This document shows, piece by piece, positions 1-64,000 of a stretch of DNA of 64,000 nt. The notes under the pieces are model-generated. The model searched no databases. It saw only the letters and a list, made by a program, of their open reading frames with translations, and was not told where the DNA came from. Source of the DNA: Lactobacillus hominis DSM 23910 = CRBIP 24.179 (GTDB lineage Bacteria; Bacillota; Bacilli; Lactobacillales; Lactobacillaceae); the NCBI RefSeq assembly GCF_000296835.1, contig NZ_CAKE01000005.1, positions 1 to 64,000 of the forward strand, written 5' to 3'. How positions within the stretch are numbered: the stretch's first letter is position 1; each line of letters opens with the position of its first letter. The position numbers and the translations under genes are program-made.

Positions 1-7
1 GTACTAA

Positions 8-44
8 AAAACCATACTCCGATAGAATATCGAAATATGGTTTT
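8..44. terminator. Hairpin terminator, probably bidirectional
   Basis: Inverted repeat AAAACCATA (8-16) / TATGGTTTT (36-44), with an inner stem CGATA/TATCG. It lies 52 bp beyond the 3' end of the minus-strand small membrane protein and may also end an unseen gene to the left. It is A/T-tracted on both sides, so it could work on either strand. Confidence 0.6.
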
Positions 45-96
45 AAACAGAGCTAATTAATAATATGTCCCAAATTTGGGGTTCATATCATTAAGC

Positions 97-309
97 TTAG
101 CCTTTTTTATCGTGATTTGTCAGCCAGTAATACCAGGCCCATTGAAATTCTGTAATCATTAATGCAGCTGCAACTACTGCGACAGCAATTAATGCGCGTG
201 ATAAGTCTTCGCCGAGTTCGCTGGTATCAAAATTGTAATTACTTAATTTAAAACTACCCCAAGTTAATAATATTAGCCAATAAAGGTTGGCACCCCACCA
301 TAATTTCAT
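97..309 (-). CDS. Small two-helix membrane protein of unknown function
   Basis: A 70-aa protein with two hydrophobic stretches, residues about 4-22 and 37-60, separated by a short polar acidic loop, and a charged NHDKKG tail. This predicts two membrane helices. I do not recognise a family. The start has a GAAAG ribosome site about 10 bp upstream, and a plausible sigma-A promoter lies just before it (342-371), so it looks like a real monocistronic gene. It is divergent from the AI-2E-family transporter, and no functional link can be inferred. Confidence 0.6.
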   Translation of the reverse strand: MKLWWGANLYWLILLTWGSFKLSNYNFDTSELGEDLSRALIAVAVVAAALMITEFQWAWYYWLTNHDKKG

Positions 310-341
310 TTATAAAACGCTTTCATTTAATATATAAACTT

Positions 342-371
342 AGTATAACACTCTTTGGTAAAAGTTGTCAC
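342..371 (-). promoter_or_regulatory. Sigma-A-type promoter for the small membrane protein
   Basis: Read on the minus strand: -35 GTGACA (366-371), 18-bp spacer, -10 TATACT (342-347). The start codon is about 33 bp downstream. Confidence 0.5.
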
Positions 372-455
372 ATATAGTGAATTGAATATAGTTTAATTAT
401 CAAATTGGTGGGGTATAATTTAGAGTATGCGTAATTACTAAGAAAGAGAACAAGT

Positions 456-1526
456 ATGCAAAAAGTTTGGCAAAATTTCAAACAAAATATTCCACTGCGA
501 CGCTTTGTCGTATTAATGTTATTGATCTTTGTGCTTTATGAAGCCAGATCAATGATGAACACAATTTTATTAACATTTATTTTTACTTATTTAATAGTTC
601 ACTTAATCAATTTTGTTAAAAAACACATCCCTAAAGTCCCATCACAAATCATCGTTGCTGTGACATATCTGCTATTGGTCGCACTGCTTTATTTTGGCAT
701 TACCATTTACATGCCAGTGCTAATCAAGCAAAGCATCAAGGTTGTTGATTCAGTGGTTAAGTTCTATCAGTCAAACGATATGGATGGCGTGATGAGCTAT
801 GTTAACCAATATGTAAGTAAAGGCGAAATTACAACGCAAGTTAAAAAGGGTATGGGAATTGCTATTCATGCATTGACTGGTTTTGGCTCTGTAACGGTTG
901 CCTTTTTCATGTCATTAATTTTGAGCTTCTTTTACACGATTGAATTAAAACAAATGCATGAGTTTTCACAATCATTTTTGAAAACGGGCTATTTAACATG
1001 GTTATTTGAAGATATTCATTATTTTGGTAAAAAATTCGTGAATACTTTCGGTGTCGTTTTAGAAGCACAGTTCTTTATTGCGATTTGCAATACAGTTTTG
1101 ACGATGATTTGCTTGATCGTAATGAAAATGCCGCAGATTATTGCTTTAGGCTTGATGGTCTTTATTTTGAGTTTGATCCCAGTCGCTGGAGTGATTATTT
1201 CTTTGATTCCGCTGAGTATTGTGGCTTATACAGTGGGTGGCATACAATATGTAATTTATATTTTCATCATTATTATGATTATTCACGCAATTGAGGCTTA
1301 TATTCTTAACCCGAAGTTTATGTCTAGCAAAACAGAATTGCCAATTTTTTATACATTCGTTGTTTTGTTAGTTGGCGAGCACTTTTGGGGTATTTGGGGA
1401 TTGATCGTTGGCGTGCCAATCTTCACATTCTTGCTCGATATTTTGGATATTAAGCCATTGAAAAAGAAGGCCTTAGATTTAAAGCAATTAAAATTAAAAC
1501 GCGATACAAAAAAGGGACGCGATTAA
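456..1526 (+). CDS. AI-2E family transporter (PerM/UPF0118)
   Basis: A 356-aa polytopic membrane protein of the AI-2E/PerM exporter family. Hydrophobic helices occur near residues 15-60, 68-95 and 150-175, with a dense block from about 205 to 325. The C-terminal HFWGIWGLIVGVPIF stretch is typical of the family. Family members export small molecules or ions; the substrate cannot be read from the sequence, and quorum-signal export is established for only a few. A TATAAT box at 414-419 and an AAAGAGA ribosome site precede it. A GC-rich hairpin GGACGC/GCGTCC spans the stop codon but has no T-run. The basic C-terminus (KKKALDLKQLKLKRDTKK) is probably cytoplasmic. Confidence 0.85.
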   Translation: MQKVWQNFKQNIPLRRFVVLMLLIFVLYEARSMMNTILLTFIFTYLIVHLINFVKKHIPKVPSQIIVAVTYLLLVALLYFGITIYMPVLIKQSIKVVDSVVKFYQSNDMDGVMSYVNQYVSKGEITTQVKKGMGIAIHALTGFGSVTVAFFMSLILSFFYTIELKQMHEFSQSFLKTGYLTWLFEDIHYFGKKFVNTFGVVLEAQFFIAICNTVLTMICLIVMKMPQIIALGLMVFILSLIPVAGVIISLIPLSIVAYTVGGIQYVIYIFIIIMIIHAIEAYILNPKFMSSKTELPIFYTFVVLLVGEHFWGIWGLIVGVPIFTFLLDILDIKPLKKKALDLKQLKLKRDTKKGRD

Positions 1527-1633
1527 GCGTCCGTAGAAAGTGGATATTTGTGGGGTTAATCTTATTTAATGAGATAGATTGAGATTAAGATTGAAAATAA
1601 GAGAAATGGTTGTAATGAATTAATTTTTACCCC

Positions 1634-1682
1634 ACATTATTTATTACACGAAAAGTGTTAAAAATTTTTTTCGAATTTAAAA
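1634..1682. repeat. Left copy of a 49-bp direct repeat flanking the toxin-antitoxin pair
   Basis: Nearly identical to 2446-2494. Both begin ACATTATTTATTAC and continue CGAAAAGT, an A/T run and GAATTTAAAA, with only a few mismatches. The left copy overlaps the last 25 bp of the extended toxin ORF. Confidence 0.75.
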
Positions 1683-2125
1683 TTTTTAAAAAGGCTGCTC
1701 GTATGGGCAGCCTTTGTGATTAATATGGATTTTATATTTCTCATATATGAACTATTCAGGTAAGAAAAAGCGTATCCAAATGGATACGCTTGAATTAATG
1801 AAAATTTTTTTGAATTCTTTTGAATTCTTTTGATGATATCTTCCTTGGTACTTAAAATAAGTTCTACATAAATTACTTTTTTATTTTCATTTATACGATA
1901 AAAGATATATTCGTTTTTATCAATTAGAACATAATACCCATTAAGTATTTTTGAAAGCTTCGTGGCTTTGATTCCCATATAAGGAAAGGACTGCAAATTT
2001 TCTAGCTTTTTTTCTTCTTTAGATAAAACTTCTTTTGTGACTTTTTCACCAAAAGTGACCAGCAGATATCTCTTTAGGTTTTCAAAATATTCTTTTGAAG
2101 GACCTGATAATTCTAATAAGAACAT
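1658..2125 (-). CDS. RelE/ParE-family toxin with a frameshifted, run-on C-terminus
   Basis: A 155-aa ORF. The first ~105 residues fit the RelE/ParE toxin fold: an N-terminal helix pair, a K-x-L-x-x-G-Y-Y core and the strand IFYRINENKKVIYVELI. Such toxins are usually about 90-110 aa mRNA interferases or gyrase poisons. The tail is odd. Positions 1806-1835 carry a tandem 10-bp duplication (gaattcaaaa on the coding strand). Removing one copy restores the ending DIIKRIQKNFH followed by TAA at 1795-1797, giving about 106 aa and placing the stop just before a terminator hairpin. With the duplication the frame continues through two hairpins and adds about 46 unrelated residues. The start codon overlaps the antitoxin stop by 1 bp (TAATG), implying translational coupling. 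Whether the extended protein is active is unknown. Confidence 0.75.
   Translation of the reverse strand: MFLLELSGPSKEYFENLKRYLLVTFGEKVTKEVLSKEEKKLENLQSFPYMGIKATKLSKILNGYYVLIDKNEYIFYRINENKKVIYVELILSTKEDIIKRIQKNSKKFSLIQAYPFGYAFSYLNSSYMRNIKSILITKAAHTSSLFKNFKFEKNF
1690..1715. terminator. Hairpin inside the toxin run-on region
   Basis: AAAGGCTGC (1690-1698) / GCAGCCTTT (1707-1715), with A/T tracts on both sides. It is now read as codons (KAAHTSSLF) of the extended toxin ORF, but looks like an ordinary intergenic terminator, possibly also serving the plus-strand transporter. Confidence 0.6.
1765..1791 (-). terminator. Original terminator of the antitoxin-toxin operon
   Basis: AAGCGTATCC/GGATACGCTT, followed on the minus strand by TTTTTCTT. 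It begins only a few bases after the TAA that would end the toxin if the 10-bp duplication were absent. Confidence 0.7.
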
Positions 2126-2358
2126 TAGCTGAATAAATCTCCCTTGATTTTGTCAAAATCATAGTGTTTTGACTTTTCAGCTTTTTTAAGTTTATTAACT
2201 AGTTCAAGCGCTGCGGTAAACTCGTCGTATTTTTCGATATCTACGAGTGCAAATTTGCCATAACCATTTTTGGTAAGAAATACAGGATCATCCTTTGTGA
2301 CTTTCTCAAGTACTTTATTATAATTTCTCAATTCTGAAACAGGTTGAATTTGTAACAT
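2125..2358 (-). CDS. Phd/YefM-family antitoxin
   Basis: A 77-aa protein, MLQIQPVSELRNYNKVLEKV and onward. It matches the N-terminal DNA-binding half of Phd/YefM antitoxins (short strand, VSELRNY helix, then DDPVFLTKNGYGKFALVDIEKYDEF). The helical, acidic C-terminus would wrap the toxin. I chose the ATG at 2356-2358 because GGAAG lies 8 bp upstream; longer in-frame starts have no ribosome site. It precedes the toxin, the usual antitoxin-first order, with a TAATG overlap. Pairs of this kind autorepress their promoter, presumably here in 2359-2445, but no operator was identified. Confidence 0.85.
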   Translation of the reverse strand: MLQIQPVSELRNYNKVLEKVTKDDPVFLTKNGYGKFALVDIEKYDEFTAALELVNKLKKAEKSKHYDFDKIKGDLFS

Positions 2359-2445
2359 GATCATCACTTCCTTTAGATAAATATTGTACATTATTTTTAG
2401 AATAAAATACAGCAAAGCTGAAAAGCAAAACAATCAAATTTTGCT

Positions 2446-2494
2446 ACATTATTTATTACCCGAAAAGTACAAATATTTTTTTGTGAATTTAAAA
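2446..2494. repeat. Right copy of the 49-bp direct repeat
   Basis: Matches 1634-1682 (ACATTATTTATTAC, CGAAAAGT, then GAATTTAAAA). It ends 8 bp before the 3' end of the ABC exporter gene, so the toxin-antitoxin pair sits exactly between the two copies. Confidence 0.75.
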
Positions 2495-2501
2495 AATAAT
2501 A

Positions 2502-4094
2502 TTAAATATGTACAATTTCATCGGCTAAGTTTGCAATATCATCATGTAAATGGTGAGTGATCATAATTGAAGTAGTATTTTGCTTATTCATCATTACTTT
2601 CTCTAGTTCTACACTAGATTTTTTATCTAGAGATGAAGTAAATTCATCAAGCAAATAAATTGGCCGGTCTCTTAACAATTCGCGTGCAAACGAAATTCGT
2701 TGTTTTTGTCCACCAGATAATTTGTTAACGTCTAGCTTTTCATCTAAACCATTAGAAAGGTCTTTAATTAGAGAATCTAATCCTGCTTGTTTGATGACTT
2801 GGCTTAACTTTTCGTCAGAATAATTCTCGCCTAAAGTAAGATTCCATCTTAAAGATGCATCGAAGATATATGGTATTTGTTGTACGTAGCCTATTTTTTC
2901 ATGAATTTGTTTATCAGAAAGCGATTTGTAATCGATGTCTTCTAATGAGATCTTTCCTTGATATTTTCGTAATAGTGCACTAAGAAGATTGAACAGAGTG
3001 GTTTTACCAGCAGCTGAATCACCGACGATAATATATTTTTTGCCAGCTTCAAAATTAATATTTAAGTTCTGTAAAATTTTTTTATTGCTACCAGGATACT
3101 CAAACGATAAGTCGGTAGCTTTTAAATTGTTTTGACAATTTGAAAGATTTTTGGCAGGTTCATTGTTAGATTGAACTTTAATTTTGTTGAATTTATTTAA
3201 AATAGGCTTTACAGTCTTGAATTCTTGCCAATTGAAGCTAATACCGCTTAATTCGGCAAAAATAGTTCCTGCAAAATATTGCGCACCACTAACAGTACCT
3301 ACTGGAGTTAAATTGTGTAAGATAAGAAAACCGGTCTGTGCCAGAATAATTACTTGACTTAAAAATGCAATTCCATTTGTAACTGCTTGAGTAAGACCAG
3401 CAGCTTTTGCGTAATCAACTGTATGATCTTGTACATCAAGGGATGCTTGATCAATTTTTTTAGTAATTAAGCGTAATGCATTACCTAAAAATAAGACATT
3501 GAATCCTTCTAAAATATCGTTGATTTTGTTTACTAATCTTTCATTGGCATGTGTTAATTCTAATGATCGATTAGAGAGCCATTTAGAAAATAAATTAGGC
3601 ACAATTGTCATGATTACAGTTAATATTGCCACGGTAAATACTAGACTAATTTGAAAATAAGCTAAAGTTATAGCGCCAAATACTATTTCACTTACTTGCT
3701 GAATAATCATCATAAAATCATCTACGCCATAGTTGTTGATAGTATTAATATCGTTAGTCATCCAAGAAGTATAAGTAGCAACTTTTTGCTCATGGAACCC
3801 TTCATAGTCAGTTTTTTCCATTCGATGAGAAATGTTTTTTCTAATTAGACGATCAATTTCTTGTTTTAATTTAGTTTTAAAAATAGTTATTAGATATCTG
3901 AAAACGGCATAAAGTACGTAAGATCCCGCCATAACTCCAATCCAGATAAAGAATTGGTGACCATTTTTCTTAGCTATTTCGCTTAAGGCGTTGGCACTTG
4001 CTAATCCAGCTAAAGTTGAAAATAAAGAATTTACTATGATTAATAATGATACAAAAATAAATAAAGCTTTCTTTTGTTTAAAGTATATTTTCAT
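2502..4094 (-). CDS. ABC exporter half-transporter (membrane domain fused to ATPase)
   Basis: A 530-aa protein. Residues about 1-300 form a type I exporter transmembrane domain with six predicted helices, starting with KKALFIFVSLLIIVNSLFST. Residues about 322-530 form the nucleotide-binding domain: Walker A GDSAAGKTT (358-366), Q-loop YVQQ, signature LSGGQ (459-463), Walker B IYLLDEF with Asp483/Glu484, D-loop SSLD and switch His in ITHH. All catalytic motifs are intact. Half-transporters act as homo- or heterodimers exporting lipids, peptides or drugs; no partner gene is adjacent, so a homodimer is possible and the substrate is unknown. The NBD is compact and ends soon after the H-loop. The ribosome site GGAG lies 8 bp before ATG, and a well-spaced promoter lies at 4115-4143. 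Confidence 0.88.
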   Translation of the reverse strand: MKIYFKQKKALFIFVSLLIIVNSLFSTLAGLASANALSEIAKKNGHQFFIWIGVMAGSYVLYAVFRYLITIFKTKLKQEIDRLIRKNISHRMEKTDYEGFHEQKVATYTSWMTNDINTINNYGVDDFMMIIQQVSEIVFGAITLAYFQISLVFTVAILTVIMTIVPNLFSKWLSNRSLELTHANERLVNKINDILEGFNVLFLGNALRLITKKIDQASLDVQDHTVDYAKAAGLTQAVTNGIAFLSQVIILAQTGFLILHNLTPVGTVSGAQYFAGTIFAELSGISFNWQEFKTVKPILNKFNKIKVQSNNEPAKNLSNCQNNLKATDLSFEYPGSNKKILQNLNINFEAGKKYIIVGDSAAGKTTLFNLLSALLRKYQGKISLEDIDYKSLSDKQIHEKIGYVQQIPYIFDASLRWNLTLGENYSDEKLSQVIKQAGLDSLIKDLSNGLDEKLDVNKLSGGQKQRISFARELLRDRPIYLLDEFTSSLDKKSSVELEKVMMNKQNTTSIMITHHLHDDIANLADEIVHI

Positions 4095-4114
4095 GCACTA
4101 TCTCCAAAATAAAA

Positions 4115-4143
4115 ATTATACTTATAATAGTACTTAATGAAAA
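4115..4143 (-). promoter_or_regulatory. Promoter of the ABC exporter
   Basis: On the minus strand: -35 TTTTCA (4138-4143), 17-bp spacer, -10 TATAAT (4115-4120), about 21 bp before the start codon. Confidence 0.55.
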
Positions 4144-4250
4144 TAAAATTATCAATATACTTTTAATATTAAAAAAATATTATACAAAGTAAATCAAAAA
4201 TGCTAGATACATATAAATACACAAAGATACATAAAAGCTGGTGAGCAAAT

Positions 4251-5354
4251 ATGAATAATCCATTTAATCCAAGTTTTGGTAGAATTCCGAAGATCTTTTT
4301 AAATCGAGGGGAGTTAATTGATAATGTAGTAGAAGAATTAGACAATCCTAATAGTCCTTATAAAATTTCTATTGTTTATGGGATGCGGGGTGTAGGAAAG
4401 ACAACTTTTTTAACTGAAGTTGGACGCAAAGTTGAACGCAAAGATAATTGGTTAGTTGTTAATCTTGCAATGGAATCTAACTTGCTTGCAATATTAATTG
4501 ATAATTTATACATCGAAGCTGATTCAAAATTGCAAAAGGTCTTTGAATCTATTCGTGGTATTACATTTTCTGCTTTTGGCTTGCAACTCTCTGCAAATAT
4601 TGAGCATACTTTGTCGACATATCAAGGAATCTTGACGCAGATGTTTTCTCGGTTAAAAGATCAAGGAATAAAAGTCTTGATTACGATCGATGAAGTCAAA
4701 AGTACTAAATAGTTGAGAAACTTTGCCTCATATTATCAATTGCTTAATCGTGATGATTATCCAGTGGCCTTAATGATTACAGGCTTGCCAGAAAATGTTT
4801 CTGAGCTTCAAAATTAAGATGTGATGACCTTTATACTACGTGGAAAAAGAATTGCTCTTTCTTCGTTAAATTTAACTCAAATTGAATATAGTTATCGCAA
4901 TGTCTTTAGTGAGGCAAGTTATAGTGTAGAAGATGGGACTTTGATTGAAATGGCAGTTATGACTAAAGGATATTCATATGCCTTTCAATTATTAGGCTAT
5001 CTAGCATGGAAAAAAGCCAAACATACGAAAATAATCGATGCTAATTTATTGGAACAAATTAAGCCAGAATATTTATTAGAATTGGACCAAAATGCCTATA
5101 CTAAGATATTCGATGGTTTATCTAATCAAGATCGCAAGTTTTTATATGCAATGGCTCAAAGTGATAAAAATCGCGTTTTAATTAAAGATATTCGTCAGCG
5201 TATCAATCGTCCAAGTAATTTTGTAGCTAATTATCGACGCCGTTTATTAGATGATCAAGTAATTAAAGTAACCAATTATGGTGAAGTTGCATTTACGCTA
5301 CCTTTTTTTAGAGAATATGTGTTAAAAAGACAAGTATTTGAAGAACTAGAATAA
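4251..5354 (+). pseudogene. P-loop ATPase (archaeal-type AAA/ATPase family), broken by two in-frame stops
   Basis: Two ORFs, 4251-4712 and 4821-5354, lie in the same frame and form one protein interrupted by TAG at 4710-4712 and TAA at 4815-4817. Reading through gives a continuous ATPase of about 367 aa. It has Walker A GMRGVGKTT (about residues 44-52), Walker B VLITIDE just before the first stop, a sensor-like segment ALMITGLPE between the stops, and a helical then winged-helix-like C-terminus (LYAMAQSDKNRVLIKDIRQRI). Each stop is one substitution from a sense codon (CAG or GAG to TAG; CAA to TAA). The family acts as regulatory or defence-type ATPases; the original role is unknown. The lack of other damage suggests recent inactivation. 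A GGTGAG ribosome site precedes the start. Confidence 0.85.
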
Positions 5355-5452
5355 ATCACAAGGCATAAGCTGTATGTACTGATTCTGTCTATAAATTAGT
5401 GTGATAAAATATACTTAGGAAAGCGCATAAAAATAGGGAGGAAGAAGCAACT

Positions 5453-5752
5453 ATGGCTAGCATCTGTATTTTTATAGCAGCAGCTATTATGGTGGGATTT
5501 GCTGCAATTAATATTTCTAAAATTATTAATGCGAAAGTGGCATACGCTAAACCTAATCCTTACCGCAAACAACTGATAGCTCTTTACTTAGCTCTTCCAT
5601 TATTATTTCTATTTTTCCCATTTTCTACGGATTGGGATACTTATACTTTTTTAGTTACTATTCGAGTGCCAATAACTATTGTTTGGGAACTATTGATGGT
5701 TCTTGGTATTTGGCTTGATAACAAAATGTACAAAAAATATCATAAAAATTAA
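5453..5752 (+). CDS. Small membrane protein of unknown function
   Basis: A 99-aa protein with three hydrophobic segments, about residues 2-24, 42-58 and 66-88, and a basic C-terminus (KMYKKYHKN). It has a strong ribosome site (GGGAGGA) before the ATG and its own terminator at 5762-5795. I do not recognise a family. It is separated from the ATPase pseudogene by 98 bp containing a weak TAAAAT -10 element, so it is probably transcribed alone. Confidence 0.6.
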   Translation: MASICIFIAAAIMVGFAAINISKIINAKVAYAKPNPYRKQLIALYLALPLLFLFFPFSTDWDTYTFLVTIRVPITIVWELLMVLGIWLDNKMYKKYHKN

Positions 5753-5761
5753 CCAAACGAA

Positions 5762-5796
5762 AAAAGCACGAGCGTTAAAAACTCGTGCTTTTATTT
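5762..5796. terminator. Bidirectional terminator between converging genes
   Basis: AAAAGCACGAG (5762-5772) / CTCGTGCTTTT (5782-5792), with A and T tracts on both sides. It serves the small membrane protein on plus and D-lactate dehydrogenase on minus. Confidence 0.85.
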
Positions 5797-5818
5797 TGAC
5801 TTAAATTAATAGGTCTAA

Positions 5819-6835
<1,017 letters not shown>

Positions 6836-6872
6836 TTAAACCTCCGTAAAATTAATAGTTTTACCGTTTATT

Positions 6873-6878
6873 ATTATA
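6873..6878 (-). promoter_or_regulatory. -10 element of ldhD
   Basis: TATAAT on the minus strand, 40 bp before the ldhD start. The -35 region is not well conserved (TTTTGT-like). GGAGG precedes the start codon. Confidence 0.5.
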
Positions 6879-7044
6879 CACTCGAGATTGTTAAACAAAA
6901 CACAAAAGCCGAAATTTACTGTAATTTTTTCTTTTTCTTCCTATAAGTCATATTATTATCCTTTAAATCTTGTCGTAACTATAATTGATTGTGAATAGGG
7001 TGTAAGTGCTTAACTACTTATATTTACAAGGAAGGAGTTTGGCA

Positions 7045-10000
7045 ATGAAATATTTATCTAGAAATAACATTAATGAAAGAAATAAAAATATTAATCCGAT
7101 TTGTGAACGATTTAGCTTTAGAAAAATTGCTTCAGGTGCGCTAATTTCAGCGGCAATTGGTGCTTTCTTCTTAATGCAAAATCCACAAAATGTGCAAGCA
7201 GCAAGTTTAGTATCAAAACAAACACAAGTACCTGCTGTTAGTCAAAGTAAAGTTGCAGCAGTGCATAATACAGCTGATAAACAAAAAAATGTACAAGATA
7301 ATCAGATTGCTCCAGAGCAACCTAGCTTAAACTTAAATGCTAATAATTTTGGCTCGACGTCTAGTGAAACGCAAATGCAGATTACTATTAATTGGAGTGT
7401 GCATGCGGGCGATCATGGTCAAGTCAATATTCCTTATGATTCTAACTTTTGGGCTGGCGTAAGTGCAGTCCCTATTCAGGACAATTTTGGAAATATTCAA
7501 ACTAGTACTAGTACTAAAAATAATCAAACAATGGCGACGATTGATTATAATTTCACGCATGCAGGAGTTATTAAAACCGAAATTGACTTAAATAAAAATG
7601 ATGCTGCTGTAGCTCAACCTACTCCCATGACAAATATTGGAACAACTAATTGGCAAATTAACTGGAGTTTTAATAATCAAAGCCAAACGCCTGTTACATA
7701 TACTACAAATATCATGCCACAATGGAGTCCTGGTATAAGTCGTTTGGTTCCAAATAGCCAAGTTAGTGCTGTAGCTCCTAATACCTCAACAACTTATTTG
7801 TTTAAAGTCAATGAAAGCGATGGATTAGATAATAGTGATGATTATACGGCTGATCTGGTTAATAGTGCCGTAAATTATGGGACGACAATTACAATTCCAG
7901 TGCCAAAATATTTTATTTTGTCTGAATCTGAAACAAAAGCTGCTAATAATTTTGCAGATAGTAATGATCAGACGACTATTACTCAGCCTGGTGGAATTGG
8001 TACGCCAATTGTTATTAACGCACCTAAGGGCAGTGGCGATCAGTGGTCAAATAATGATCAGAATCAAGGCTATTTTTTAGTTGGTCAATATGAATTAAAG
8101 CAGCCACAAAATAATGAAACTTTAGGTAGTACTGGTTCAATTCAAATAATGCAAAAATTAAATGATGAAGGCACGGTTACAAAGACAACTGCAGAAGAGA
8201 ATATTCCCAGCTTTAGTGAAACAATCTTAGGCAAAAATAATCAAGATAATAAGCCGGTTCAAGGACAGCTAGTGGCTAATGCGGGTAATGCCTATCTTAA
8301 TAATCAACTAGTAAATACTAATCAAGAATTAGTGCTCAATTACTTTGGTTTTACTAATGAAACAAGTGCTCCGATTACTGATGGGATAATTAACTTAACC
8401 TTTGCGCCAGGACTTTTGATTAACCAAATTAAAACACCGGCAGGAGCTACCTTGCCGCAAACGATGCAATACCAATACGTTTTAACTTTAGCAAATGGTA
8501 AGACGATAGTTGGAAGCATTAATGCAGGGCAAAGCGTGCAAACTACTGATAGTTCAATTATGAGCGCAGTCTTTAAACCAAATTATATTTCTTTAAGTGG
8601 TCAAACAGCTGCTTTGCCAAGTAACACTGTTTATGCAAAGCAAAATACGAATGCAGCAGTCTTTATCTGCTTAGGTAAGTTGGCTGACAACTTAAAAATA
8701 GGGGATAGCTTAACATCCAAAATTACTTTTACAGGCAATGGCAAATCAGTAACACAATCAACTACTCAAGAAATTGCTCAAAAAACTTCTGCTATTGGCT
8801 TGTTTACTTATCAAAATCCGACAAACGGTGAAGGGATGGAAGCAGATAGCGATAATGCCGGATATTTAAGCATTTATTCTGCTGGCAATCCTTTTATAAA
8901 TTCTCCTTATATTTATGAGCCAATTTTTTACTATGTTTTGCCTGAAGTAAACGTTGCAAATGTAAATCCAGCTGGCGAGATTGTCACTAATTTGAATTCT
9001 AATAATGATCAAACAGCTATTCCTAAAGTGAGTGTCTTTTTGGTTGGAAATCGTGAAGTAGTAAAAATTGATTATACAAATACCAAATTTAACTTTAACG
9101 CCTTGTCTAGTGCATGTAATGAGGTAGGGTTGAACAATTTGCCGATTGCCACAAATGGTGAATATCCATATGATTTGTATGTTATTAGCAATACGACAAA
9201 GTTATTAAATTCTGAGTATGGGCAAACAAAAAACTTTAGCCAAAATTCGACGACGGATGCATTTAATCCGGCGTGGGTACAAAATAATCTTAACAATCTT
9301 TATTATGTAGGATCTGGTTTGTGGCAGATTAATCAAGCATCGGGCTCTTATGTAGCAACTGCTGGGCAAGGCAATGAAAATCTATTGCCAAATAAAAATG
9401 GGCGCTCTTACGCTCTTGGCTCAAATGCGATGAACTTTGATGTGTCGATTGTGAATACCGCTACACATACTTTGCAAAATTGCTTAGTGATTGCAAATTT
9501 GCCACAAATAGGTCAATATGACAGTCAATTTAACTTTACAATGACAGGACCCGCTTATTTTAAAGCTCTGAATAATGCATATAATGGTAAACTTAGTTTT
9601 TCTTACAGTAATGAGTTAACAGATTTAGAGCATGGTCGACCTGATTTAAATGAGTTTGTTTCTGCAAATGAAATTAATAAAATCGGTGGCTGGCAGAATG
9701 TAAAATCAGTTGCAGTAAATGCTGGCAACGTTCCAGGTCAAGCGGTAATTGGCAGAATTGTGCTGCCTGGGATGGATAAAAACTTGGTAAATGACATCGG
9801 TAAGACTGGCTATGAAGTGACAGGGATGTATGTCGATGGATTTGCACCTTTTATTCCAAATCAGCAAAATTGGGCCCATATTCAAATTGTCGATACCCCT
9901 TTAAATATTGAACAGCCTCAACCTCAACCGCAGCCACAAGACGCTACCTTAACTATTGAATACGTTAATGTTGATAATAACCAAGTAGTAGCATCTCCTG

Positions 10001-11400
10001 GGCAAAAGAGCTTTAGTGGGACTGATGGTACAAAAATCAACTTTACTAGTAGCGATTTTAAGATTCCGCAAGGCTATCAAGCAGTGAGTTTGCCAACTAG
10101 CTATACTTTCACTAACCAGCCAAGCCAAACTTTGAAGATTGAAGTTGAAGCGCAAACTGGCTATAAGATGATTACTCAGCAAGTTACGCGGATAATTAAC
10201 TACTATGATAAAGAAACAGGCAAGGCGTTAACTGCTTTAGCTCCTAAGCAAGTGCAAAGCGTGACAAAATATATTTGTCAAGTCTTAGATGATGCAACTA
10301 ATAAAGTTGTTGGCTATAACACAACTGGTAGCTTTAATGCCAGCGGTCAATATGTTCCAAGTCGTCAAAATGGTCAAGTAAAAGTTGATACAACCGATGC
10401 ACTGCAAGCTGGAATCTTTAATAAAGATGCCGATTTCTGGTCCGCTGTAACTTATCCTAACTTAACTAAAGAAGGTTTCGGTCAACCTGAGGTTTTAACT
10501 AAAGGTAATAAATTTGAAGCAGCCACTGGATTGGCTTTGGTGCAAGTAACTGATGATACAGTCGATGAAGTATTTAATATTTATTATCCTAAACAAATTA
10601 AGCCGATGCCTAAACCACACGAAACTAGTCAAGTAGAAACTAAAGTAATTACCAGAATCATTGAAACCACACAAAATGGTAAAGTAAAGATCTTAGCTAA
10701 GCAGCAAGCGGTCTTTATTCGCACTAAGATTACTAATACTGCTACTGGCACAGCAACTTATACGCCGTGGTCAAATAATGGTGCAATTGTCTTTGATAGC
10801 GTCAATGTTGCAAAGAAGGGATTTACTGCGACGGCAATAGTTGATGATAAGGCTTATGACTTAATCAACCAAACTGTGCCACAAGTCACAGCAGTAGCTA
10901 CGCAATCAAATAAGCCTGATACTTTATCGCAAGATCAAGTGATTGTGATTAGTTATAGTGCTAACTCATCGCCAGACCAAGGAGAAAATGGTGGCAATGG
11001 CGGTAATGGAAATCCGGCAACAACTCCAAGCAACCCAAGTGGTACTAATCAGACAACTCCTTCTGATCAAAATTCAAATCAACCTGCGTTAGCTCCAAAT
11101 AAGCCTAGCATAAAGCCTGATACTTCAATTGATAAGAATCACGAAGATTTAGACGAAACCAGTAAGCTAAATAGCGAGCGAGTTGATGGTCAGTTAGATG
11201 GTAAAGCTTTAGTTTATGGAAATTCGAATGCTAAGTTATATGCAAAAGAAAATAATGCACCAGTTAATACAAATATGCGCCATACTAAATTGCCGCAAAC
11301 TTCTAACAAGCAAAATACCTTTATGCTGTTATTAGGTTCTGTATTTGGACTTTTAGGCGGATTATTGTTTGCTATTTTTAAGTCAAAGAATAAAAACTAG
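7045..11400 (+). CDS. Sortase-anchored surface protein with Mub-type C-terminal domains
   Basis: A 1451-aa cell-wall protein. I place the start at ATG 7045 because GGAAGGAG lies directly upstream; the longer frame from 7006 has no ribosome site. The signal peptide is YSIRK-like (FSFRKIASGALISAAIGAFF), with cleavage after VQA near residue 54. Residues about 95-960 are a large Asn/Thr/Gln-rich beta-type ectodomain I do not recognise. A QPQPQPQ linker follows, then a MucBP-like domain (ATLTIEYVNVDNNQVV) and two Mub B2-like domains (VTRIINYYDKETGKAL; VITRIIETTQNGKVKI), a Pro/Gly/Asn wall-spanning stretch, LPQTS at 1416-1420, a hydrophobic helix and KSKNKN tail. The sortase motif ends in Ser rather than the LPQTG of the other anchored proteins here. 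The likely role is adhesion to mucus or epithelium, inferred from domains only. Confidence 0.85.
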   Translation: MKYLSRNNINERNKNINPICERFSFRKIASGALISAAIGAFFLMQNPQNVQAASLVSKQTQVPAVSQSKVAAVHNTADKQKNVQDNQIAPEQPSLNLNANNFGSTSSETQMQITINWSVHAGDHGQVNIPYDSNFWAGVSAVPIQDNFGNIQTSTSTKNNQTMATIDYNFTHAGVIKTEIDLNKNDAAVAQPTPMTNIGTTNWQINWSFNNQSQTPVTYTTNIMPQWSPGISRLVPNSQVSAVAPNTSTTYLFKVNESDGLDNSDDYTADLVNSAVNYGTTITIPVPKYFILSESETKAANNFADSNDQTTITQPGGIGTPIVINAPKGSGDQWSNNDQNQGYFLVGQYELKQPQNNETLGSTGSIQIMQKLNDEGTVTKTTAEENIPSFSETILGKNNQDNKPVQGQLVANAGNAYLNNQLVNTNQELVLNYFGFTNETSAPITDGIINLTFAPGLLINQIKTPAGATLPQTMQYQYVLTLANGKTIVGSINAGQSVQTTDSSIMSAVFKPNYISLSGQTAALPSNTVYAKQNTNAAVFICLGKLADNLKIGDSLTSKITFTGNGKSVTQSTTQEIAQKTSAIGLFTYQNPTNGEGMEADSDNAGYLSIYSAGNPFINSPYIYEPIFYYVLPEVNVANVNPAGEIVTNLNSNNDQTAIPKVSVFLVGNREVVKIDYTNTKFNFNALSSACNEVGLNNLPIATNGEYPYDLYVISNTTKLLNSEYGQTKNFSQNSTTDAFNPAWVQNNLNNLYYVGSGLWQINQASGSYVATAGQGNENLLPNKNGRSYALGSNAMNFDVSIVNTATHTLQNCLVIANLPQIGQYDSQFNFTMTGPAYFKALNNAYNGKLSFSYSNELTDLEHGRPDLNEFVSANEINKIGGWQNVKSVAVNAGNVPGQAVIGRIVLPGMDKNLVNDIGKTGYEVTGMYVDGFAPFIPNQQNWAHIQIVDTPLNIEQPQPQPQPQDATLTIEYVNVDNNQVVASPGQKSFSGTDGTKINFTSSDFKIPQGYQAVSLPTSYTFTNQPSQTLKIEVEAQTGYKMITQQVTRIINYYDKETGKALTALAPKQVQSVTKYICQVLDDATNKVVGYNTTGSFNASGQYVPSRQNGQVKVDTTDALQAGIFNKDADFWSAVTYPNLTKEGFGQPEVLTKGNKFEAATGLALVQVTDDTVDEVFNIYYPKQIKPMPKPHETSQVETKVITRIIETTQNGKVKILAKQQAVFIRTKITNTATGTATYTPWSNNGAIVFDSVNVAKKGFTATAIVDDKAYDLINQTVPQVTAVATQSNKPDTLSQDQVIVISYSANSSPDQGENGGNGGNGNPATTPSNPSGTNQTTPSDQNSNQPALAPNKPSIKPDTSIDKNHEDLDETSKLNSERVDGQLDGKALVYGNSNAKLYAKENNAPVNTNMRHTKLPQTSNKQNTFMLLLGSVFGLLGGLLFAIFKSKNKN

Positions 11401-11422
11401 TTTTTAAAATAAATAATATAGG

Positions 11423-11457
11423 AAAAGATAGTCACGATTAAATGACTATCTTTTTTT
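11423..11457 (+). terminator. Terminator of the 1451-aa surface protein
   Basis: AAAGATAGTCA/TGACTATCTTT followed by TTTT, shortly after the stop codon. Confidence 0.9.
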
Positions 11458-11510
11458 GCGAGAAATTAGACCAATTTTAAATTTAGACTTTTTTCATGTG
11501 AAGATTAGGG

Positions 11511-11516
11511 TATAAT
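11511..11516 (+). promoter_or_regulatory. -10 element of the amino-acid permease gene
   Basis: TATAAT 35-40 bp before the chosen start. The -35 is poor (T-rich, CTTTTT at 17-bp spacing). The ribosome site is GGGGGA at 11535-11540. Confidence 0.5.
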
Positions 11517-11550
11517 ACTTTTTATTGAAAAGATGGGGGAAAGCCTTGTA

Positions 11551-13032
11551 ATGCAACAAGAAAATGTAGAATCTTCTTTAATGCAAGAAGATAAGAAATA
11601 TAATCAATTAACCGCTCTAAAGCTGTTTGCCATGACCAGCTCAATGGTTATTTCCGTTAATGAGCTGGCACCATTTGGTAAAACTGGTCCGACCGCTCTT
11701 TTTTATTTGCTTTTAGCTGGTATTATATGGTTTATACCAATTACGCAAATAGCTGGCGAAATGGCTTCAATTGATGGCTGGGACAAAGGTGGTATTTTCA
11801 CCTGGGTAAAAGGTTCATTAGGCGATAAGACTGGCTGGACAGCAATGTTTTATCAATGGATCCACATTACAGTAGGGATGAACACGATGATGTATGTAAT
11901 CATCGGAGCTTTATCAATTACGCTGAATACGCCTTGGTTTAACACAACGCCGTGGATCAGATTTTTGTTAATGATGATCATTATTTGGACCATTACCTTA
12001 GTTGAAATGGTTGGAGTCAAGCGCATCGGACGCATCGCTGTTTGGTTATTTGGATTAGGAATTGCTCTGCCGGTTGTTTTATTGATTGCTGCATTTTTAG
12101 TTTATGTTGCACAAGGCAAGCAACTCTATTTGCACATTAATTTCAATACAGTCTTGCCGCACCATTTAAATGGAAATACTTTAGTGGCATTTGTGCCATT
12201 TATGTTAGCTTTTTGTGGTGGAGAAGCGTCAGCTCCGCACGTTAAATATTTGGAAAAGCCCAAATCATATTCTAAAGTTATGATAGCTTTAGCTGCGACC
12301 GCGATTTGTTTTGACTTGTTAGGAAGTATGGCAATTGGAATGTCTGTACCTAAGAGCCAAATTGAAAACTCAACTGGTTTTGTTTATACTTTTGGTCACT
12401 TACTTGATTCAATTGGCCTTCCAGGCAATTTATTGCAAAAAATTATCGGAATCTTACTTGCCTGCGGAATTATCGGCGAACTTGGTAACTGGTTGGCAGG
12501 TCCAAGTCAGGGTATGTTTGAAGCTGCCAAAGAAGGATACATGCCGAAGTTCTTTGCCAAGTCGACTAAGAGGGATGTTCCAATGCGATTAATTGTTTTA
12601 CAGACGATTATTGTTTCTATCTCCGCACTATTAATTACTTTCACCAGTGGAACTAATGCGGATTTTGCTTTTAATGTTTCATTAGCAGCAACGACTGCGC
12701 AATATTTGATGGTTTATATTTTAATGTTAATCTCTTATATTGTATTAAAAATTAAGCATCAAAACTTAGAACGTAGCTATTATATGAGTAAAAGCCCTGT
12801 TATTAGTATCATTGTTGCGATTGTTGCTTTGATTATTACAGTAGTTGCATTTTTTATTTCTTTTCTTCCAGCACAAGGTACACCGATGCATTTACGGGGA
12901 GCTTATGTGTTAACGATGATTGGATTATGCCTGATTGTGACAATTTTGCCACTCGTTATTTATCATTTTCATCATCCAGCAAAAGTTGAAAAAGTATATG
13001 AAGATAGCACTGGAGCAATAGACGAAGAATAG
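11551..13032 (+). CDS. APC-superfamily amino-acid permease (GadC-like)
   Basis: A 493-aa membrane permease of the amino acid-polyamine-organocation superfamily with about 12 hydrophobic helices. The N-terminal segment LTALKLFAMTSSMVISVNEL corresponds to the substrate-binding first helix, and the overall pattern resembles the glutamate/GABA antiporter branch. The substrate cannot be assigned, and no decarboxylase gene is adjacent, so acid resistance by antiport is not supported. ATG 11551 is preferred over ATG 11533 because the only good ribosome site, GGGGGA, lies between them. It is monocistronic, with a strong terminator. The short acidic tail (EDSTGAIDEE) is cytoplasmic. The ribosome site is exactly complementary to a C-rich loop in the RNA candidate at 31.5 kb. 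Confidence 0.85.
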   Translation: MQQENVESSLMQEDKKYNQLTALKLFAMTSSMVISVNELAPFGKTGPTALFYLLLAGIIWFIPITQIAGEMASIDGWDKGGIFTWVKGSLGDKTGWTAMFYQWIHITVGMNTMMYVIIGALSITLNTPWFNTTPWIRFLLMMIIIWTITLVEMVGVKRIGRIAVWLFGLGIALPVVLLIAAFLVYVAQGKQLYLHINFNTVLPHHLNGNTLVAFVPFMLAFCGGEASAPHVKYLEKPKSYSKVMIALAATAICFDLLGSMAIGMSVPKSQIENSTGFVYTFGHLLDSIGLPGNLLQKIIGILLACGIIGELGNWLAGPSQGMFEAAKEGYMPKFFAKSTKRDVPMRLIVLQTIIVSISALLITFTSGTNADFAFNVSLAATTAQYLMVYILMLISYIVLKIKHQNLERSYYMSKSPVISIIVAIVALIITVVAFFISFLPAQGTPMHLRGAYVLTMIGLCLIVTILPLVIYHFHHPAKVEKVYEDSTGAIDEE

Positions 13033-13061
13033 ATATAACAAAACATTTTGTTATTTTTATG

Positions 13062-13104
13062 AAGCTTTGAAAAAATTCTTGAGAAATTTTTCAAAGCTTT
13101 TTTC
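13062..13104 (+). terminator. Terminator of the permease gene
   Basis: A 13-bp stem, AAGCTTTGAAAAA/TTTTTCAAAGCTT, followed by a T-rich tract. Confidence 0.9.
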
Positions 13105-13134
13105 TTATCTTGTAATAACTGTTATTAAATAAGT

Positions 13135-13166
13135 CTATTGCTTTAGCAATAGTTGACGCTGCGTCA
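13135..13166. repeat. Two adjacent perfect inverted repeats upstream of the giant adhesin gene
   Basis: CTATTGCT-tt-AGCAATAG (13135-13152) is followed 1 bp later by TGACGC-t-GCGTCA (13154-13166). They sit about 170 bp before the start codon, in a 300-bp non-coding region (13033-13332) that otherwise holds the preceding terminator and no convincing promoter. They could be operators or a 5' UTR structure. Confidence 0.45.
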
Positions 13167-13332
13167 TTTTCACTAAACTCATATAGATAACTTGCTAACT
13201 GCTGATGTTATTTAAAGCATCTAGACATGTTGAATAACGAGTGTTATATTAATTATTGCTAAGGGAAGTAAAACAATCTTCTTATATGTATTTAGACTTT
13301 GGTTAAACACTTGAAAGGAAAAAGAATTAAGT

Positions 13333-16300
13333 ATGGTTTCAAAAAATAATCGTTTAAAAAGATTTGAACAATCTGCTCAACGTCAAAATCATTTTGGAAT
13401 TAGAAAATTAACAATCGGAGCTGCTTCCGTTTTACTAGGTACTTCACTTTACTTGGGTACCCAAACTAGCCAAGCTAAGGCTGCTACAGTTGATGGTAAT
13501 AATAAAGATAATGCTGAACAACAATCTGGCGAGGATAAGAGCGTTGCTGCCAAAGATGTTGATCATGTTGAAGTTGCAAAGCAAGCTACTACATTGCAAG
13601 TAGCTGGTGACCAAGCAACTACTGAAAACAAAGCACAACAACCTGCAGCAGAAGTTAAAACTGACGCTGTAAAGCAAGCTACTGATACTGCTAAAGCTGA
13701 AGAAAAAGCTAATGAAGCTACAAATGTTGAAAATAAAAATGCTCAAGTAGAAAACAAGATTACTGATGCAAATAAAGAACAAGAAACTAAAGCTGCTAAG
13801 ACAGCAACTACTACCACTCTTAAGGTGGCTAGTTTTAAGGCTGACGCTAAAGCAAACAAGGATACTAAAGATCCTATTTTAGCTGCTAGAATGCTTACTG
13901 CAAGCAAAGTTCAAGCAACTGCTAAGACAGCAAATGCAGATGCTAACACTGACGCATCCAAAGCTAAAAATAACTATCAGGTTGTAACTGACGAAGATGG
14001 CTTTAAAAAGGCAGTTAATAGCAACGCACAAGGTGTAAATGTTAAGGGTAACATCACTGTTAATAGTGACCTTAATATTAATAAAAACTTCGCTATTGTG
14101 GGTGCCGACGAAGAATCTTCACTTAACTTTGGAAATAGTTCTCTTAACAACTCGGGTAATTTAACTCTTCAAAACATTACTGTTAATGGTTCAGTAATGG
14201 GCGACGGTACTGTTAATATTTCTGGTAAGGTTGTATCAAATGTTAACAGTGCTAATTCTTCTGTTCCAACGCAAAATCAATATACTGAACAAAACTATAC
14301 TGGTGCTAGAACCAACTTTAAGAATTCTAACATTAGCGCAAGTAACGTAAATATTGAAAACGGTGCTTCATTAACAATTAATAGTACTGAAATTAATGAT
14401 GGTATTAACTTAAGAGATGGTGGTACAGTTCGTGTTGGTGATAATGCTACTTTAAACGTTAACTTAACTAACGCTTCAACTACTGCTACTCGTTATCATG
14501 TTGCTGGTGTATTTGCTAAAAATGGTGGTAACTTTATCAGTGGTTACCAATCAAACGTCAACTTTAACACTGGTTTAGGGCAAGCAATTTCTATCGGTGC
14601 TACTCGTCCAGCTGTAACTGATTCAGAACGTTTTGGCGGATACGGCGCTCGTTCAAGAAATGACGGTCCTACATTAGTTCAACTAGGCGAATCATCTACG
14701 TTTAACTTTACTGGTCGAGACGGTATTATCTTAGGTAATAATGCTAACTTTGTTTCCGGTGAAAATTCAAACGTTCACTTTGAAAATAAAGGCCGTGGCG
14801 TTGCTTTAGATTTGGCTAATAATTCAAATATTGAAATTTCTAAGCACTCAAACACTTACTTCCATTCTGTAGGTAAGACTGGTACTTCAGGTAGTTATGA
14901 TGGATACAACTACATTGGTGTTAACGAAGGCGGTAATATTACTGTTGACGAATACGCGACTTTCCGTGTAATTCTTGAGGGTCGTGGTGATAACCCTTGG
15001 GATGATGTTGTTTCTTTAGATTCACAAAATTCTAATACTAATGCAGCATTCACTTCCAAGACAGGTGCTATTATCGATATTCGTGATGACAACACTAACT
15101 TTTATGCTGAATTAATTTCATTCCCTCTAGGTTCGTCAAATTCTAGAATTGATATTCATGACCCGTTAATGCTTAACTTACAACGTTACTCTAAAGGTGG
15201 CGCCACTACTGGTTGGATGGCAACTGGTGGTGACATGATCAATACCACTTCATCACAGTATACTTCGAACTTAATTTATATGTCAGGTAGTAAGGGTGTA
15301 TTTAGTGTTGATGGTACTGACTATGTTGTATACCAAAAAATTAAGTCTGATGGTTCTAAGCAAATTTGGTTAAATGTTAACGGCGTTAATATTCCGATGA
15401 GTGGTTTTCAGACTAAGGATATGTGGAATAATAAAGCAAATCCTGACCTTTCAATTAAAGGTAATGGCTTAACTGGTGATATTAAAGCTAATCAAGTACA
15501 TAACTTTGATGGAAGTCCATTAACTGGAAAAGACGCTCCATACTACGGTATTTCTACTCAACGTGCTAGTCACCAAATCTGGTTCCCACACAAGACCCAA
15601 ATGGAAGTGGTTGGTAAACATACCAATACTATTAAGTACGTTGATGAGCAAGGTAATCAATTATTCCCAGATGCAACTCAAGATCTTAACTTAACTCGTA
15701 AGCTAACCCTTGATATTACTCAAGATAAAATTAAAGAGATTCAAGACTATGCTTTATCACACACTGCTGACGAAACTCTTGAATACATTAAGAACGCTCA
15801 AGGTGTAAGTCAAGACTCTGGTTGGATTTATACTGATGCTCAAGGTAATGTTATTACCAATCCTTATGCTCAGGTTATTTCTCCAGTTAAAGATGGGTAT
15901 ACTACTTCAATTGAATCATCAAATGTTCCAGGAATTACTGTTGGCTCAGATGGCAAATCTGTAACTGCAAAATTACAGTATAAAGAAGATCTTGTACAAA
16001 ATGGTGAGTTATCTAAGAACTATAAGCAAAACGGTCTTAGTGCTATTTTACCTGATAACTACGAAACTGTAGTTGTTTACAAGAAAGCTCAAGATGCTAA
16101 GATCACTGTTAATTACGTTGATCAAGATGCAAATAACAAGGTCCTTCACACTGATAGCCCATCAGGTAAGATTGGCGATGCAATTAATTACTCAACTAAG
16201 ACTGAAATTGAAACTCTTACAAATCAAGGCTATGTATTAGTAACAGATGGTTACAATGCAGGCGACAACTTCACTGCTGATAATAATGGCAAGACTTATA

Positions 16301-19300
16301 CAGTAGTGTTCAAGCATGGTCAAATTCCAGTTGGACCAGATACTCCAGATAAACATGGCGTAGATCCAAGCCAAGTAGAAAAGAATGTTAAAGAAACTGT
16401 TCATTATGTATACGCAAATGGCACTAAGGCAGCTGATGATAACGTTCAAAACTCTAAGTGGACTCGTACAGTAACTGTTGATGCAGTAACTAACGAAGTG
16501 GTTCCAAACGGTCAATACACTACTGAGTGGGCAATTGCTAAGGGTCAACCAAGTGAATACTCACAAGTAAATTCTCCAGTTATTAAGGGTTACTACGCAG
16601 ATCAAGCTAATGTTCCTGCAACAAAGGTAACTCAAGATGATATTGAAAAGAAAGTAATTTACAAGCCGCTTGGTCATATTGTTCCAGTTGATCCAACTAC
16701 TGGTAAACCAATTCCAAATGCACCACAACCACAATTCCCTAATGATCCAACTGATCCAACTAAGGGAAACCCTGGTGAAAAGCCAAATGTTCCGGGCTTC
16801 CACCCAGAAACTGGCAAGCCAGGTGATAAAGTAACGCCAAATCCGGGTAACCCAGGCGAAGATGTAAAAGTTCCTTACGTTAAGGACCAAGGTACTGTTT
16901 CAGTGATCTTCCACGATGATACTAGCGACAGCACCATTCCAAACGTTGGTTTCAACTCTGGTGATACAGCAGCTGATACTCCTGTAACTTACAACCCTGA
17001 AAAGAGCATTTCTGATCTTGAAAAACAAGGTTACGTATATGTTCGTACTGAAGGTACTCTTCCTGATAAGGTTGAAGCTAACAAGAACATTACAGTCACT
17101 GTTCACATGAAGCATGGTGTTCAACCTGTAGATCCGAACACTCCACCTACTGATGTACCAAAGAACACTCCAAAAGAAGCACAACCAGATGCACTTACTA
17201 AGAAAGTTAACTTAACTGTTAACTATGTAAATGCTGATGGCACTACTTTTACTGGTACTGTTCCAGCTAATGCTAAGCAAACTGCTGTATTTACTGGTAC
17301 TGCTTATGTAGATAAGATTACTGGTCAATTAGTAAATGCTAAGCAAGAAGATGGTAAGTGGGTAATTGATACTGATAACAATGCAACTCCATCAATCACT
17401 TGGACTAGCAACAAGACTTCATTTGAAGGTGTAACTTCTCCATCAGAAGTTGGCTACCACGTAACTAATGTTTCAGAGCATGCAGATGGCAATAATGTTG
17501 CTGCAATCACTGGCTTAACTAAGGATAGTCAAGACATTACAGTTACTGTAACCTACACTAAGAACGGAACTGATCTTGAAAACAAACAACACGTTCCAGC
17601 TTCTCAAACTGTTCAATACGTAGATGATCAAGGTAATACTTTACTTGCTGACAAGGAGAAAAACTTTGAATTTACCTACAGTGGTGACACAGTTGATAAG
17701 GTAACTGGCGAAACTATTGAGCATGGTTTATGGAATAAAACTTCACACAACTTTACTGCTGAAGAAGTTCCTGTAATTGATGGGTACGTAGCAGTTTCTG
17801 GTTACACTAAGACTGATGATGGTAAGTACACTGCTGGTGGCTTTACCGCAACTAACACTGGTTCAAAAGAAGATAACAACAAAGTCTTCAAGGTTGTTTA
17901 CAAGAAGGTTGGAAACATTGTTCCTCAAGATCCAGAAGGCAACCCAATTCCAGATCCAAACAAGCCAGGTGAAACCGTACCTAATGTTCCTTACAAGAAT
18001 GATCCAACAGATCCAACTAAGGTAACTCCAAACGAAAAGACTCCAGATATTCCAGGTTGGCACACTGATACTCCTAACGTAACTCCAACAGATCCAACTA
18101 AGGACACTCCAGTTGTTTACACTAAGAATGTTGAAAACCAAAATGTAACTGTTAAGTACTTTGACGATACAAAAGAAACTGATTTAAGCTCATATGACAA
18201 GTCAATTTCTGCTAAGCCAGGCGAAGCACTTAACTACAGTACTCAACCTTCAATTACTGAACTTGAAAATAAGGGTTACAAGCTTGTAAGTGATAACTTC
18301 AATGTAACAACTATGCCTGAAAAAGGTGGTAATTACGAAGTTCACTTTGTTCACAACACTACTACTATCACTCCAGATAAGCCAGGTAAGCCAGGTGAAC
18401 CAATTAACCCTAACGATCCAAATGGTCCTAAGTGGCCAGAAGGCACTGATGCTAAGAATTTAACTAAGCAAGGTACTCAAACTGTTCACTACGTATACGC
18501 AGACGGTACTAAAGCAGCTAATGATAATGTACAAAACACTACATTTGCTCACACTTTAGTATTCGACAACGTAACTGGTAAGCAAATTGAAGACAAGGGC
18601 TGGACTCCTGAAAGTCATAAATTCAATGACGTAACTTCACCAGAAATTGATGGTTACCACGCTGATAAGAAGACTGTTAACGGTGCTACTGTAACTGTTG
18701 ATGATCCAACTAGTGAAACTATTGTAGTTTACGCTAAGAACGATACTGAAATTAGAAATAAGCAAGAAGTTAAAGCTTCACAAGTGGTTAAATACCAAGA
18801 TGAAGATGGTAATGAATTAAGTCCATCTAAGAGCCAAAACTTTACTTTCAAGTACACTGGCGATACTTACGACGCAGAAACTGGCAAACAAGTTGCTACT
18901 GGTAAGTGGATTAATGTAAGTTATGACTTTGACAGTGAGGATGTTCCAATAGTTGAAGGTTACGTAGCAGTTAAGGGTTACACTCGTGATGACAATGACA
19001 AGGTTGTTGCAGGTGGATTCACTACTACTTACGACGCAACTGATGCAAAGCGTAATAGAACTTTCGTTGTGGTTTACAAGAAAGTTGGTAAGATTATTCC
19101 AGTTGATCCATCTAAGAATCCAATTCCAGATGCACCAACTCCAAGCTACAAGAACGATCCAACAGATCCAACTAAGGTAACTCCAGATGAACCAACTCCA
19201 AATGTTCCAGGTTACACTCCAAGTCAAAACACTGTAACTCCTCCAGATCCAACTAAGGATACTCCAGTTGTTTACACTAAGAACGTTGAACAAAAGGCTA

Positions 19301-22300
19301 AGGTTCAATATATTGACTTAGACGATAACAACAAGGTAATGTCTGAATCTCCTGTGTTAACTGGTCAAGCAGGCGATAAGATTGATTACTCAACTACTAA
19401 TGAAATTGCTAACTACGAAAAGCAAGGTTACGTTCTTGCAGATGATGGTTTCAGCAATAACCCAGTATTTGATAACGTTGAAGGTAATGAACAAATCTTT
19501 AAAGTAACCTTCCACCATGGTCAAGCACCAGTAAACCCAGATCATCCACACGATGGTGTAGATCCAAGTGAATACACTAAGGAAGTTAAGGAAACTGTTC
19601 ACTATGTAGGTGCAGGAGACAAGACCCCAGCAGATAGCGTACAAACTTCTAAGTGGACTCGTACTTTAACTGTTGATACTGTAACTGGTAAGGTTATCGA
19701 AAATGGTCGCTACACTACTGATTGGTCAATTGCCAAGGGCGAAAAGACAGTTTACGACCAAGTAAACACTCCAGTTGTTGATGGCTACTACGCAGATCAA
19801 GCTAATATTCCTGCAACTGCAGTAACTCAAGACAACATTGAAAAGACTGTCACTTACAAGCCGATGGGTCATATTATTCCAGTAGATCCAACTGGCAAAC
19901 CAATTCCAAATGTACCAACTCCACAATTCCCTAACGATCCAACAGATCCAACTAAAGGAAACCCTGATGAAAAGCCAAATATTCCGGGCTTCCACCCAGA
20001 ATCTGGTAAACCAGGTGATCCAGTCAGCCCAGTTCCAGGTAACCCAGGTGAAGATGTTAAGGTTCCTTATGTTCCAGATGTTGTAGCTAAGGACCAAAAT
20101 GCAGTAGTAAACTACGTTGATGCAGATGACAATAACTCTGTAATTACTAGTTCAGGTAACTTAACTGGTAAGGCCGGCGCTAAGATTGACTATTCAACTC
20201 AATCAACTATCACCAGTCTTGAAAACCAAGGTTACGAACTTGTACACGATGGCTTCCCAACAGGTGCAACTTACGACAATGACGACAACACTACCCAAAC
20301 TTACACTGTAGTATTGAAGCATGGTCACCAACCTGTAAATCCTAATGAACCAGGTAAGCCAGGTGAACCAATCAACCCTAACGATCCAAATGGTCCTAAG
20401 TATCCAGACGATACTGATAAGACAAGTTTGACTCATGATGTAACTCGTACTATTCAATACGCAGGTCTTCCATCAGATCAAACTCCAGCTAATGTTGAAC
20501 AAACAGTTCACTTCACTGCAAGTGGTGTTCTTGACAAGGTAACTGGTCAATGGATTACTCCATTAACTTGGTCATCAGATCAAACTGTTAACAACGTTGT
20601 TTCACCAACTGTTCCTGGTTACCACGTAACTAATGTAAGTGCTGATACTACTGATGGTAAGAATGTCGATTCTAAGACTTTGAACCACAAGGACAGCAGC
20701 TACACAGTAACTGTAACTTACACTAAGGATGACGCTCCAGTAGTTCAAAAGGGTTCAATCACTGTAACAGTTCACGATGTAACTACTGACACTGATTTAC
20801 CAGACTATGGTAAGCAAAGTGGTGAACAAAACGTAGGTACTAAGTTCGAATACGATAAGCCAGGTACCATTGAAGATCTTACTAACAAGGGTTACAAGGT
20901 AATCAACCCAGACGTTACTATTCCTACTGAAATTACTGACGGACCACATACTACTGTTATCTATGTAGAACACAACATTATTCCAGTAACTCCAGATAAG
21001 CCAGGTAACGGTTTAACTGATAAGGACTTGGAAAAGGATGTAACTCGTACAGTAACTTACGAAGGCTTACCAACTAAGCCAAGTGATGTAACTGATACTC
21101 TTCACTTCACAGGTACTGGTTACTACGATGCTGTAACTAAGAAGTGGACAGATGCTGATGGTAAGGAATTAGCTGATCAAACTAAGGCAATTACTTGGAC
21201 TTCACAAGATGGTACCAAATTTAGTGGCGTAACTAGTCCATTTAACAAGGATTATCACATTGTAAGTGTAACTAGTGACGATGGTCAAAACTACAACGAT
21301 GGTAAGGGTAGCGTAACTGCAATTACTGGTATTGGACATAATTCAAAGAACATCCACATCACAGTAACTTACGCTCAAAACGGTAAGATTATTCCAGTTG
21401 ATCCATATAATAAACCAATTCCGGATGCACCAACTCCAACTTACCCAACAGATCCAACCGACCCAACTAAGGTAGTTCCAAACGAACCAGTTCCAGAAAT
21501 TCCTGGAATGACCCCATCAACTCCAACAGTTACTCCAACTGACCCAGGCAAGGATACTCCCGTTCCATACACTCCAGTAACTCCAGCCAAGGATCAAGTT
21601 GCACAAGTAATTTACCGTGACGTTCAAAATGGTGCTAACACTCAATTAGCTACCTCAGGAAACTTAAGTGGTAAAGCTGGTTCAGAAATCAACTACTCAA
21701 CTGCTGATACTATCAAGAAATTAACTGATCAAGGTTACGTTCTTAAAAACGATGGCTTCCCAGCAGGTGCAGTATTTGACAATGACGACAGCAAGACTCA
21801 AACATTCTATGTAGACTTTGTTCATGGTCAAGCGCCAGTAAATCCAGACCATCCACACGATGGTGTAAATCCAGATCAATACGCTAAGGAAGTTAAAGAA
21901 ACTGTTCACTACGTAGGTGCAGGAGACAAGACTCCAGCAGATAGTGTACAAACTTCTAAGTGGACTCGTACTTTAACTGTTGATACTGTAACTGGTAAGG
22001 TTATCAAAAATGGTCAATACGATACTGATTGGTCAATTGCCAAGGGCGAAAAGACAGTTTACGATCAAGTAAACACTCCAGTTGTTGATGGCTACCACGC
22101 AGATAAGAGAGAAGTTCCAGCTACTGCAGTAACTCAAGATAACATTACTGTAACTGTAACCTACACTCAAAACGGTAAGATTATTCCAGTTGGTCCAGAT
22201 GGTAAGACTCCAATTCCAAACGTACCAACACCAACTTACCCAACAGATCCAACAGACCCAACTAAGGTGGTTCCAGATGAACCAGTTCCAGAAATTCCTG

Positions 22301-24189
22301 GAATGATTCCATCAACTCCAACTGTTACTCCAAAGGACCCAGGCAAGGATACTCCGGTTCCATATAACCCAGTAACTCCAGCTAAGGATCAAAATGCAGT
22401 TGTAAACTACGTTGACGCAGATAACAACAACTCTGTAATTACTAGTTCAGGTAACTTAACTGGTAAGGCAGAAGAGAAGATTAACTACTCAACTAAGTCA
22501 ACTATTGATGATCTTATTAACAAGGGTTACGTACTTGTACATGATGGCTTCCCAGCAGACGCTAAGTTTGATAACGACGACAATACTACTCAAACATTTA
22601 CTGTAGTATTGAAACATGGTTTAGTTCCTGTAACTCCTGAAAACCCAGGTAAGCCAGGCGAACCAATCAACCCTAACGATCCAAATGGTCCTAAGTGGCC
22701 AGAAGGCACTGACGAAAATAGTGTCAAGAGAACTGGTACCCAAACTATCCACTACACTGGTGCAGGCAATAACACTCCTAAGGATGATGTTCAACAATTC
22801 GACTTCACTAAGAAGATGGTAGTTGATAAGGTAACTGGTAAGATCGTTGACGGCGGACAATGGAACGTAACTAGCCACACATTTGGTTACAAGGATACTC
22901 CAGTTGTTGAAGGCTACCACGCAGACAGACGTAATGCTGGTGGCTCTACAGTTACTCCAGATGACTTAAACAAGCAAATCGTTGTAACTTACACTAAGAA
23001 CGGTAAGATTATCCCAGTTGATCCAACTGGTAAACCAATTCCAGATGCACCAACTCCAACTTACCCAACTGATCCAACTGATCCAACTGATCCAACTAAG
23101 GTTAAGCCAGATGAACCGGTTCCATCAATCCCAGGCTACAAGCCAAGCGTACCAACTGTAACTCCAACTGATCCAGGTAAAGATACTCCAGTACCTTACG
23201 TACCTGAAGCTCAAGCAGTTGCAGGTAAGGTAACTTACATCGACGACACTACTGGTTCTATTCTTAAGAGTGATGAAATCAACGGTAAAGTTGGCGACAA
23301 GATCAACTACACTACCGCTGATAAGATTACTAATTACATTAACCAAGGCTATGAATTAGTATCTAACGACTTCAAAGATGGCAATGAAACCTTTGCTAAG
23401 GAAGGCAATAACTTCGAAGTTCACTTGAAGCACGGTACTACTACTATCACTCCAGATAAGCCAGGTAACCCAGGTCAACCAATCAACCCTAACGATCCAA
23501 ACGGACCTAAGTGGGGCGATGATACTGATGCTAAGCACTTGAGAAGAACTGGTACTCAAACTGTTCACTACCAAAGTGCAGGTTCAAACACTCCAGCAGA
23601 TAACGTAACTACTGTAGTATTTGACCACAGCATTACTATTGACAAAGTAACTGGTAAGACTGTGAAGGATAATGGCTGGACTCCAGCAACTAACACTTAC
23701 GTAACTGTAACTACCCCTCAAATTGATGGTTACACTGCAAGCGTTAACCAAGTTGGTGGCGACACTGTTAAATCTACTGATGGAAATATTGATCGTAACT
23801 ACACTGTTACTTACACTGTAATTACTCCAAATACTCCAGTAGATCCAACTCCAGTGCCACAACCACAACCTGAACCAACTCCAGACCAACCTGAAACTCC
23901 AGCAGAACCAGACATTCCAGCACCACATGGTGAAGATGTTCCAACTGCTCCAGAACAAGAACCAGACATCCCAGCTCCTCATGGCGAAGATGTTCCTGAT
24001 GCTGAACCTGTAGCTCCACAAGTTCAAAAGGTTTCTACAAATGAAGAACCAGCTCCAGCACCACATGCTTCTGAATTACCACAGACTGGTAGCGAAGATG
24101 ACACTGCTGCAGCAATCGCAGGTGCTTCAATTGCATTAATCGGTTTAACTGGATTAATCGGCGCAGCTAAGAGACGTCGTAAGAACTAA
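13333..24189 (+). CDS. Giant mucus-binding adhesin (YSIRK signal, beta-helix head, Mub repeats, LPQTG anchor)
   Basis: A 3618-aa sortase-anchored surface protein. The order is: YSIRK-type signal (FGIRKLTIGAASVLLG, cleavage near residue 49); a Lys/Ala/Thr-rich low-complexity region to ~215; a right-handed beta-helix-like head rich in N-x-T turns, ~215-750; then alternating MucBP-like modules (about 9, e.g. NYVDQDANNKV ending VVFKHG) and Mub B2-like modules (about 12, e.g. ETVHYVYANGTKAADD), many joined by the linker GKIIPVDPTGKPIPDAPTP plus DPTDPTK; a Pro-rich wall spanner ~3497-3576; LPQTG at 3582-3586, helix and KRRRKN. No cysteine was seen. Several modules are nearly identical at DNA level, showing recent duplication. 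Codon use is strongly optimised (AAC, TAC, TTC, CCA), implying high expression. The inferred role is binding host mucins; the head's ligand is unknown. The ribosome site GAAAGGA is rather far from the ATG. Confidence 0.95.
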   Translation: MVSKNNRLKRFEQSAQRQNHFGIRKLTIGAASVLLGTSLYLGTQTSQAKAATVDGNNKDNAEQQSGEDKSVAAKDVDHVEVAKQATTLQVAGDQATTENKAQQPAAEVKTDAVKQATDTAKAEEKANEATNVENKNAQVENKITDANKEQETKAAKTATTTTLKVASFKADAKANKDTKDPILAARMLTASKVQATAKTANADANTDASKAKNNYQVVTDEDGFKKAVNSNAQGVNVKGNITVNSDLNINKNFAIVGADEESSLNFGNSSLNNSGNLTLQNITVNGSVMGDGTVNISGKVVSNVNSANSSVPTQNQYTEQNYTGARTNFKNSNISASNVNIENGASLTINSTEINDGINLRDGGTVRVGDNATLNVNLTNASTTATRYHVAGVFAKNGGNFISGYQSNVNFNTGLGQAISIGATRPAVTDSERFGGYGARSRNDGPTLVQLGESSTFNFTGRDGIILGNNANFVSGENSNVHFENKGRGVALDLANNSNIEISKHSNTYFHSVGKTGTSGSYDGYNYIGVNEGGNITVDEYATFRVILEGRGDNPWDDVVSLDSQNSNTNAAFTSKTGAIIDIRDDNTNFYAELISFPLGSSNSRIDIHDPLMLNLQRYSKGGATTGWMATGGDMINTTSSQYTSNLIYMSGSKGVFSVDGTDYVVYQKIKSDGSKQIWLNVNGVNIPMSGFQTKDMWNNKANPDLSIKGNGLTGDIKANQVHNFDGSPLTGKDAPYYGISTQRASHQIWFPHKTQMEVVGKHTNTIKYVDEQGNQLFPDATQDLNLTRKLTLDITQDKIKEIQDYALSHTADETLEYIKNAQGVSQDSGWIYTDAQGNVITNPYAQVISPVKDGYTTSIESSNVPGITVGSDGKSVTAKLQYKEDLVQNGELSKNYKQNGLSAILPDNYETVVVYKKAQDAKITVNYVDQDANNKVLHTDSPSGKIGDAINYSTKTEIETLTNQGYVLVTDGYNAGDNFTADNNGKTYTVVFKHGQIPVGPDTPDKHGVDPSQVEKNVKETVHYVYANGTKAADDNVQNSKWTRTVTVDAVTNEVVPNGQYTTEWAIAKGQPSEYSQVNSPVIKGYYADQANVPATKVTQDDIEKKVIYKPLGHIVPVDPTTGKPIPNAPQPQFPNDPTDPTKGNPGEKPNVPGFHPETGKPGDKVTPNPGNPGEDVKVPYVKDQGTVSVIFHDDTSDSTIPNVGFNSGDTAADTPVTYNPEKSISDLEKQGYVYVRTEGTLPDKVEANKNITVTVHMKHGVQPVDPNTPPTDVPKNTPKEAQPDALTKKVNLTVNYVNADGTTFTGTVPANAKQTAVFTGTAYVDKITGQLVNAKQEDGKWVIDTDNNATPSITWTSNKTSFEGVTSPSEVGYHVTNVSEHADGNNVAAITGLTKDSQDITVTVTYTKNGTDLENKQHVPASQTVQYVDDQGNTLLADKEKNFEFTYSGDTVDKVTGETIEHGLWNKTSHNFTAEEVPVIDGYVAVSGYTKTDDGKYTAGGFTATNTGSKEDNNKVFKVVYKKVGNIVPQDPEGNPIPDPNKPGETVPNVPYKNDPTDPTKVTPNEKTPDIPGWHTDTPNVTPTDPTKDTPVVYTKNVENQNVTVKYFDDTKETDLSSYDKSISAKPGEALNYSTQPSITELENKGYKLVSDNFNVTTMPEKGGNYEVHFVHNTTTITPDKPGKPGEPINPNDPNGPKWPEGTDAKNLTKQGTQTVHYVYADGTKAANDNVQNTTFAHTLVFDNVTGKQIEDKGWTPESHKFNDVTSPEIDGYHADKKTVNGATVTVDDPTSETIVVYAKNDTEIRNKQEVKASQVVKYQDEDGNELSPSKSQNFTFKYTGDTYDAETGKQVATGKWINVSYDFDSEDVPIVEGYVAVKGYTRDDNDKVVAGGFTTTYDATDAKRNRTFVVVYKKVGKIIPVDPSKNPIPDAPTPSYKNDPTDPTKVTPDEPTPNVPGYTPSQNTVTPPDPTKDTPVVYTKNVEQKAKVQYIDLDDNNKVMSESPVLTGQAGDKIDYSTTNEIANYEKQGYVLADDGFSNNPVFDNVEGNEQIFKVTFHHGQAPVNPDHPHDGVDPSEYTKEVKETVHYVGAGDKTPADSVQTSKWTRTLTVDTVTGKVIENGRYTTDWSIAKGEKTVYDQVNTPVVDGYYADQANIPATAVTQDNIEKTVTYKPMGHIIPVDPTGKPIPNVPTPQFPNDPTDPTKGNPDEKPNIPGFHPESGKPGDPVSPVPGNPGEDVKVPYVPDVVAKDQNAVVNYVDADDNNSVITSSGNLTGKAGAKIDYSTQSTITSLENQGYELVHDGFPTGATYDNDDNTTQTYTVVLKHGHQPVNPNEPGKPGEPINPNDPNGPKYPDDTDKTSLTHDVTRTIQYAGLPSDQTPANVEQTVHFTASGVLDKVTGQWITPLTWSSDQTVNNVVSPTVPGYHVTNVSADTTDGKNVDSKTLNHKDSSYTVTVTYTKDDAPVVQKGSITVTVHDVTTDTDLPDYGKQSGEQNVGTKFEYDKPGTIEDLTNKGYKVINPDVTIPTEITDGPHTTVIYVEHNIIPVTPDKPGNGLTDKDLEKDVTRTVTYEGLPTKPSDVTDTLHFTGTGYYDAVTKKWTDADGKELADQTKAITWTSQDGTKFSGVTSPFNKDYHIVSVTSDDGQNYNDGKGSVTAITGIGHNSKNIHITVTYAQNGKIIPVDPYNKPIPDAPTPTYPTDPTDPTKVVPNEPVPEIPGMTPSTPTVTPTDPGKDTPVPYTPVTPAKDQVAQVIYRDVQNGANTQLATSGNLSGKAGSEINYSTADTIKKLTDQGYVLKNDGFPAGAVFDNDDSKTQTFYVDFVHGQAPVNPDHPHDGVNPDQYAKEVKETVHYVGAGDKTPADSVQTSKWTRTLTVDTVTGKVIKNGQYDTDWSIAKGEKTVYDQVNTPVVDGYHADKREVPATAVTQDNITVTVTYTQNGKIIPVGPDGKTPIPNVPTPTYPTDPTDPTKVVPDEPVPEIPGMIPSTPTVTPKDPGKDTPVPYNPVTPAKDQNAVVNYVDADNNNSVITSSGNLTGKAEEKINYSTKSTIDDLINKGYVLVHDGFPADAKFDNDDNTTQTFTVVLKHGLVPVTPENPGKPGEPINPNDPNGPKWPEGTDENSVKRTGTQTIHYTGAGNNTPKDDVQQFDFTKKMVVDKVTGKIVDGGQWNVTSHTFGYKDTPVVEGYHADRRNAGGSTVTPDDLNKQIVVTYTKNGKIIPVDPTGKPIPDAPTPTYPTDPTDPTDPTKVKPDEPVPSIPGYKPSVPTVTPTDPGKDTPVPYVPEAQAVAGKVTYIDDTTGSILKSDEINGKVGDKINYTTADKITNYINQGYELVSNDFKDGNETFAKEGNNFEVHLKHGTTTITPDKPGNPGQPINPNDPNGPKWGDDTDAKHLRRTGTQTVHYQSAGSNTPADNVTTVVFDHSITIDKVTGKTVKDNGWTPATNTYVTVTTPQIDGYTASVNQVGGDTVKSTDGNIDRNYTVTYTVITPNTPVDPTPVPQPQPEPTPDQPETPAEPDIPAPHGEDVPTAPEQEPDIPAPHGEDVPDAEPVAPQVQKVSTNEEPAPAPHASELPQTGSEDDTAAAIAGASIALIGLTGLIGAAKRRRKN
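23071..23097 (+). repeat. Three tandem copies of a 9-bp unit inside the giant adhesin
   Basis: The unit gatccaact, coding DPT, occurs three times here. The equivalent linkers elsewhere in the gene have fewer copies, which points to slipped-strand expansion. Confidence 0.85.
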
Positions 24190-24201
24190 TAAAACTCTTA
24201 C

Positions 24202-24237
24202 AAAAAAAGACATGGTTTAAGACCATGTCTTTTTTTG
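24202..24237 (+). terminator. Terminator of the giant adhesin gene
   Basis: A 15-bp stem, AAAAAAAGACATGGT/ACCATGTCTTTTTTT, 12 bp after the stop codon. Confidence 0.95.
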
Positions 24238-24270
24238 TAAATAATATAAGTAGAAATCGATAGTGTAAGG

Positions 24271-24299
24271 TTCCCTACAAAAGTTTGGAATGCTATAAT
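24271..24299 (+). promoter_or_regulatory. Promoter of the 766-aa Mub-domain gene
   Basis: An extended -10, TGcTATAAT (hexamer 24294-24299), with TTCCCT (24271-24276) at 17-bp spacing. The GTG start follows 39 bp later with AGAAGGGG as ribosome site. Confidence 0.5.
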
Positions 24300-24338
24300 A
24301 AATCTGACTAACTTTAATTAAAAATAGAAGGGGTAACT

Positions 24339-26639
24339 GTGAATAACTTGAGAGAGACAGGGAATAATCAACCATTCACTGTAAACTTTATCGACCTTGA
24401 TAACGATAACGCTAGCCTGGCTCACTTAGAGGAATTAAAATTAGATGATTTAAATGTCGACAGAATCATCGAAACTTTACGTCAAAAAGGTTACCGGCTC
24501 GTTAATAATGATTTTGATGTTAATGCAAGCAATGAACACAATTTTGTCGTAACTTTTAAGCATACTTACCAAACAATCGATGCAGATAATCCAAATGACG
24601 ATTTTCCTGCAAGCGAATTAAGAAAGGTAGGTACTCAGACCGTTCATTATCAAGGAGCAGGTACAAGAACGCCTATTGATAATAAATCTACAGTGGTATT
24701 CAACCGTAGCTTAATTTTCGATCTTGTAGAAAAGAAGATTATCAAAGATAATGGCTGGACTAAGCCGTCATTTAGAATGATTGGAACGCCAGATGTACCA
24801 GGTTACGTGCCAAGCGATAGCTTTGTCGGAGGCGACGAAGTTAGCGTTGATAATCCAGACCGCAATTATGTTGTAACTTATGAAGTTAACAATAATCCAT
24901 CCCAAGATGAACAGACTGCAGTAGTAGAGTTTGTGGATGTTGATGCACAAAATAAAGAAATTTCAACTTCTGGTAGCCTAACTGGACAGCCTTATACGCG
25001 TATTGACTACTCGCCAACTGGAGTAATTAACTATCTAGAGCATCAAGGCTACAAGCTTTTGGATAATGGATTTAGTCCCAATGGCGAAGTACAATTCTTT
25101 GATAATAGCGATGAACATAAGCAGATTTATATCGTTTCAATGGGTCATATGCAGGCTAAGGTTGATAGCCACCACCCATTGACTGGTATTGAATCTTCGA
25201 GCTATGAACGTGATAAGATCTCAACTGTTCATTATGTTGGTGCCGGTGACAGTACGCCAGATGATAACACCCAAATTATCAAGTTAAGCCGCACGTTGAC
25301 TGTTGATTGCGTTTCTAAAGAAATTCTAGAAAAGACTAATTGGACCCCTTCCAAGAAAAAGTTTGATCAAGTTGTAACGCCAATTTTAGAAAACTACCAT
25401 GCAAATAAAGGCGTTGTTCCTGGTAGATTAGTTACATCTGATCATCTAGAAGAAACTGTAACTTATACGGCTAACGGATGCATTATTCCGGTTGATGAAA
25501 ACGGCAATGAATTAGCTAATGCACCGCATCCGCAATATCAAACTGATCCTAAAGATGCCACTCGCGTCTTAGAAAATGAACCAGTTCCTGAAATTAGCGG
25601 CTACATTGCCAAATTTGAAAGCGTCAGTCCAAAGGACCCAAGTCAAGATACTTATGTGGTTTATAACAAGAACTTGATCAACGAATTGCAAGAATTGCAA
25701 AACCGTGGTTTTGTTTTTGTTAACAACGGTTTAAATGCAGATACTGTGGCACGTTCAATTGATGGACATGATGATGGTACACAGACATATGCTATTGGCT
25801 TGCGCCATGGTCACCAGAATGTGACTCCTGATCATCCGGGAAACCCTGGCGAAGCAATTAATCCGCACTATCCAAATGGTCCCAAATGGCCAGTAGGTAC
25901 TGGACGCGATGATTTGGTTCGTATTGGTAAGCAGATTGTTACTTATCGCGGAGCAGGCGATGATACTCCTGTTAACAATGTTCAACAAGTTGAATTTGCG
26001 CGAACAATGATTATCGACCGCGTTACTGGTAAGATCTTAAAAGATAATGGCTGGAATGCGCTCAATCGTCAATTCGGTACTGTTGCTACGCCAGTAATTA
26101 ATGGCTTCCATGCAGATCGCAAGATTGTCGGTGGCAAGACTGTAACGCCTGATTACTTAACTGTTAAAGAAGTTGTAACTTATACAGCTAATGGTCAAAT
26201 TGTTCCAGTTAACCCTAATGGACAACCAATTCCTGGTGCAAAGCACCTACGCTATCAAACTGATCCACATGATCCAACTAAGGTAATGAGCAATGAACCG
26301 GTTCCTGAAGTTCCAGGTTATGTGCCAACGCAGACGACGGTTACGCCATCAAGTCCAAGTCAGGTAACGCCAATTGTTTATAAACCTGCTGGTAACGAAG
26401 TGATTGCTACTAACCAAAAAGAAGAAGCTAAAAAGCCAGCAGTTCCAGTAACTAAGGTTGAGCAAAAAGCTACTAGCAAGCCAGCAACTGAAAGTAAAGA
26501 AAAAACAAACAATGATAAAAAAGAAACTGAAAACAAAGCTTCACAAGTTTCTCATAAATCTGAATCAACAGTAAAAACTCCCGTAAAACCGGTAATTTTT
26601 ATTCCTAAAGTTGATCCAGATAAAGATAATGATAAATAA
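24339..26639 (+). CDS. Mub/MucBP-repeat protein without signal peptide or anchor
   Basis: A 766-aa protein starting at GTG with AGAAGGGG upstream. It opens directly with a MucBP-like module (FTVNFIDLDNDNASLAH) and alternates MucBP-like and Mub B2-like modules: MucBP, B2, MucBP, B2, a half MucBP (only the ELQELQNRGFVFVNNG part), then B2. A charged Lys/Glu tail (about 690-766) follows. There is no hydrophobic N-terminus, LPXTG motif or C-terminal helix, so by sequence it is cytoplasmic unless exported by an unconventional route or released by lysis. It contains two cysteines (TVDCVSK; NGCIIPV). It is clearly homologous to the modules of the upstream giant adhesin but more diverged at DNA level. 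It has its own promoter and terminator, so it is not simply a fragment of the neighbour. Confidence 0.8.
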   Translation: MNNLRETGNNQPFTVNFIDLDNDNASLAHLEELKLDDLNVDRIIETLRQKGYRLVNNDFDVNASNEHNFVVTFKHTYQTIDADNPNDDFPASELRKVGTQTVHYQGAGTRTPIDNKSTVVFNRSLIFDLVEKKIIKDNGWTKPSFRMIGTPDVPGYVPSDSFVGGDEVSVDNPDRNYVVTYEVNNNPSQDEQTAVVEFVDVDAQNKEISTSGSLTGQPYTRIDYSPTGVINYLEHQGYKLLDNGFSPNGEVQFFDNSDEHKQIYIVSMGHMQAKVDSHHPLTGIESSSYERDKISTVHYVGAGDSTPDDNTQIIKLSRTLTVDCVSKEILEKTNWTPSKKKFDQVVTPILENYHANKGVVPGRLVTSDHLEETVTYTANGCIIPVDENGNELANAPHPQYQTDPKDATRVLENEPVPEISGYIAKFESVSPKDPSQDTYVVYNKNLINELQELQNRGFVFVNNGLNADTVARSIDGHDDGTQTYAIGLRHGHQNVTPDHPGNPGEAINPHYPNGPKWPVGTGRDDLVRIGKQIVTYRGAGDDTPVNNVQQVEFARTMIIDRVTGKILKDNGWNALNRQFGTVATPVINGFHADRKIVGGKTVTPDYLTVKEVVTYTANGQIVPVNPNGQPIPGAKHLRYQTDPHDPTKVMSNEPVPEVPGYVPTQTTVTPSSPSQVTPIVYKPAGNEVIATNQKEEAKKPAVPVTKVEQKATSKPATESKEKTNNDKKETENKASQVSHKSESTVKTPVKPVIFIPKVDPDKDNDK

Positions 26640-26642
26640 AAT

Positions 26643-26675
26643 AAGCCATGGTCTCATCGGATCATGGCTTTTTGT
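26643..26675 (+). terminator. Terminator after the 766-aa gene
   Basis: AAGCCATG (26643-26650) / CATGGCTT (26663-26670), followed by TTTTTG. Confidence 0.8.
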
Positions 26676-26736
26676 CTACTTAAACTTATACTATAATAAC
26701 AATATGTATAGTTAATATAAGGATGGGTGAGTTGGA

Positions 26737-28968
26737 TTGGCCAATAAGTTGAAAAGAGATGAACAAGACAAACAAAGTCATTATGCTTTGCGTAAGATTA
26801 GCAAGGACTTGATTTCTGTATCAGCAGGCTTGGTTTTCGCAGGGATGGTTAGTGAAAAGCAAGTGAACCAGGTTAAGGCAGCAAGTTTACCTGATAACAG
26901 CCGAGTCAGTCAGATTAAGTCTAATCAAGAAATTGTTGAATTTGGTAAGATTATCCCAGTCAATCAAGATATGCAGCCGATTGCTAATGCACCAACTCCG
27001 CAATATCGTCGCGATCCTGAAGATCCTAATAAGGCGATAGCCACGCCAATTCCGGACATTAAAGATTATAAATTAGCTGATAAAGAGCAGGCTGAAAATG
27101 TCGATTTAGAAACCAAGATGGTTTTTCCGCCAGCTAATGTGCAAGAAGATACGAAAATTATTTATGTTGAAAGTATTAAACCGCAACAACCTAATCCAGC
27201 AAAGCCAGTTATTCCAAATAACTCAGCTAACCAGAATCACTTGCAACCATCCCGTCCAGCAGTAAATAATAAGCCGACTGTTTCAAATGCGAATTCTAGC
27301 GCTAATACTAATAAAAATTACCTGGGTAATATTACTCATGCGGCCGTTCAAAGTAATCCAAATAATCAATCTAATTCTGTTCAAAACACTACTTATCAAG
27401 TTAATTCTTCTGTAACTTATTCAAATAATATTAATAATTCTAATTTCTCTAATCAACAAAGTTCTGATCAAGGTTCTAGTTTAAATATGGCTAGTCAAAC
27501 AAGTGAAGCTAATCCATCTAATTCAGCTGGAAGCGAAGATACTAAGATAGATAAAAAGAAAACAAAAAATAAGACTAAAAAAAGCAAAGCAAGCGCTAAG
27601 CAAAAACTAAAAACTGAACATAAGAAGCATTCAACTCCTAAAACTAAGCCCAAGGCTAAAAAGCAACCTTCTAAGCAGTTTATGGTAATGCCACAGGTAA
27701 TCATGAATCCAGAAACAAAATTACCTCCTAAGCCGCAAAAAGCCACTCTAGTTTTAGCAGATGCTCAAGATAAAAAAGAGCTTTTGCGCTTAGAAGCTTA
27801 TGGTAGCCAAGGTGCGCCAATTGAATTTGAAGAATGGAATCGAACTTTGACTAGTCTGCAAGAAAAGGGTTATGAACTAGCTGGCATTTTGGATGTCAAC
27901 CAAGAAAAAAAGCGTGATTTACATGCGCAATTTATCTTTGGCTTTTATGGTGAAAAAGAAAGCAGCTTTGTTGCTAGTTTCGCTCATAAATTAGTTGCTG
28001 TAACGGCTAATAACTTGCCGTCGAATATTAGCGCAAGCTTGGTTAAACATGCGGTTTCGCTTGTGGTTCGCTATCAAGGAGCAGGAGACAATACGCCGGA
28101 AGAAAATGTTCAAAATGCAGTCTTTACGCGCAGTTTAACAATGGATAAAGTAACGCACCGCTTGATTAAAGATGGTAAGTTTACCACGCCGTGGCATAGT
28201 CAGCCTCTTTCTTATCAAGAAGTTGTTAGTCCGAAAGTTAATGGCTTTGTGGCAGATCCGACGCTAGTACCTAAAATGGCGGTAGCTAGCGAAGATGTTA
28301 TCAAGACTGTTGTTTATAAACCCGTTGCGCAAAAGACTAGTGAAATCAAAAAAACTAAGCAAACTTCAAATGCTGAAGAAATTACGGTTGTAAAGCCAGT
28401 TCCAAAGGTTAGCGAAGTTAAAAAGCAAAAACAACAGAATTTAAAACCAGTTACTTTTTATCCTAAGAAAAAGCAAAAAATTGAAACTAAGTTAATTTCT
28501 GATCCTAAAAAACAAGAACAAACACCTGAAAAAGAGAAGAAAATGACATTAAAGCAAGAACATAAAACCGTTTCGCCAAAGTCAGACTTAGTGGAATGCC
28601 ATTTCATTGATCAAAATGGTAAATCTATTCGACAAGAAACTAAGCTCAACGCCAGCGGAGTTTTACCAGCAATTGACGGCTATTATTTAGTTAAAACAGA
28701 ACTTAATACTGCTGGGATGACGGCAGCTTATGCGCCAATGGCTAAGATTGTGCCAGTAGATCAATATGGCAATTTGATTCCTGAGCCGCTTGACCCAACT
28801 AAGGCAGTTGCTCCAGTTGCTTTTAAAGCGGATCCCAACGATCCCACTAAAGCAGCCAAACGCCAAAAGGTTCCGCAAATTAGTGGTTGGAGTCCAGCAG
28901 TTGCTACTGTTAGTCCAGAAAATAATAAGATTGATATTCCTGTGGTTTATACGCGAATTAAGAAATAA
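26737..28968 (+). CDS. YSIRK-exported Mub-domain protein with polybasic segment and no sortase motif
   Basis: A 743-aa protein starting at TTG (26737), just after an in-frame stop, with GGATGGG as ribosome site and TATAAT at 26692-26697. The N-terminus carries a YSIRK-like signal (YALRKISKDLISVSAGLVFAG, processing near VKAAS). A Pro-linker module (GKIIPVNQDMQPIANAPTP), an Asn/Ser-rich stretch (about 165-270) and a strongly basic block (about 270-320, dominated by Lys) follow. Then come one degenerate MucBP-like module (VLADAQDKKEL onward), a B2-like module (LVVRYQGAGDNTPEEN), another basic linker and a partial B2/linker end. There is no LPXTG and no C-terminal helix, so it is probably secreted or held non-covalently. 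The basic block could bind anionic wall polymers; this is inference. The next gene starts 30 bp downstream. Confidence 0.8.
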   Translation: MANKLKRDEQDKQSHYALRKISKDLISVSAGLVFAGMVSEKQVNQVKAASLPDNSRVSQIKSNQEIVEFGKIIPVNQDMQPIANAPTPQYRRDPEDPNKAIATPIPDIKDYKLADKEQAENVDLETKMVFPPANVQEDTKIIYVESIKPQQPNPAKPVIPNNSANQNHLQPSRPAVNNKPTVSNANSSANTNKNYLGNITHAAVQSNPNNQSNSVQNTTYQVNSSVTYSNNINNSNFSNQQSSDQGSSLNMASQTSEANPSNSAGSEDTKIDKKKTKNKTKKSKASAKQKLKTEHKKHSTPKTKPKAKKQPSKQFMVMPQVIMNPETKLPPKPQKATLVLADAQDKKELLRLEAYGSQGAPIEFEEWNRTLTSLQEKGYELAGILDVNQEKKRDLHAQFIFGFYGEKESSFVASFAHKLVAVTANNLPSNISASLVKHAVSLVVRYQGAGDNTPEENVQNAVFTRSLTMDKVTHRLIKDGKFTTPWHSQPLSYQEVVSPKVNGFVADPTLVPKMAVASEDVIKTVVYKPVAQKTSEIKKTKQTSNAEEITVVKPVPKVSEVKKQKQQNLKPVTFYPKKKQKIETKLISDPKKQEQTPEKEKKMTLKQEHKTVSPKSDLVECHFIDQNGKSIRQETKLNASGVLPAIDGYYLVKTELNTAGMTAAYAPMAKIVPVDQYGNLIPEPLDPTKAVAPVAFKADPNDPTKAAKRQKVPQISGWSPAVATVSPENNKIDIPVVYTRIKK

Positions 28969-28998
28969 TTTTTAGAAAGAAAGTTTAGGTTTTAGCTG

Positions 28999-29919
28999 AT
29001 GAATAATGATGAAATGTTAAAGCATCAATTACAAACCGCCCACCTCAAGATTGTGGATCAAGATAATAGTTTTAAACAAATTGAGTCTGACGGACTGACA
29101 ACAGCTTTTACTGCACAAGGCTTACCCAAGACTGCGATTAATTTTCAAGAAGTTAATCAAGTCCTCCAACAACTCAAACAGCGTGGCTATCTTTATGTAA
29201 AAAGCGACCTGCCCGATGATGAAACGTTTGATAGTATCGACGATCAAGATCAAATAAGTCAGCGGTATCAAATCGTAATGCGCCATGCGACGCGTCCAGT
29301 CAATGCCGATAATCCGGCTGCTAATTATGGCTATGATAAAGAGAGCTTGTATCGCGATGTAACACGGACAGTGACATATTTTGCCGACAATGGCGTTGAA
29401 CTTGCACCAGTTGTCCAGCATGCTTATTTTGATGGAGCCAGCTACTTAGATGAGGTGACTCATAAGTTAGTAGCAACTAATTTAGATGGTTCAGTTGATA
29501 CTTCTAAAAAAGGCGGCTTGTCTTGGTCGCCTGATCAAGAATTTCCAGCAATTGCAGCTTTAGGCGGCTATCGCGTGGTTAAGTTGCAAACAGAAAATGA
29601 AGCAGATCGCGATGTGGCTGAAGATGGCGCAGTGGCAGCTATGAAAGTGGCGCATAATAGTCAAAACGTAAAGCTAGTTATTACGTTAGCAAGTGCTGCC
29701 GATAACGCAGATGAAGCAGCAATCGATGAGTCTGAAAATGATGCAAAAAATAACACTACAACTCAAGACAGTGACGACTCGTCACTACTTGCTGAGCAAA
29801 AAGATCCTGAAAAACCAGAAAATGACGAAAATTTAGAAGTCGATAGCGACGGGATACCAATTGGCGATCCATTAGATTTGATCGGTTTGTCAGGAATTAA
29901 AAAACACAATCGTGACTAA
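28999..29919 (+). CDS. Short Mub-domain protein without signal peptide
   Basis: A 306-aa protein with one divergent MucBP-like module (LKIVDQDNSFKQIES to YQIVMRHATRPVNAD) and one Mub B2-like module (VTRTVTYFADNGVELAPVV to KLVITLAS), then an acidic low-complexity tail rich in Asp, Glu and Asn. No signal peptide, membrane segment or anchor is visible. It lies 30 bp after the 743-aa gene without an intervening terminator, so the two are probably co-transcribed. The ribosome site (GAAAG or TAGG) is weak. The acidic tail contrasts with the polybasic partner encoded just upstream, and an electrostatic interaction between them is possible but untested. Confidence 0.75.
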   Translation: MNNDEMLKHQLQTAHLKIVDQDNSFKQIESDGLTTAFTAQGLPKTAINFQEVNQVLQQLKQRGYLYVKSDLPDDETFDSIDDQDQISQRYQIVMRHATRPVNADNPAANYGYDKESLYRDVTRTVTYFADNGVELAPVVQHAYFDGASYLDEVTHKLVATNLDGSVDTSKKGGLSWSPDQEFPAIAALGGYRVVKLQTENEADRDVAEDGAVAAMKVAHNSQNVKLVITLASAADNADEAAIDESENDAKNNTTTQDSDDSSLLAEQKDPEKPENDENLEVDSDGIPIGDPLDLIGLSGIKKHNRD

Positions 29920-29939
29920 TATTATATTAAGTATTAGCT

Positions 29940-29945
29940 TATAAT
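29940..29945 (+). promoter_or_regulatory. -10 element before the 491-aa Mub-domain gene
   Basis: TATAAT 45-50 bp before the ATG; no good -35. It may allow separate expression from the two preceding genes. Confidence 0.35.
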
Positions 29946-29989
29946 AGTTAGTGTAGAGATTAAATTTAAAAGTAAGAATAGGAAAAATT

Positions 29990-31465
29990 ATGGCTTGGTT
30001 TAAAAAGAACCGTCAAAAAGCGGTTATTAATTTTATAGATTTAGATAATGATTTAATGAGTATTGCGACTTCCGCAGAATTAACTGGTAAAAGTGGCGAA
30101 ATCGTAGATTACGACCCTAGTCAAGAAATTAAAGATTTACAGGGCAAAGGATACGTTTTAGTTCGTAACCAATTCAACGGTAATGGCCAAGTGCCAAAAT
30201 ACACTGATGATACTGAAGTTTACTTGATTAGCTTTAAGCATGGCGAAAGAAAGGTTAACCCAGATCATCCTTTAACTAAGATTGACAGTGAAGAATACGT
30301 TCATCCAATTCACTTTACTGTTAAGTTTGAAGGAACGCCAACTAAGGTGCGTGATCATGTACAAACTATCAATCGTTTCCGCACTTTAACTGCTGACCGC
30401 ATTACTAATAAACAAATTCCAAATGGTCAATTTGATACTGATTGGCAATTAGAAGCAGATAAGTTTGATGATTTTGAATTGCCAGTTTTACCTGGTGCTC
30501 ATACTAATAAAAAAGTTATCCCGGGACCAGCAGTTGGCGATAAAGATATTACTATCACTGCTCAATATGAGCCAAACGGACACTTAATCCCAGTTGATGA
30601 AAACGGCGATGAAATCATGAATGTGGGCCCATATCAATTTGCTAGCGACAAAGATGATCCAACTAAGGTTGCTGAGAACCAAATTGTTCCTGATATTGAT
30701 GGCTACACTCATGATCAAGAAGTTATCAGTCCTAAAGATCCTGGCAAAGACATGCCTGTAATTTATAAAAAAGTAGTCGAACCAGAACCTGAAGTAAACG
30801 AACCTGATACGTCAGCTGATTTAAACACAGTAAAGCTTGGTCAATTCCAAGATGTGAATAGTCCAAGTATGCCAGATACTAAGCAAGCCGCTCAAACAAT
30901 GGGAATGGACGAATATGTTGATGAAAAGGGCATTGAAAGACGTTCTGATGAACAAATGGCTATCATTAACTTTATCGATTTAGATAATAATGGTAAGCAA
31001 ATTACGTCATCTGGTCCTTTGTATGGCTTACCTGGTGAAGTAATCAACAACCTTTATAGTACAAAAGTACCAATGAAGGCTATTGAAAGAGCTGGCTTTG
31101 AAGTGGTCTTCAACAATTTCGATGGCGAAGGTCAAGAACAAAAATTCAATAATAACCACTTGCTTACTCAAATATTCACTGTTGGTTTGCGCCATAAAAA
31201 TAGTAAGTATAATCAAGATGTTTCAGATACCCAGCTTGATGCCGCAGAACTTGCTCATCGCCAAGCATTAGTGCGCGATAAGATTAATAACTTTGATCCA
31301 AATTCAGCAACTAATGAAAATGAAACTGCGGCTATTATCACTGTAGCCAATGCGACAATGCAATTGTTGAGTATGTTTATTGATAAGAACCAACAAGAAG
31401 CTCAAGCAAAAGCAACAAATGTTGCAGATGAAACAACTAATACAGATCAAGAAGAAAATAACTAA
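29990..31465 (+). CDS. Mub-domain protein without signal peptide, with helical tail
   Basis: A 491-aa protein. After a short basic start (MAWFKKNRQK) come a MucBP-like module (AVINFIDLDNDLMSIATS to YLISFKHG), a B2-like module with the usual GHLIPVDENGDEI linker, an acidic connector (about 265-325), a second MucBP-like module (AIINFIDLDNNGKQITSSG to FTVGLRHK), and a predicted helical tail (about 410-470: AELAHRQALVRDKINNF, ATMQLLSMFIDKNQQEAQ). There is no signal peptide, transmembrane helix or LPXTG. The repeated INFIDLDN motif links it closely to the 766-aa protein at 24.3 kb. The helical tail could mediate oligomerisation. Function unknown; mucin binding is only implied by domain homology, and export is not evident. 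Confidence 0.75.
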   Translation: MAWFKKNRQKAVINFIDLDNDLMSIATSAELTGKSGEIVDYDPSQEIKDLQGKGYVLVRNQFNGNGQVPKYTDDTEVYLISFKHGERKVNPDHPLTKIDSEEYVHPIHFTVKFEGTPTKVRDHVQTINRFRTLTADRITNKQIPNGQFDTDWQLEADKFDDFELPVLPGAHTNKKVIPGPAVGDKDITITAQYEPNGHLIPVDENGDEIMNVGPYQFASDKDDPTKVAENQIVPDIDGYTHDQEVISPKDPGKDMPVIYKKVVEPEPEVNEPDTSADLNTVKLGQFQDVNSPSMPDTKQAAQTMGMDEYVDEKGIERRSDEQMAIINFIDLDNNGKQITSSGPLYGLPGEVINNLYSTKVPMKAIERAGFEVVFNNFDGEGQEQKFNNNHLLTQIFTVGLRHKNSKYNQDVSDTQLDAAELAHRQALVRDKINNFDPNSATNENETAAIITVANATMQLLSMFIDKNQQEAQAKATNVADETTNTDQEENN

Positions 31466-31508
31466 AATTTAAAGCAAAAACAAAACTTGTGAATTGAGTA
31501 CGTTTTAT

Positions 31509-31538
31509 TTGCTTGTTCTTTCAAGTACATGTTATATT
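31509..31538 (+). promoter_or_regulatory. Promoter of an orphan small transcription unit
   Basis: -35 TTGCTT (31509-31514), 18-bp spacer, -10 TATATT (31533-31538). No open reading frame with a ribosome site follows before the terminator at 31626-31659. Confidence 0.5.
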
Positions 31539-31544
31539 GAGCAT

Positions 31545-31659
31545 GGTTAAGGTATAGAAAAGCATTATTCCTAGCTAATAATTTCCCCCATATATTTTAT
31601 AAATCCACGCTAGTTAGGTGATGCAGCCACTCGGAGTTTATCTCTGGGTGGCTTTTTTT
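31545..31659 (+). ncRNA. Candidate small RNA with C-rich loop and intrinsic terminator
   Basis: About 115 nt between a promoter (31509-31538) and a strong terminator (GCCACtCGGAG/CTCtGgGTGGC, 31626-31652, then seven T). An internal stem CCTAGCTA/TAGTTAGG exposes a loop of about 33 nt containing TTTCCCCCAT (31582-31591). That decamer is exactly complementary to the ribosome-site region of the amino-acid permease gene (11533-11542). C-rich unpaired loops that block Shine-Dalgarno sequences are known in Firmicutes trans-acting sRNAs. It is not a family I recognise. It could instead be the leftover leader of the truncated adhesin gene that follows. Confidence 0.45.
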
Positions 31660-31691
31660 GTGCTCTTTTAAAAAATTATTTAATAACAAAA

Positions 31692-34028
31692 ATCACATTT
31701 GATCCCAACGACTCAACTAAGATTACGCCAAATGAGCCAGTTCCGGAAGTTCCAGGATATAAGCCAGTTGTACCGACAATAACTCCAGTAAATCCAGGCG
31801 AGCCAACTAAAGTAATTTACACGCCAGATGCAAAGGACCAAACTGTAAAAGTTAATACTGACAATACTGAAATTCCAGGCTTTGCACCGCATGTAATTAC
31901 TGCAAAACCAGGCAGTCAGCTTGATTACAATCCAGATTCGACAATTAAAGAAATTGAAGCAAAGGGCTACAAACTTGACCACAATGACTACGACATTACA
32001 ACGATGCCTAAAAATGGTGGCACTTACCGCATCACATTTGTTCACAACATTATCCATGTAACTCCAGATAACCCAGGTGCTGGTTATAGTGCAAAAGATT
32101 TGGAACACGAAGTGACAAGAACAATTAATTACGTTGGTCCAGATGGCAGTATTCATGAACCTGTTGTTCAAAGTGCTAAGTTTACTGCTTCGGGTTACTA
32201 TGACGAAGTAACTAAGCATTGGGTAAGTGTTTCTGATAGTAAGGTTACTGGACAAGTTGATGGTCCAACTTGGACGCCCGAAAATGAAGAGCTAGCTAAG
32301 GTTGTTTCTCCATCAATTAAAGGGATGCATGTTGTTTCTGTAAGTAGCGATGCCGACGGCAGCGATGTTGCAAGTGCTCAAGTTACTCACCAAAGTCCAA
32401 ATGTTGTCATTACTGTAACTTATGCACCTAATGGCGCAATTGATGAAGGCGGAAAGACCGTGACGGGCAAACAGATTGTTAACTTTGTAGGCCCAGATGG
32501 CAAGCCACTCGTTGCTCCAAATACGCAAACTACTACCTTTACTAAATCTCCTGATGTAGTTGATCCAATTACTCATGAAGTAATTAAAAAAGGTAGCTGG
32601 AAGGAAACTAGTCATACCTTCAAAAACGTTGATTCACCAGTGATTAAAGGATATGTCACACGTGAAACAATCACTAAGGGTGCAACAGTCACTCCAGATG
32701 ATCCTGATAAGGTAATTACGGTTCATTATGAAAAAGTCGGTAAAATCATCCCGGTAACTCCAGACGGTAAGCCGATTCCAAATGTACCAAATCCACCTTA
32801 TGAAAATGATCCAAATAATCCAGCAAAGGTTACTCCAAATGAACCAGTTCCAAATATTCCTGGTTATACTCCAAGCGTGCCAACAGTCACTCCAACTGCT
32901 CCGACTAAGGACACAACTGTAACTTACACTAAGAATGATGAAGATCAAAAAGCCGTTGTTCAATACATCGATCAAGACGAAAATAATAAGATAATTGCAA
33001 CTTCTGGTACTTTAACAGGAAAAGTTGGTACAACAATTGACTATTCAACAACTGAAGAAATTAAGAAGTTAGAGTCTCAAGGCTATGAATTAGTTTCTAA
33101 TGGCTTTAAGGAAGGAGTAAAATTTGAAACTAATGATGGTAAAGAGCAAGTCTTCAAGGTAGTAATGAAGCATGGTTATGCCAAGATCACGCCAGATCAG
33201 CCAAATATCCCAAAGCCAAGCACGCCAATTAACCCAGACGATCCAAATGGTCCAAAGTGGCCAGACGGCGTTTCTAAAGATGACTTGAATAAAGAAATCA
33301 CGAGAACGATCAATTACGTCAATGGATCAGGAACTAAGATTGCTCCATCTGTAGTTCAAAGCGTACACTTTGGCAGAACTGCAATCGTTGATAAAGTAAC
33401 TGGTAAGTTACTCGGCTATAGCACTGATGGCAAAGACCAAGTAACTACAACTGATGGCGACAAGGCATGGCAAGTAATTGGTTCAAATAAATATAAGAGC
33501 GTAGATTCACCAAGCGTTTCTGGCTATACTGATCCTAGCCCAAGTGTGGTTAGTGAAAAGACAGTAGTAGCTAGCGATAAAGATAGCATTGTAAATGTTC
33601 AATACACGCCAGTTTCTACGCCAATTCCTGAGCCGCAACCAGAGCCAACACCGACCCCAACGCCTGAACCGGAACCAACGCCAATTCCACAACCTCATCC
33701 ACAACCAGAGCCGACTCCAGATGAACCAACCCCTCAGCCTGAGCCACAGCCAGAACCAGATGTTCCAGCTCCTCATGGCGAAGATGAGCCAGATAATCCA
33801 AATAATGAAGGCGATAATGTAGTAACTCAAGCTCAACCGCAGACTCCAATTTTGGCTTCGAATAATGGTGAAATCAGTGATAATACTGTTAAGCCACATG
33901 CTCAAGACGAGCAATTGCCACAAACTGGTCAAGCAGATAATGATACTGTCTTGACTGCTGGTTTAGGCCTTAGCTTAGTTGGTTTATTAGGTTTGATCGA
34001 TCCAAAACAAAGAAAAAAGAATAATTAG
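31692..34028 (+). pseudogene. 5'-truncated LPQTG-anchored Mub adhesin
   Basis: Adhesin-like coding sequence begins abruptly near 31695 (TFDPNDSTKITPNEPVPEVP), mid-linker, and runs to an intact C-terminus. The first ATG in frame, at 32004 (674 aa), has no ribosome site and falls inside a MucBP module, so it is not a true start. Modules in order: linker, MucBP (VKVNTDNTEIPGFAPHV), B2 (VTRTINYVGPDGSIHEPVV), B2 (GKQIVNFVGPDGKPLVAP), MucBP (AVVQYIDQDENNKIIATSG), B2 (ITRTINYVNGSGTKIAPSV), a Pro/Glu/Gln wall spanner, LPQTG (33915-33929), helix and QRKKNN. The signal peptide and upstream modules are missing, and the upstream frame stays open only briefly across unrelated AT-rich DNA. Most likely a deletion remnant; it could serve as a donor for recombination with intact paralogues. 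Confidence 0.75.
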
Positions 34029-34070
34029 TATTTAATCTAGATAAAAAGCATCTATCCTGTTTAGATTAGT

Positions 34071-34113
34071 AAAAAGTCTCTTAGGTTATTTTTAACCCAA
34101 GAGGCTTTTTTAT
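34071..34113 (+). terminator. Terminator after the truncated adhesin gene
   Basis: AAAAAGTCTCTT-a-GGTT / AACC-c-AAGAGGCTTTTT, then T-rich. Transcription of the remnant would end here. Confidence 0.85.
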
Positions 34114-34177
34114 TAGATATAGCTTAATTTATTAAATGCTCAATATATTAATTTGAGCCATTATATTTAGAAAAGTA

Positions 34178-34319
34178 GTACTTTATTTTTATATTTGCAT
34201 GGTAAATAAAGAAATAAAAACATTGTAACGCCTTATAAGAGTACAATGACAATACAATATATTAAGTAAATACGTATAGTTTTAATAACGCTTGATATTT
34301 CAAAATGGAGGGGGGTAGA
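34178..34319 (+). promoter_or_regulatory. Long leader region shared with the downstream YSIRK gene
   Basis: Contains GTACTTTATTTTTATATTTG (from 34178) and ACAATATATTAAGT (34254-34267), both matched before the 755-aa gene at 41896 and 41983. A hairpin CATTGT/ACAATG (34221-34248) lies between them. The conserved blocks suggest a common promoter or regulator-binding region, but no consensus sigma-A promoter is clear. Confidence 0.5.
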
Positions 34320-34340
34320 ATGAAATCGTATATGCAATAA
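34320..34340 (+). CDS. Six-codon upstream ORF (leader peptide candidate MKSYMQ)
   Basis: ATG at 34320 is preceded by a very strong ribosome site, GGAGGGGGG, a few bases upstream. It encodes MKSYMQ and stops at TAA 34338-34340, immediately before GAGGAG, the ribosome site of the 2480-aa adhesin (ATG 34355). The arrangement suggests translational coupling or a leader-peptide control. It is too short for any homology argument. Confidence 0.4.
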   Translation: MKSYMQ

Positions 34341-34354
34341 GAGGAGTAAAGAAT

Positions 34355-37300
34355 ATGTTATCAAAAAATAATTATCAAGAAAAACTTCGTAAAATGCAGC
34401 CACGGAAGAATCGGTACTCGATTCGTAAATTTACAGTCGGGGCTGCTTCTGTTTTGATTGGTTTCTTTTTGGCTGGCTTTAGTCAAAACCAAACAGTTAA
34501 AGCTGATACCAATAGTCATACCGATAACGAAATGACGCCACATAAAGCACAAGCAGTTAATTCTAAGGACTTAACCACAGGTGTTGAAGGCAAAAATGTT
34601 AACGTTCAAGAAGTAAATAATGAGAAATTAGCACAAGCTGCCAATGATAATAAAGTAGCTAAAACCGAAAAAGAACATATTTTAGATACTTTACCTACTC
34701 AAGAGTCTAAATCTACAGTTAATAGATCAAAGGAAAATAAAGATGTACTAACAAAGCAAGTTGGAGCAAATTTAGTTGCTAACAAGAAAGATAATCCTGC
34801 TAAAGTTGCTTTAGCTAAATTAGCAGCGGAATCTAAAGAAGCCCAACAACAAAATTTGCGTGGTACTCAAACTGCAGAAGCCAGCGATTGGCAAAGCCTA
34901 GTTAATGCTTTAAATAATGCTAATAACGGTACTATTAACTTAACTGGCGATATTACTGTTGCTAACAAAGGCGCTAATGTTAATGGTATTAATCGTCCAA
35001 ATCCTGTTGTTAATAGCGGTAAGATGAATTTAACTGGCGAAAACATTTCCGGTGGCTTAGTGATTAATGGTCAAGGTCATGCTATTAACTTTGGTGCTAA
35101 TTATCTTAGCTTTACTACTAATAATCAAAAAGATAGTAATCCTTGGGATATTACCTTTAAGAATATGACCATTAATGCCGATGGCTACGATAATTCATGG
35201 TCTACTCTTGGCGGTGCATTTAGCCCAATTTACATGGGTGGAGATGACATAAGAACTGATCTTTTAGCTAACAACAAGGTTACATTTGAAAACGTAACTG
35301 CTGATATTAAAAACGGTGCCTTCTATAACACTACTATGGCTCAACAAACCACTGATAATCCATACACTACGGTAACGTTTAAAGGTAATAACAATATTAC
35401 TTGTGAAGCCGTAAATGTTAAAGGTAACCAACTTTACAATTATTCAAGTGCTGTTTCAGCTTCACATATTATTTTTGTAGATGGTTCTGACACTACCTTT
35501 AATGTAAGTTCAGCTAAGACTAACAACGACCAAAATGCTGGTGGCAACATCTTACGTGCCAAAGTTGAAGATGAAGCAAATGATACTGCTCCAGCAATTG
35601 ACGTCCAACAAGGTGCAACCGTAACCTTGAATGGTAATTCTACAGATGTTAAAGGTATGTTGGTAAATAGAGCCATTACTGGTACAGTTCAAGTGGATGG
35701 TAACTTAAATGCCAAAATGGCTGATGGTCACTCAATGGCTATTTGGGCTGGCAACTTAAACATTGGTAAAAATGGTGTTGTTAATATTAATACTAAGCAA
35801 AGTAACGATGGTAGTGGTATAAATGGCGTAGGTAATTACAATGGTTATCACTTTGCTCCCATTTCATTAGGTGTTGGTTTTGCTGCTAATGTTTCTAATG
35901 CAAATTCAAATGTTTTAGATAACCAAGGTAAGTTAACTATTGTCCGTACTGGTGTTAATAACCAATCTACTTCACCATTAATTTCATTTGGTTCAGGTAA
36001 TGGTACTGGTGCTGAATTTAGCTTAAATGTAGCAGATGGCGCTACGATGGACTTGCAAGATGGTGCAACATCTTCAATCAAAGGTGACTTCACTAATACG
36101 CCTAACATCGGTATCGTAACCATGTGGGGTAACGGTAGTACTAGTGGTTCAGCTGCTTCAACTTATGCCAATATTAACATTAATAATCCAGCTTATGTAA
36201 ACTTCCAACGTACAGGTTCTCAAACTGGTACTTTGCTTCGCCTTGAAAACATGAACAACCACGTTAACATTTCAAGTAACGGCGGAGCTTTACCGTTAGC
36301 TTTATGGGATGAAGCTAATAAGAGCGCAGGTCCTTCATATTACTGGTACATTAACCAATTAAAGAACCAAAACAACTGGGGTGACAATTCTATTTCAGGA
36401 TTTGCTCAAACTGGTAATTCAATCGGTCAAAACAAGAAGGGTGAAATTAAGTTCTTACACTCTAACGGTGATATTACTTTTGCTGGTAGCCAAGCTGGAT
36501 TGAATACTTTCCAATATCAAGATGGTGTTGTAACTCAAGGTCAACCTGCTAAAGGCGTTAAGTATGAAACTCCATACTTGAACAGATTCTTGAATGTCTT
36601 TAACTGGTGGACTCCACAACGTGTTGCTATGGGTACAAACCTTGCATCTGTTGCTAAGCCAACAGATGCACAAAAGTATCAACCACAAACTCAAGTTATC
36701 ACTGGTTATACTGACCAAACCTTAAATGATTTAACTGCCGCAAATGGTATTAGTGGTTATATTAATGAAAATGGTCAACCAGCTACCTTAACTGGCACTA
36801 CTGTTGCTTGGTATAATCCTGCCACTGATGCAGCTGCTTGGACTGAGGCTATGGGCGATCAACCTACTCCAACTAACCCAACTGGAAAGTTAAAAGTTAC
36901 GGATGGTTCTGCATGGGCTAAGGTAACTTATCAAGATGGTACTGTTGATTTTGCTAATATTCCATTAGATATTAAGAGCCAAGCTGAAGAATATAATCCA
37001 CTTGGTCAAAACGTAAATACTATTGTTGGAAGCGAACCATCAGCCAAAGACGGTATTTCTAATACCAGTGATTTGCCAACAAGTGCTCAATACAGTTGGT
37101 CAACTACTCCAGATGTTTCTAAGGCTGGCATTGTTCCATCAATTGTTAATGTAACTTATGATGATGGCTCAATGGACGAAGTTCCAGTAAACGTTATTGT
37201 TAAAGACAGCAAAGGCAATATTCCTGACAAAGCTGGCGATGCTGCTGAAAATGACCCTCAAGGTAAAGAGGTTTCTACAGTTATTGGTAAGCTTCCAGAT

Positions 37301-40300
37301 CCAAATACTGCTGTTGATTGGCCAAAGAATCCAGTAGATGCAGATGGCAAGCCTATTGACCCAACACAAATTAAATATGACTGGTCAACTACACCAGATA
37401 TCTGGACTCAAGGCAATCACCCGGGTGTTGTTAAGGTAACTTACCCAGATGGTACTAATGACTTAGTTCCAACTACAGTTATCGTAACTAATTCTCCAAC
37501 TGGTAAATCAACTACCATCGAACAAGGTGGAGATGTTCCAGATCCATCTACAGTTATTGATTGGACTAACAATGGTCAAGCTCCCAATGGTACTAAGCCA
37601 AATGATCCAAAGGTAACTTATACTTGGGTAGACAAGCCAACAACTACTAACCCAGGTCAGCAAACTGGTACAGTTAAGATTACTTATCCTAACGGTGAAT
37701 CAACTGTTGTCAGAGTTCCAGTTACTGTAACTGCAACTAATAGTTCATATGATCCATTTGCTAAGCACTTAGTTTTACCATATAGCCCAACAGGTGATGG
37801 GGTTCCAGAAGCTGGCTCAGTAATTGAATTGCCAAATGGTGAAACTGCTCCAGCAGGCGTTCAATATACTTGGGGAACTAAACCTGATACCACTAAGCCT
37901 GGTATGCAAACAGCTAATATTATTGCAACTTGGACTACTGATGGTAAGACTAATACTAAGAATATTCCTGTTACAGTTACTGTTGGTTCAATGGCTGGTT
38001 ACTATAATCCAAAGGCAAATGACTTAACTGTTCCTTACAATGCAGATATGAATAAATATCCTGCTAAGAACCAAATTACTGGTCTTCCATCGGGCTTAAA
38101 GACTGATGATGTTTGGGCACCAATGCCTGTAACTTCAGTTGCAGGAACCCAACCAACTATGATCAAAGTAACTTACAGTGATGGTTCATTTGACTACGTT
38201 CCACTTAATGTAACTGTGGAAAATACCGCATATACACCAAGTTACAATCCTGTAAGTGTCAAGCCGGGCCAACAAGTAACTGATAATATTGTTATTCCAG
38301 ATGGTCAAAAGACACCATCAGGCACTAAGTTTACAGCTGGTGAAACTACACCAAATTGGGCAACAGTTGATCCAACTACTGGTACGATTACCCTGAAGCC
38401 AAGTGCTGACGTAACTCCAGGACATTATTTTGTTCCTGTAATAATTGCTGTTCCTGGTAAAGGCAATCAGACTATCACTGCCCCAGTTACTGTAATCGGT
38501 ATGGATCCAGAACATAATACTTACTATGGCAGCCAAAGCATGACTAGTTTTGACATACCAACTATCTCAGTTCACAGAACTACCGATAGCAACCCAATTA
38601 ACGCAGATTTAGCCAAGATTCAAACTATTACTTACTACCAAGATTGGGACGGTAAGGGTAATGCAACTTCTAATTACAAGACATTTACTACATATCAATT
38701 GGAAGGAAATAAGTATGTAAATATTAAAGATCCTTCAGATAGCTTTGCTGCAAATGTCTTCAACTATAGTTGGATGCCAGCAGGTAATGGTGTCTTAACT
38801 CCAAATACCAATTGGAAAGTAACTGCAGATAACACTGATACAATTAAGTACGATATGGGTCAAGCACCTAACTCACTAGAGCAAACTACTGATGGTGAAA
38901 GCTTGCCTGGTAATTCTAAGTGGCGTGTAGAATATAGCTTTAACGATCCTGATTTGTTTGGCTACATAGGACTGAGCAGTCAAAGTTCATGGATGAACAC
39001 TTACTTTGACTTCTATGGTGCTACTACTGGTCAAGCTTTAACCTTCAACCAAAACCAAGACATTTCTAACTTAACTCAAGATCAATACCGTCAATTAATT
39101 GATGTAACTGATCTTGGTCAAGCTGGTTGGAATGGTCAAAATATTAATCCTAATGCACCACAAGTTCTTGCCTACGTTCCAGGTACTGATGCAGCTAAGA
39201 CTTTCTCAATGACTTGGGCACCAAATGGTCAACCTTCAACTAAGGATATTGCTAATGGCGTAAGTGGTACTGTTCGCATTCACTTCAACGATGGTACTTA
39301 TCTTGACGTTAAGGCAAACATCAACGTTGTAGCTGATTCAGATTCTGGTAAGGGTGATCACAATAAGACTGAATTTACTCAAAAGATTGTTTACACTTAT
39401 AATGGTCATGAAGTTGCTTACACAACTATCGATAATATTGCTAAAGGTTCAAGCTTAACCGCTGCTCAATTGAAGAGTGCAATTGATGGCAATGTTCCTG
39501 CAAATTACAATATTGCTACTGGTTACACTTATCCAGGTGCAGTTAACGACATTACAGCTACCCCAGCAGTAATCAATGTTCCGTTAGCTCTTAAAAATGG
39601 TTCACAATTTAACGCCCAAGGTCAAATCGTTTACCAAACTGCTGATGGTACACAAGTAGGTACTGGTGCAACGATCAAGAGTAATATTGGTGATACTTTG
39701 ACTGCTGGATTATTACATGATTTAGCTGATCAAAGTGTTCCAGAAGGTTACACTATTTCTCAATACCCAGGCTCATTTGAAGTAAGTACAAAGAGCTTTA
39801 CTATTCCAGTTATTGTTACAAAGGCAACTCCTGATACACAAAACTTTGCACAAAATATTGTTTACAAGGATGCAGAGGGTAAAGTAATTAGCACATTTAA
39901 CAAGGCAATTACTGGTACCTTTACTTCTAAGACTCCTGCAACTGTTTCAGCTGATGAAATAAAGAACACTATTAATAATGGCGTTCCAAAGAACTGGAAG
40001 ATTGCAACTAGCTACAAGTATCCAGCAGCTGAAACTATTAGCACTAAGACTCCAGCTGACATCATTGTTCTTGTTGAACACGCAACTAAGTACATCACTC
40101 CAACTGATCCAGGCGTAGATCCAACTGATCCTAAGTACAAGAATATGTTCGAGACAGTAACTCGTAAGATTTACCAAACTAAGCCAGGTGAAAATCAAAC
40201 ATTATTTGATACTCAATCCGTAGACTTTGGTAGAAAAGGTGTTGAAGACTTAGTAACTCGCGATGTAACTGGTACAGGCGATTGGCAAGTTGGTAAAATC

Positions 40301-41797
40301 AGTGATCACAAGTTTACTTTAGGCGGCAGTGCTGAATTTGCTGAAGAAAATGCTCCACAAATTGATGGTTATGATTCATACGTAGATGGCACTAAGTCTA
40401 CTCAAGTTTCAAGTGCTCCTGCACTTAAAGATGGTCAACCTGTAAATGGTCAACCTGCTTACATCACTTACCTTAAGGCCGGTAAGACTACTCCGGTTCC
40501 TTATGATCCATCTAATAGGGAAATGAATAAGTACGTAACTCGTACAATTAATGTTTACAAGCCAGGTTTATCTAAGGCAGAAACTATTACTCAAACTGTT
40601 CACTTTGTTCGTGGCGGTGTAGGTCAAAATGCTGGTATGAAAGATACCGAAGGTAACATTGCTTGGACTGCTTGGACTGTTGCTGACGGTGACAATGTTT
40701 CAACTGGTGCAGAAACTGGTACTTGGAAAGAATACGATGTTGATCAAATTAACAACTATACTTCAACTGTTGATGGCAAGGATGCAACTAAGGTTGATGC
40801 GAAGGCTGTTAATGCAGATACTTCTAATGTAACTGTAACTGTTGCTTATACCCAAACCTTGCAACCAACTGACCCAACGATCAATCCAAACAAACCAGGC
40901 GAAAATAGTGATATGTATGCTCATCCAACTCGGACAATCAACGTTAAGAATCCTGTAACAGGTAACACTGATACTTCTACTCAAGTTGTATGGTTCGGTC
41001 GCACCAAGACTGTTTCAACTGATCCAAATGTCAAACCAACTTATGGCAAGTGGCAATTAGGTAAAGTTGAAAATAATAAGTTTGTCATTGATTCAACTGC
41101 TAAAGCTGAATGGCCTGAATTCGCAGCTCCAACTTTTGATGGTTATACTCCAAGCCAAGATAAAGTTACTGCTGTAAATGATATTAAGCCAGATACTGCC
41201 AATGTAATAGTAACAATCACTTACAGCAAAAATAATAATGGTGGCGGGAACGTAACCCCTACACCTCAAGGTCAAGTAACAATCATTTATCGCGATTCTA
41301 ATGGCACTGAGGTGGGTAGAACGACTATCTCGGGTGCTGAAGGTTCAACTGTTGATCCATCATCAACAATTGAAGGTAATATTCCATCTGGTTATAAGTT
41401 AAAAGATGGCTACCAAGTACCAACGAATGCCTCCATCAGTTCAACAATTGAAGTACCAGTTGTAGTTGCTGACAATGGTGGAAATAACGGCAACGATGAT
41501 AACGGCAATAAAGGTCCGACTGTTCCAACGGATTCTAATAATCACAACAATGGACATGACAATGAATTTAATAATGGTAATAAGGCTAACAGTGCGGCAG
41601 ATAATGGCGGTATTACTGAAAATGATAATACATACTCAGCTCATACTACTGGCAATAATATCCAACATGGTATTAGTGCTAAGAAACTTCCACAAACTGG
41701 AAATAAGACTAATAAGTGGGGTATCTTTGGTTTAGCCGTTGCAAGTTTAGCTGGATTATTTGGATTAGGATCTGATAAAAAACGTCGTAGCAGATAA
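34355..41797 (+). CDS. Large YSIRK/LPQTG surface protein with beta-helix head, Rib-like and Mub-type repeats
   Basis: A 2480-aa sortase-anchored protein. Signal peptide YSIRKFTVGAASVLIGFFLAG with cleavage near VKAD (~52); low-complexity Lys/Asn/Ala-rich region to ~175; right-handed beta-helix-like head (~175-730: WQSLVNALNNANNGTINLTG onward); a run of Rib-like repeats (~780-1290), each with a W-S-T-T-P-D or similar core and a VTYPDG-type strand; a long-Rib-like domain (~1300-1390); an unassigned beta region (~1395-1665); three related ~85-aa repeats (QKIVYTYNGHEVAYT, QIVYQTADGTQVG, QNIVYKDAEGKVIS); three B2-like modules; a MucBP-like module (VTIIYRDSNGTEVGRT); an Asn/Gly/Asp-rich spanner; LPQTG at 2445-2449, helix, KKRRSR. 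One cysteine is visible (NITCEAV). Head plus stalk architecture indicates a fibrillar adhesin; the ligand is unknown. Its C-terminal part is paralogous to the next gene. Confidence 0.92.
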   Translation: MLSKNNYQEKLRKMQPRKNRYSIRKFTVGAASVLIGFFLAGFSQNQTVKADTNSHTDNEMTPHKAQAVNSKDLTTGVEGKNVNVQEVNNEKLAQAANDNKVAKTEKEHILDTLPTQESKSTVNRSKENKDVLTKQVGANLVANKKDNPAKVALAKLAAESKEAQQQNLRGTQTAEASDWQSLVNALNNANNGTINLTGDITVANKGANVNGINRPNPVVNSGKMNLTGENISGGLVINGQGHAINFGANYLSFTTNNQKDSNPWDITFKNMTINADGYDNSWSTLGGAFSPIYMGGDDIRTDLLANNKVTFENVTADIKNGAFYNTTMAQQTTDNPYTTVTFKGNNNITCEAVNVKGNQLYNYSSAVSASHIIFVDGSDTTFNVSSAKTNNDQNAGGNILRAKVEDEANDTAPAIDVQQGATVTLNGNSTDVKGMLVNRAITGTVQVDGNLNAKMADGHSMAIWAGNLNIGKNGVVNINTKQSNDGSGINGVGNYNGYHFAPISLGVGFAANVSNANSNVLDNQGKLTIVRTGVNNQSTSPLISFGSGNGTGAEFSLNVADGATMDLQDGATSSIKGDFTNTPNIGIVTMWGNGSTSGSAASTYANININNPAYVNFQRTGSQTGTLLRLENMNNHVNISSNGGALPLALWDEANKSAGPSYYWYINQLKNQNNWGDNSISGFAQTGNSIGQNKKGEIKFLHSNGDITFAGSQAGLNTFQYQDGVVTQGQPAKGVKYETPYLNRFLNVFNWWTPQRVAMGTNLASVAKPTDAQKYQPQTQVITGYTDQTLNDLTAANGISGYINENGQPATLTGTTVAWYNPATDAAAWTEAMGDQPTPTNPTGKLKVTDGSAWAKVTYQDGTVDFANIPLDIKSQAEEYNPLGQNVNTIVGSEPSAKDGISNTSDLPTSAQYSWSTTPDVSKAGIVPSIVNVTYDDGSMDEVPVNVIVKDSKGNIPDKAGDAAENDPQGKEVSTVIGKLPDPNTAVDWPKNPVDADGKPIDPTQIKYDWSTTPDIWTQGNHPGVVKVTYPDGTNDLVPTTVIVTNSPTGKSTTIEQGGDVPDPSTVIDWTNNGQAPNGTKPNDPKVTYTWVDKPTTTNPGQQTGTVKITYPNGESTVVRVPVTVTATNSSYDPFAKHLVLPYSPTGDGVPEAGSVIELPNGETAPAGVQYTWGTKPDTTKPGMQTANIIATWTTDGKTNTKNIPVTVTVGSMAGYYNPKANDLTVPYNADMNKYPAKNQITGLPSGLKTDDVWAPMPVTSVAGTQPTMIKVTYSDGSFDYVPLNVTVENTAYTPSYNPVSVKPGQQVTDNIVIPDGQKTPSGTKFTAGETTPNWATVDPTTGTITLKPSADVTPGHYFVPVIIAVPGKGNQTITAPVTVIGMDPEHNTYYGSQSMTSFDIPTISVHRTTDSNPINADLAKIQTITYYQDWDGKGNATSNYKTFTTYQLEGNKYVNIKDPSDSFAANVFNYSWMPAGNGVLTPNTNWKVTADNTDTIKYDMGQAPNSLEQTTDGESLPGNSKWRVEYSFNDPDLFGYIGLSSQSSWMNTYFDFYGATTGQALTFNQNQDISNLTQDQYRQLIDVTDLGQAGWNGQNINPNAPQVLAYVPGTDAAKTFSMTWAPNGQPSTKDIANGVSGTVRIHFNDGTYLDVKANINVVADSDSGKGDHNKTEFTQKIVYTYNGHEVAYTTIDNIAKGSSLTAAQLKSAIDGNVPANYNIATGYTYPGAVNDITATPAVINVPLALKNGSQFNAQGQIVYQTADGTQVGTGATIKSNIGDTLTAGLLHDLADQSVPEGYTISQYPGSFEVSTKSFTIPVIVTKATPDTQNFAQNIVYKDAEGKVISTFNKAITGTFTSKTPATVSADEIKNTINNGVPKNWKIATSYKYPAAETISTKTPADIIVLVEHATKYITPTDPGVDPTDPKYKNMFETVTRKIYQTKPGENQTLFDTQSVDFGRKGVEDLVTRDVTGTGDWQVGKISDHKFTLGGSAEFAEENAPQIDGYDSYVDGTKSTQVSSAPALKDGQPVNGQPAYITYLKAGKTTPVPYDPSNREMNKYVTRTINVYKPGLSKAETITQTVHFVRGGVGQNAGMKDTEGNIAWTAWTVADGDNVSTGAETGTWKEYDVDQINNYTSTVDGKDATKVDAKAVNADTSNVTVTVAYTQTLQPTDPTINPNKPGENSDMYAHPTRTINVKNPVTGNTDTSTQVVWFGRTKTVSTDPNVKPTYGKWQLGKVENNKFVIDSTAKAEWPEFAAPTFDGYTPSQDKVTAVNDIKPDTANVIVTITYSKNNNGGGNVTPTPQGQVTIIYRDSNGTEVGRTTISGAEGSTVDPSSTIEGNIPSGYKLKDGYQVPTNASISSTIEVPVVVADNGGNNGNDDNGNKGPTVPTDSNNHNNGHDNEFNNGNKANSAADNGGITENDNTYSAHTTGNNIQHGISAKKLPQTGNKTNKWGIFGLAVASLAGLFGLGSDKKRRSR

Positions 41798-41837
41798 TTC
41801 TTTTCTTAAATTAAAAATTTGATAACATCCAATCATC

Positions 41838-41874
41838 AAAAAGAGTCAAGTAGAAAAATACTTGGCTCTTTTTT
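41838..41874 (+). terminator. Terminator of the 2480-aa adhesin gene
   Basis: AAAAAGAGTCAAGT/ACTTGGCTCTTTTTT. The preceding sequence GATAACATCCAATCATC is matched after the next gene (GATAACATTCGATCATC), showing the 3' flank is duplicated too. Confidence 0.9.
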
Positions 41875-41895
41875 GACGTTATTATCAGAAGTTTT

Positions 41896-42126
41896 GTACT
41901 TTATTTTTAGATTTGTATGATAAAAGAGATAAAGATAAATCATCCATAAATCTATACGACTCTATGAATACATAGATTATTTACAATATATTAAGTTGTA
42001 ACGTATAGCATTAATCTAAGTAGATATAAACGAAATACATAGGATAAACTTACGATATGTATATTAAATAAAAACGAAGAATAAAATATATAAACTTCGT
42101 TTTATTTTGAAAGAGAGAAGAGTTCT
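41896..42126 (+). promoter_or_regulatory. Leader of the 755-aa YSIRK gene, with attenuator-like hairpin
   Basis: Repeats the blocks seen before the 2480-aa gene: GTACTTTATTTTTAGATTTG at 41896 and ACAATATATTAAGT at 41983-41996. A hairpin AATCTAT/ATAGATT lies between them. Close to the start, AAAACGAAG and CTTCGTTTT form a hairpin (about 42067-42103) followed by ATTTTG, directly before the AGAGAGAAGAG ribosome site. It could terminate transcription or modulate initiation. Confidence 0.45.
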
Positions 42127-44394
42127 ATGTTATCTAGTAATAATCAAAAAAGTCAAGTAACCCAACAGCGATTTTCATTGAGAAAGTTAACTGTTGGCGT
42201 TGCTTCTGTATTAATTGGACTAACTTTTATGGGCGTAAGTGGAACTGTCCATGCTGATACAAATGATGATAGTCATGCTGCAGTGTCACAACCAGTCAAA
42301 CCTAAGCCAAGTAGTGAGAACAGTAGCGTTGTAGCTACTGCAAATGATGGCTCTGTAACAACTACGTTCACTGCCAATGTGACCCTTAATACACCAGATG
42401 GTCAACAAACAGTTCCAAGTCAAACGGTAGCCGTTACTACTTTGGGAGCTCCAAGCCAAGCAAATCTTTTAGGAAAGAAGTTTAAGGATGTAACATTACC
42501 ATCTTATATAGGATTTACTCCACAAGTTGCAGCTCCGGGAGTTACTGTTGCTAAAGAAGGTTCAAACTATGTATTGAAGTTTTCTAACTTAGATCTTAAA
42601 GTTACAACTTATAACTACGTTGTAGATTATGTGCCAGCTTATGCAGAATATACTAGTCGAGAATCTGTAAGTATTTATGGACCTGATAACAATGATGCGA
42701 CAGGTAAGTCCGACTTTTACGGTGATATAGTAAAGAAAACTGTTAACCATACTATGAACGGAAAACAGTACACTGATACTTGGACGCCAGTTCGTTTTGA
42801 AAATTTGGATCTATCTGCGGTTTTGAGCGGCTCCAGCTTTACAAATTCAGATACCGGAATGCATAATCAATCTTTGCCACAATATTATGGTTATCATCCG
42901 GTAATTGAACGAGCAGATATTTCTCATGAATATTATGAAGGTATTCCAGGGTATTCAAACGCGCAGGGAACAGCAGCTGCAGAAAAGCTGCACCATGATT
43001 TAAACAGCTATTTGGCATCCCATCCGGACGCAACTGCTTTGCCTGCTTTTACCATCGATGGACCTTTAAATGTAAACTTTATTATTCACTATGTTAAAGA
43101 TCCAATTTCAATAGCATATGATCCCGATGATGCTGCAATGAATCGCTACGTGACTAGAACAATTGCTGTTTCTAAACCAGGCTCTACAAAATCGGAAGTT
43201 GTAACACAAATAATTCACTTTGTTCGTGGTGGAGCTGGTCAAACTGCTGGGACAGCTGATGAAAATGGCCATATAACTTGGACTCCTTGGACAGTTGCAG
43301 ATAAAGACAACAAGTCTACTGGAAAAACTGTTGGTTCATGGGCGCAATATGATATTGCACAGATAGATAATTATACTTCTACAGTAGACGGTAAAGCTTC
43401 TGCATTAGTTGCAGCAAATGATAATGTCACTGCAGATACAGCGAGCATAACTGTAAAAGTCGCTTATAGTCAAAATACTAAAACCTTAGAACCAACTGAT
43501 CCAGCTATCAATCCAAATAAACCTTGCATTAATAGTGATATGTTTATTCATCCGACTAGGACGATCAATGTTGTGGTAGATTCGGCAACTGGTAAAACTG
43601 AGACTACTACACAAACTGTATGGTTTGGTCGCACTAAGACTATTTCAAGCGACTCAAATGTTAAACCGACGTATGGCGAATGGCAATTAGGTAAAGTTGA
43701 AAATGGTAAGTTTATAGTCGATCCAGATGGCAAAGCTGAATGGCCTGAGTTTACGGCGCCAACAATTAATGGCTATACACCAAAATTAGCTACAATTGAA
43801 AAGCAAAAGGTAACTCCGGAAACCAAAGATGTTACAGTAACAATTATTTATGATTTAAATAATAATGGCGAAGGTATTACTCCAACTCAAGGCCAAGCAA
43901 CTATTATTTATCGTGATCCAGATGGTAATGAAATAAGAAGAACAATTATTCTGGGCGTTGAAGGAACTACTACTGATCCATCAACAGCAATTAAAAATAA
44001 TCTGCCATCTGGCTATAAGCTAAAAGATGGCTATCAAATTCCAACTGTTGCAGCGATTAGTTCTACAATTGAAGTTTTAGTTGTACCTGCTAATAAAGAA
44101 AATTGTAACGATCACCAAGATGATAATGATGATCAAACTAAGCCAGGCTCTGATAAGAATCAAAATTCAAATACTTGTGTAGATACCCTCGATTCTACCG
44201 ATAAAGAGGTTGGTTCAAAGAATACTAAAGACGATAAAGTTGGAGCTAATTGCAAAACTCAAGTTAGTGAATCTGGTAAAAAGCTTCCACAGACAGGAGG
44301 TGAGGAAAATTATATTGGCATTTTAGGCTTAGCTATTGCAAGTTTAGCTGGTTTATTTGGATTAAAAGCCGATAAAAAGCGTCGTAATAATTAA
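42127..44394 (+). CDS. YSIRK/LPQTG surface protein, shorter paralogue of the 2480-aa adhesin
   Basis: A 755-aa sortase-anchored protein. Signal peptide FSLRKLTVGVASVLIGLTFMG, cleavage near VHAD (~40). Residues ~70-330 form two extracellular beta-type domains (TTFTANVTLNTPDGQQ; SVSIYGPDNNDATG) not seen in the neighbour. From ~335 it parallels the end of the 2480-aa protein: B2-like (YVTRTIAVSKPGSTKSEV), B2-like (HPTRTINVVVDSATGKTE), MucBP-like (ATIIYRDPDGNEIRRT), polar spanner, LPQTG at 720-724, helix, KKRRNN. It carries four cysteines (467, 660, 684, 709), unusual for an exported Gram-positive adhesin; at 467 the paralogue has Gly in the same motif (KPGENSD versus KPCINSD). It arose by tandem duplication, since leader and 3' flank are also duplicated, followed by loss or exchange of the head. 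Confidence 0.92.
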   Translation: MLSSNNQKSQVTQQRFSLRKLTVGVASVLIGLTFMGVSGTVHADTNDDSHAAVSQPVKPKPSSENSSVVATANDGSVTTTFTANVTLNTPDGQQTVPSQTVAVTTLGAPSQANLLGKKFKDVTLPSYIGFTPQVAAPGVTVAKEGSNYVLKFSNLDLKVTTYNYVVDYVPAYAEYTSRESVSIYGPDNNDATGKSDFYGDIVKKTVNHTMNGKQYTDTWTPVRFENLDLSAVLSGSSFTNSDTGMHNQSLPQYYGYHPVIERADISHEYYEGIPGYSNAQGTAAAEKLHHDLNSYLASHPDATALPAFTIDGPLNVNFIIHYVKDPISIAYDPDDAAMNRYVTRTIAVSKPGSTKSEVVTQIIHFVRGGAGQTAGTADENGHITWTPWTVADKDNKSTGKTVGSWAQYDIAQIDNYTSTVDGKASALVAANDNVTADTASITVKVAYSQNTKTLEPTDPAINPNKPCINSDMFIHPTRTINVVVDSATGKTETTTQTVWFGRTKTISSDSNVKPTYGEWQLGKVENGKFIVDPDGKAEWPEFTAPTINGYTPKLATIEKQKVTPETKDVTVTIIYDLNNNGEGITPTQGQATIIYRDPDGNEIRRTIILGVEGTTTDPSTAIKNNLPSGYKLKDGYQIPTVAAISSTIEVLVVPANKENCNDHQDDNDDQTKPGSDKNQNSNTCVDTLDSTDKEVGSKNTKDDKVGANCKTQVSESGKKLPQTGGEENYIGILGLAIASLAGLFGLKADKKRRNN

Positions 44395-44437
44395 TCAACT
44401 TATTAACTCACATTTTTTGATAACATTCGATCATCAT

Positions 44438-44474
44438 AAAAAGCTAGAAGATATAATTCTTCTAGCTTTTTGTT
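44438..44474 (+). terminator. Terminator of the 755-aa adhesin gene
   Basis: A 13-bp stem, AAAAAGCTAGAAG/CTTCTAGCTTTTT, about 45 bp after the stop codon. Confidence 0.9.
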
Positions 44475-44756
44475 ATATAACCATTAGTAATTCTTATATT
44501 TAAAGCGTAAATAATTATCATATAGATCCGATACTAAAGAAAATAATTGTCGTTTCAAGATTAACTATTGCAAGCTTTAAGTGTGTATGAATTAGTCGTC
44601 TCTAAGAAGCAAAAGAATAAATAGTGATAAAAAGTCAAAAGCGTATGCTCTTGCTTTTTTTTGTTAACAGTATATGTAAATAGTAAAAGACGACTATTAA
44701 AATTAGATGAAAGCTGATAAAAGCTGTGACTATAGTAAAAATATTTGGCTGTTATA

Positions 44757-44785
44757 TTAACAATCAGCCAGCATCATGTTATGAT
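44757..44785 (+). promoter_or_regulatory. Strong promoter of an orphan small transcription unit
   Basis: -35 TTAACA (44757-44762), exactly 17 bp, extended -10 TGt-TATGAT (hexamer 44780-44785). It is among the best-matched promoters in the window and precedes no open reading frame. The rest of the 610-bp gap 44395-45004 holds two terminators and no gene. Confidence 0.6.
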
Positions 44786-44790
44786 GAAGA

Positions 44791-44910
44791 CTGTACTAAG
44801 CAATATATCTTTGTATAGCTTATAAGCAGGGCCAGTGGAGGAAAAAGCTGGCCCTAAAATCAACCTTATAAAGGGAGTCCTGAAAAACAGGCTCCCTTTA
44901 TTTGTTTTTG
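44791..44910 (+). ncRNA. Candidate small RNA with two GC-rich hairpins, upstream of brnQ
   Basis: About 120 nt from a strong promoter to an intrinsic terminator. Hairpin 1 is AGGGCCAG/CTGGCCCT (44828-44855) with loop TGGAGGAAAAAG; hairpin 2 is AAAGGGAG-t-CCTG/CAGG-CTCCCTTT (44870-44899) followed by ATTTGTTTTT. The GC content stands out from the AT-rich surroundings. It is either an independent sRNA or a terminated leader of the branched-chain amino acid carrier gene, which starts 95 bp further on. No T-box specifier or conserved T-box sequence is visible. Family not recognised. Confidence 0.5.
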
Positions 44911-45004
44911 TTGCTAAAATTGTAGTGTAAGCAATTAATGGACTATCGTCAAAATAATTTTTTTGATAAAATACTACAAATATTAGATTTTGGAGGAATA
45001 ATTT

Positions 45005-46369
45005 TTGAAGAGCACCAAACCTAAAAAAATATCGGGTAAGCAATATTTAGTAGTAGCTTCAATGATCTTTGCTTTATTTTTTGGAGCAGGAAACTTAATC
45101 TTTCCACTCCATTTAGGGCAATTAGCTGGAAAAAATTGGTTACTAGCTTCAACTGGTTTTCTTTTAACTGGGGTTGTCTTACCATTACTATCATTATTAG
45201 CAATTGCAATAACTCGTAGTAATGGAATATATCATTTGAGCTTGCCGGTTGGAAGTGGTTTTGCCCTGATTTTTATGACTCTTACCCAACTAACGCTGGG
45301 ACCCTTGTTTGCTGCTCCAAGAAATGCGACAGTTTCTTATACCGTTGGAATTGCGCCCTTACTTCCTAAGCAATTTCAAGATATTGGATTGATCATTTTT
45401 ACAATTATCTTTTTTGTTATTGTGTTTGCAATTGCTTATAACGAAAGCGATATCTTGTCGTCATTAGGTAAAATTTTAAATCCTATTTTCTTGATCCTGC
45501 TCTTCTTAGTATTCGTAGTTGCTTTTGCTAAGCCATTGGGTAATCCTAGCAGTGCTCATGTAACTGGTGTATATGCACATCGTGCACTCATTAGTGGTTT
45601 TTTGGAAGGATACAATACAATGGATGCCTTGGCGGGCTTAGCCTTTGGTGTAACAGTAGTAACATCGATTAAAGAGTTAGTAAATAATGATGAATTAGAA
45701 ACGGCTAAAGTTACTGCTAAATCTGGTTTTATTGCAGTTTTAGGCATTGGATTAATTTATTGTTTATTGATAATTTTAGGTGCTATGTCTTTAGGTCACT
45801 TTAAAATTGCAGCTGATGGTGGAGTTCTTTTATCTGAAATTGTGACTTATTATGCTGGTATTTTTGGGCAAGCACTCTTAGCTATGTTGATCTTTTTAGC
45901 TTGTCTTACGACCGCAGTTGGTGTGGTAGCGGCTTTTGCGCTTGACTTTCATTCTCATTATCCTAAACTAAGCTATCATGCTTGGCTTGCCATTGCCTGT
46001 GTGGGTTCACTAGCTACAGCTAATTTGGGATTGGTTCAAATTATAAAGTGGTCATTGCCAATATTGATGTTTTTATATCCAATTGCCATTGTTTTGATCG
46101 TTTTAGCACTGCTTTCTCCGTTTTTCAAAAACGATCATGTTGTCTATAAAGTAGCAATATTTTTAACTTTAATACCAGCAATTTTCGATTTAATTGTAAA
46201 TTTACCAGCACCGTTAGCTAATACTAACTTTGTAAAAGCGGTCGCAAACTGGCGTATGACTTATTTACCATTAGCCAATGTCGGTTTGTCTTGGCTCGTC
46301 CCTACTTTAATTGGGCTTGTTTTGGGTATAGTTTTACATATTTGGCGCAGGAAAAAAGAAAAAATTTAG
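45005..46369 (+). CDS. brnQ: Branched-chain amino acid carrier (LIVCS family)
   Basis: A 454-aa integral membrane protein of the BrnQ/LIVCS family, which imports leucine, isoleucine and valine by cation symport. About 12 hydrophobic helices run the length. The N-terminal ALFFGAGNLIFPLHLGQLAG and AGLAFGVTVVTSIKEL segments are hallmarks of the family. Translation starts at TTG 45005, 8 bp after GGAGG. Lactobacilli of this type are usually auxotrophic for branched-chain amino acids, so uptake is important. The gene stands alone; the structured RNA candidate upstream could be a leader, but no regulator-binding motif is identified. The C-terminus ends in a basic tail (RRKKEKI). Confidence 0.92.
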   Translation: MKSTKPKKISGKQYLVVASMIFALFFGAGNLIFPLHLGQLAGKNWLLASTGFLLTGVVLPLLSLLAIAITRSNGIYHLSLPVGSGFALIFMTLTQLTLGPLFAAPRNATVSYTVGIAPLLPKQFQDIGLIIFTIIFFVIVFAIAYNESDILSSLGKILNPIFLILLFLVFVVAFAKPLGNPSSAHVTGVYAHRALISGFLEGYNTMDALAGLAFGVTVVTSIKELVNNDELETAKVTAKSGFIAVLGIGLIYCLLIILGAMSLGHFKIAADGGVLLSEIVTYYAGIFGQALLAMLIFLACLTTAVGVVAAFALDFHSHYPKLSYHAWLAIACVGSLATANLGLVQIIKWSLPILMFLYPIAIVLIVLALLSPFFKNDHVVYKVAIFLTLIPAIFDLIVNLPAPLANTNFVKAVANWRMTYLPLANVGLSWLVPTLIGLVLGIVLHIWRRKKEKI

Positions 46370-46469
46370 TAACTTAAATAACTTAGTAGAGAAAAACGCT
46401 AATCTTCATTTGACCGCTTGTATAAGATGAAAATTAAGATAAAAAATCCAAAAAATAACAGCGATCCTC

Positions 46470-46498
46470 TTTAATTAACAAGCTAATCGTACTATAAT
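46470..46498 (+). promoter_or_regulatory. Promoter of the structured RNA before menG
   Basis: -10 TATAAT (46493-46498) with weak -35 TTTAAT (46470-46475) at 17-bp spacing. Confidence 0.5.
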
Positions 46499-46504
46499 TG
46501 ATGC

Positions 46505-46669
46505 ATAAGAGATGACAATTACGCCTACCTTGCGGTTCGGGCTTGTTAGTGCTTATGCAAGTCGGGGTCGCAAGGGGAGATTGTTTGACTATCTTTCTAG
46601 AATAGTTGACTTTCTAGGTGCTTAATCGATAAAGGCATGGTTCATTACTGATGAATCGTGTCTTTTTTT
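46505..46669 (+). ncRNA. Structured RNA candidate (leader or sRNA) upstream of menG
   Basis: About 160 nt of G-rich sequence between a promoter and a 15-bp terminator (stem arms 46631-46645 and 46651-46665, then T). An outer stem ACAAT/ATTGT (46515-46519, 46580-46584) encloses a long hairpin, CCTTGCGGTTC-g-GGCTTG paired with CAAGTC-g-GGGTCGCAAGG (46528-46575). A second hairpin GACTAT/ATAGTT (46587-46607) has loop bases CTAGA that can pair with TCTAG at 46613-46617, a possible pseudoknot. The terminator ends 16 bp before the menG start, so it could be a terminating riboswitch-like leader or a separate RNA. It does not match riboswitch consensus sequences I can recall, nor SRP RNA. Confidence 0.55.
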
Positions 46670-46685
46670 GTGGGAGATTTTATAA

Positions 46686-47396
46686 ATGTTAACAAATAAG
46701 GTACCAGAAAAAGATGTGCACGATTTATTTAGTAGAGTAGCACCTAATTACGATAAGATGAACGACTTAATTAGCTTAGGGACTCAGCGTTTATGGCGTA
46801 AAAAGCTATTTAAGAAACTAGCTGTTAAGCCTGGCGACTTTGCGCTTGATTTATGCTGTGGAACAGGAGATTTGACTATTGCTTTAGCTCAGCAAGTAGG
46901 CCCCTCTGGAAATGTAGTCGGACTTGATTTTAATGAAGATATGCTGGCTTTGGCCTATGATAAAGTTTTAACTGCTGGTGTTGAAAAAGAAGTCCAATTA
47001 CGTCAAGCAGATGCGATGAATTTGCCTTATGAAGATGAGAGTTTTAACATTGTGACAATTGGCTTTGGCTTACGTAACGTGCCAGATGCTAATCAAGTTT
47101 TGCGTGAAGTTTATCGTGTTTTAAAGCCAGGTGGCAAGTTTGCCGTACTTGAAACATCTCAACCAACTAATCCAATTGTTAAAGTGGGATGGAAGGCATA
47201 TTTTAAGCTCTTTCCCAAATTTGCTAAGTTGCTGCATTCAAACGTAAGCGATTATCAATACTTGTCACAGACTACTAATAAATTTGTTTCAGCTAACCAA
47301 TTAAAGCAGATGTTTGAACAGGCTGGCTATCATGACGTAAGCATTACTAAGTTGAATTTAGGTGCTGGTGCAATTCATATTGGTATTAAAAATTAA
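46686..47396 (+). CDS. menG: Demethylmenaquinone methyltransferase
   Basis: A 236-aa SAM-dependent C-methyltransferase of the UbiE/MenG family, catalysing the last step of menaquinone formation. The SAM motif I, DLCCGTGD, is at 55-62; LDFNEDML supplies the acidic residue binding the ribose; IGFGLRNVPD and VLKPGGKFAVLE are later family motifs. Length and ends fit the family, and GGGAGA precedes the ATG. No other men or ubi genes are in the window. Lactobacilli of this group are thought to lack full menaquinone synthesis but can use exogenous quinones for respiration, so the enzyme may act on a scavenged precursor; that is inference. Expression may be governed by the structured RNA ending 16 bp upstream. 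Confidence 0.9.
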   Translation: MLTNKVPEKDVHDLFSRVAPNYDKMNDLISLGTQRLWRKKLFKKLAVKPGDFALDLCCGTGDLTIALAQQVGPSGNVVGLDFNEDMLALAYDKVLTAGVEKEVQLRQADAMNLPYEDESFNIVTIGFGLRNVPDANQVLREVYRVLKPGGKFAVLETSQPTNPIVKVGWKAYFKLFPKFAKLLHSNVSDYQYLSQTTNKFVSANQLKQMFEQAGYHDVSITKLNLGAGAIHIGIKN

Positions 47397-47466
47397 AATT
47401 TGAATTAAAGTATTAAAAACAAATATAATAGAAAGCAATAAGTTTATTTAGGAAAAGGGGTATTTG

Positions 47467-48381
47467 ATGAAAACAGGTACTAAAATTATTACTTTGGATA
47501 ATGGCTATCATTTATGGACTAATACACAAGGACAAGGAGATATCCATTTATTAGCTCTTCATGGCGGCCCTGGTGGCAATCATGAATACTGGGAAGATAC
47601 TGCTGAACAGCTTAAAAAACAAGGATTAGACGTGCAAGTAACTATGTACGATCAATTAGGCTCGCTTTATTCTGATCAACCAGATTATTCAGATCCTGAA
47701 ATTGCTAAAAAGTATTTAACCTATGAATACTTTTTAGATGAAGTTGACGAAGTTAGAGAAAAATTAGGCTTAGATAATTTTTATTTAATTGGTCAAAGTT
47801 GGGGCGGATTGCTTGTTCAAGAATACGCTGTTAAATATGGGCAGCACTTAAAAGGTGCAATTATTTCCTCAATGGTTGATGAAATCGATGAGTACGTTGC
47901 TTCTGTTAACAGAAGAAGGCAAGAAGTTCTTCCTCAAACTGAAATTGACTTCATGCATGAATGCGAAGAAAAGAATGATTATGACAACCAGCGCTACCAA
48001 GACGATGTTCAAATTTTAAATATTAACTTCGTTGATCGTAAACAACCTTCTAAGCTTTACCACTTAAAAGATATCGGTGGCAGTGCCGTTTACAATGCCT
48101 TCCAAGGCGACAATGAATTCGTCATTACGGGAAAGCTTAAAGATTGGCACTTCAGAGATCAACTTAAGAATATTAAAGTTCCCACTTTACTTACTTTTGG
48201 TGAAAATGAAACAATGCCAATTTCTACTGCTGAGATTATGCAAAAAGAAATTCCAAATTCACGCTTAGTAACTACCCCTGATGGCGGTCACCACCACATG
48301 GTTGATAATCCAGACGTTTACTACAAGCACTTGGCAGACTTTATTCGTGAAGTTGAAGATGGCAGCTTTAAAGGTGAATAG
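47467..48381 (+). CDS. pepI: Proline iminopeptidase (prolyl aminopeptidase)
   Basis: A 304-aa alpha/beta-hydrolase that releases N-terminal proline from peptides in the cytoplasm, part of the lactobacillar peptide-utilisation set. The oxyanion-hole motif HGGPGG is at 32-37, the nucleophile Ser111 in GQSWGG, and the catalytic His in the GGHHHM cluster near the C-terminus. The acidic member of the triad was not assigned confidently (GENETMP region). ATG 47467 is preferred over the TTG one codon upstream because the AAGGGG ribosome site is then well spaced. Own terminator at 48389-48424. The peptidase and BrnQ suggest reliance on external peptides and amino acids. Confidence 0.93.
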   Translation: MKTGTKIITLDNGYHLWTNTQGQGDIHLLALHGGPGGNHEYWEDTAEQLKKQGLDVQVTMYDQLGSLYSDQPDYSDPEIAKKYLTYEYFLDEVDEVREKLGLDNFYLIGQSWGGLLVQEYAVKYGQHLKGAIISSMVDEIDEYVASVNRRRQEVLPQTEIDFMHECEEKNDYDNQRYQDDVQILNINFVDRKQPSKLYHLKDIGGSAVYNAFQGDNEFVITGKLKDWHFRDQLKNIKVPTLLTFGENETMPISTAEIMQKEIPNSRLVTTPDGGHHHMVDNPDVYYKHLADFIREVEDGSFKGE

Positions 48382-48388
48382 AAAATAG

Positions 48389-48424
48389 AAAACGTTTCTC
48401 AATAAAACTGAGAAATGTTTTTTT
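48389..48424 (+). terminator. Terminator of pepI
   Basis: AAAACGTTTCTCA/TGAGAAATGTTTT followed by TTT. Confidence 0.85.
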
Positions 48425-48514
48425 GTTGCAAGCGTATAAATCGCTTTCCAAGTTTTTATTATATATAATTATAAATAAATATAGTTATAATTTAAAACTT
48501 AAGGAGAAACAGCA

Positions 48515-49120
48515 ATGATTAACAAAACTAAAATCACCAAATTATTAACTGCGACCGCTTTACTAGGCACGATAGGCGTAGCCACTGCTGCCTGCAGCAA
48601 TGATTCTAATAACCAAAGTAAGCAATCTAGTGTAAAAAAGAATGTTAAAGATAAGGCAAGTAATACAAAGAATACAGTAAGAAAAGCTCAAATCGATCTT
48701 AGTCAAACTGAAGCTTTGAACAAATTTGATAAAAAATACAGCGATAAAAAGATCAAAAAAATTGAATTAAAATTAGACGGTAATAAATATGTTTACGAGA
48801 TTACTGGCTTTGATAAGAGTAATGAATACGAAATGACTATTAATGCAGCTAATGGTAAGCAAGTCAAAGCTAGTTCTGAAAAACTTGATTTAGATGAGCG
48901 TTTGCAAAAGGGGCTAGATTTAGATAAGACAATCTCTCGTAAGCAAGCTAGCGATATTGCTGAAAAAGAAGTGAAAAATAGTACTGCTAAAGAATGGACT
49001 CTAAAAATGAATAAGGATAAGGCAATTTGGGATGTTACTGTAGAATCAGGTACAAGTAAGCATGAAGTGGAAATTGATGCTATTTCTAAGAAAGTTATTA
49101 AATCAGAAAAAGATGACTAA
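48515..49120 (+). CDS. PepSY-domain lipoprotein
   Basis: A 201-aa exported protein. The N-terminus (MINKTKITKLLTATALLGTIGVATAACSN) is a lipoprotein-type signal with a relaxed lipobox ending TAAC and Cys near residue 27, followed by a Ser/Asn/Lys linker. Two PepSY-like units follow: about residues 65-115 (ALNKFDKKYSDKKIKKIELKL to EYEMTINAANGKQVKA) and about 134-199 (TISRKQASDIAEKEVKN to HEVEIDAISKKVIKSE). PepSY domains are associated with protease inhibition or regulation at the cell surface. The ribosome site is AAGGAG. It is monocistronic and convergent with the bile-salt operon. The protease target, if any, is unknown. Confidence 0.82.
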   Translation: MINKTKITKLLTATALLGTIGVATAACSNDSNNQSKQSSVKKNVKDKASNTKNTVRKAQIDLSQTEALNKFDKKYSDKKIKKIELKLDGNKYVYEITGFDKSNEYEMTINAANGKQVKASSEKLDLDERLQKGLDLDKTISRKQASDIAEKEVKNSTAKEWTLKMNKDKAIWDVTVESGTSKHEVEIDAISKKVIKSEKDD

Positions 49121-49122
49121 AC

Positions 49123-49156
49123 AAAAAATTCAGAGCAATAACGCTCTGAATTTTTT
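49123..49156. terminator. Bidirectional terminator between the PepSY gene and bsh
   Basis: A 14-bp perfect stem, AAAAAATTCAGAGC/GCTCTGAATTTTTT, usable on both strands. Confidence 0.92.
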
Positions 49157-49178
49157 GTGGATATAGCAGTTGATTAGA

Positions 49179-50129
49179 TTAATAAGTAATTAACTTATCT
49201 GCATTCATTGTTTCGTCGTCTAATTTATAAGTCTTCAATTCAAAATCATTTTCAAAGTTGCAGTAATAAGTCTTAGTAGCGGCAGAGTAACAAGCTGAGT
49301 AGACAGTATATTCATCATTGCCTTGGTTGTTGACAACGCTACCCTTAATCATGGCAACTGACTTTAAAATATTAAAGAACTTAGCAACATTAGCTTTTTC
49401 GCCTTTTACAGTTGGATAGTTAACATTTAAGTAAGCAGCTTTAACAAAACGATCAGCTGGAATACTATCACCTGGTAGACCTAAACTACCAGTACCTACG
49501 CCCCATGGGGCAACTTTTTGACCATTCCAGCTTTGAGCGCTAGCGTCATGTGGATCTAATCCAGTGTAGTTACCAAGATTAGTTAAGTGCCAGTTGAAAT
49601 CTGGGCTATTAGTTAAAACACCCAATTTATCTTCAAATACTTTCATGCCATATTGCTTTGAAACTTCAACAATAATAGCTTCATCTTTATCGCTAATAAT
49701 CCAGTGAAGAGGAGCTACTTCAAATGATGAGTTAATAGCTTCATTTACTAAGTTAACATTCTTTAAGGCGTCTTTAACGTCGCTAACTTTAGTAAAGTTT
49801 TGAGTAACCCATAGCATGATTTCATAAGATGCTAAGTTGATTTTGCCATCAATTGGACCATCACTAAATTTGGCAAAGTGTGGGAAATTAAGACCCGCAA
49901 TGCCTAAGCCATCTTCGTTAAAGCAATCAAAATATGATGGATAGCCATCAACCACAATTCCCATACCAATAACGGCTTTTTTAGTCTTGGTATCATCTAA
50001 GAATTTATAAGGAAGGGGATAGTTACGAGGTGTAATAATTACGCCTTCGCCATAATCTTGTCCTACGTCTAAATTACGGCCAAAATATAAATTTCCTTGA
50101 TCATCAGTAAATCTTAAACCTGTACACAT
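49179..50129 (-). CDS. bsh: Conjugated bile salt hydrolase (choloylglycine hydrolase)
   Basis: A 316-aa Ntn-hydrolase that cleaves the amide bond of glycine- or taurine-conjugated bile salts in the cytoplasm. The nucleophile Cys2 is exposed once Met1 is removed. Arg18, Asp21, Asn81, Asn174 (TNSP) and Arg227 occupy the known active-site positions. Length and ends match the family. It is the last gene of a minus-strand operon behind two transporters, starting 2 bp after the second ends. This transporter-transporter-hydrolase order matches the cbsT1-cbsT2-cbsH locus described in L. johnsonii, so the product could equally be named CbsH. It closes with the terminator at 49123-49156. Confidence 0.97.
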   Translation of the reverse strand: MCTGLRFTDDQGNLYFGRNLDVGQDYGEGVIITPRNYPLPYKFLDDTKTKKAVIGMGIVVDGYPSYFDCFNEDGLGIAGLNFPHFAKFSDGPIDGKINLASYEIMLWVTQNFTKVSDVKDALKNVNLVNEAINSSFEVAPLHWIISDKDEAIIVEVSKQYGMKVFEDKLGVLTNSPDFNWHLTNLGNYTGLDPHDASAQSWNGQKVAPWGVGTGSLGLPGDSIPADRFVKAAYLNVNYPTVKGEKANVAKFFNILKSVAMIKGSVVNNQGNDEYTVYSACYSAATKTYYCNFENDFELKTYKLDDETMNADKLITY

Positions 50130-50131
50130 TG

Positions 50132-51490
50132 TTAATTCTCCTTTGCACTAGTTGCAGCCTTAGCTTGCTGAGCAATATATTTCTTTTGATATCTCTTAAT
50201 AGCTACAACGGAAATAACTAATAAAACAAATCCAATAATTACAAATGCCATCATGAACCACCATGCAGTGGTGAAGTTTGCTTTGCCTTTGATAATACCA
50301 AATAGCGGAGCACCAATGGCGTAACCAATAGCGTAAGCTAAGCCAACATATCCAAGCATTACACCTTGATCTTTAGCACCAAATAAGTCTTTTGCCATAA
50401 AAGCAGGACCTGACATGTAGCTAAAGACAGCTAAACCACAAAAGATAGCGTAAGCAATACCAATTGCTCTGCTTTGACTTGCACCGTATGGCTGGAAGCT
50501 GATCAAAATCATCATTCCAATAGAAATGACATACATGCATCCGGCATAGGCCATTGATTTAGCGGTGCCAAACTTATCAAATAAGACACCACCGGAAATA
50601 TTTCCAATTAAACAGCCAACGCCATACATTGATCCAACTAAACCAACGTCGGTTAAAGACATTTTAGTATCAAGAAAGGCTGCATAGTCTTCGTTTAATG
50701 AGGCAAGTCCTAAACCAATAATTAAGAATCCTAAACTAAAGATCCAGAACCACTTCATTTTAATAACTTGTTTACTTGACCAGCCTTGGAATTCGTGAGC
50801 TTTCTTAGCACTGGCAGCAGCTTTGCCTTCTTGGATCTCTTTTTGAGTAGCAACAATTTCACCTTTCTTAGGGGTTCTAATGAAGCAAGCAATAATGACA
50901 CCGATGATTGCTAAAGCAATAGCAAAGTAGAAAAATGGTGCCATTGAAGTTAAGTGACCAGTCTTAGTGTTACCAGTCATGTAGTTTTGTAAAACTTTTT
51001 GAGTGATTGGTTGTAAGAAAATATTACCAATTGAACCACCACAAAAGGCGATCCCTAAAGCAGCACCACGCCCCTTGTATGGGAACCAGTGGTTAATAAC
51101 CCAAGGAACACCTTGGCCTGAGAAGAATGTTGAACCAATCATACAAATGATAGCTGCAGTGTAAAAGCCTGGTAATTTTGTACTAATACCAAAAATCACA
51201 TAGGCAATTGCAGATAAGCCGATACCAATTAAATACATAATTCGAAAGTTTACTTTCTCCAAAGCTTTACCAATAAATGGCGAAGCAACAGAGGCAGCTA
51301 TCGCACCAAAAGTAAAGATTAAGGTGTAAGAAGCTAAAGTAAAGTGGAACGTGTTAACTAATGGGTGAATAAACAAAGGCTGAATGTTTTGTGCGATTCC
51401 GTAAGGAATAGCTTGTGTTAACATACACAGAAAGACCATAAAATACTTATAGCCTTTACTTACTGTTTTTTGATCAGCGTTCGTAGACAT
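50132..51490 (-). CDS. cbsT2: MFS transporter, conjugated bile salt transporter type (second copy)
   Basis: A 452-aa major facilitator with 12 predicted helices, of the oxalate/formate-antiporter-like branch. Motifs shared with its neighbour include GKALEKVNFRIMYLIGIG after helix 2 and VPWVINHWFPYKGRGAALG in helix 4 and the following loop. In L. johnsonii the homologous pair promotes uptake of conjugated bile salts in exchange with the hydrolase products; here the role is inferred from order and similarity. It begins 26 bp after the first transporter and ends 2 bp before bsh, so the three genes are almost certainly one transcript. It differs from the first copy mainly in the central loop and C-terminus. 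Confidence 0.88.
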   Translation of the reverse strand: MSTNADQKTVSKGYKYFMVFLCMLTQAIPYGIAQNIQPLFIHPLVNTFHFTLASYTLIFTFGAIAASVASPFIGKALEKVNFRIMYLIGIGLSAIAYVIFGISTKLPGFYTAAIICMIGSTFFSGQGVPWVINHWFPYKGRGAALGIAFCGGSIGNIFLQPITQKVLQNYMTGNTKTGHLTSMAPFFYFAIALAIIGVIIACFIRTPKKGEIVATQKEIQEGKAAASAKKAHEFQGWSSKQVIKMKWFWIFSLGFLIIGLGLASLNEDYAAFLDTKMSLTDVGLVGSMYGVGCLIGNISGGVLFDKFGTAKSMAYAGCMYVISIGMMILISFQPYGASQSRAIGIAYAIFCGLAVFSYMSGPAFMAKDLFGAKDQGVMLGYVGLAYAIGYAIGAPLFGIIKGKANFTTAWWFMMAFVIIGFVLLVISVVAIKRYQKKYIAQQAKAATSAKEN

Positions 51491-51516
51491 GTGATCTCCT
51501 TCTTTCTAAAGTAAAA

Positions 51517-52875
51517 TTATTTATCTAGTAAAACTTTATCTTGCGTGTTTGCAGCCATTTGATGTTGCATCTTCTTAATTCGAATAGCTGCAATGATTAG
51601 TAAGATAAAACCAATCGTGACAAAACAAATGGTAAACATCCAAGCCACGGTAAAGTTAGTTTTGCCTTTAATAATGCCAAATAGCGGAGCGCCGATGGCA
51701 AAACCAACAGCATAAGCTAAACTGATGTAACCTAAGTTAACACCTTGTGCTTTTGCGCCAAATAAGCTCTTAGCCATAAAAGCAGGACCTGACATATAGC
51801 TAAATACTGATAAGCCACTAGTAATGGCCCAGCCAAAGCCGGCATATAGGTTAACTTGGTCGCCAAATGGGTGAAAGCTAATAAATATCATCATTAAAAT
51901 GGAAATAACTAGCATAATTCCGGCATAAGCCATTGATTTAGCTGTGCCGAGTTTATCAAATAGATAACCACCTGAAATGTTGCCGATGATTCCGGCCGCT
52001 CCGAATACGGAACCGATAAGTCCAACCTGGGTAAGTGATAGCTTAGTATCCAAAAATGCGGCATAGTCTTCGTTTAAAGAAGCAAGTCCTAAACCAATAA
52101 TTAAAAAGCCGATACTAAAGATCCAAAACCATTTCATATGCAAAACTTGTTCGCCGCTCCAGCCTTGAAATTCATGAGCTTTGGCAATTTTTGCTTGGCT
52201 GCGGTTTTCGCTGATTTCTTCCAAGCTTGCAACAGATTCATCTTTTTTAGGAACTCTAATGAAGCAAGCAATAATTAAACCGATAATCAGTAAAGCAACT
52301 GCAAAAATGAAAAATGGTGCCATTGAAGTTAAATGACCAGTCTTAGTATTGCCAGTCATAAAGTGACTTAAAATACTTTGAGTAATCGGTTGTAAAAAGA
52401 TATCACCAATTGAACCACCACAAAAAGCTAATCCTAAAGCTACGCCACGACCCTTGTATGGGAACCAGTGGTTAATAACCCAAGGAACACCTTGACCAGA
52501 ATAAAATGTAGAACCAACCATACAGATAATTCCGGCTAAATAAAATTCTGGCAATTTTGTACTGATACCAAAAATTACATATGCACCAGCTGAAAGAACA
52601 ATACCAATTAAATATAAAATCTTAAAGTTAACCTTTTGTAGAGCTTTTCCTACAAAGGGAGAGACTATCGAACCCACGATTGCACCGAAGGTAAAGATTA
52701 AGGTATACGAAGCCAGCGTAAAGTGGAAAGTATTAACAATAGGGTGAACAAATAATGGCTGAATTAACTGAGCGATCCCGTAAGGAATCGCCTGCGTCAA
52801 CATACAAAGAAACACCATGAAGTACTTGTAGCCCTTGCTGACAACTTTCGGTTTGTTAGTTAAAGCATTAGACAT
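51517..52875 (-). CDS. cbsT1: MFS transporter, conjugated bile salt transporter type (first copy)
   Basis: A 452-aa major facilitator, close paralogue of the next gene over its whole length, for example KGYKYFMVFLCMLTQAIPYG at the start and HEFQGWS in the central loop of both. Twelve helices are predicted, with a hydrophilic loop near residues 210-240. It is the first gene of the bile-salt operon. GGGAGA lies 4 bp before ATG. The 250-bp region upstream (52876-53126) is AT-rich, holds a terminator at 53073-53105, and no bile-responsive operator could be identified. Two retained paralogues suggest different substrates or a heteromeric role; neither can be settled from sequence. Confidence 0.88.
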   Translation of the reverse strand: MSNALTNKPKVVSKGYKYFMVFLCMLTQAIPYGIAQLIQPLFVHPIVNTFHFTLASYTLIFTFGAIVGSIVSPFVGKALQKVNFKILYLIGIVLSAGAYVIFGISTKLPEFYLAGIICMVGSTFYSGQGVPWVINHWFPYKGRGVALGLAFCGGSIGDIFLQPITQSILSHFMTGNTKTGHLTSMAPFFIFAVALLIIGLIIACFIRVPKKDESVASLEEISENRSQAKIAKAHEFQGWSGEQVLHMKWFWIFSIGFLIIGLGLASLNEDYAAFLDTKLSLTQVGLIGSVFGAAGIIGNISGGYLFDKLGTAKSMAYAGIMLVISILMMIFISFHPFGDQVNLYAGFGWAITSGLSVFSYMSGPAFMAKSLFGAKAQGVNLGYISLAYAVGFAIGAPLFGIIKGKTNFTVAWMFTICFVTIGFILLIIAAIRIKKMQHQMAANTQDKVLLDK

Positions 52876-53072
52876 CCAATCTCCCTCTTCCTAGATTTAT
52901 ATTAGTTATCTCAAATGATTATTAGATATAGTTAATATATTCATTTTCAGTTTCATTATTGAATAAAAAAGTATACAAAGCAAAGATATTGAACTTTTTT
53001 AGCAAATATTATTGCTGAAAAAGAAAAAAGAAAAAATAATTTTGAATTGAATAGACAAAAAGTTAGGTAAAG

Positions 53073-53105
53073 AAAAATGCTTAGCGTGCACGCTAAGCAT
53101 TTTTT
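53073..53105 (-). terminator. Terminator of the cytochrome b5-like gene
   Basis: A perfect palindromic stem, AAAAATGCTTAGCG/CGCTAAGCATTTTT, with loop TGCA. It is symmetrical, so it could also act on the plus strand. Confidence 0.9.
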
Positions 53106-53126
53106 GATAGTTGATATTAGTTAAAA

Positions 53127-53360
53127 TTAGTCTTTTATAACGCCAATTTGCTTAATTTTGCCTAAAACGGAATCACCGTGTGGTGACTTGTCGTAAAGTG
53201 GCTTGGTTAAGTCATTTCCGGCTTCAAAGCCATGGTGTTCTCCATTTTTCCAGTGCGAGTTATTAGTAACGTCGTAAACTTTGCCGTTAACTGCAATATA
53301 AGCTGGATTGCCATCCTTGCCATTATATTTTTTAAGTTCTGCGAGTGTAAATTCTTTCAT
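53127..53360 (-). CDS. Cytochrome b5-like heme/steroid-binding domain protein
   Basis: A 77-aa single-domain protein: FTLAELKKYNGKDGNPAYIAVNGKVYDVTN is the conserved start of the cytochrome b5-like fold. Candidate axial ligands are His42/His43 (GEHHGFEAG, in place of the eukaryotic HPGG) and His61 (KSPHGDS). The compact form is common in Firmicutes, where heme binding is often unproven. No signal peptide or membrane anchor, so it is cytoplasmic. The ribosome site GGAAG is well placed. With menG it hints at a redox role using exogenous heme or quinone, but this is inference. Apparently monocistronic with its own terminator. Confidence 0.85.
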   Translation of the reverse strand: MKEFTLAELKKYNGKDGNPAYIAVNGKVYDVTNNSHWKNGEHHGFEAGNDLTKPLYDKSPHGDSVLGKIKQIGVIKD

Positions 53361-53436
53361 GGTTAAACTTCCTTTCTTAGAGAATTGTAATAGCTTTCAA
53401 AATTCACTATAGCATGTTTTTCTAAGAAAACCATTT

Positions 53437-53784
53437 TTAATGCTTGTGAAGTGATGAATTTTTGACTAATAATAGCCAGCCGCTACAAAGCAAAACTATA
53501 ACGTAAAGCGCAAAAGGCAAAAAGCCCCAGAAATTGTTATTCCAGTAGGTAAATAATAAGTGCCAGTGACTAAAAGTAATTACAGCCATAATAATGCTTA
53601 TTAAAAAGTCTAAAAAGGCAATTACAGCGTTAATAATCCTAATTTCACGCACATTATGGTCTTTGGCAAAATAGTTGCTGATTGTATAAGCCAGTAGCGA
53701 AAGTGCGAAAAAGAAGATAAACACATAAAAAAGCCAGTCACCAATAAAGTGGACTAATTGTGTTTGACTACTTGATAGCTGCAT
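53437..53784 (-). CDS. Small membrane protein of unknown function
   Basis: A 115-aa protein with three hydrophobic stretches, about residues 11-36, 47-70 and 84-106, and a His/Lys C-terminus. The ribosome site GAAGGTG precedes ATG. It is the next gene downstream of the acyltransferase/glycosyltransferase operon but is separated from it by a terminator (53805-53830) that begins about 20 bp before its start, so expression may depend on read-through or on a promoter overlapping that hairpin. I do not recognise a family. Confidence 0.6.
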   Translation of the reverse strand: MQLSSSQTQLVHFIGDWLFYVFIFFFALSLLAYTISNYFAKDHNVREIRIINAVIAFLDFLISIIMAVITFSHWHLLFTYWNNNFWGFLPFALYVIVLLCSGWLLLVKNSSLHKH

Positions 53785-53804
53785 ATTGAAACACCTTCAT
53801 CTGT

Positions 53805-53830
53805 TAAAAAAGAGCCTTATTTAGGCTCTT
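53805..53830 (-). terminator. Terminator whose loop contains the stop codon of the acyltransferase gene
   Basis: On the minus strand AAGAGCCT-aaataa-GGCTCTT runs into TTTTT. The 3' codons GAG CCT AAA TAA lie in the stem and loop, so translation termination and transcription termination overlap physically. Confidence 0.8.
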
Positions 53831-54686
53831 GTGGAATATAACCAGCAATGTCGTCGTAACTAAAGTTGTAGTTTAATTTCTTACCGTAGGCCTTTTCATA
53901 GGCCTGCTTTTTTTGTTGATAATCAATATCACGCATGCGACGTGCGTTTTCATCAACAGATAAGCGTTCATTTGGATAAATTGTTGGTAAAATATGCAAA
54001 ATCTTGCGTGTAGTATGAAAATCAGGATGACCTGGTTCAAGACCGTTTTTATCTTGCAATTCGACAAAGCAAGAGATAATTGGCACGTTCATCTTAGCTG
54101 CATAATAGTAAGCACCTTTTTGAAGCGGACGAGGTTTACGATAATTGAACCACATTTCTTGTTCAGGATAAATTAAGATCCAGCGATTTTTCTTAGAAAA
54201 GACATTTGCGATATGTTTAGGAAATTCACGTCCTAAATAGCGCACGCTTTGGGTAATGGGGATGCTATCGACATTATGCATCAAAAAGCCGATCCAACTT
54301 GGAAGCATTAAATTAGTATCTTCAATAACGAAGTATAAGCGTTTGTGAGCTTTCATTGCTAAGCGTTTAATTGGCAAGCTGTCGAATTGGTTAAAGTGGT
54401 TAGAAGTAACCACAGCGTTTGGAACTTTTTTGACCTTTTTTGCGCTACCAATTTTTTGGTTAGCTGTTAAGATCAGAGTCCCAGTGCCAAAAAATGCCCG
54501 CGTCATCAAGTTAGTAAACTTATGCGAAAACTTTTCGCTTTGAGCCCAAAAGTCATTAACTAATTTAATTCGCTGCTCGTGCGTTAAAACAGGGTCGTCA
54601 ACTTCAGCTTTCGCATTAAAGTGACGAGCTTGAACGTTCTTTCTAATATTTTCGACAACCTGTCTTCGATGTTCTCCAATTATCAT
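53817..54686 (-). CDS. PlsC-like acyltransferase (last gene of the operon)
   Basis: A 289-aa member of the lysophospholipid/glycerophosphate acyltransferase superfamily. The catalytic NHxxxxD motif appears as NHFNQFD, and the second conserved block as IYPEQEMWFNYRKPRPLQKG. No obvious transmembrane helix; probably membrane-associated from the cytoplasmic side. The substrate is unknown: the divergent PEQEMW block differs from canonical EGTR-type phosphatidate enzymes, suggesting acylation of a glycolipid or polymer precursor. It has AGGAGG 7 bp before ATG. It is encoded with two GT8 glycosyltransferases and a second acyltransferase. Confidence 0.82.
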   Translation of the reverse strand: MIIGEHRRQVVENIRKNVQARHFNAKAEVDDPVLTHEQRIKLVNDFWAQSEKFSHKFTNLMTRAFFGTGTLILTANQKIGSAKKVKKVPNAVVTSNHFNQFDSLPIKRLAMKAHKRLYFVIEDTNLMLPSWIGFLMHNVDSIPITQSVRYLGREFPKHIANVFSKKNRWILIYPEQEMWFNYRKPRPLQKGAYYYAAKMNVPIISCFVELQDKNGLEPGHPDFHTTRKILHILPTIYPNERLSVDENARRMRDIDYQQKKQAYEKAYGKKLNYNFSYDDIAGYIPQEPK

Positions 54687-54718
54687 CTTAATCCTCCTGT
54701 TTTAACTTTGTGCGAATT

Positions 54719-55669
54719 TTAGATTCTTACAGATTCAGTTTTTTTAACTTTGGCCCATGTATATTCTTCATCAACGATTTTATCGACTTTAGCAGCCATT
54801 TTTGCCAGGTCATCGCGAGCACGCTGGCGATCTTCGTCGGTGAAGTTTTTCAATTGGTCTTTTAATTCATTATAAAACTTAGTTTCTTTAGCAACATCCC
54901 AGAAGTATTGACCATATTGGACATCTTCAAAATGCCATGGTTTAAAGAATAAATTATAGTGAACAATCTTAGGATCTTTTATTTCAGGCATGCTTTCATT
55001 TGGCATTGCATCCCATTCTTTATCTAGGTGATAAATCTTATCTTCGCAGATTTCGTTCATGTAAGCCTGGTCTGGATCTAGATTGTCAAAGTGATATTTT
55101 TCCATTAAATAATAAAACTTGTCCACAAACTTCTTATCGCGAAAAGCCTTCATATTGAACAAAATTACACCATTATTAATATACTTTTCAGGTGGAAAAA
55201 TACCTTGGCATTCTTTGATGTATTTTTGAAGTAATGGCATATAGCGAATGGATAAGTCGGGACAGCTGGCAAACATGTTATCGCCAATTTCGATGTCATA
55301 CATTTCACTTATGTCAGTGCAAATAATAGTATCGGCATCTAAATAAACAGCCTTGTTATATTGTGGAAATAGGTCTGGAATAAATAAACGATAAAAAATG
55401 GACATCGTAAAGAATTGACCGCGTAAATAATTTTCTTCGCCCTTGTGGATAGGTTGAACCATATCGTCGCTAATGTGAAAAATATTTACATGTACATTAT
55501 CAGTGGATAAGTCTTCCAAGTCCTTTTTATGCGCATCGCTAATATCTTGCACTAATAAAGTTACGGTGTAGTCTTTATTTTTATCTGCGTGATTAATAAG
55601 CGATTTAATAGAAACGGCTGCATAAGGCGTGTAGTTGTCGCTGATTGTATAGAAAACTGGAATTGTCAT
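54719..55669 (-). CDS. Glycosyltransferase family 8 protein
   Basis: A 316-aa GT8 enzyme with retaining GT-A fold. It begins with the family pattern IPVFYTISDNYTPYAAVSIKSL. The metal/nucleotide-sugar site YLDADTIIC has Asp111-x-Asp113; INNGVILFNMKAFR and the DPDQAYMNEI and VHYNLFFKPWHF blocks are the remaining conserved elements. It transfers a hexose from a UDP-sugar to an acceptor that cannot be determined; related lactobacillar enzymes modify glycolipids, wall polymers or surface proteins. GGAGGA precedes ATG. It lies 32 bp before the acyltransferase and follows a second GT8 gene by 22 bp. Confidence 0.88.
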   Translation of the reverse strand: MTIPVFYTISDNYTPYAAVSIKSLINHADKNKDYTVTLLVQDISDAHKKDLEDLSTDNVHVNIFHISDDMVQPIHKGEENYLRGQFFTMSIFYRLFIPDLFPQYNKAVYLDADTIICTDISEMYDIEIGDNMFASCPDLSIRYMPLLQKYIKECQGIFPPEKYINNGVILFNMKAFRDKKFVDKFYYLMEKYHFDNLDPDQAYMNEICEDKIYHLDKEWDAMPNESMPEIKDPKIVHYNLFFKPWHFEDVQYGQYFWDVAKETKFYNELKDQLKNFTDEDRQRARDDLAKMAAKVDKIVDEEYTWAKVKKTESVRI

Positions 55670-55691
55670 TTTTTACTTTTCCTCCAAAGTA

Positions 55692-56519
55692 TTAATTATC
55701 TTGGTATAGATTATGCCTGATTTTTAGGTATTCGTTAAGTATATCGTCATACTCATGCAAATGTAAAACGCTATGAACACGTTCAACATCCCACGGCTTA
55801 ACAGTTAAGGTGTGGAAATATGGCTTAAATCTGAAACTAGTAGTGAAGTGTTGGATGACAGTATTTTTTTGCAAGCGATATTGTTCATTATATTTTCGGG
55901 GTGCGATTTTTTTCTTTGTAGCAAGTTTATTAATCGCTGATTGATCAGGAAAGAACATTTTCTTGACTTGCATCAAAGCGCGCACACGAGAAAATAGCTG
56001 AGTATGTTTAATTTCAGGCATATTTAAAAGCAAAACGCCAGAATTTAAGTAGTCAAAGATTTTTTTAGTATGTAAGTTGTGAAAGAAAAAACGTCCCCAA
56101 TAATCAAGTACGCCCACTAATTCGGTATTGTGCAGATCTTGTTTATAAAATTGACTGATATCTTTTCTTACAATAATATCATCGTCTAAGTATAAAAGGC
56201 GATCCGGCAATTGTTGCAGTTGATCGGCAAATAATCTAAGCATGGCATAGGGAGTAAAACGTGTTTTCATATTTTGTAAGGGAACTTGCTTAGTAAAAAG
56301 ATTCGTACAATCAATCAAAGTTAAAGTGTTTGCTGTATTTTTTTGCTTAAGCAAAGATTCGATAAAATTAGCGGCTTTTTTACTGAAGGGCTTAAATCCT
56401 GGTAAATGCATCGTTAAAATATAGAGGTGCAATTCTTCAGATGTATTTTTTAGTAATGATAAAGTAGTGATTAAAACGCCGTCTTGGGCATGCGAATCAC
56501 CACAAAATAAAATATTCAT
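55692..56519 (-). CDS. Second glycosyltransferase family 8 protein
   Basis: A 275-aa GT8 enzyme when started at ATG 56519 (MNILFCGDSHAQDGVLITTL), which I prefer. The frame is open to 56552, but that start overlaps the upstream gene by 20 bp, whereas AAAGG sits 9 bp before 56519 directly after the upstream stop codon. The metal site is YLDDDIIVRKDI; LNSGVLLLNMPEIKH and FPDQSAINKLATKKK are typical later blocks, and LTVKPWDVERVHS near the end fits the acceptor-side region. Weakly similar to the adjacent GT8, so an old duplication. The acceptor is unknown. Confidence 0.85.
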   Translation of the reverse strand: MNILFCGDSHAQDGVLITTLSLLKNTSEELHLYILTMHLPGFKPFSKKAANFIESLLKQKNTANTLTLIDCTNLFTKQVPLQNMKTRFTPYAMLRLFADQLQQLPDRLLYLDDDIIVRKDISQFYKQDLHNTELVGVLDYWGRFFFHNLHTKKIFDYLNSGVLLLNMPEIKHTQLFSRVRALMQVKKMFFPDQSAINKLATKKKIAPRKYNEQYRLQKNTVIQHFTTSFRFKPYFHTLTVKPWDVERVHSVLHLHEYDDILNEYLKIRHNLYQDN

Positions 56520-56532
56520 ATGTTCCAACCTT

Positions 56533-57297
56533 TTATTTTTGCTTGTAATCATAGTAAGAATAATTACTTAGTTTTGCGCGAGCTTTCATGGTATTGAAAA
56601 TTGTATCATGAAGTTTTTTTTGTTGCTCTTTTTTAGAAAGGGTTTGATCTGCAAAAAATGGACCATCTATATAAACAACAATTCTTGGTCGCTTAAAAAA
56701 CTTGGGCTTTTGATAAGTTGTGGTCATCACAAAAACTGGAGTTTTTAAACTTACCGCAAAGTTCATGCTGGTTTGATCAAAAGGGCGAATTTTGGTGTAG
56801 TAAGGCCAAACATGAGCTTCAGGATAGATTACAATGTGCTTATTTTGTTTAATTAATTGATCTACTGCTTTAAGCAACTTAATAGATTGTTTAATATTTT
56901 TGCCGACGGGTAAGCCCCCATAAGGCAGTAAATACTTGCCAATAAAAGGCAAGCCCCAATTTGCTTGATTAGCTAAAGCATAGTAATCCCCACTGCCTAA
57001 TAAAGTCAGTGGCATAAAAGCATCATTGACTGGCTGGGTATGATTAGCGTACACAAAGTATCCGTGACCTTTGCAAGAACTCAGCTTTTGTTTACCGACG
57101 ACTTTTACATGTTTAATCAGGTAAGTAAAAAGATAAGCAAAAATACTTACGCAGTAGCGGATAAGCTTGGGTTTAAGACCAGCTTTTATAATTTGGTAAT
57201 TGTCGCTTAAAGAAAAATCTTGTTTTTTACTTTGAACAACATCATCAGTTAGTTGATGATAATATATTTTTTTTCTAGTTTTAGTAGATAAGACCAT
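56533..57297 (-). CDS. PlsC-like acyltransferase (first gene of the operon)
   Basis: A 254-aa acyltransferase of the same superfamily as the operon's last gene: HxxxxD-type motif NHTQPVNDAF and second block YPEAHVWPYYTKIRPFDQTS. A hydrophobic stretch near residues 48-60 may associate with the membrane. The start has no recognisable ribosome site. A TATAAT on the minus strand ends only about 9 bp before the ATG, so the message could be leaderless, or the operon may be read through from tRNA-Lys, whose terminator lies 32 bp upstream. Acyltransferase, GT8, GT8, acyltransferase in one operon suggests assembly of an acylated glycoconjugate. Confidence 0.82.
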   Translation of the reverse strand: MVLSTKTRKKIYYHQLTDDVVQSKKQDFSLSDNYQIIKAGLKPKLIRYCVSIFAYLFTYLIKHVKVVGKQKLSSCKGHGYFVYANHTQPVNDAFMPLTLLGSGDYYALANQANWGLPFIGKYLLPYGGLPVGKNIKQSIKLLKAVDQLIKQNKHIVIYPEAHVWPYYTKIRPFDQTSMNFAVSLKTPVFVMTTTYQKPKFFKRPRIVVYIDGPFFADQTLSKKEQQKKLHDTIFNTMKARAKLSNYSYYDYKQK

Positions 57298-57328
57298 GAT
57301 AAAGTAATTATAAAGTATTTAAGGATAC

Positions 57329-57361
57329 AAAAAAAGCACTACAGCAATAACTGTAATGCTT
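57329..57361 (-). terminator. Terminator of the tRNA-Lys gene
   Basis: AAGCAcTACAG (57334-57344) / CTGTAaTGCTT (57351-57361). On the minus strand it is followed by seven T. Confidence 0.85.
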
Positions 57362-57367
57362 AGGAGA

Positions 57368-57440
57368 TGGGTGGTCAGGGGATCGAACCCTGGACCCACG
57401 GATTAAGAGTCCGTTGCTCTGCCAGCTGAGCTAACCACCC
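57368..57440 (-). tRNA. tRNA-Lys (anticodon CTT)
   Basis: A 73-nt cloverleaf on the minus strand: acceptor stem GGGTGGT/ACCACCC with discriminator A, D-arm GCTC-AGCTGGCA-GAGC, anticodon stem CGGAC/ATCCG-type with loop CTCTTAA (anticodon CTT, codon AAG), and T-loop GGTTCGATCCC. The 3' CCA is not encoded. Confidence 0.96.
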
Positions 57441-57550
57441 GTTGCGTCATCAACAAATAGTATTATGCCAGTTAAAAAAATAAAATGCAAGAGTTTTTTG
57501 CAAAAAAATTCAAATTTTTTGCAAAAGTTCGAAAAATCTATAAAAAACAG

Positions 57551-57556
57551 TATAAT
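57551..57556 (+). promoter_or_regulatory. -10 element of the wal operon
   Basis: TATAAT 30-35 bp before walR. A 17-bp-spaced -35 would be TTCGAA (weak). GAGGAGG is the ribosome site. Confidence 0.55.
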
Positions 57557-57585
57557 ATAGATATCAATATGAGGAGGCATGATCT

Positions 57586-58293
57586 ATGCCAAAAAAGATT
57601 TTGGTCGTTGATGATGAAAAACCAATTTCCGACATCATCAAATTTAATTTGACTAAAGAAGGATTCGATGTTGAAACTGCTTATGATGGTGAAGAAGCAG
57701 TTAAAAAAGTCGAAGAATACGATCCAGATTTAATGATTCTGGACTTGATGCTACCTAAAAAAGATGGTCTTGAAGTTGCGCGCGAAGTGCGTCAGAGCCA
57801 TGACATGCCAATAATTATGGTAACTGCTAAAGATACTGAAATCGATAAAGTTTTAGGATTGGAAATGGGAGCAGACGATTATGTCACTAAGCCATTTTCT
57901 AACCGTGAATTAGTTGCGCGTGTAAAGGCTAATTTACGTCGACGCGACTTAACCCAAAAGACTAACGAAGATGATGAAAACAAAAACATTACTATTGGTA
58001 ATTTAGTGATTAGGCCAGAAGCCTATATGGTAGAAAAAAATGGTGAAAAGATCGAATTAACTCACCGTGAGTTTGAACTGCTTCACTACTTAGCTCAGCA
58101 TATGGGACAAGTTATGACGCGTGAGCACTTATTGCAAACGGTTTGGGGCTATGATTATTTTGGCGACGTTCGAACTGTTGACGTAACAGTTAGAAGACTG
58201 CGCGAGAAAATCGAAGATACGCCATCATCTCCAAGTATTTTAGTAACAAGACGTGGAGTAGGCTACTATGTCAAAGATCCATCTGATGAATAA
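57586..58293 (+). CDS. walR: Response regulator WalR (YycF) of the cell-wall stress two-component system
   Basis: A 235-aa OmpR-family regulator. The receiver domain (1-120) has the acidic pocket DD9-10, phospho-acceptor Asp53 (LMILDLMLP), Thr in VTAKD and Lys in VTKPFS. The C-terminal winged helix (about 135-232) carries [13 protein letters not shown] and [11 protein letters not shown]. WalR controls autolysins and wall metabolism and is essential in many low-GC Gram-positives. First gene of walRKHIJ-htrA, the order conserved across lactobacilli near the origin. The promoter is at 57551; a hairpin follows the stop codon. Confidence 0.98.
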
Positions 58294-58301
58294 TTTTGTA
58301 G

Positions 58302-58321
58302 GCCACTGTTAAGTGGCTTTC
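58302..58321 (+). terminator. Hairpin between walR and walK
   Basis: GCCACT/AGTGGC with a 4-nt loop, followed by TTTCTTT. A short, weak terminator or RNA-processing hairpin that could lower walK expression relative to walR. It lies directly before walK, which has no clear ribosome site. Confidence 0.45.
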
Positions 58322-58335
58322 TTTATGCGTGAAAA

Positions 58336-60192
58336 ATGAAAAAAGTAAGAAAAGTTTTTACATCAATTAATTTTAAAATTGCGATGATTTTTATGTTGCT
58401 TTTATTAGCAACAATTGAAATTGTTGGTGCTTATTTCACTAGACAATTGGAGCAAACTTCAATTCAGTCGTTTGAAACTTCTATTCAAATTCCAAATACG
58501 ATTAGCAATCAAATATCTGCACAATTGAGTAGAAGCAATATTCATAAGGCCAACCAGCAATTAAATCGTATCATTTCTAACTATAATAACAATGACGCGA
58601 TTAGTTCAATTTCTATAATTGACAGTAAAGGCGTTATTCGAGCTGTATCTAACTTAAATGATCAAAATAGAGTTGGACAAAGAGCGACTAATGCTGATGT
58701 CAAAGAAGTTTTGTCATCTGGAAAGCAAGTGTCAAAAGTTATCAATGATGATGGCAATTATATGATGCAAATTACGCCGCTGACTGCAAGCAATGGGACA
58801 AACACCACTATTGGCGCTATTTCTGTACGAGCAAGTATGCAGGGCGTGTTTAATACGATTAGAAACGTTTCATTAGTATTCTTAACTGCATCGCTTGTTG
58901 CAGCATTTTTGGGTGCAATTGTAGCTTTAATTATTTCGCGTGCTATAACGCGGCCTATTGAAGAAATGCGTAAGCAAGCTTTGCGCGTATCTGATGGGGA
59001 TTATTCAGGGCACGTTAAAGTCTATGCCGATGACGAATTAGGCCAATTAGCTAGAGCCTTTAATACTTTATCTGTCAGAATTGAACGTACACAAGAAGTA
59101 TCTGATAGTGAAAGAAGACGACTAGACAATGTCTTAACTCACATGACCGACGGGGTTATTGCGACTGATCGTCACGGAAATATTACGATTATCAATGAAA
59201 CAGCACTTGATTTTTTGGGTAAAACTGAAAAAGAAGTGATTGGCGAACCAATTACTAAATTATTAGGTCTAAAAGACGTTACTATTCAGGATTTAATGAG
59301 TAGCCAGCAAGAATTAATGGTCACGGTAAATGAAAATACTCGCGATGAAATGATCTTGCACGCGAACTTTTCATTAATTCAAAGAGTGACGGGCTTTGTA
59401 TCAGGACTTGTCTGCGTTTTGCATGATATTACTGAGCAACAAAAAAACGAGCGTGAGCAGCAACAATTCGTTTCGAACGTATCGCACGAATTAAGAACGC
59501 CACTGACTAGTTTAAGAGCTTATGTAGAAGCTTTAAATGACGGTGCTTGGAAAGATCCCAACGTCGCTCCGCAATTTTTAGGCGTTATTCAAGATGAAAC
59601 CCAGCGTATGATCCGTATGATTAATGACTTATTGAGCTTGTCACGAATGGATCGCGGCGTCGCAAAAATGGACTTGGAGTGGGTTAACTTTAATGATTTT
59701 GTCAGCCATGTTTTGAACCGATTCGACATGATGATTAAAACCGACGAAAAAAATAAAAAGCAAAGTAAGAAATACTCTATTAAAAGAGAATTTAGTGGTC
59801 AAGATTTATGGGTAGAAATTGATACGGACAAGATGATGCAAGTTATCGATAATATCATGAATAACGCTATTAAATATTCTCCAGATGGTGGCGTTATTAC
59901 GGTGCGTCTGCTTCAAGCAAATAAGCACATTATTTTAAGTATTTCTGATCAAGGATTAGGTATTCCAAGAAAAGATTTAACTAAGATCTTTGATCGCTTT
60001 TACCGCGTTGATAAAGCACGCTCGCGTAAGCAAGGCGGAACTGGCCTAGGATTAGCTATTTCTAAAGAAATTGTCGAAGCTCACCATGGCCGTATTTGGG
60101 CTGATAGTGCAGAAGGAGAAGGTTCAACATTCTATATTTCAATTCCTTACGAACCAATGACTGAGGAAGGAGACAGCTGGGATGAAGTCTAA
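58336..60192 (+). CDS. walK: Sensor histidine kinase WalK (YycG)
   Basis: A 618-aa membrane kinase partnering WalR. Order: transmembrane helix ~13-34, extracellular sensing domain ~35-175, second helix ~178-201, HAMP ~202-255, PAS ~260-370, dimerisation domain with phospho-acceptor His384 (FVSNVSHELRTPL), and ATPase domain with N-box (NIMNNAIKYS), G1 (DQGLGIP) and G2 (GGTGLGLAIS). All motifs are intact. No good ribosome site precedes the ATG; a four-codon frame (ATG 58325, MREK) ends in TGA overlapping the walK ATG, so coupling is possible. walH overlaps the 3' end by 11 bp. Confidence 0.97.
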   Translation: MKKVRKVFTSINFKIAMIFMLLLLATIEIVGAYFTRQLEQTSIQSFETSIQIPNTISNQISAQLSRSNIHKANQQLNRIISNYNNNDAISSISIIDSKGVIRAVSNLNDQNRVGQRATNADVKEVLSSGKQVSKVINDDGNYMMQITPLTASNGTNTTIGAISVRASMQGVFNTIRNVSLVFLTASLVAAFLGAIVALIISRAITRPIEEMRKQALRVSDGDYSGHVKVYADDELGQLARAFNTLSVRIERTQEVSDSERRRLDNVLTHMTDGVIATDRHGNITIINETALDFLGKTEKEVIGEPITKLLGLKDVTIQDLMSSQQELMVTVNENTRDEMILHANFSLIQRVTGFVSGLVCVLHDITEQQKNEREQQQFVSNVSHELRTPLTSLRAYVEALNDGAWKDPNVAPQFLGVIQDETQRMIRMINDLLSLSRMDRGVAKMDLEWVNFNDFVSHVLNRFDMMIKTDEKNKKQSKKYSIKREFSGQDLWVEIDTDKMMQVIDNIMNNAIKYSPDGGVITVRLLQANKHIILSISDQGLGIPRKDLTKIFDRFYRVDKARSRKQGGTGLGLAISKEIVEAHHGRIWADSAEGEGSTFYISIPYEPMTEEGDSWDEV

Positions 60193-61516
60193 AGAAAAAA
60201 TCGGACGCTTAATTCTACGGATAAGCTTAATTTTTATGGTATTGCTTTCGATTGTCTTGTCAGCTATTATCTGGGGCTCAGATACGCGTTTTTCAAGAAT
60301 TGAGCAAACTTCAAGTCGCACCACTAATAAAGATTTAGGGCAAAAATCTTTGCGCGATATGTATGTGCCAACGCAAGTTTTTTACTATCGTAATAATAAG
60401 ATGTATCAAGTTTATGATGGTAAAAATAATCTGCCTTTAGAATTCACTAAGATCACTGAATCTTTGACTAGAAATCGTGTTAGTTTAGTCAGCACTAAAG
60501 CGCAAAATTACCGTAAGATGCTTAATAAACGCGATTACATGCAGCTGACTTATCCTGATCAAATTACAATGCCTTTATTTTTAACTGGTCTATCTAAAAA
60601 AGATAGTCGCGAGTTTAATCGCTTTTTTGTGCCAACTAAAAATTCGCATTACTTATATTTAGGTAACGACAATAACAATTATCTTTACCGCATTAACGTT
60701 AATAATTTATCATTTGCCAAATTATATAAGCATGTTAAACAAGCCAATACCAAAATTGAGGTGTCTTTATCTAAGTTCAAAGATGGCTATTCAGTAATTT
60801 ATGAAAACTCGCCGCAAATGCAGGTATACAGCTACTTAACTTATCAAGAATCAGATTCATATTTTGTATACCGCTTATTAGGTTCAGGTTCTCCTGCACA
60901 AAGAAATACGGGCAATACCGTAATTTATTCAAATGGGAGCTATCAGCGCTTAATTGCGGCTAAAAAGACTCATAATTATGAATTTGTCGATTACCAGCAA
61001 AATAAAGTACCAAAATTAATGACATCGCGTTTAATGGAGAGTTTGTATTATGTTAGACGCATTGGTTTATCCGAGCCGGATCTAAGATTTTTTGACGCAG
61101 ATAAAGATATTTTTATGTATCAAAACTTCGTTGAAGAATATCCAATCTTTTTACCAGGACGTTATAATGCACGTGCTCAAGTTAAATTTGCTTCTAATGG
61201 GATGACAATTAACTTTAATAGTTTAGATTTACAAATCCCAGTTCCAACTACAAACAGTAAAAAGACGCTTGAGCCAACAAATAAGGCAATTCAGCGCTTA
61301 GAACAAGCTGGCTATAAAAAAGCTGACATTGAAAAGATTTTGATTGGCTATACAATTCAAGAAACTAATGATAAAAAAGATAATTTAGTTGATCTGCAGC
61401 CAACGTATTATGTGAAAATTAATAATGCATGGCAATCGCTGGATGACTGGCTTAATTTGGATGTCAAGATTGACCAGCAAGGTAACGTTAAGGAGGGACT
61501 AGTAGATGGACTTTAA
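60182..61516 (+). CDS. walH: WalH (YycH), regulator of WalK
   Basis: A 444-aa protein with one N-terminal membrane helix (about 10-30, LIFMVLLSIVLSAIIWG) and a large extracytoplasmic part, matching YycH in size and position. YycH and YycI bind WalK in the membrane and tune its activity (inhibitory in Bacillus, activating in some staphylococci). Start and stop overlap both neighbours (11 bp each), indicating tight translational coupling. GAAGGAGA inside walK serves as ribosome site. Sequence conservation of this family is low, so the call rests largely on context. Confidence 0.9.
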   Translation: MKSKEKIGRLILRISLIFMVLLSIVLSAIIWGSDTRFSRIEQTSSRTTNKDLGQKSLRDMYVPTQVFYYRNNKMYQVYDGKNNLPLEFTKITESLTRNRVSLVSTKAQNYRKMLNKRDYMQLTYPDQITMPLFLTGLSKKDSREFNRFFVPTKNSHYLYLGNDNNNYLYRINVNNLSFAKLYKHVKQANTKIEVSLSKFKDGYSVIYENSPQMQVYSYLTYQESDSYFVYRLLGSGSPAQRNTGNTVIYSNGSYQRLIAAKKTHNYEFVDYQQNKVPKLMTSRLMESLYYVRRIGLSEPDLRFFDADKDIFMYQNFVEEYPIFLPGRYNARAQVKFASNGMTINFNSLDLQIPVPTTNSKKTLEPTNKAIQRLEQAGYKKADIEKILIGYTIQETNDKKDNLVDLQPTYYVKINNAWQSLDDWLNLDVKIDQQGNVKEGLVDGL

Positions 61517-62342
61517 ACGCATTGAATGGATCTTCTTAGTGGTTTTTATTGGAATTAATATTTTTCTGGGTATCGAAATTTTTCAAACGCCAACTTTGTT
61601 AAGCAATACGCATACTTCAACGCCAACTGATTTAACAACTGAAATGGCTAAAGACAACATTACGTTGCCTAAATTAAGCGACGAACAAGGCGATGGCTAT
61701 TATTTAGCAGCCAAAGTAGATAACAACTGGACGAGTAAAGCTTCTAAGCAAATTAGTTTGCAAGCGGGAGTTTCAACAGTTGATAGTTCATTAAGCGTTA
61801 CGTTAGATCATCCAGTGACTATCAGCCGCAAGGCTAATAAGATGATGAAAGACATTAATAAATTTAAAAATAATCCTAAAAATGTCTATCATGGCGATGA
61901 TTATGTTTACGTACCGGAACTGTCGACAACAGGTGAATATATTTTTGCACAAAAAAACAGCTATGGTGAAATCTTTTCAACCTCAGCTCGCTTGCATATT
62001 AGCGTAAAGGATCATCAGATAATTTCTTACACTCAGCGTTATGCTGGAAATGCTTCTCCAGTTCGTGAAAGACAGACTACTATTAGCGAAAAAGCAGCTA
62101 TAGGATCCTTGTACACTTATAGTGAATTGCCGAATGATTCTCGCGTAGTTTGGGTGCATTTTGCTTATAGCAAGTTAATTGAAGTTAAAGGCAGCAGAAT
62201 TTTCCTGCCTACTTGGGTAGTTGCAATTCAAAATAACAATACTAAGACAGTTGTGATTAAGAGAGTGAACGCCTTTAATGGCAATATTTTACAAGATAAT
62301 ACAATTTCCGAAGATAAAGAAGATAACAAGTCAAACGATTGA
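61506..62342 (+). CDS. walI: WalI (YycI), regulator of WalK
   Basis: A 278-aa protein with an N-terminal membrane helix (about 7-24, WIFLVVFIGINIFLGIEI) and an extracytoplasmic YycI-like domain. The conserved final part includes YSELPNDSRVVWVHFAYSKL and FLPTWVVAIQ. It pairs with WalH to control WalK. It overlaps walH by 11 bp, with AAGGAGG just upstream of the ATG inside walH, and is followed 16 bp later by walJ. Confidence 0.92.
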   Translation: MDFKRIEWIFLVVFIGINIFLGIEIFQTPTLLSNTHTSTPTDLTTEMAKDNITLPKLSDEQGDGYYLAAKVDNNWTSKASKQISLQAGVSTVDSSLSVTLDHPVTISRKANKMMKDINKFKNNPKNVYHGDDYVYVPELSTTGEYIFAQKNSYGEIFSTSARLHISVKDHQIISYTQRYAGNASPVRERQTTISEKAAIGSLYTYSELPNDSRVVWVHFAYSKLIEVKGSRIFLPTWVVAIQNNNTKTVVIKRVNAFNGNILQDNTISEDKEDNKSND

Positions 62343-62358
62343 TTAAGGAGAGATAATT

Positions 62359-63156
62359 GTGCGCGTTTCAGTGTTAGCTAGTGGCTCAACAGGAAATACG
62401 ACTTTAATTGAAACTAAGCAGCATAAAGTTTTGATGGATGCCGGCATATCTGGTAAAAAGACCAAGGATCTTTTAGCTAAAGTAGGAGTAGATATTAAAG
62501 ATATCGATATGGCTTTTTTGAGCCACGATCATACTGATCACTCAGGTGGTTTAGGCGTCTTGATGCGGCGCTATCCTAAAATTAACGCTTTTGCTAATTC
62601 TGGGACATGGCAGTATTTAATCGATACTAATAAAATTGGCAAATTGCCTGTCGAACAAATCAATGCTTTTGAACCAGGCAAAACAAAAACTTTTGGTGAT
62701 TTAGAAGTAACGAGTTTTGCGACAAGTCACGATGCAGCTGAGCCACAGTACTATGTTTTTTCAAGCGCAGGTAAAAGATTTGCTTGTTTGACTGATACAG
62801 GTTATGTTTCAAATATAGTTAAAGATGCAATTGAAGATGCTGACGGCTATTTAATGGAATTTAATTACGATAATATGATGCTGCGAAATGGTCCTTATTC
62901 ATGGGCTTTAAAACAGCGCATTATGTCAGATGTTGGTCACCTATCTAATGATCAGGCTGCCGAAACTTTGCTTGATGTGGTTTCTTTAAAAACGAAGCAT
63001 ATCTTTCTAGCTCATCGTAGCCAGCACAATAATACCCAGCTTTTAGCTCATGAAACAGCTTATGAAATGTTAGAAGATGGGGATGCAAATTTGCCAGCAG
63101 ATGTAAAAATTATTGATACGCAAGCTAGTCAGCCGACAAATTTGTTGAAAATTTAA
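62359..63156 (+). CDS. walJ: WalJ (YycJ), metallo-beta-lactamase-fold exonuclease
   Basis: A 265-aa MBL-fold protein starting at GTG with AAGGAG well placed. The metal site HxHxDH appears as SHDHTDH (His56, His58, Asp60, His61); further ligands are expected in ATSHDA, TDTG and LAHRS. YycJ proteins are thought to act as 5'-3' DNA exonucleases linked to mismatch repair or to coordination of division with replication. Last wal gene before htrA; an 81-bp gap separates them, so htrA may have its own promoter. Confidence 0.95.
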   Translation: MRVSVLASGSTGNTTLIETKQHKVLMDAGISGKKTKDLLAKVGVDIKDIDMAFLSHDHTDHSGGLGVLMRRYPKINAFANSGTWQYLIDTNKIGKLPVEQINAFEPGKTKTFGDLEVTSFATSHDAAEPQYYVFSSAGKRFACLTDTGYVSNIVKDAIEDADGYLMEFNYDNMMLRNGPYSWALKQRIMSDVGHLSNDQAAETLLDVVSLKTKHIFLAHRSQHNNTQLLAHETAYEMLEDGDANLPADVKIIDTQASQPTNLLKI

Positions 63157-63237
63157 ATTTTAGTTTACCTTTGTTCATAATTTATTCAAATTTAGTATTT
63201 ATCCTTAAAGCGTATAGAGAAAAGGAGATCAGTAAAT

Positions 63238-64000
63238 ATGAATCCAGATAATCAAAATAAACAACCTAGTTCAAAGAAAAATACTTTTGTAAAAACTGGT
63301 ATTGTCGGCGTTGTAGCAGGCTTGCTCGGCGGTGGCATTGCTTATGCTGGTTTATCGCAAATGAATAATGCTGATACAACTAATGCGCCTCAAACAGCAG
63401 TTGTGCAGCCTACTAAGTCATCAAAGTCGAATGCTAATAACTCACAGATGACGAACGCCTTTAATGATGTTAAAGGATCAGTTGTTTCAGTGATTAACTT
63501 GAAGCGTCAATCTGCACGTTCAAGCGGTTCTGATAGCGATTCAGATTTATTCGGTAGTTTATTTGGCGATTCTAACGGTTCATCATCGTCTTCATCAAGC
63601 AATAAGAAATCTAGTTTAGAGACTTATAGCGAAGGCTCCGGCGTGATCTATATGAAGTCTAATGGCAAAGGCTATATTGTAACTAATAATCACGTAGTAT
63701 CAGGCAGCGATGCTATTCAAGTTGTTTTAAGCAATGGTAAAAAAGTTACTGCTAAAAAAGTGGGTAGCGATGCCGAAACTGACTTAGCCGTTTTAACCAT
63801 TGATTCAAAATATGTTACTCAAACAGCTCAATTTGGTTCATCTAAGAACTTGCAGCCAGGTGAACAAGTAATTGCTGTGGGTTCTCCTTTAGGCAGCGAA
63901 TATGCCACTAGTGTAACTCAAGGAATTATTTCAGCTAAAAATAGAACAATTAGCGTTCCCGATGAAAACGGCAATGCTTCAACTCAAGCAACTGTTATTC
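63238..64000 (+). CDS. htrA: HtrA (DegP-like) serine protease, 5' part, cut by the window end
   Basis: The open frame runs from ATG 63238 (AAAGGAG ribosome site) to the window edge, 254 codons. A membrane anchor (TGIVGVVAGLLGGGIAYAGL, about 20-39) is followed by a Ser/Asp-rich linker and the start of the trypsin-like domain. Catalytic His152 (VTNNHVVSG) and Asp182 (ETDLAVL) are present; the catalytic Ser and the PDZ domain would lie beyond the window. HtrA degrades misfolded exported proteins at the membrane outer face, fitting the wal cluster and the many surface proteins nearby. Gene order walJ-htrA is the norm in lactobacilli. Confidence 0.95.
   Translation, partial: MNPDNQNKQPSSKKNTFVKTGIVGVVAGLLGGGIAYAGLSQMNNADTTNAPQTAVVQPTKSSKSNANNSQMTNAFNDVKGSVVSVINLKRQSARSSGSDSDSDLFGSLFGDSNGSSSSSSSNKKSSLETYSEGSGVIYMKSNGKGYIVTNNHVVSGSDAIQVVLSNGKKVTAKKVGSDAETDLAVLTIDSKYVTQTAQFGSSKNLQPGEQVIAVGSPLGSEYATSVTQGIISAKNRTISVPDENGNASTQATVI

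Follow-up and report, generated by a model that had tools for sequence, protein, structure and literature searches.

The 64-kb window, by which we mean the whole stretch of DNA analysed, contains four adjacent intact ORFs (genes 1 to 4) at 24339-31465 that all carry MucBP_2/Muc_B2 modules, the Mub repeat modules found in exported, sortase-anchored adhesins. One such exported relative, a giant adhesin, is encoded directly 5' of gene 1. Pfam searches detect Muc_B2 and/or MucBP_2 in each of the four genes, in agreement with the original prediction of four consecutive genes with MucBP/B2 modules; gene 2 has Muc_B2 alone above the cut-off, and gene 3 has MucBP_2 above it and Muc_B2 slightly below (22.8 bits; cut-off 23.5). 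Gene 1 encodes three MucBP_2-type and three Muc_B2 modules, followed by an unconserved low-complexity tail. Gene 2 encodes a YSIRK-like signal near the N-terminus, an Asn/Lys-rich stretch, and one Muc_B2 domain. Gene 3 has a tail that looks like the last part of a sorting signal but contains no LPXTG. The truncated open frame at the end of the region is likely a real adhesin fragment and serves as a contrast case to genes 1 to 4.

Table 1. Features of the Mub gene cluster and its surroundings in the window.
Feature	Position	Strand	Description
Giant adhesin, 3618 aa	13333..24189	+	YSIRK signal, MucBP_2/Muc_B2 modules, LPQTG anchor
Terminator-like hairpin with T-runs, giant/gene 1 gap	24197..24241	. 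(listed on -)	Stem similar read from either strand
Gene 1, 766 aa, GTG start	24339..26639	+	Signal-less, anchorless Mub protein
Terminator-like hairpin 3' of gene 1	26643..26670	+	
Gene 2, 743 aa, TTG start	26737..28968	+	YSIRK-like signal, anchorless
Gene 3, 306 aa	28999..29919	+	Signal-less; MucBP_2 and weak Muc_B2
Gene 4, 491 aa	29990..31465	+	Signal-less; MucBP_2-Muc_B2 unit at the very start
Signature C-terminal MucBP-like domain of gene 4	30953..31216	+	24 invariant positions among 13 proteins
Likely remnant of a 5'-truncated LPQTG Mub adhesin	31614..34028	+	Open frame without signal
Terminator-like hairpin 3' of gene 4	31625..31653	+	

Export and expression signals

Signal peptides were judged by hydropathy and profile models. 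By hydropathy, a strongly hydrophobic N-terminus is missing from genes 1, 3, and 4: within the first 70 residues, the best 15-residue mean is 0.12, 0.54, and 0.90, respectively, compared with values of 1.99 (gene 2) and 1.51 (giant). The YSIRK motif is absent in any frame from the 180 bases 5' of genes 1, 3, and 4, the in-frame open run 5' of these genes spans 7, 1, and 11 codons, and LPXTG occurs in 0/4 of the cluster proteins. Hydropathy, profiles, and motif search thus bear out the claim that three of the proteins have no signal peptide and none has a sortase motif. The signal of gene 2 is YSIRK-like with a low score (NCBIfam 12.3 bits; cut-off 20.2), and its product is probably exported and unanchored. 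In genes 1, 3, and 4, both signal and anchor are absent, as in FbpA-like anchorless adhesins.

Visual inspection shows a purine-rich site ahead of genes 1, 2, and 4 and a weak one ahead of gene 3; the original prediction had proposed a plausible ribosome site for each of the four. The suggestion that some genes have their own promoter is not supported, promoter-like sites being fewer than in shuffles (15 on both strands versus 21.4 ± 5.1). Terminator-like hairpins (10 versus 7.6 ± 2.5 in shuffles) include ones 3' of the giant, of gene 1, and of gene 4.

Conservation and distribution in relatives

The cluster of four is kept in Lactobacillus agrestimuris with identical order and start positions. 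Gene 1 shares 84% identity with that species, compared with 70% for WalK, a kinase in the window. For genes 1 to 4, dN/dS is 0.07, 0.41, 0.15, and 0.17, at saturated dS; six signal-less pairs from relatives, with unsaturated dS of 0.20-0.40, give 0.11-0.22. Relaxed selection, a pseudogene trait, is not found, dN/dS being well under 1, and among the matches listed from 75 genomes there is no fused, signal-bearing version of the signal-less N-termini. Since both of these outcomes were sought and neither was found, we uphold the view that the retained intact frames argue against decay. The original prediction also treated the four genes alike, which we correct here: gene 2 looks exported and has the lowest conservation (42% identity and the highest dN/dS of the four), and the signal-less genes 1, 3, and 4 each represent a type of their own.

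At least 34 complete signal-less Mub ORFs are present in at least 18 of the 75 genus genomes, counted as 33 across 17 genomes and one further, identical copy in G058. Broken ORFs (loci L075, L078, L080, L087, and L094, and two in L095) are excluded from the 33, and eight Mub ORFs fitting neither the exported nor the signal-less class were left out of the classification. Three of the 33 ORFs scored as complete (L074 3913, L081, and L086) begin partway through a Muc_B2 module and are possibly shortened; the one from genome G014 has a stop just upstream, in matching frame. Broken copies occur in G005, G036, G073, and G026, and G022 and G023 carry an apparent chimera, two signal-less types joined in frame, with no giant left. 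The best 27 matches to head profile A1 comprise 26 at frame starts and one interrupted by a stop (G073), a consistency check rather than an independent census, as the profile includes many of the sequences it matches.

Within the genus, 22 of the 34 signal-less ORFs have an ORF bearing a YSIRK or LPXTG motif no more than 3 kb away (20 without counting the truncated remnant in the window), and for 10 no exported ORF is seen within the stretch examined. The giant has signal-less genes on either side in G014, G033, G020, and G059. Outside the genus, the ORFs of some stretches were examined and yielded one signal-less member, a 545-aa protein encoded 59 bases 3' of a giant in G264 (another genus); big frames with MucBP_2/Muc_B2 modules are among the matches listed in several further non-genus genomes. 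The idea that signal-less genes accompany the largest adhesins was rejected, as frames of 8,075 and 12,445 aa are found in genomes without recognised heads.

Module lineages, residue composition, and tails

Mub/MucBP adhesins such as L. reuteri MUB (PDB 3i57, 4mt5) share their MucBP_2/Muc_B2 modules and the predicted fold with the signal-less proteins, which differ in having no recognisable signal or LPXTG, in often containing Cys, and in forming separate module clades. A tree of 204 modules separates signal-less from exported proteins with 5 label changes, compared with 52-73 in shuffles and 40-77 (mean 63) when labels are shuffled by whole protein. This tree, drawn without branch-support values, excluded the broken loci L075, L078, L080, L087, and L094 (all of L095 was retained), as well as duplicates, ORFs of neither class, and modules that were weak or short.

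Cys accounts for 35 of 16,715 module residues in signal-less proteins and for 0 of 43,149 in exported ones. Signal-less proteins have 1.77 Cys per 1000, about 20 times the 0.089 of all examined exported Mub-type ORFs, a count that took in ORFs cut at locus ends and the gene 2 pair (signal, no anchor). Among the nine genomes with both classes, Cys is higher in the signal-less proteins in eight, lower in none, and tied in one. The giant has no Cys; because genes 3 and 4 and 9 of the 33 complete signal-less proteins have none either, this evidence concerns the family. Most signal-less members also contain more Lys/Arg and less Thr/Asn/Ser than giants, with overlapping ranges. Secreted proteins of Firmicutes are described as poor in Cys in an excerpt of PMC10432803, and the contrast seen here fits cytosolic residence.

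Types A and B end in a charged linker and then a short, conserved, helix-like C-terminus: 11/12 (type B) and 6/12 (type A) of the last columns are conserved, versus 28/68 and 17/68 in the preceding linker. In 8 of the 33 complete proteins (four gene-3 types including the window's, L076, L082, L088, and L089), the last 28 residues beat all 300 shuffles in likeness to a sorting signal, which may only reflect descent from anchored proteins. Gene 4 has no such likeness in its last 28 residues, and gene 1 has neither kind of tail. Gene 4 starts 8 residues ahead of the first strand of a complete predicted Mub unit, and the structure model of this first unit (262 residues, 14 rows) has a mean pLDDT of 87.5. 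The model of the whole protein, from two sequences, is poor (mean pLDDT 40.5), with a helical region near the C-terminus.

Location and possible role of the signal-less proteins

With a probability of roughly 0.55, we consider genes 1, 3, and 4 to represent an old, selected Mub branch without a Sec signal, whose members would be cytosolic binding proteins linked to adhesins. The sequences themselves show the lack of a recognisable signal or anchor, the conserved starts and gene order, purifying selection, the separate module lineages, the Cys contrast, and, in some types, conserved tails; the cytosolic location and any membrane association are what we infer from these, and the adhesin-linked role is a guess. 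The products of genes 1, 3, and 4 would most likely stay in the cytosol, and some members would be attached to the inner membrane face via a terminal helix. FtsA and MinD, which are cytosolic, are targeted to the membrane by an amphipathic helix at one terminus; the conserved ends of types A and B could likewise form an amphipathic, putatively membrane-targeting helix, unlike gene 1, and no homology is known between FtsA/MinD and the signal-less Mub proteins. Encoded at, and often adjoining, loci of large sortase-anchored adhesins, the putatively intracellular Mub modules might recognise the Mub chains of their neighbours, or a ligand common to those modules, and such recognition might tune adhesin production or delivery. 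A fuller model, which we offer only tentatively, is that an old intracellular Mub branch, partly membrane-tethered and in some members equipped with the signature C-terminal domain, is kept across Lactobacillus adhesin loci, where it would bind Mub chains or their ligand from inside and control when and where the adhesin is displayed. An intracellular location would be surprising in a family known for adhesins that act outside the cell and, if true, means that a function of adhesion modules inside the cell awaits discovery.

A rather unlikely alternative, though the strongest, is that the proteins leave the cell by non-classical export or lysis and serve as anchorless adhesins, with their tails or Mub modules attaching them to mucus or to the cell surface; exit without a signal peptide is discussed for FbpA. 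This is compatible with the known Mub fold predicted for the modules, the sorting-signal-like tails of some members, the exported appearance of gene 2 in the same cluster, and a 65-kDa L. jensenii 'adhesion exoprotein' reported from vaginal lavage (PMC3501525), which may or may not be a signal-less member. It is harder to reconcile with the roughly 20-fold Cys contrast and the complete lack of Cys in exported modules, with the lack of any known signal in genes 1, 3, and 4, and with the overlapping shift of most members toward Lys/Arg and away from Thr/Asn/Ser. FbpA presumably belongs to a different protein family than the Mub proteins. Like genes 1, 3, and 4, FbpA of L. casei is without signal and anchor in the excerpted account of PMC7677277. 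Among the roles originally offered, an intracellular protein with a new role is thus favoured, above all by Cys content, over a soluble competitor or an unconventionally exported partner.

The signal-less proteins could instead be dedicated export chaperones, obligate for very large adhesins, that keep the giant Mub chains from folding or bring them to the Sec site. The gene neighbourhood and the inferred membrane tails would suit such a role, but Muc_B2 frames of up to 12,445 aa are among the matches listed for 22 genus genomes in which no member was recognised, and G071 keeps a complete member with no second MucBP_2-type match at 1e-10, and no MucBP_2 giant, among the matches listed. Members and adhesins are therefore not obligately paired, and with an obligate role unlikely, we find the chaperone explanation improbable. 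Very improbable are silent cassettes that supply sequence variation to the giant by gene conversion: the same modules adjoin the giant and recombination occurs in relatives, but copies in genes 1 to 4 reach at most 79% identity to the giant's reference copies (up to 96% within the giant, for the repeat families listed), module trees keep genes and giant apart, and dN/dS points to selection on the protein itself. Decaying giant-adhesin fragments left by recombination are contradicted and have scarcely any probability, for although Mub loci recombine (the apparent G022/G023 chimera), several copies elsewhere carry stops, and 31614-34028 looks like a true remnant, the signal-less genes have conserved starts and order, purifying selection, separate clades, a complete predicted N-terminal fold in gene 4, and no hidden signal 5' of genes 1, 3, and 4.

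Cytosolic residence, our preferred reading, bears on how these genes are catalogued. We found no account, in listings and excerpts of the open-licence PMC literature, of a conserved intracellular family of Mub proteins without a signal, and an excerpt on the LAB-Secretome (PMC3017865) terms a few ORFans with extracellular-type domains and no signal peptide pseudogenes. Mub-domain genes are catalogued as candidate mucus adhesins, for example in a table in PMC3257693, and should a conserved subset stay inside the cell throughout, these catalogues misclassify it. The excerpt of PMC3257693 tabulates as MucBP proteins LGAS_0044, LGAS_0046, LGAS_0939, and LGAS_0944 of L. gasseri and LJ_0046 and LJ_0048 of L. 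johnsonii, and does not mention a missing export signal for them. Their lengths equal those of signal-less genes in G014 (873, 985, 615, and 524 aa) and G059 (870 and 983 aa); matched by length only, they very probably are signal-less members, which places the family in L. gasseri- and L. johnsonii-like genomes, both species being in common laboratory use. The giant between LJ_0046 and LJ_0048 is 2139 aa in that table and 2964 aa in G059.

Conservation of the four Mub genes

We confirmed the four consecutive ORFs of the original prediction, which are present with intact frames (see table) and carry MucBP_2 and/or Muc_B2 modules by Pfam assignment. Gene 2 starts with a YSIRK-like signal. Hydropathy analysis finds no strongly hydrophobic segment at the N-termini of genes 1, 3, and 4; upstream of them, the reading frame stays open for no more than 11 codons, and the preceding 180 bases contain no YSIRK motif in any frame. 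A search for LPXTG found it in none of the four. The first unit of gene 4 is predicted to form a complete Mub-like fold from residue 9 (mean pLDDT 87.5), and the nearest known structures to this model are 4mt5 and 3i57.

L. agrestimuris DSM 110155 (DNA stretch L009) contains all four genes in identical order and with corresponding start points, and each gene agrees with its counterpart in having or lacking a signal. Genes 1-4 share 84, 42, 54, and 68% of aligned residues with their counterparts, compared with 70% for a WalK-type kinase, and their dN/dS values (NG86) are 0.07, 0.41, 0.15, and 0.17, with dS saturated. Six pairs of Mub genes from close relatives, all lacking both export signal and LPXTG (hereafter signal-less), give dN/dS of 0.11-0.22 at dS 0.20-0.40 (NG86; four pairs from genomes G014 and G033, one from G059/G070, one from G022/G023). 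By these sequence comparisons, genes 1-4 are conserved genes.

A family of signal-less Mub ORFs

Signal-less Mub ORFs form a family, and at least 18 of the 75 genus genomes contain complete members. All copies seen in G005, G036, and G073 are broken; in G026, one copy is complete and two are broken. In G014, G033, G020, and G059, a giant YSIRK/LPXTG adhesin has one kind of signal-less ORF, type A, upstream and another, type B, downstream; the type B copy of G070 is broken. G022 and G023 apparently carry a single chimeric gene in place of this arrangement; recombination seems to have removed the giant there. Judged by length against a table in PMC3257693, the signal-less genes and giant of G014 would correspond to L. 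gasseri LGAS_0044-0046, LGAS_0939, and LGAS_0944, and two G059 genes to L. johnsonii LJ_0046 and LJ_0048. As a raw count without a genome-wide baseline, 22 of 34 complete signal-less ORFs have a neighbour bearing an export or anchor motif no more than 3 kb away (for two of the 22, just the truncated remnant in the window), two lie farther away, and ten have none within the stretch examined. A 545-aa member from another genus (G264) lies 59 bases after a giant.

In a FastTree topology, without branch supports, of 204 MucBP-type modules (124 exported, 80 signal-less), the exported/signal-less label changes 5 times, versus 52-73 in 500 shuffles of the labels; with shuffling by whole protein the range is 40-77. 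On this topology, the signal-less modules are a lineage separate from the exported ones. Thirteen gene-4-type proteins also have a C-terminal domain in common, in which 24 positions are invariant. Its best 18 genus matches (at least 125 bits) are all gene-4-type genes or broken copies thereof; matches of at most 94 bits fall in type B, in the final module of certain giants, and, as a partial match, in a broken G005 copy.

Location and possible role

Within the same modules, Cys occurs 35 times in 16,715 signal-less residues versus 0 in 43,149 exported residues, counts that come from related sequences and hence are not independent observations, so that a Fisher value calculated here cannot be taken as a real probability. 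Beyond residue 60, one or more Cys occur in 24 of the 33 complete signal-less proteins, versus 2 of 35 exported ORFs with a MucBP-type module; all 45 exported ORFs hold 8 Cys in 89,836 residues, spread over 5 ORFs. The contrast has the same direction in 8 of 9 genomes, with a tie in one. Secreted proteins of Firmicutes are described as having few Cys (PMC10432803, citing Daniels 2010), and together with this scarcity the contrast favours a cytosolic location for signal-less proteins. Because genes 3 and 4 of the window have zero Cys, the argument is evidence for the family, not for these genes.

At the C-terminus of types A and B, a charged linker leads into a short conserved motif, with invariant columns at 6/12 of the last 12 positions versus 17/68 in the linker (type A) and 11/12 versus 28/68 (type B). 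The last 28 residues match the post-LPXTG part of sorting signals better than all 300 shuffles in 8 of the 33 complete proteins, with all four gene-3 types among them; the same comparison found no such likeness in gene 1, the window's gene 4, or types A and B. We infer that both kinds of end, the conserved motif and the sorting-signal-like tail, would bind membrane; the sorting-signal-like tails may be a leftover from anchored ancestors.

On this sequence evidence, we favour a role for signal-less Mub proteins as intracellular binding proteins that would be partly held at the membrane, with a binding role linked to the adhesins. It is possible that they instead leave the cell by unconventional export. 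Evidence stands against an obligate role in exporting the adhesins: among the matches listed, genomes without recognised members have very large Muc_B2 frames, and G071 retains type A with no other MucBP_2-type match at 1e-10. Low dN/dS and the separate module lineage leave decaying fragments poorly supported, as they do silent cassettes, against which repeat-copy identities also speak.

Neighbouring features

The frame following gene 4 looks like the 5'-truncated remnant of a Mub adhesin. Two exported LPXTG proteins, at 42127-44394 and 7006-11400, contain four and five Cys, unusual next to the Cys-free giant.

Features in the window and in relatives
DNA	Positions	Feature	Remark
Window	24339-26639 (+)	Gene 1	
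Window	26737-28968 (+)	Gene 2	
Window	28999-29919 (+)	Gene 3	
Window	29990-31465 (+)	Gene 4	
Window	31614-34028	Open frame, Mub adhesin with LPQTG end, no signal	Frame opens at hairpin 31625-31653
Window	34355-41797	Surface protein, YSIRK signal, LPXTG	Muc_B2, Rib domains, pectate-lyase-like adhesive domain
Window	42127-44394	Surface protein, YSIRK signal, LPXTG	Muc_B2
Window	11533-13032	Amino-acid permease	69% identical to L009 11015-12448
L097 (G023)	3203-5866	Apparent in-frame chimera	Type A start, type B end
L098 (G022)	3105-5759	Apparent in-frame chimera	Type A start, type B end
G035:C1	around 243511-276035	Open frame, 12,445 aa	Many Muc_B2 matches; extremely large protein if real
G021:C12	around 117849-138539	Open frame, 8,075 aa	Many Muc_B2 matches; extremely large protein if real

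In the window the permease is found upstream of the giant, and in L. agrestimuris downstream of the cluster, which would reflect either a local rearrangement or different paralogues.
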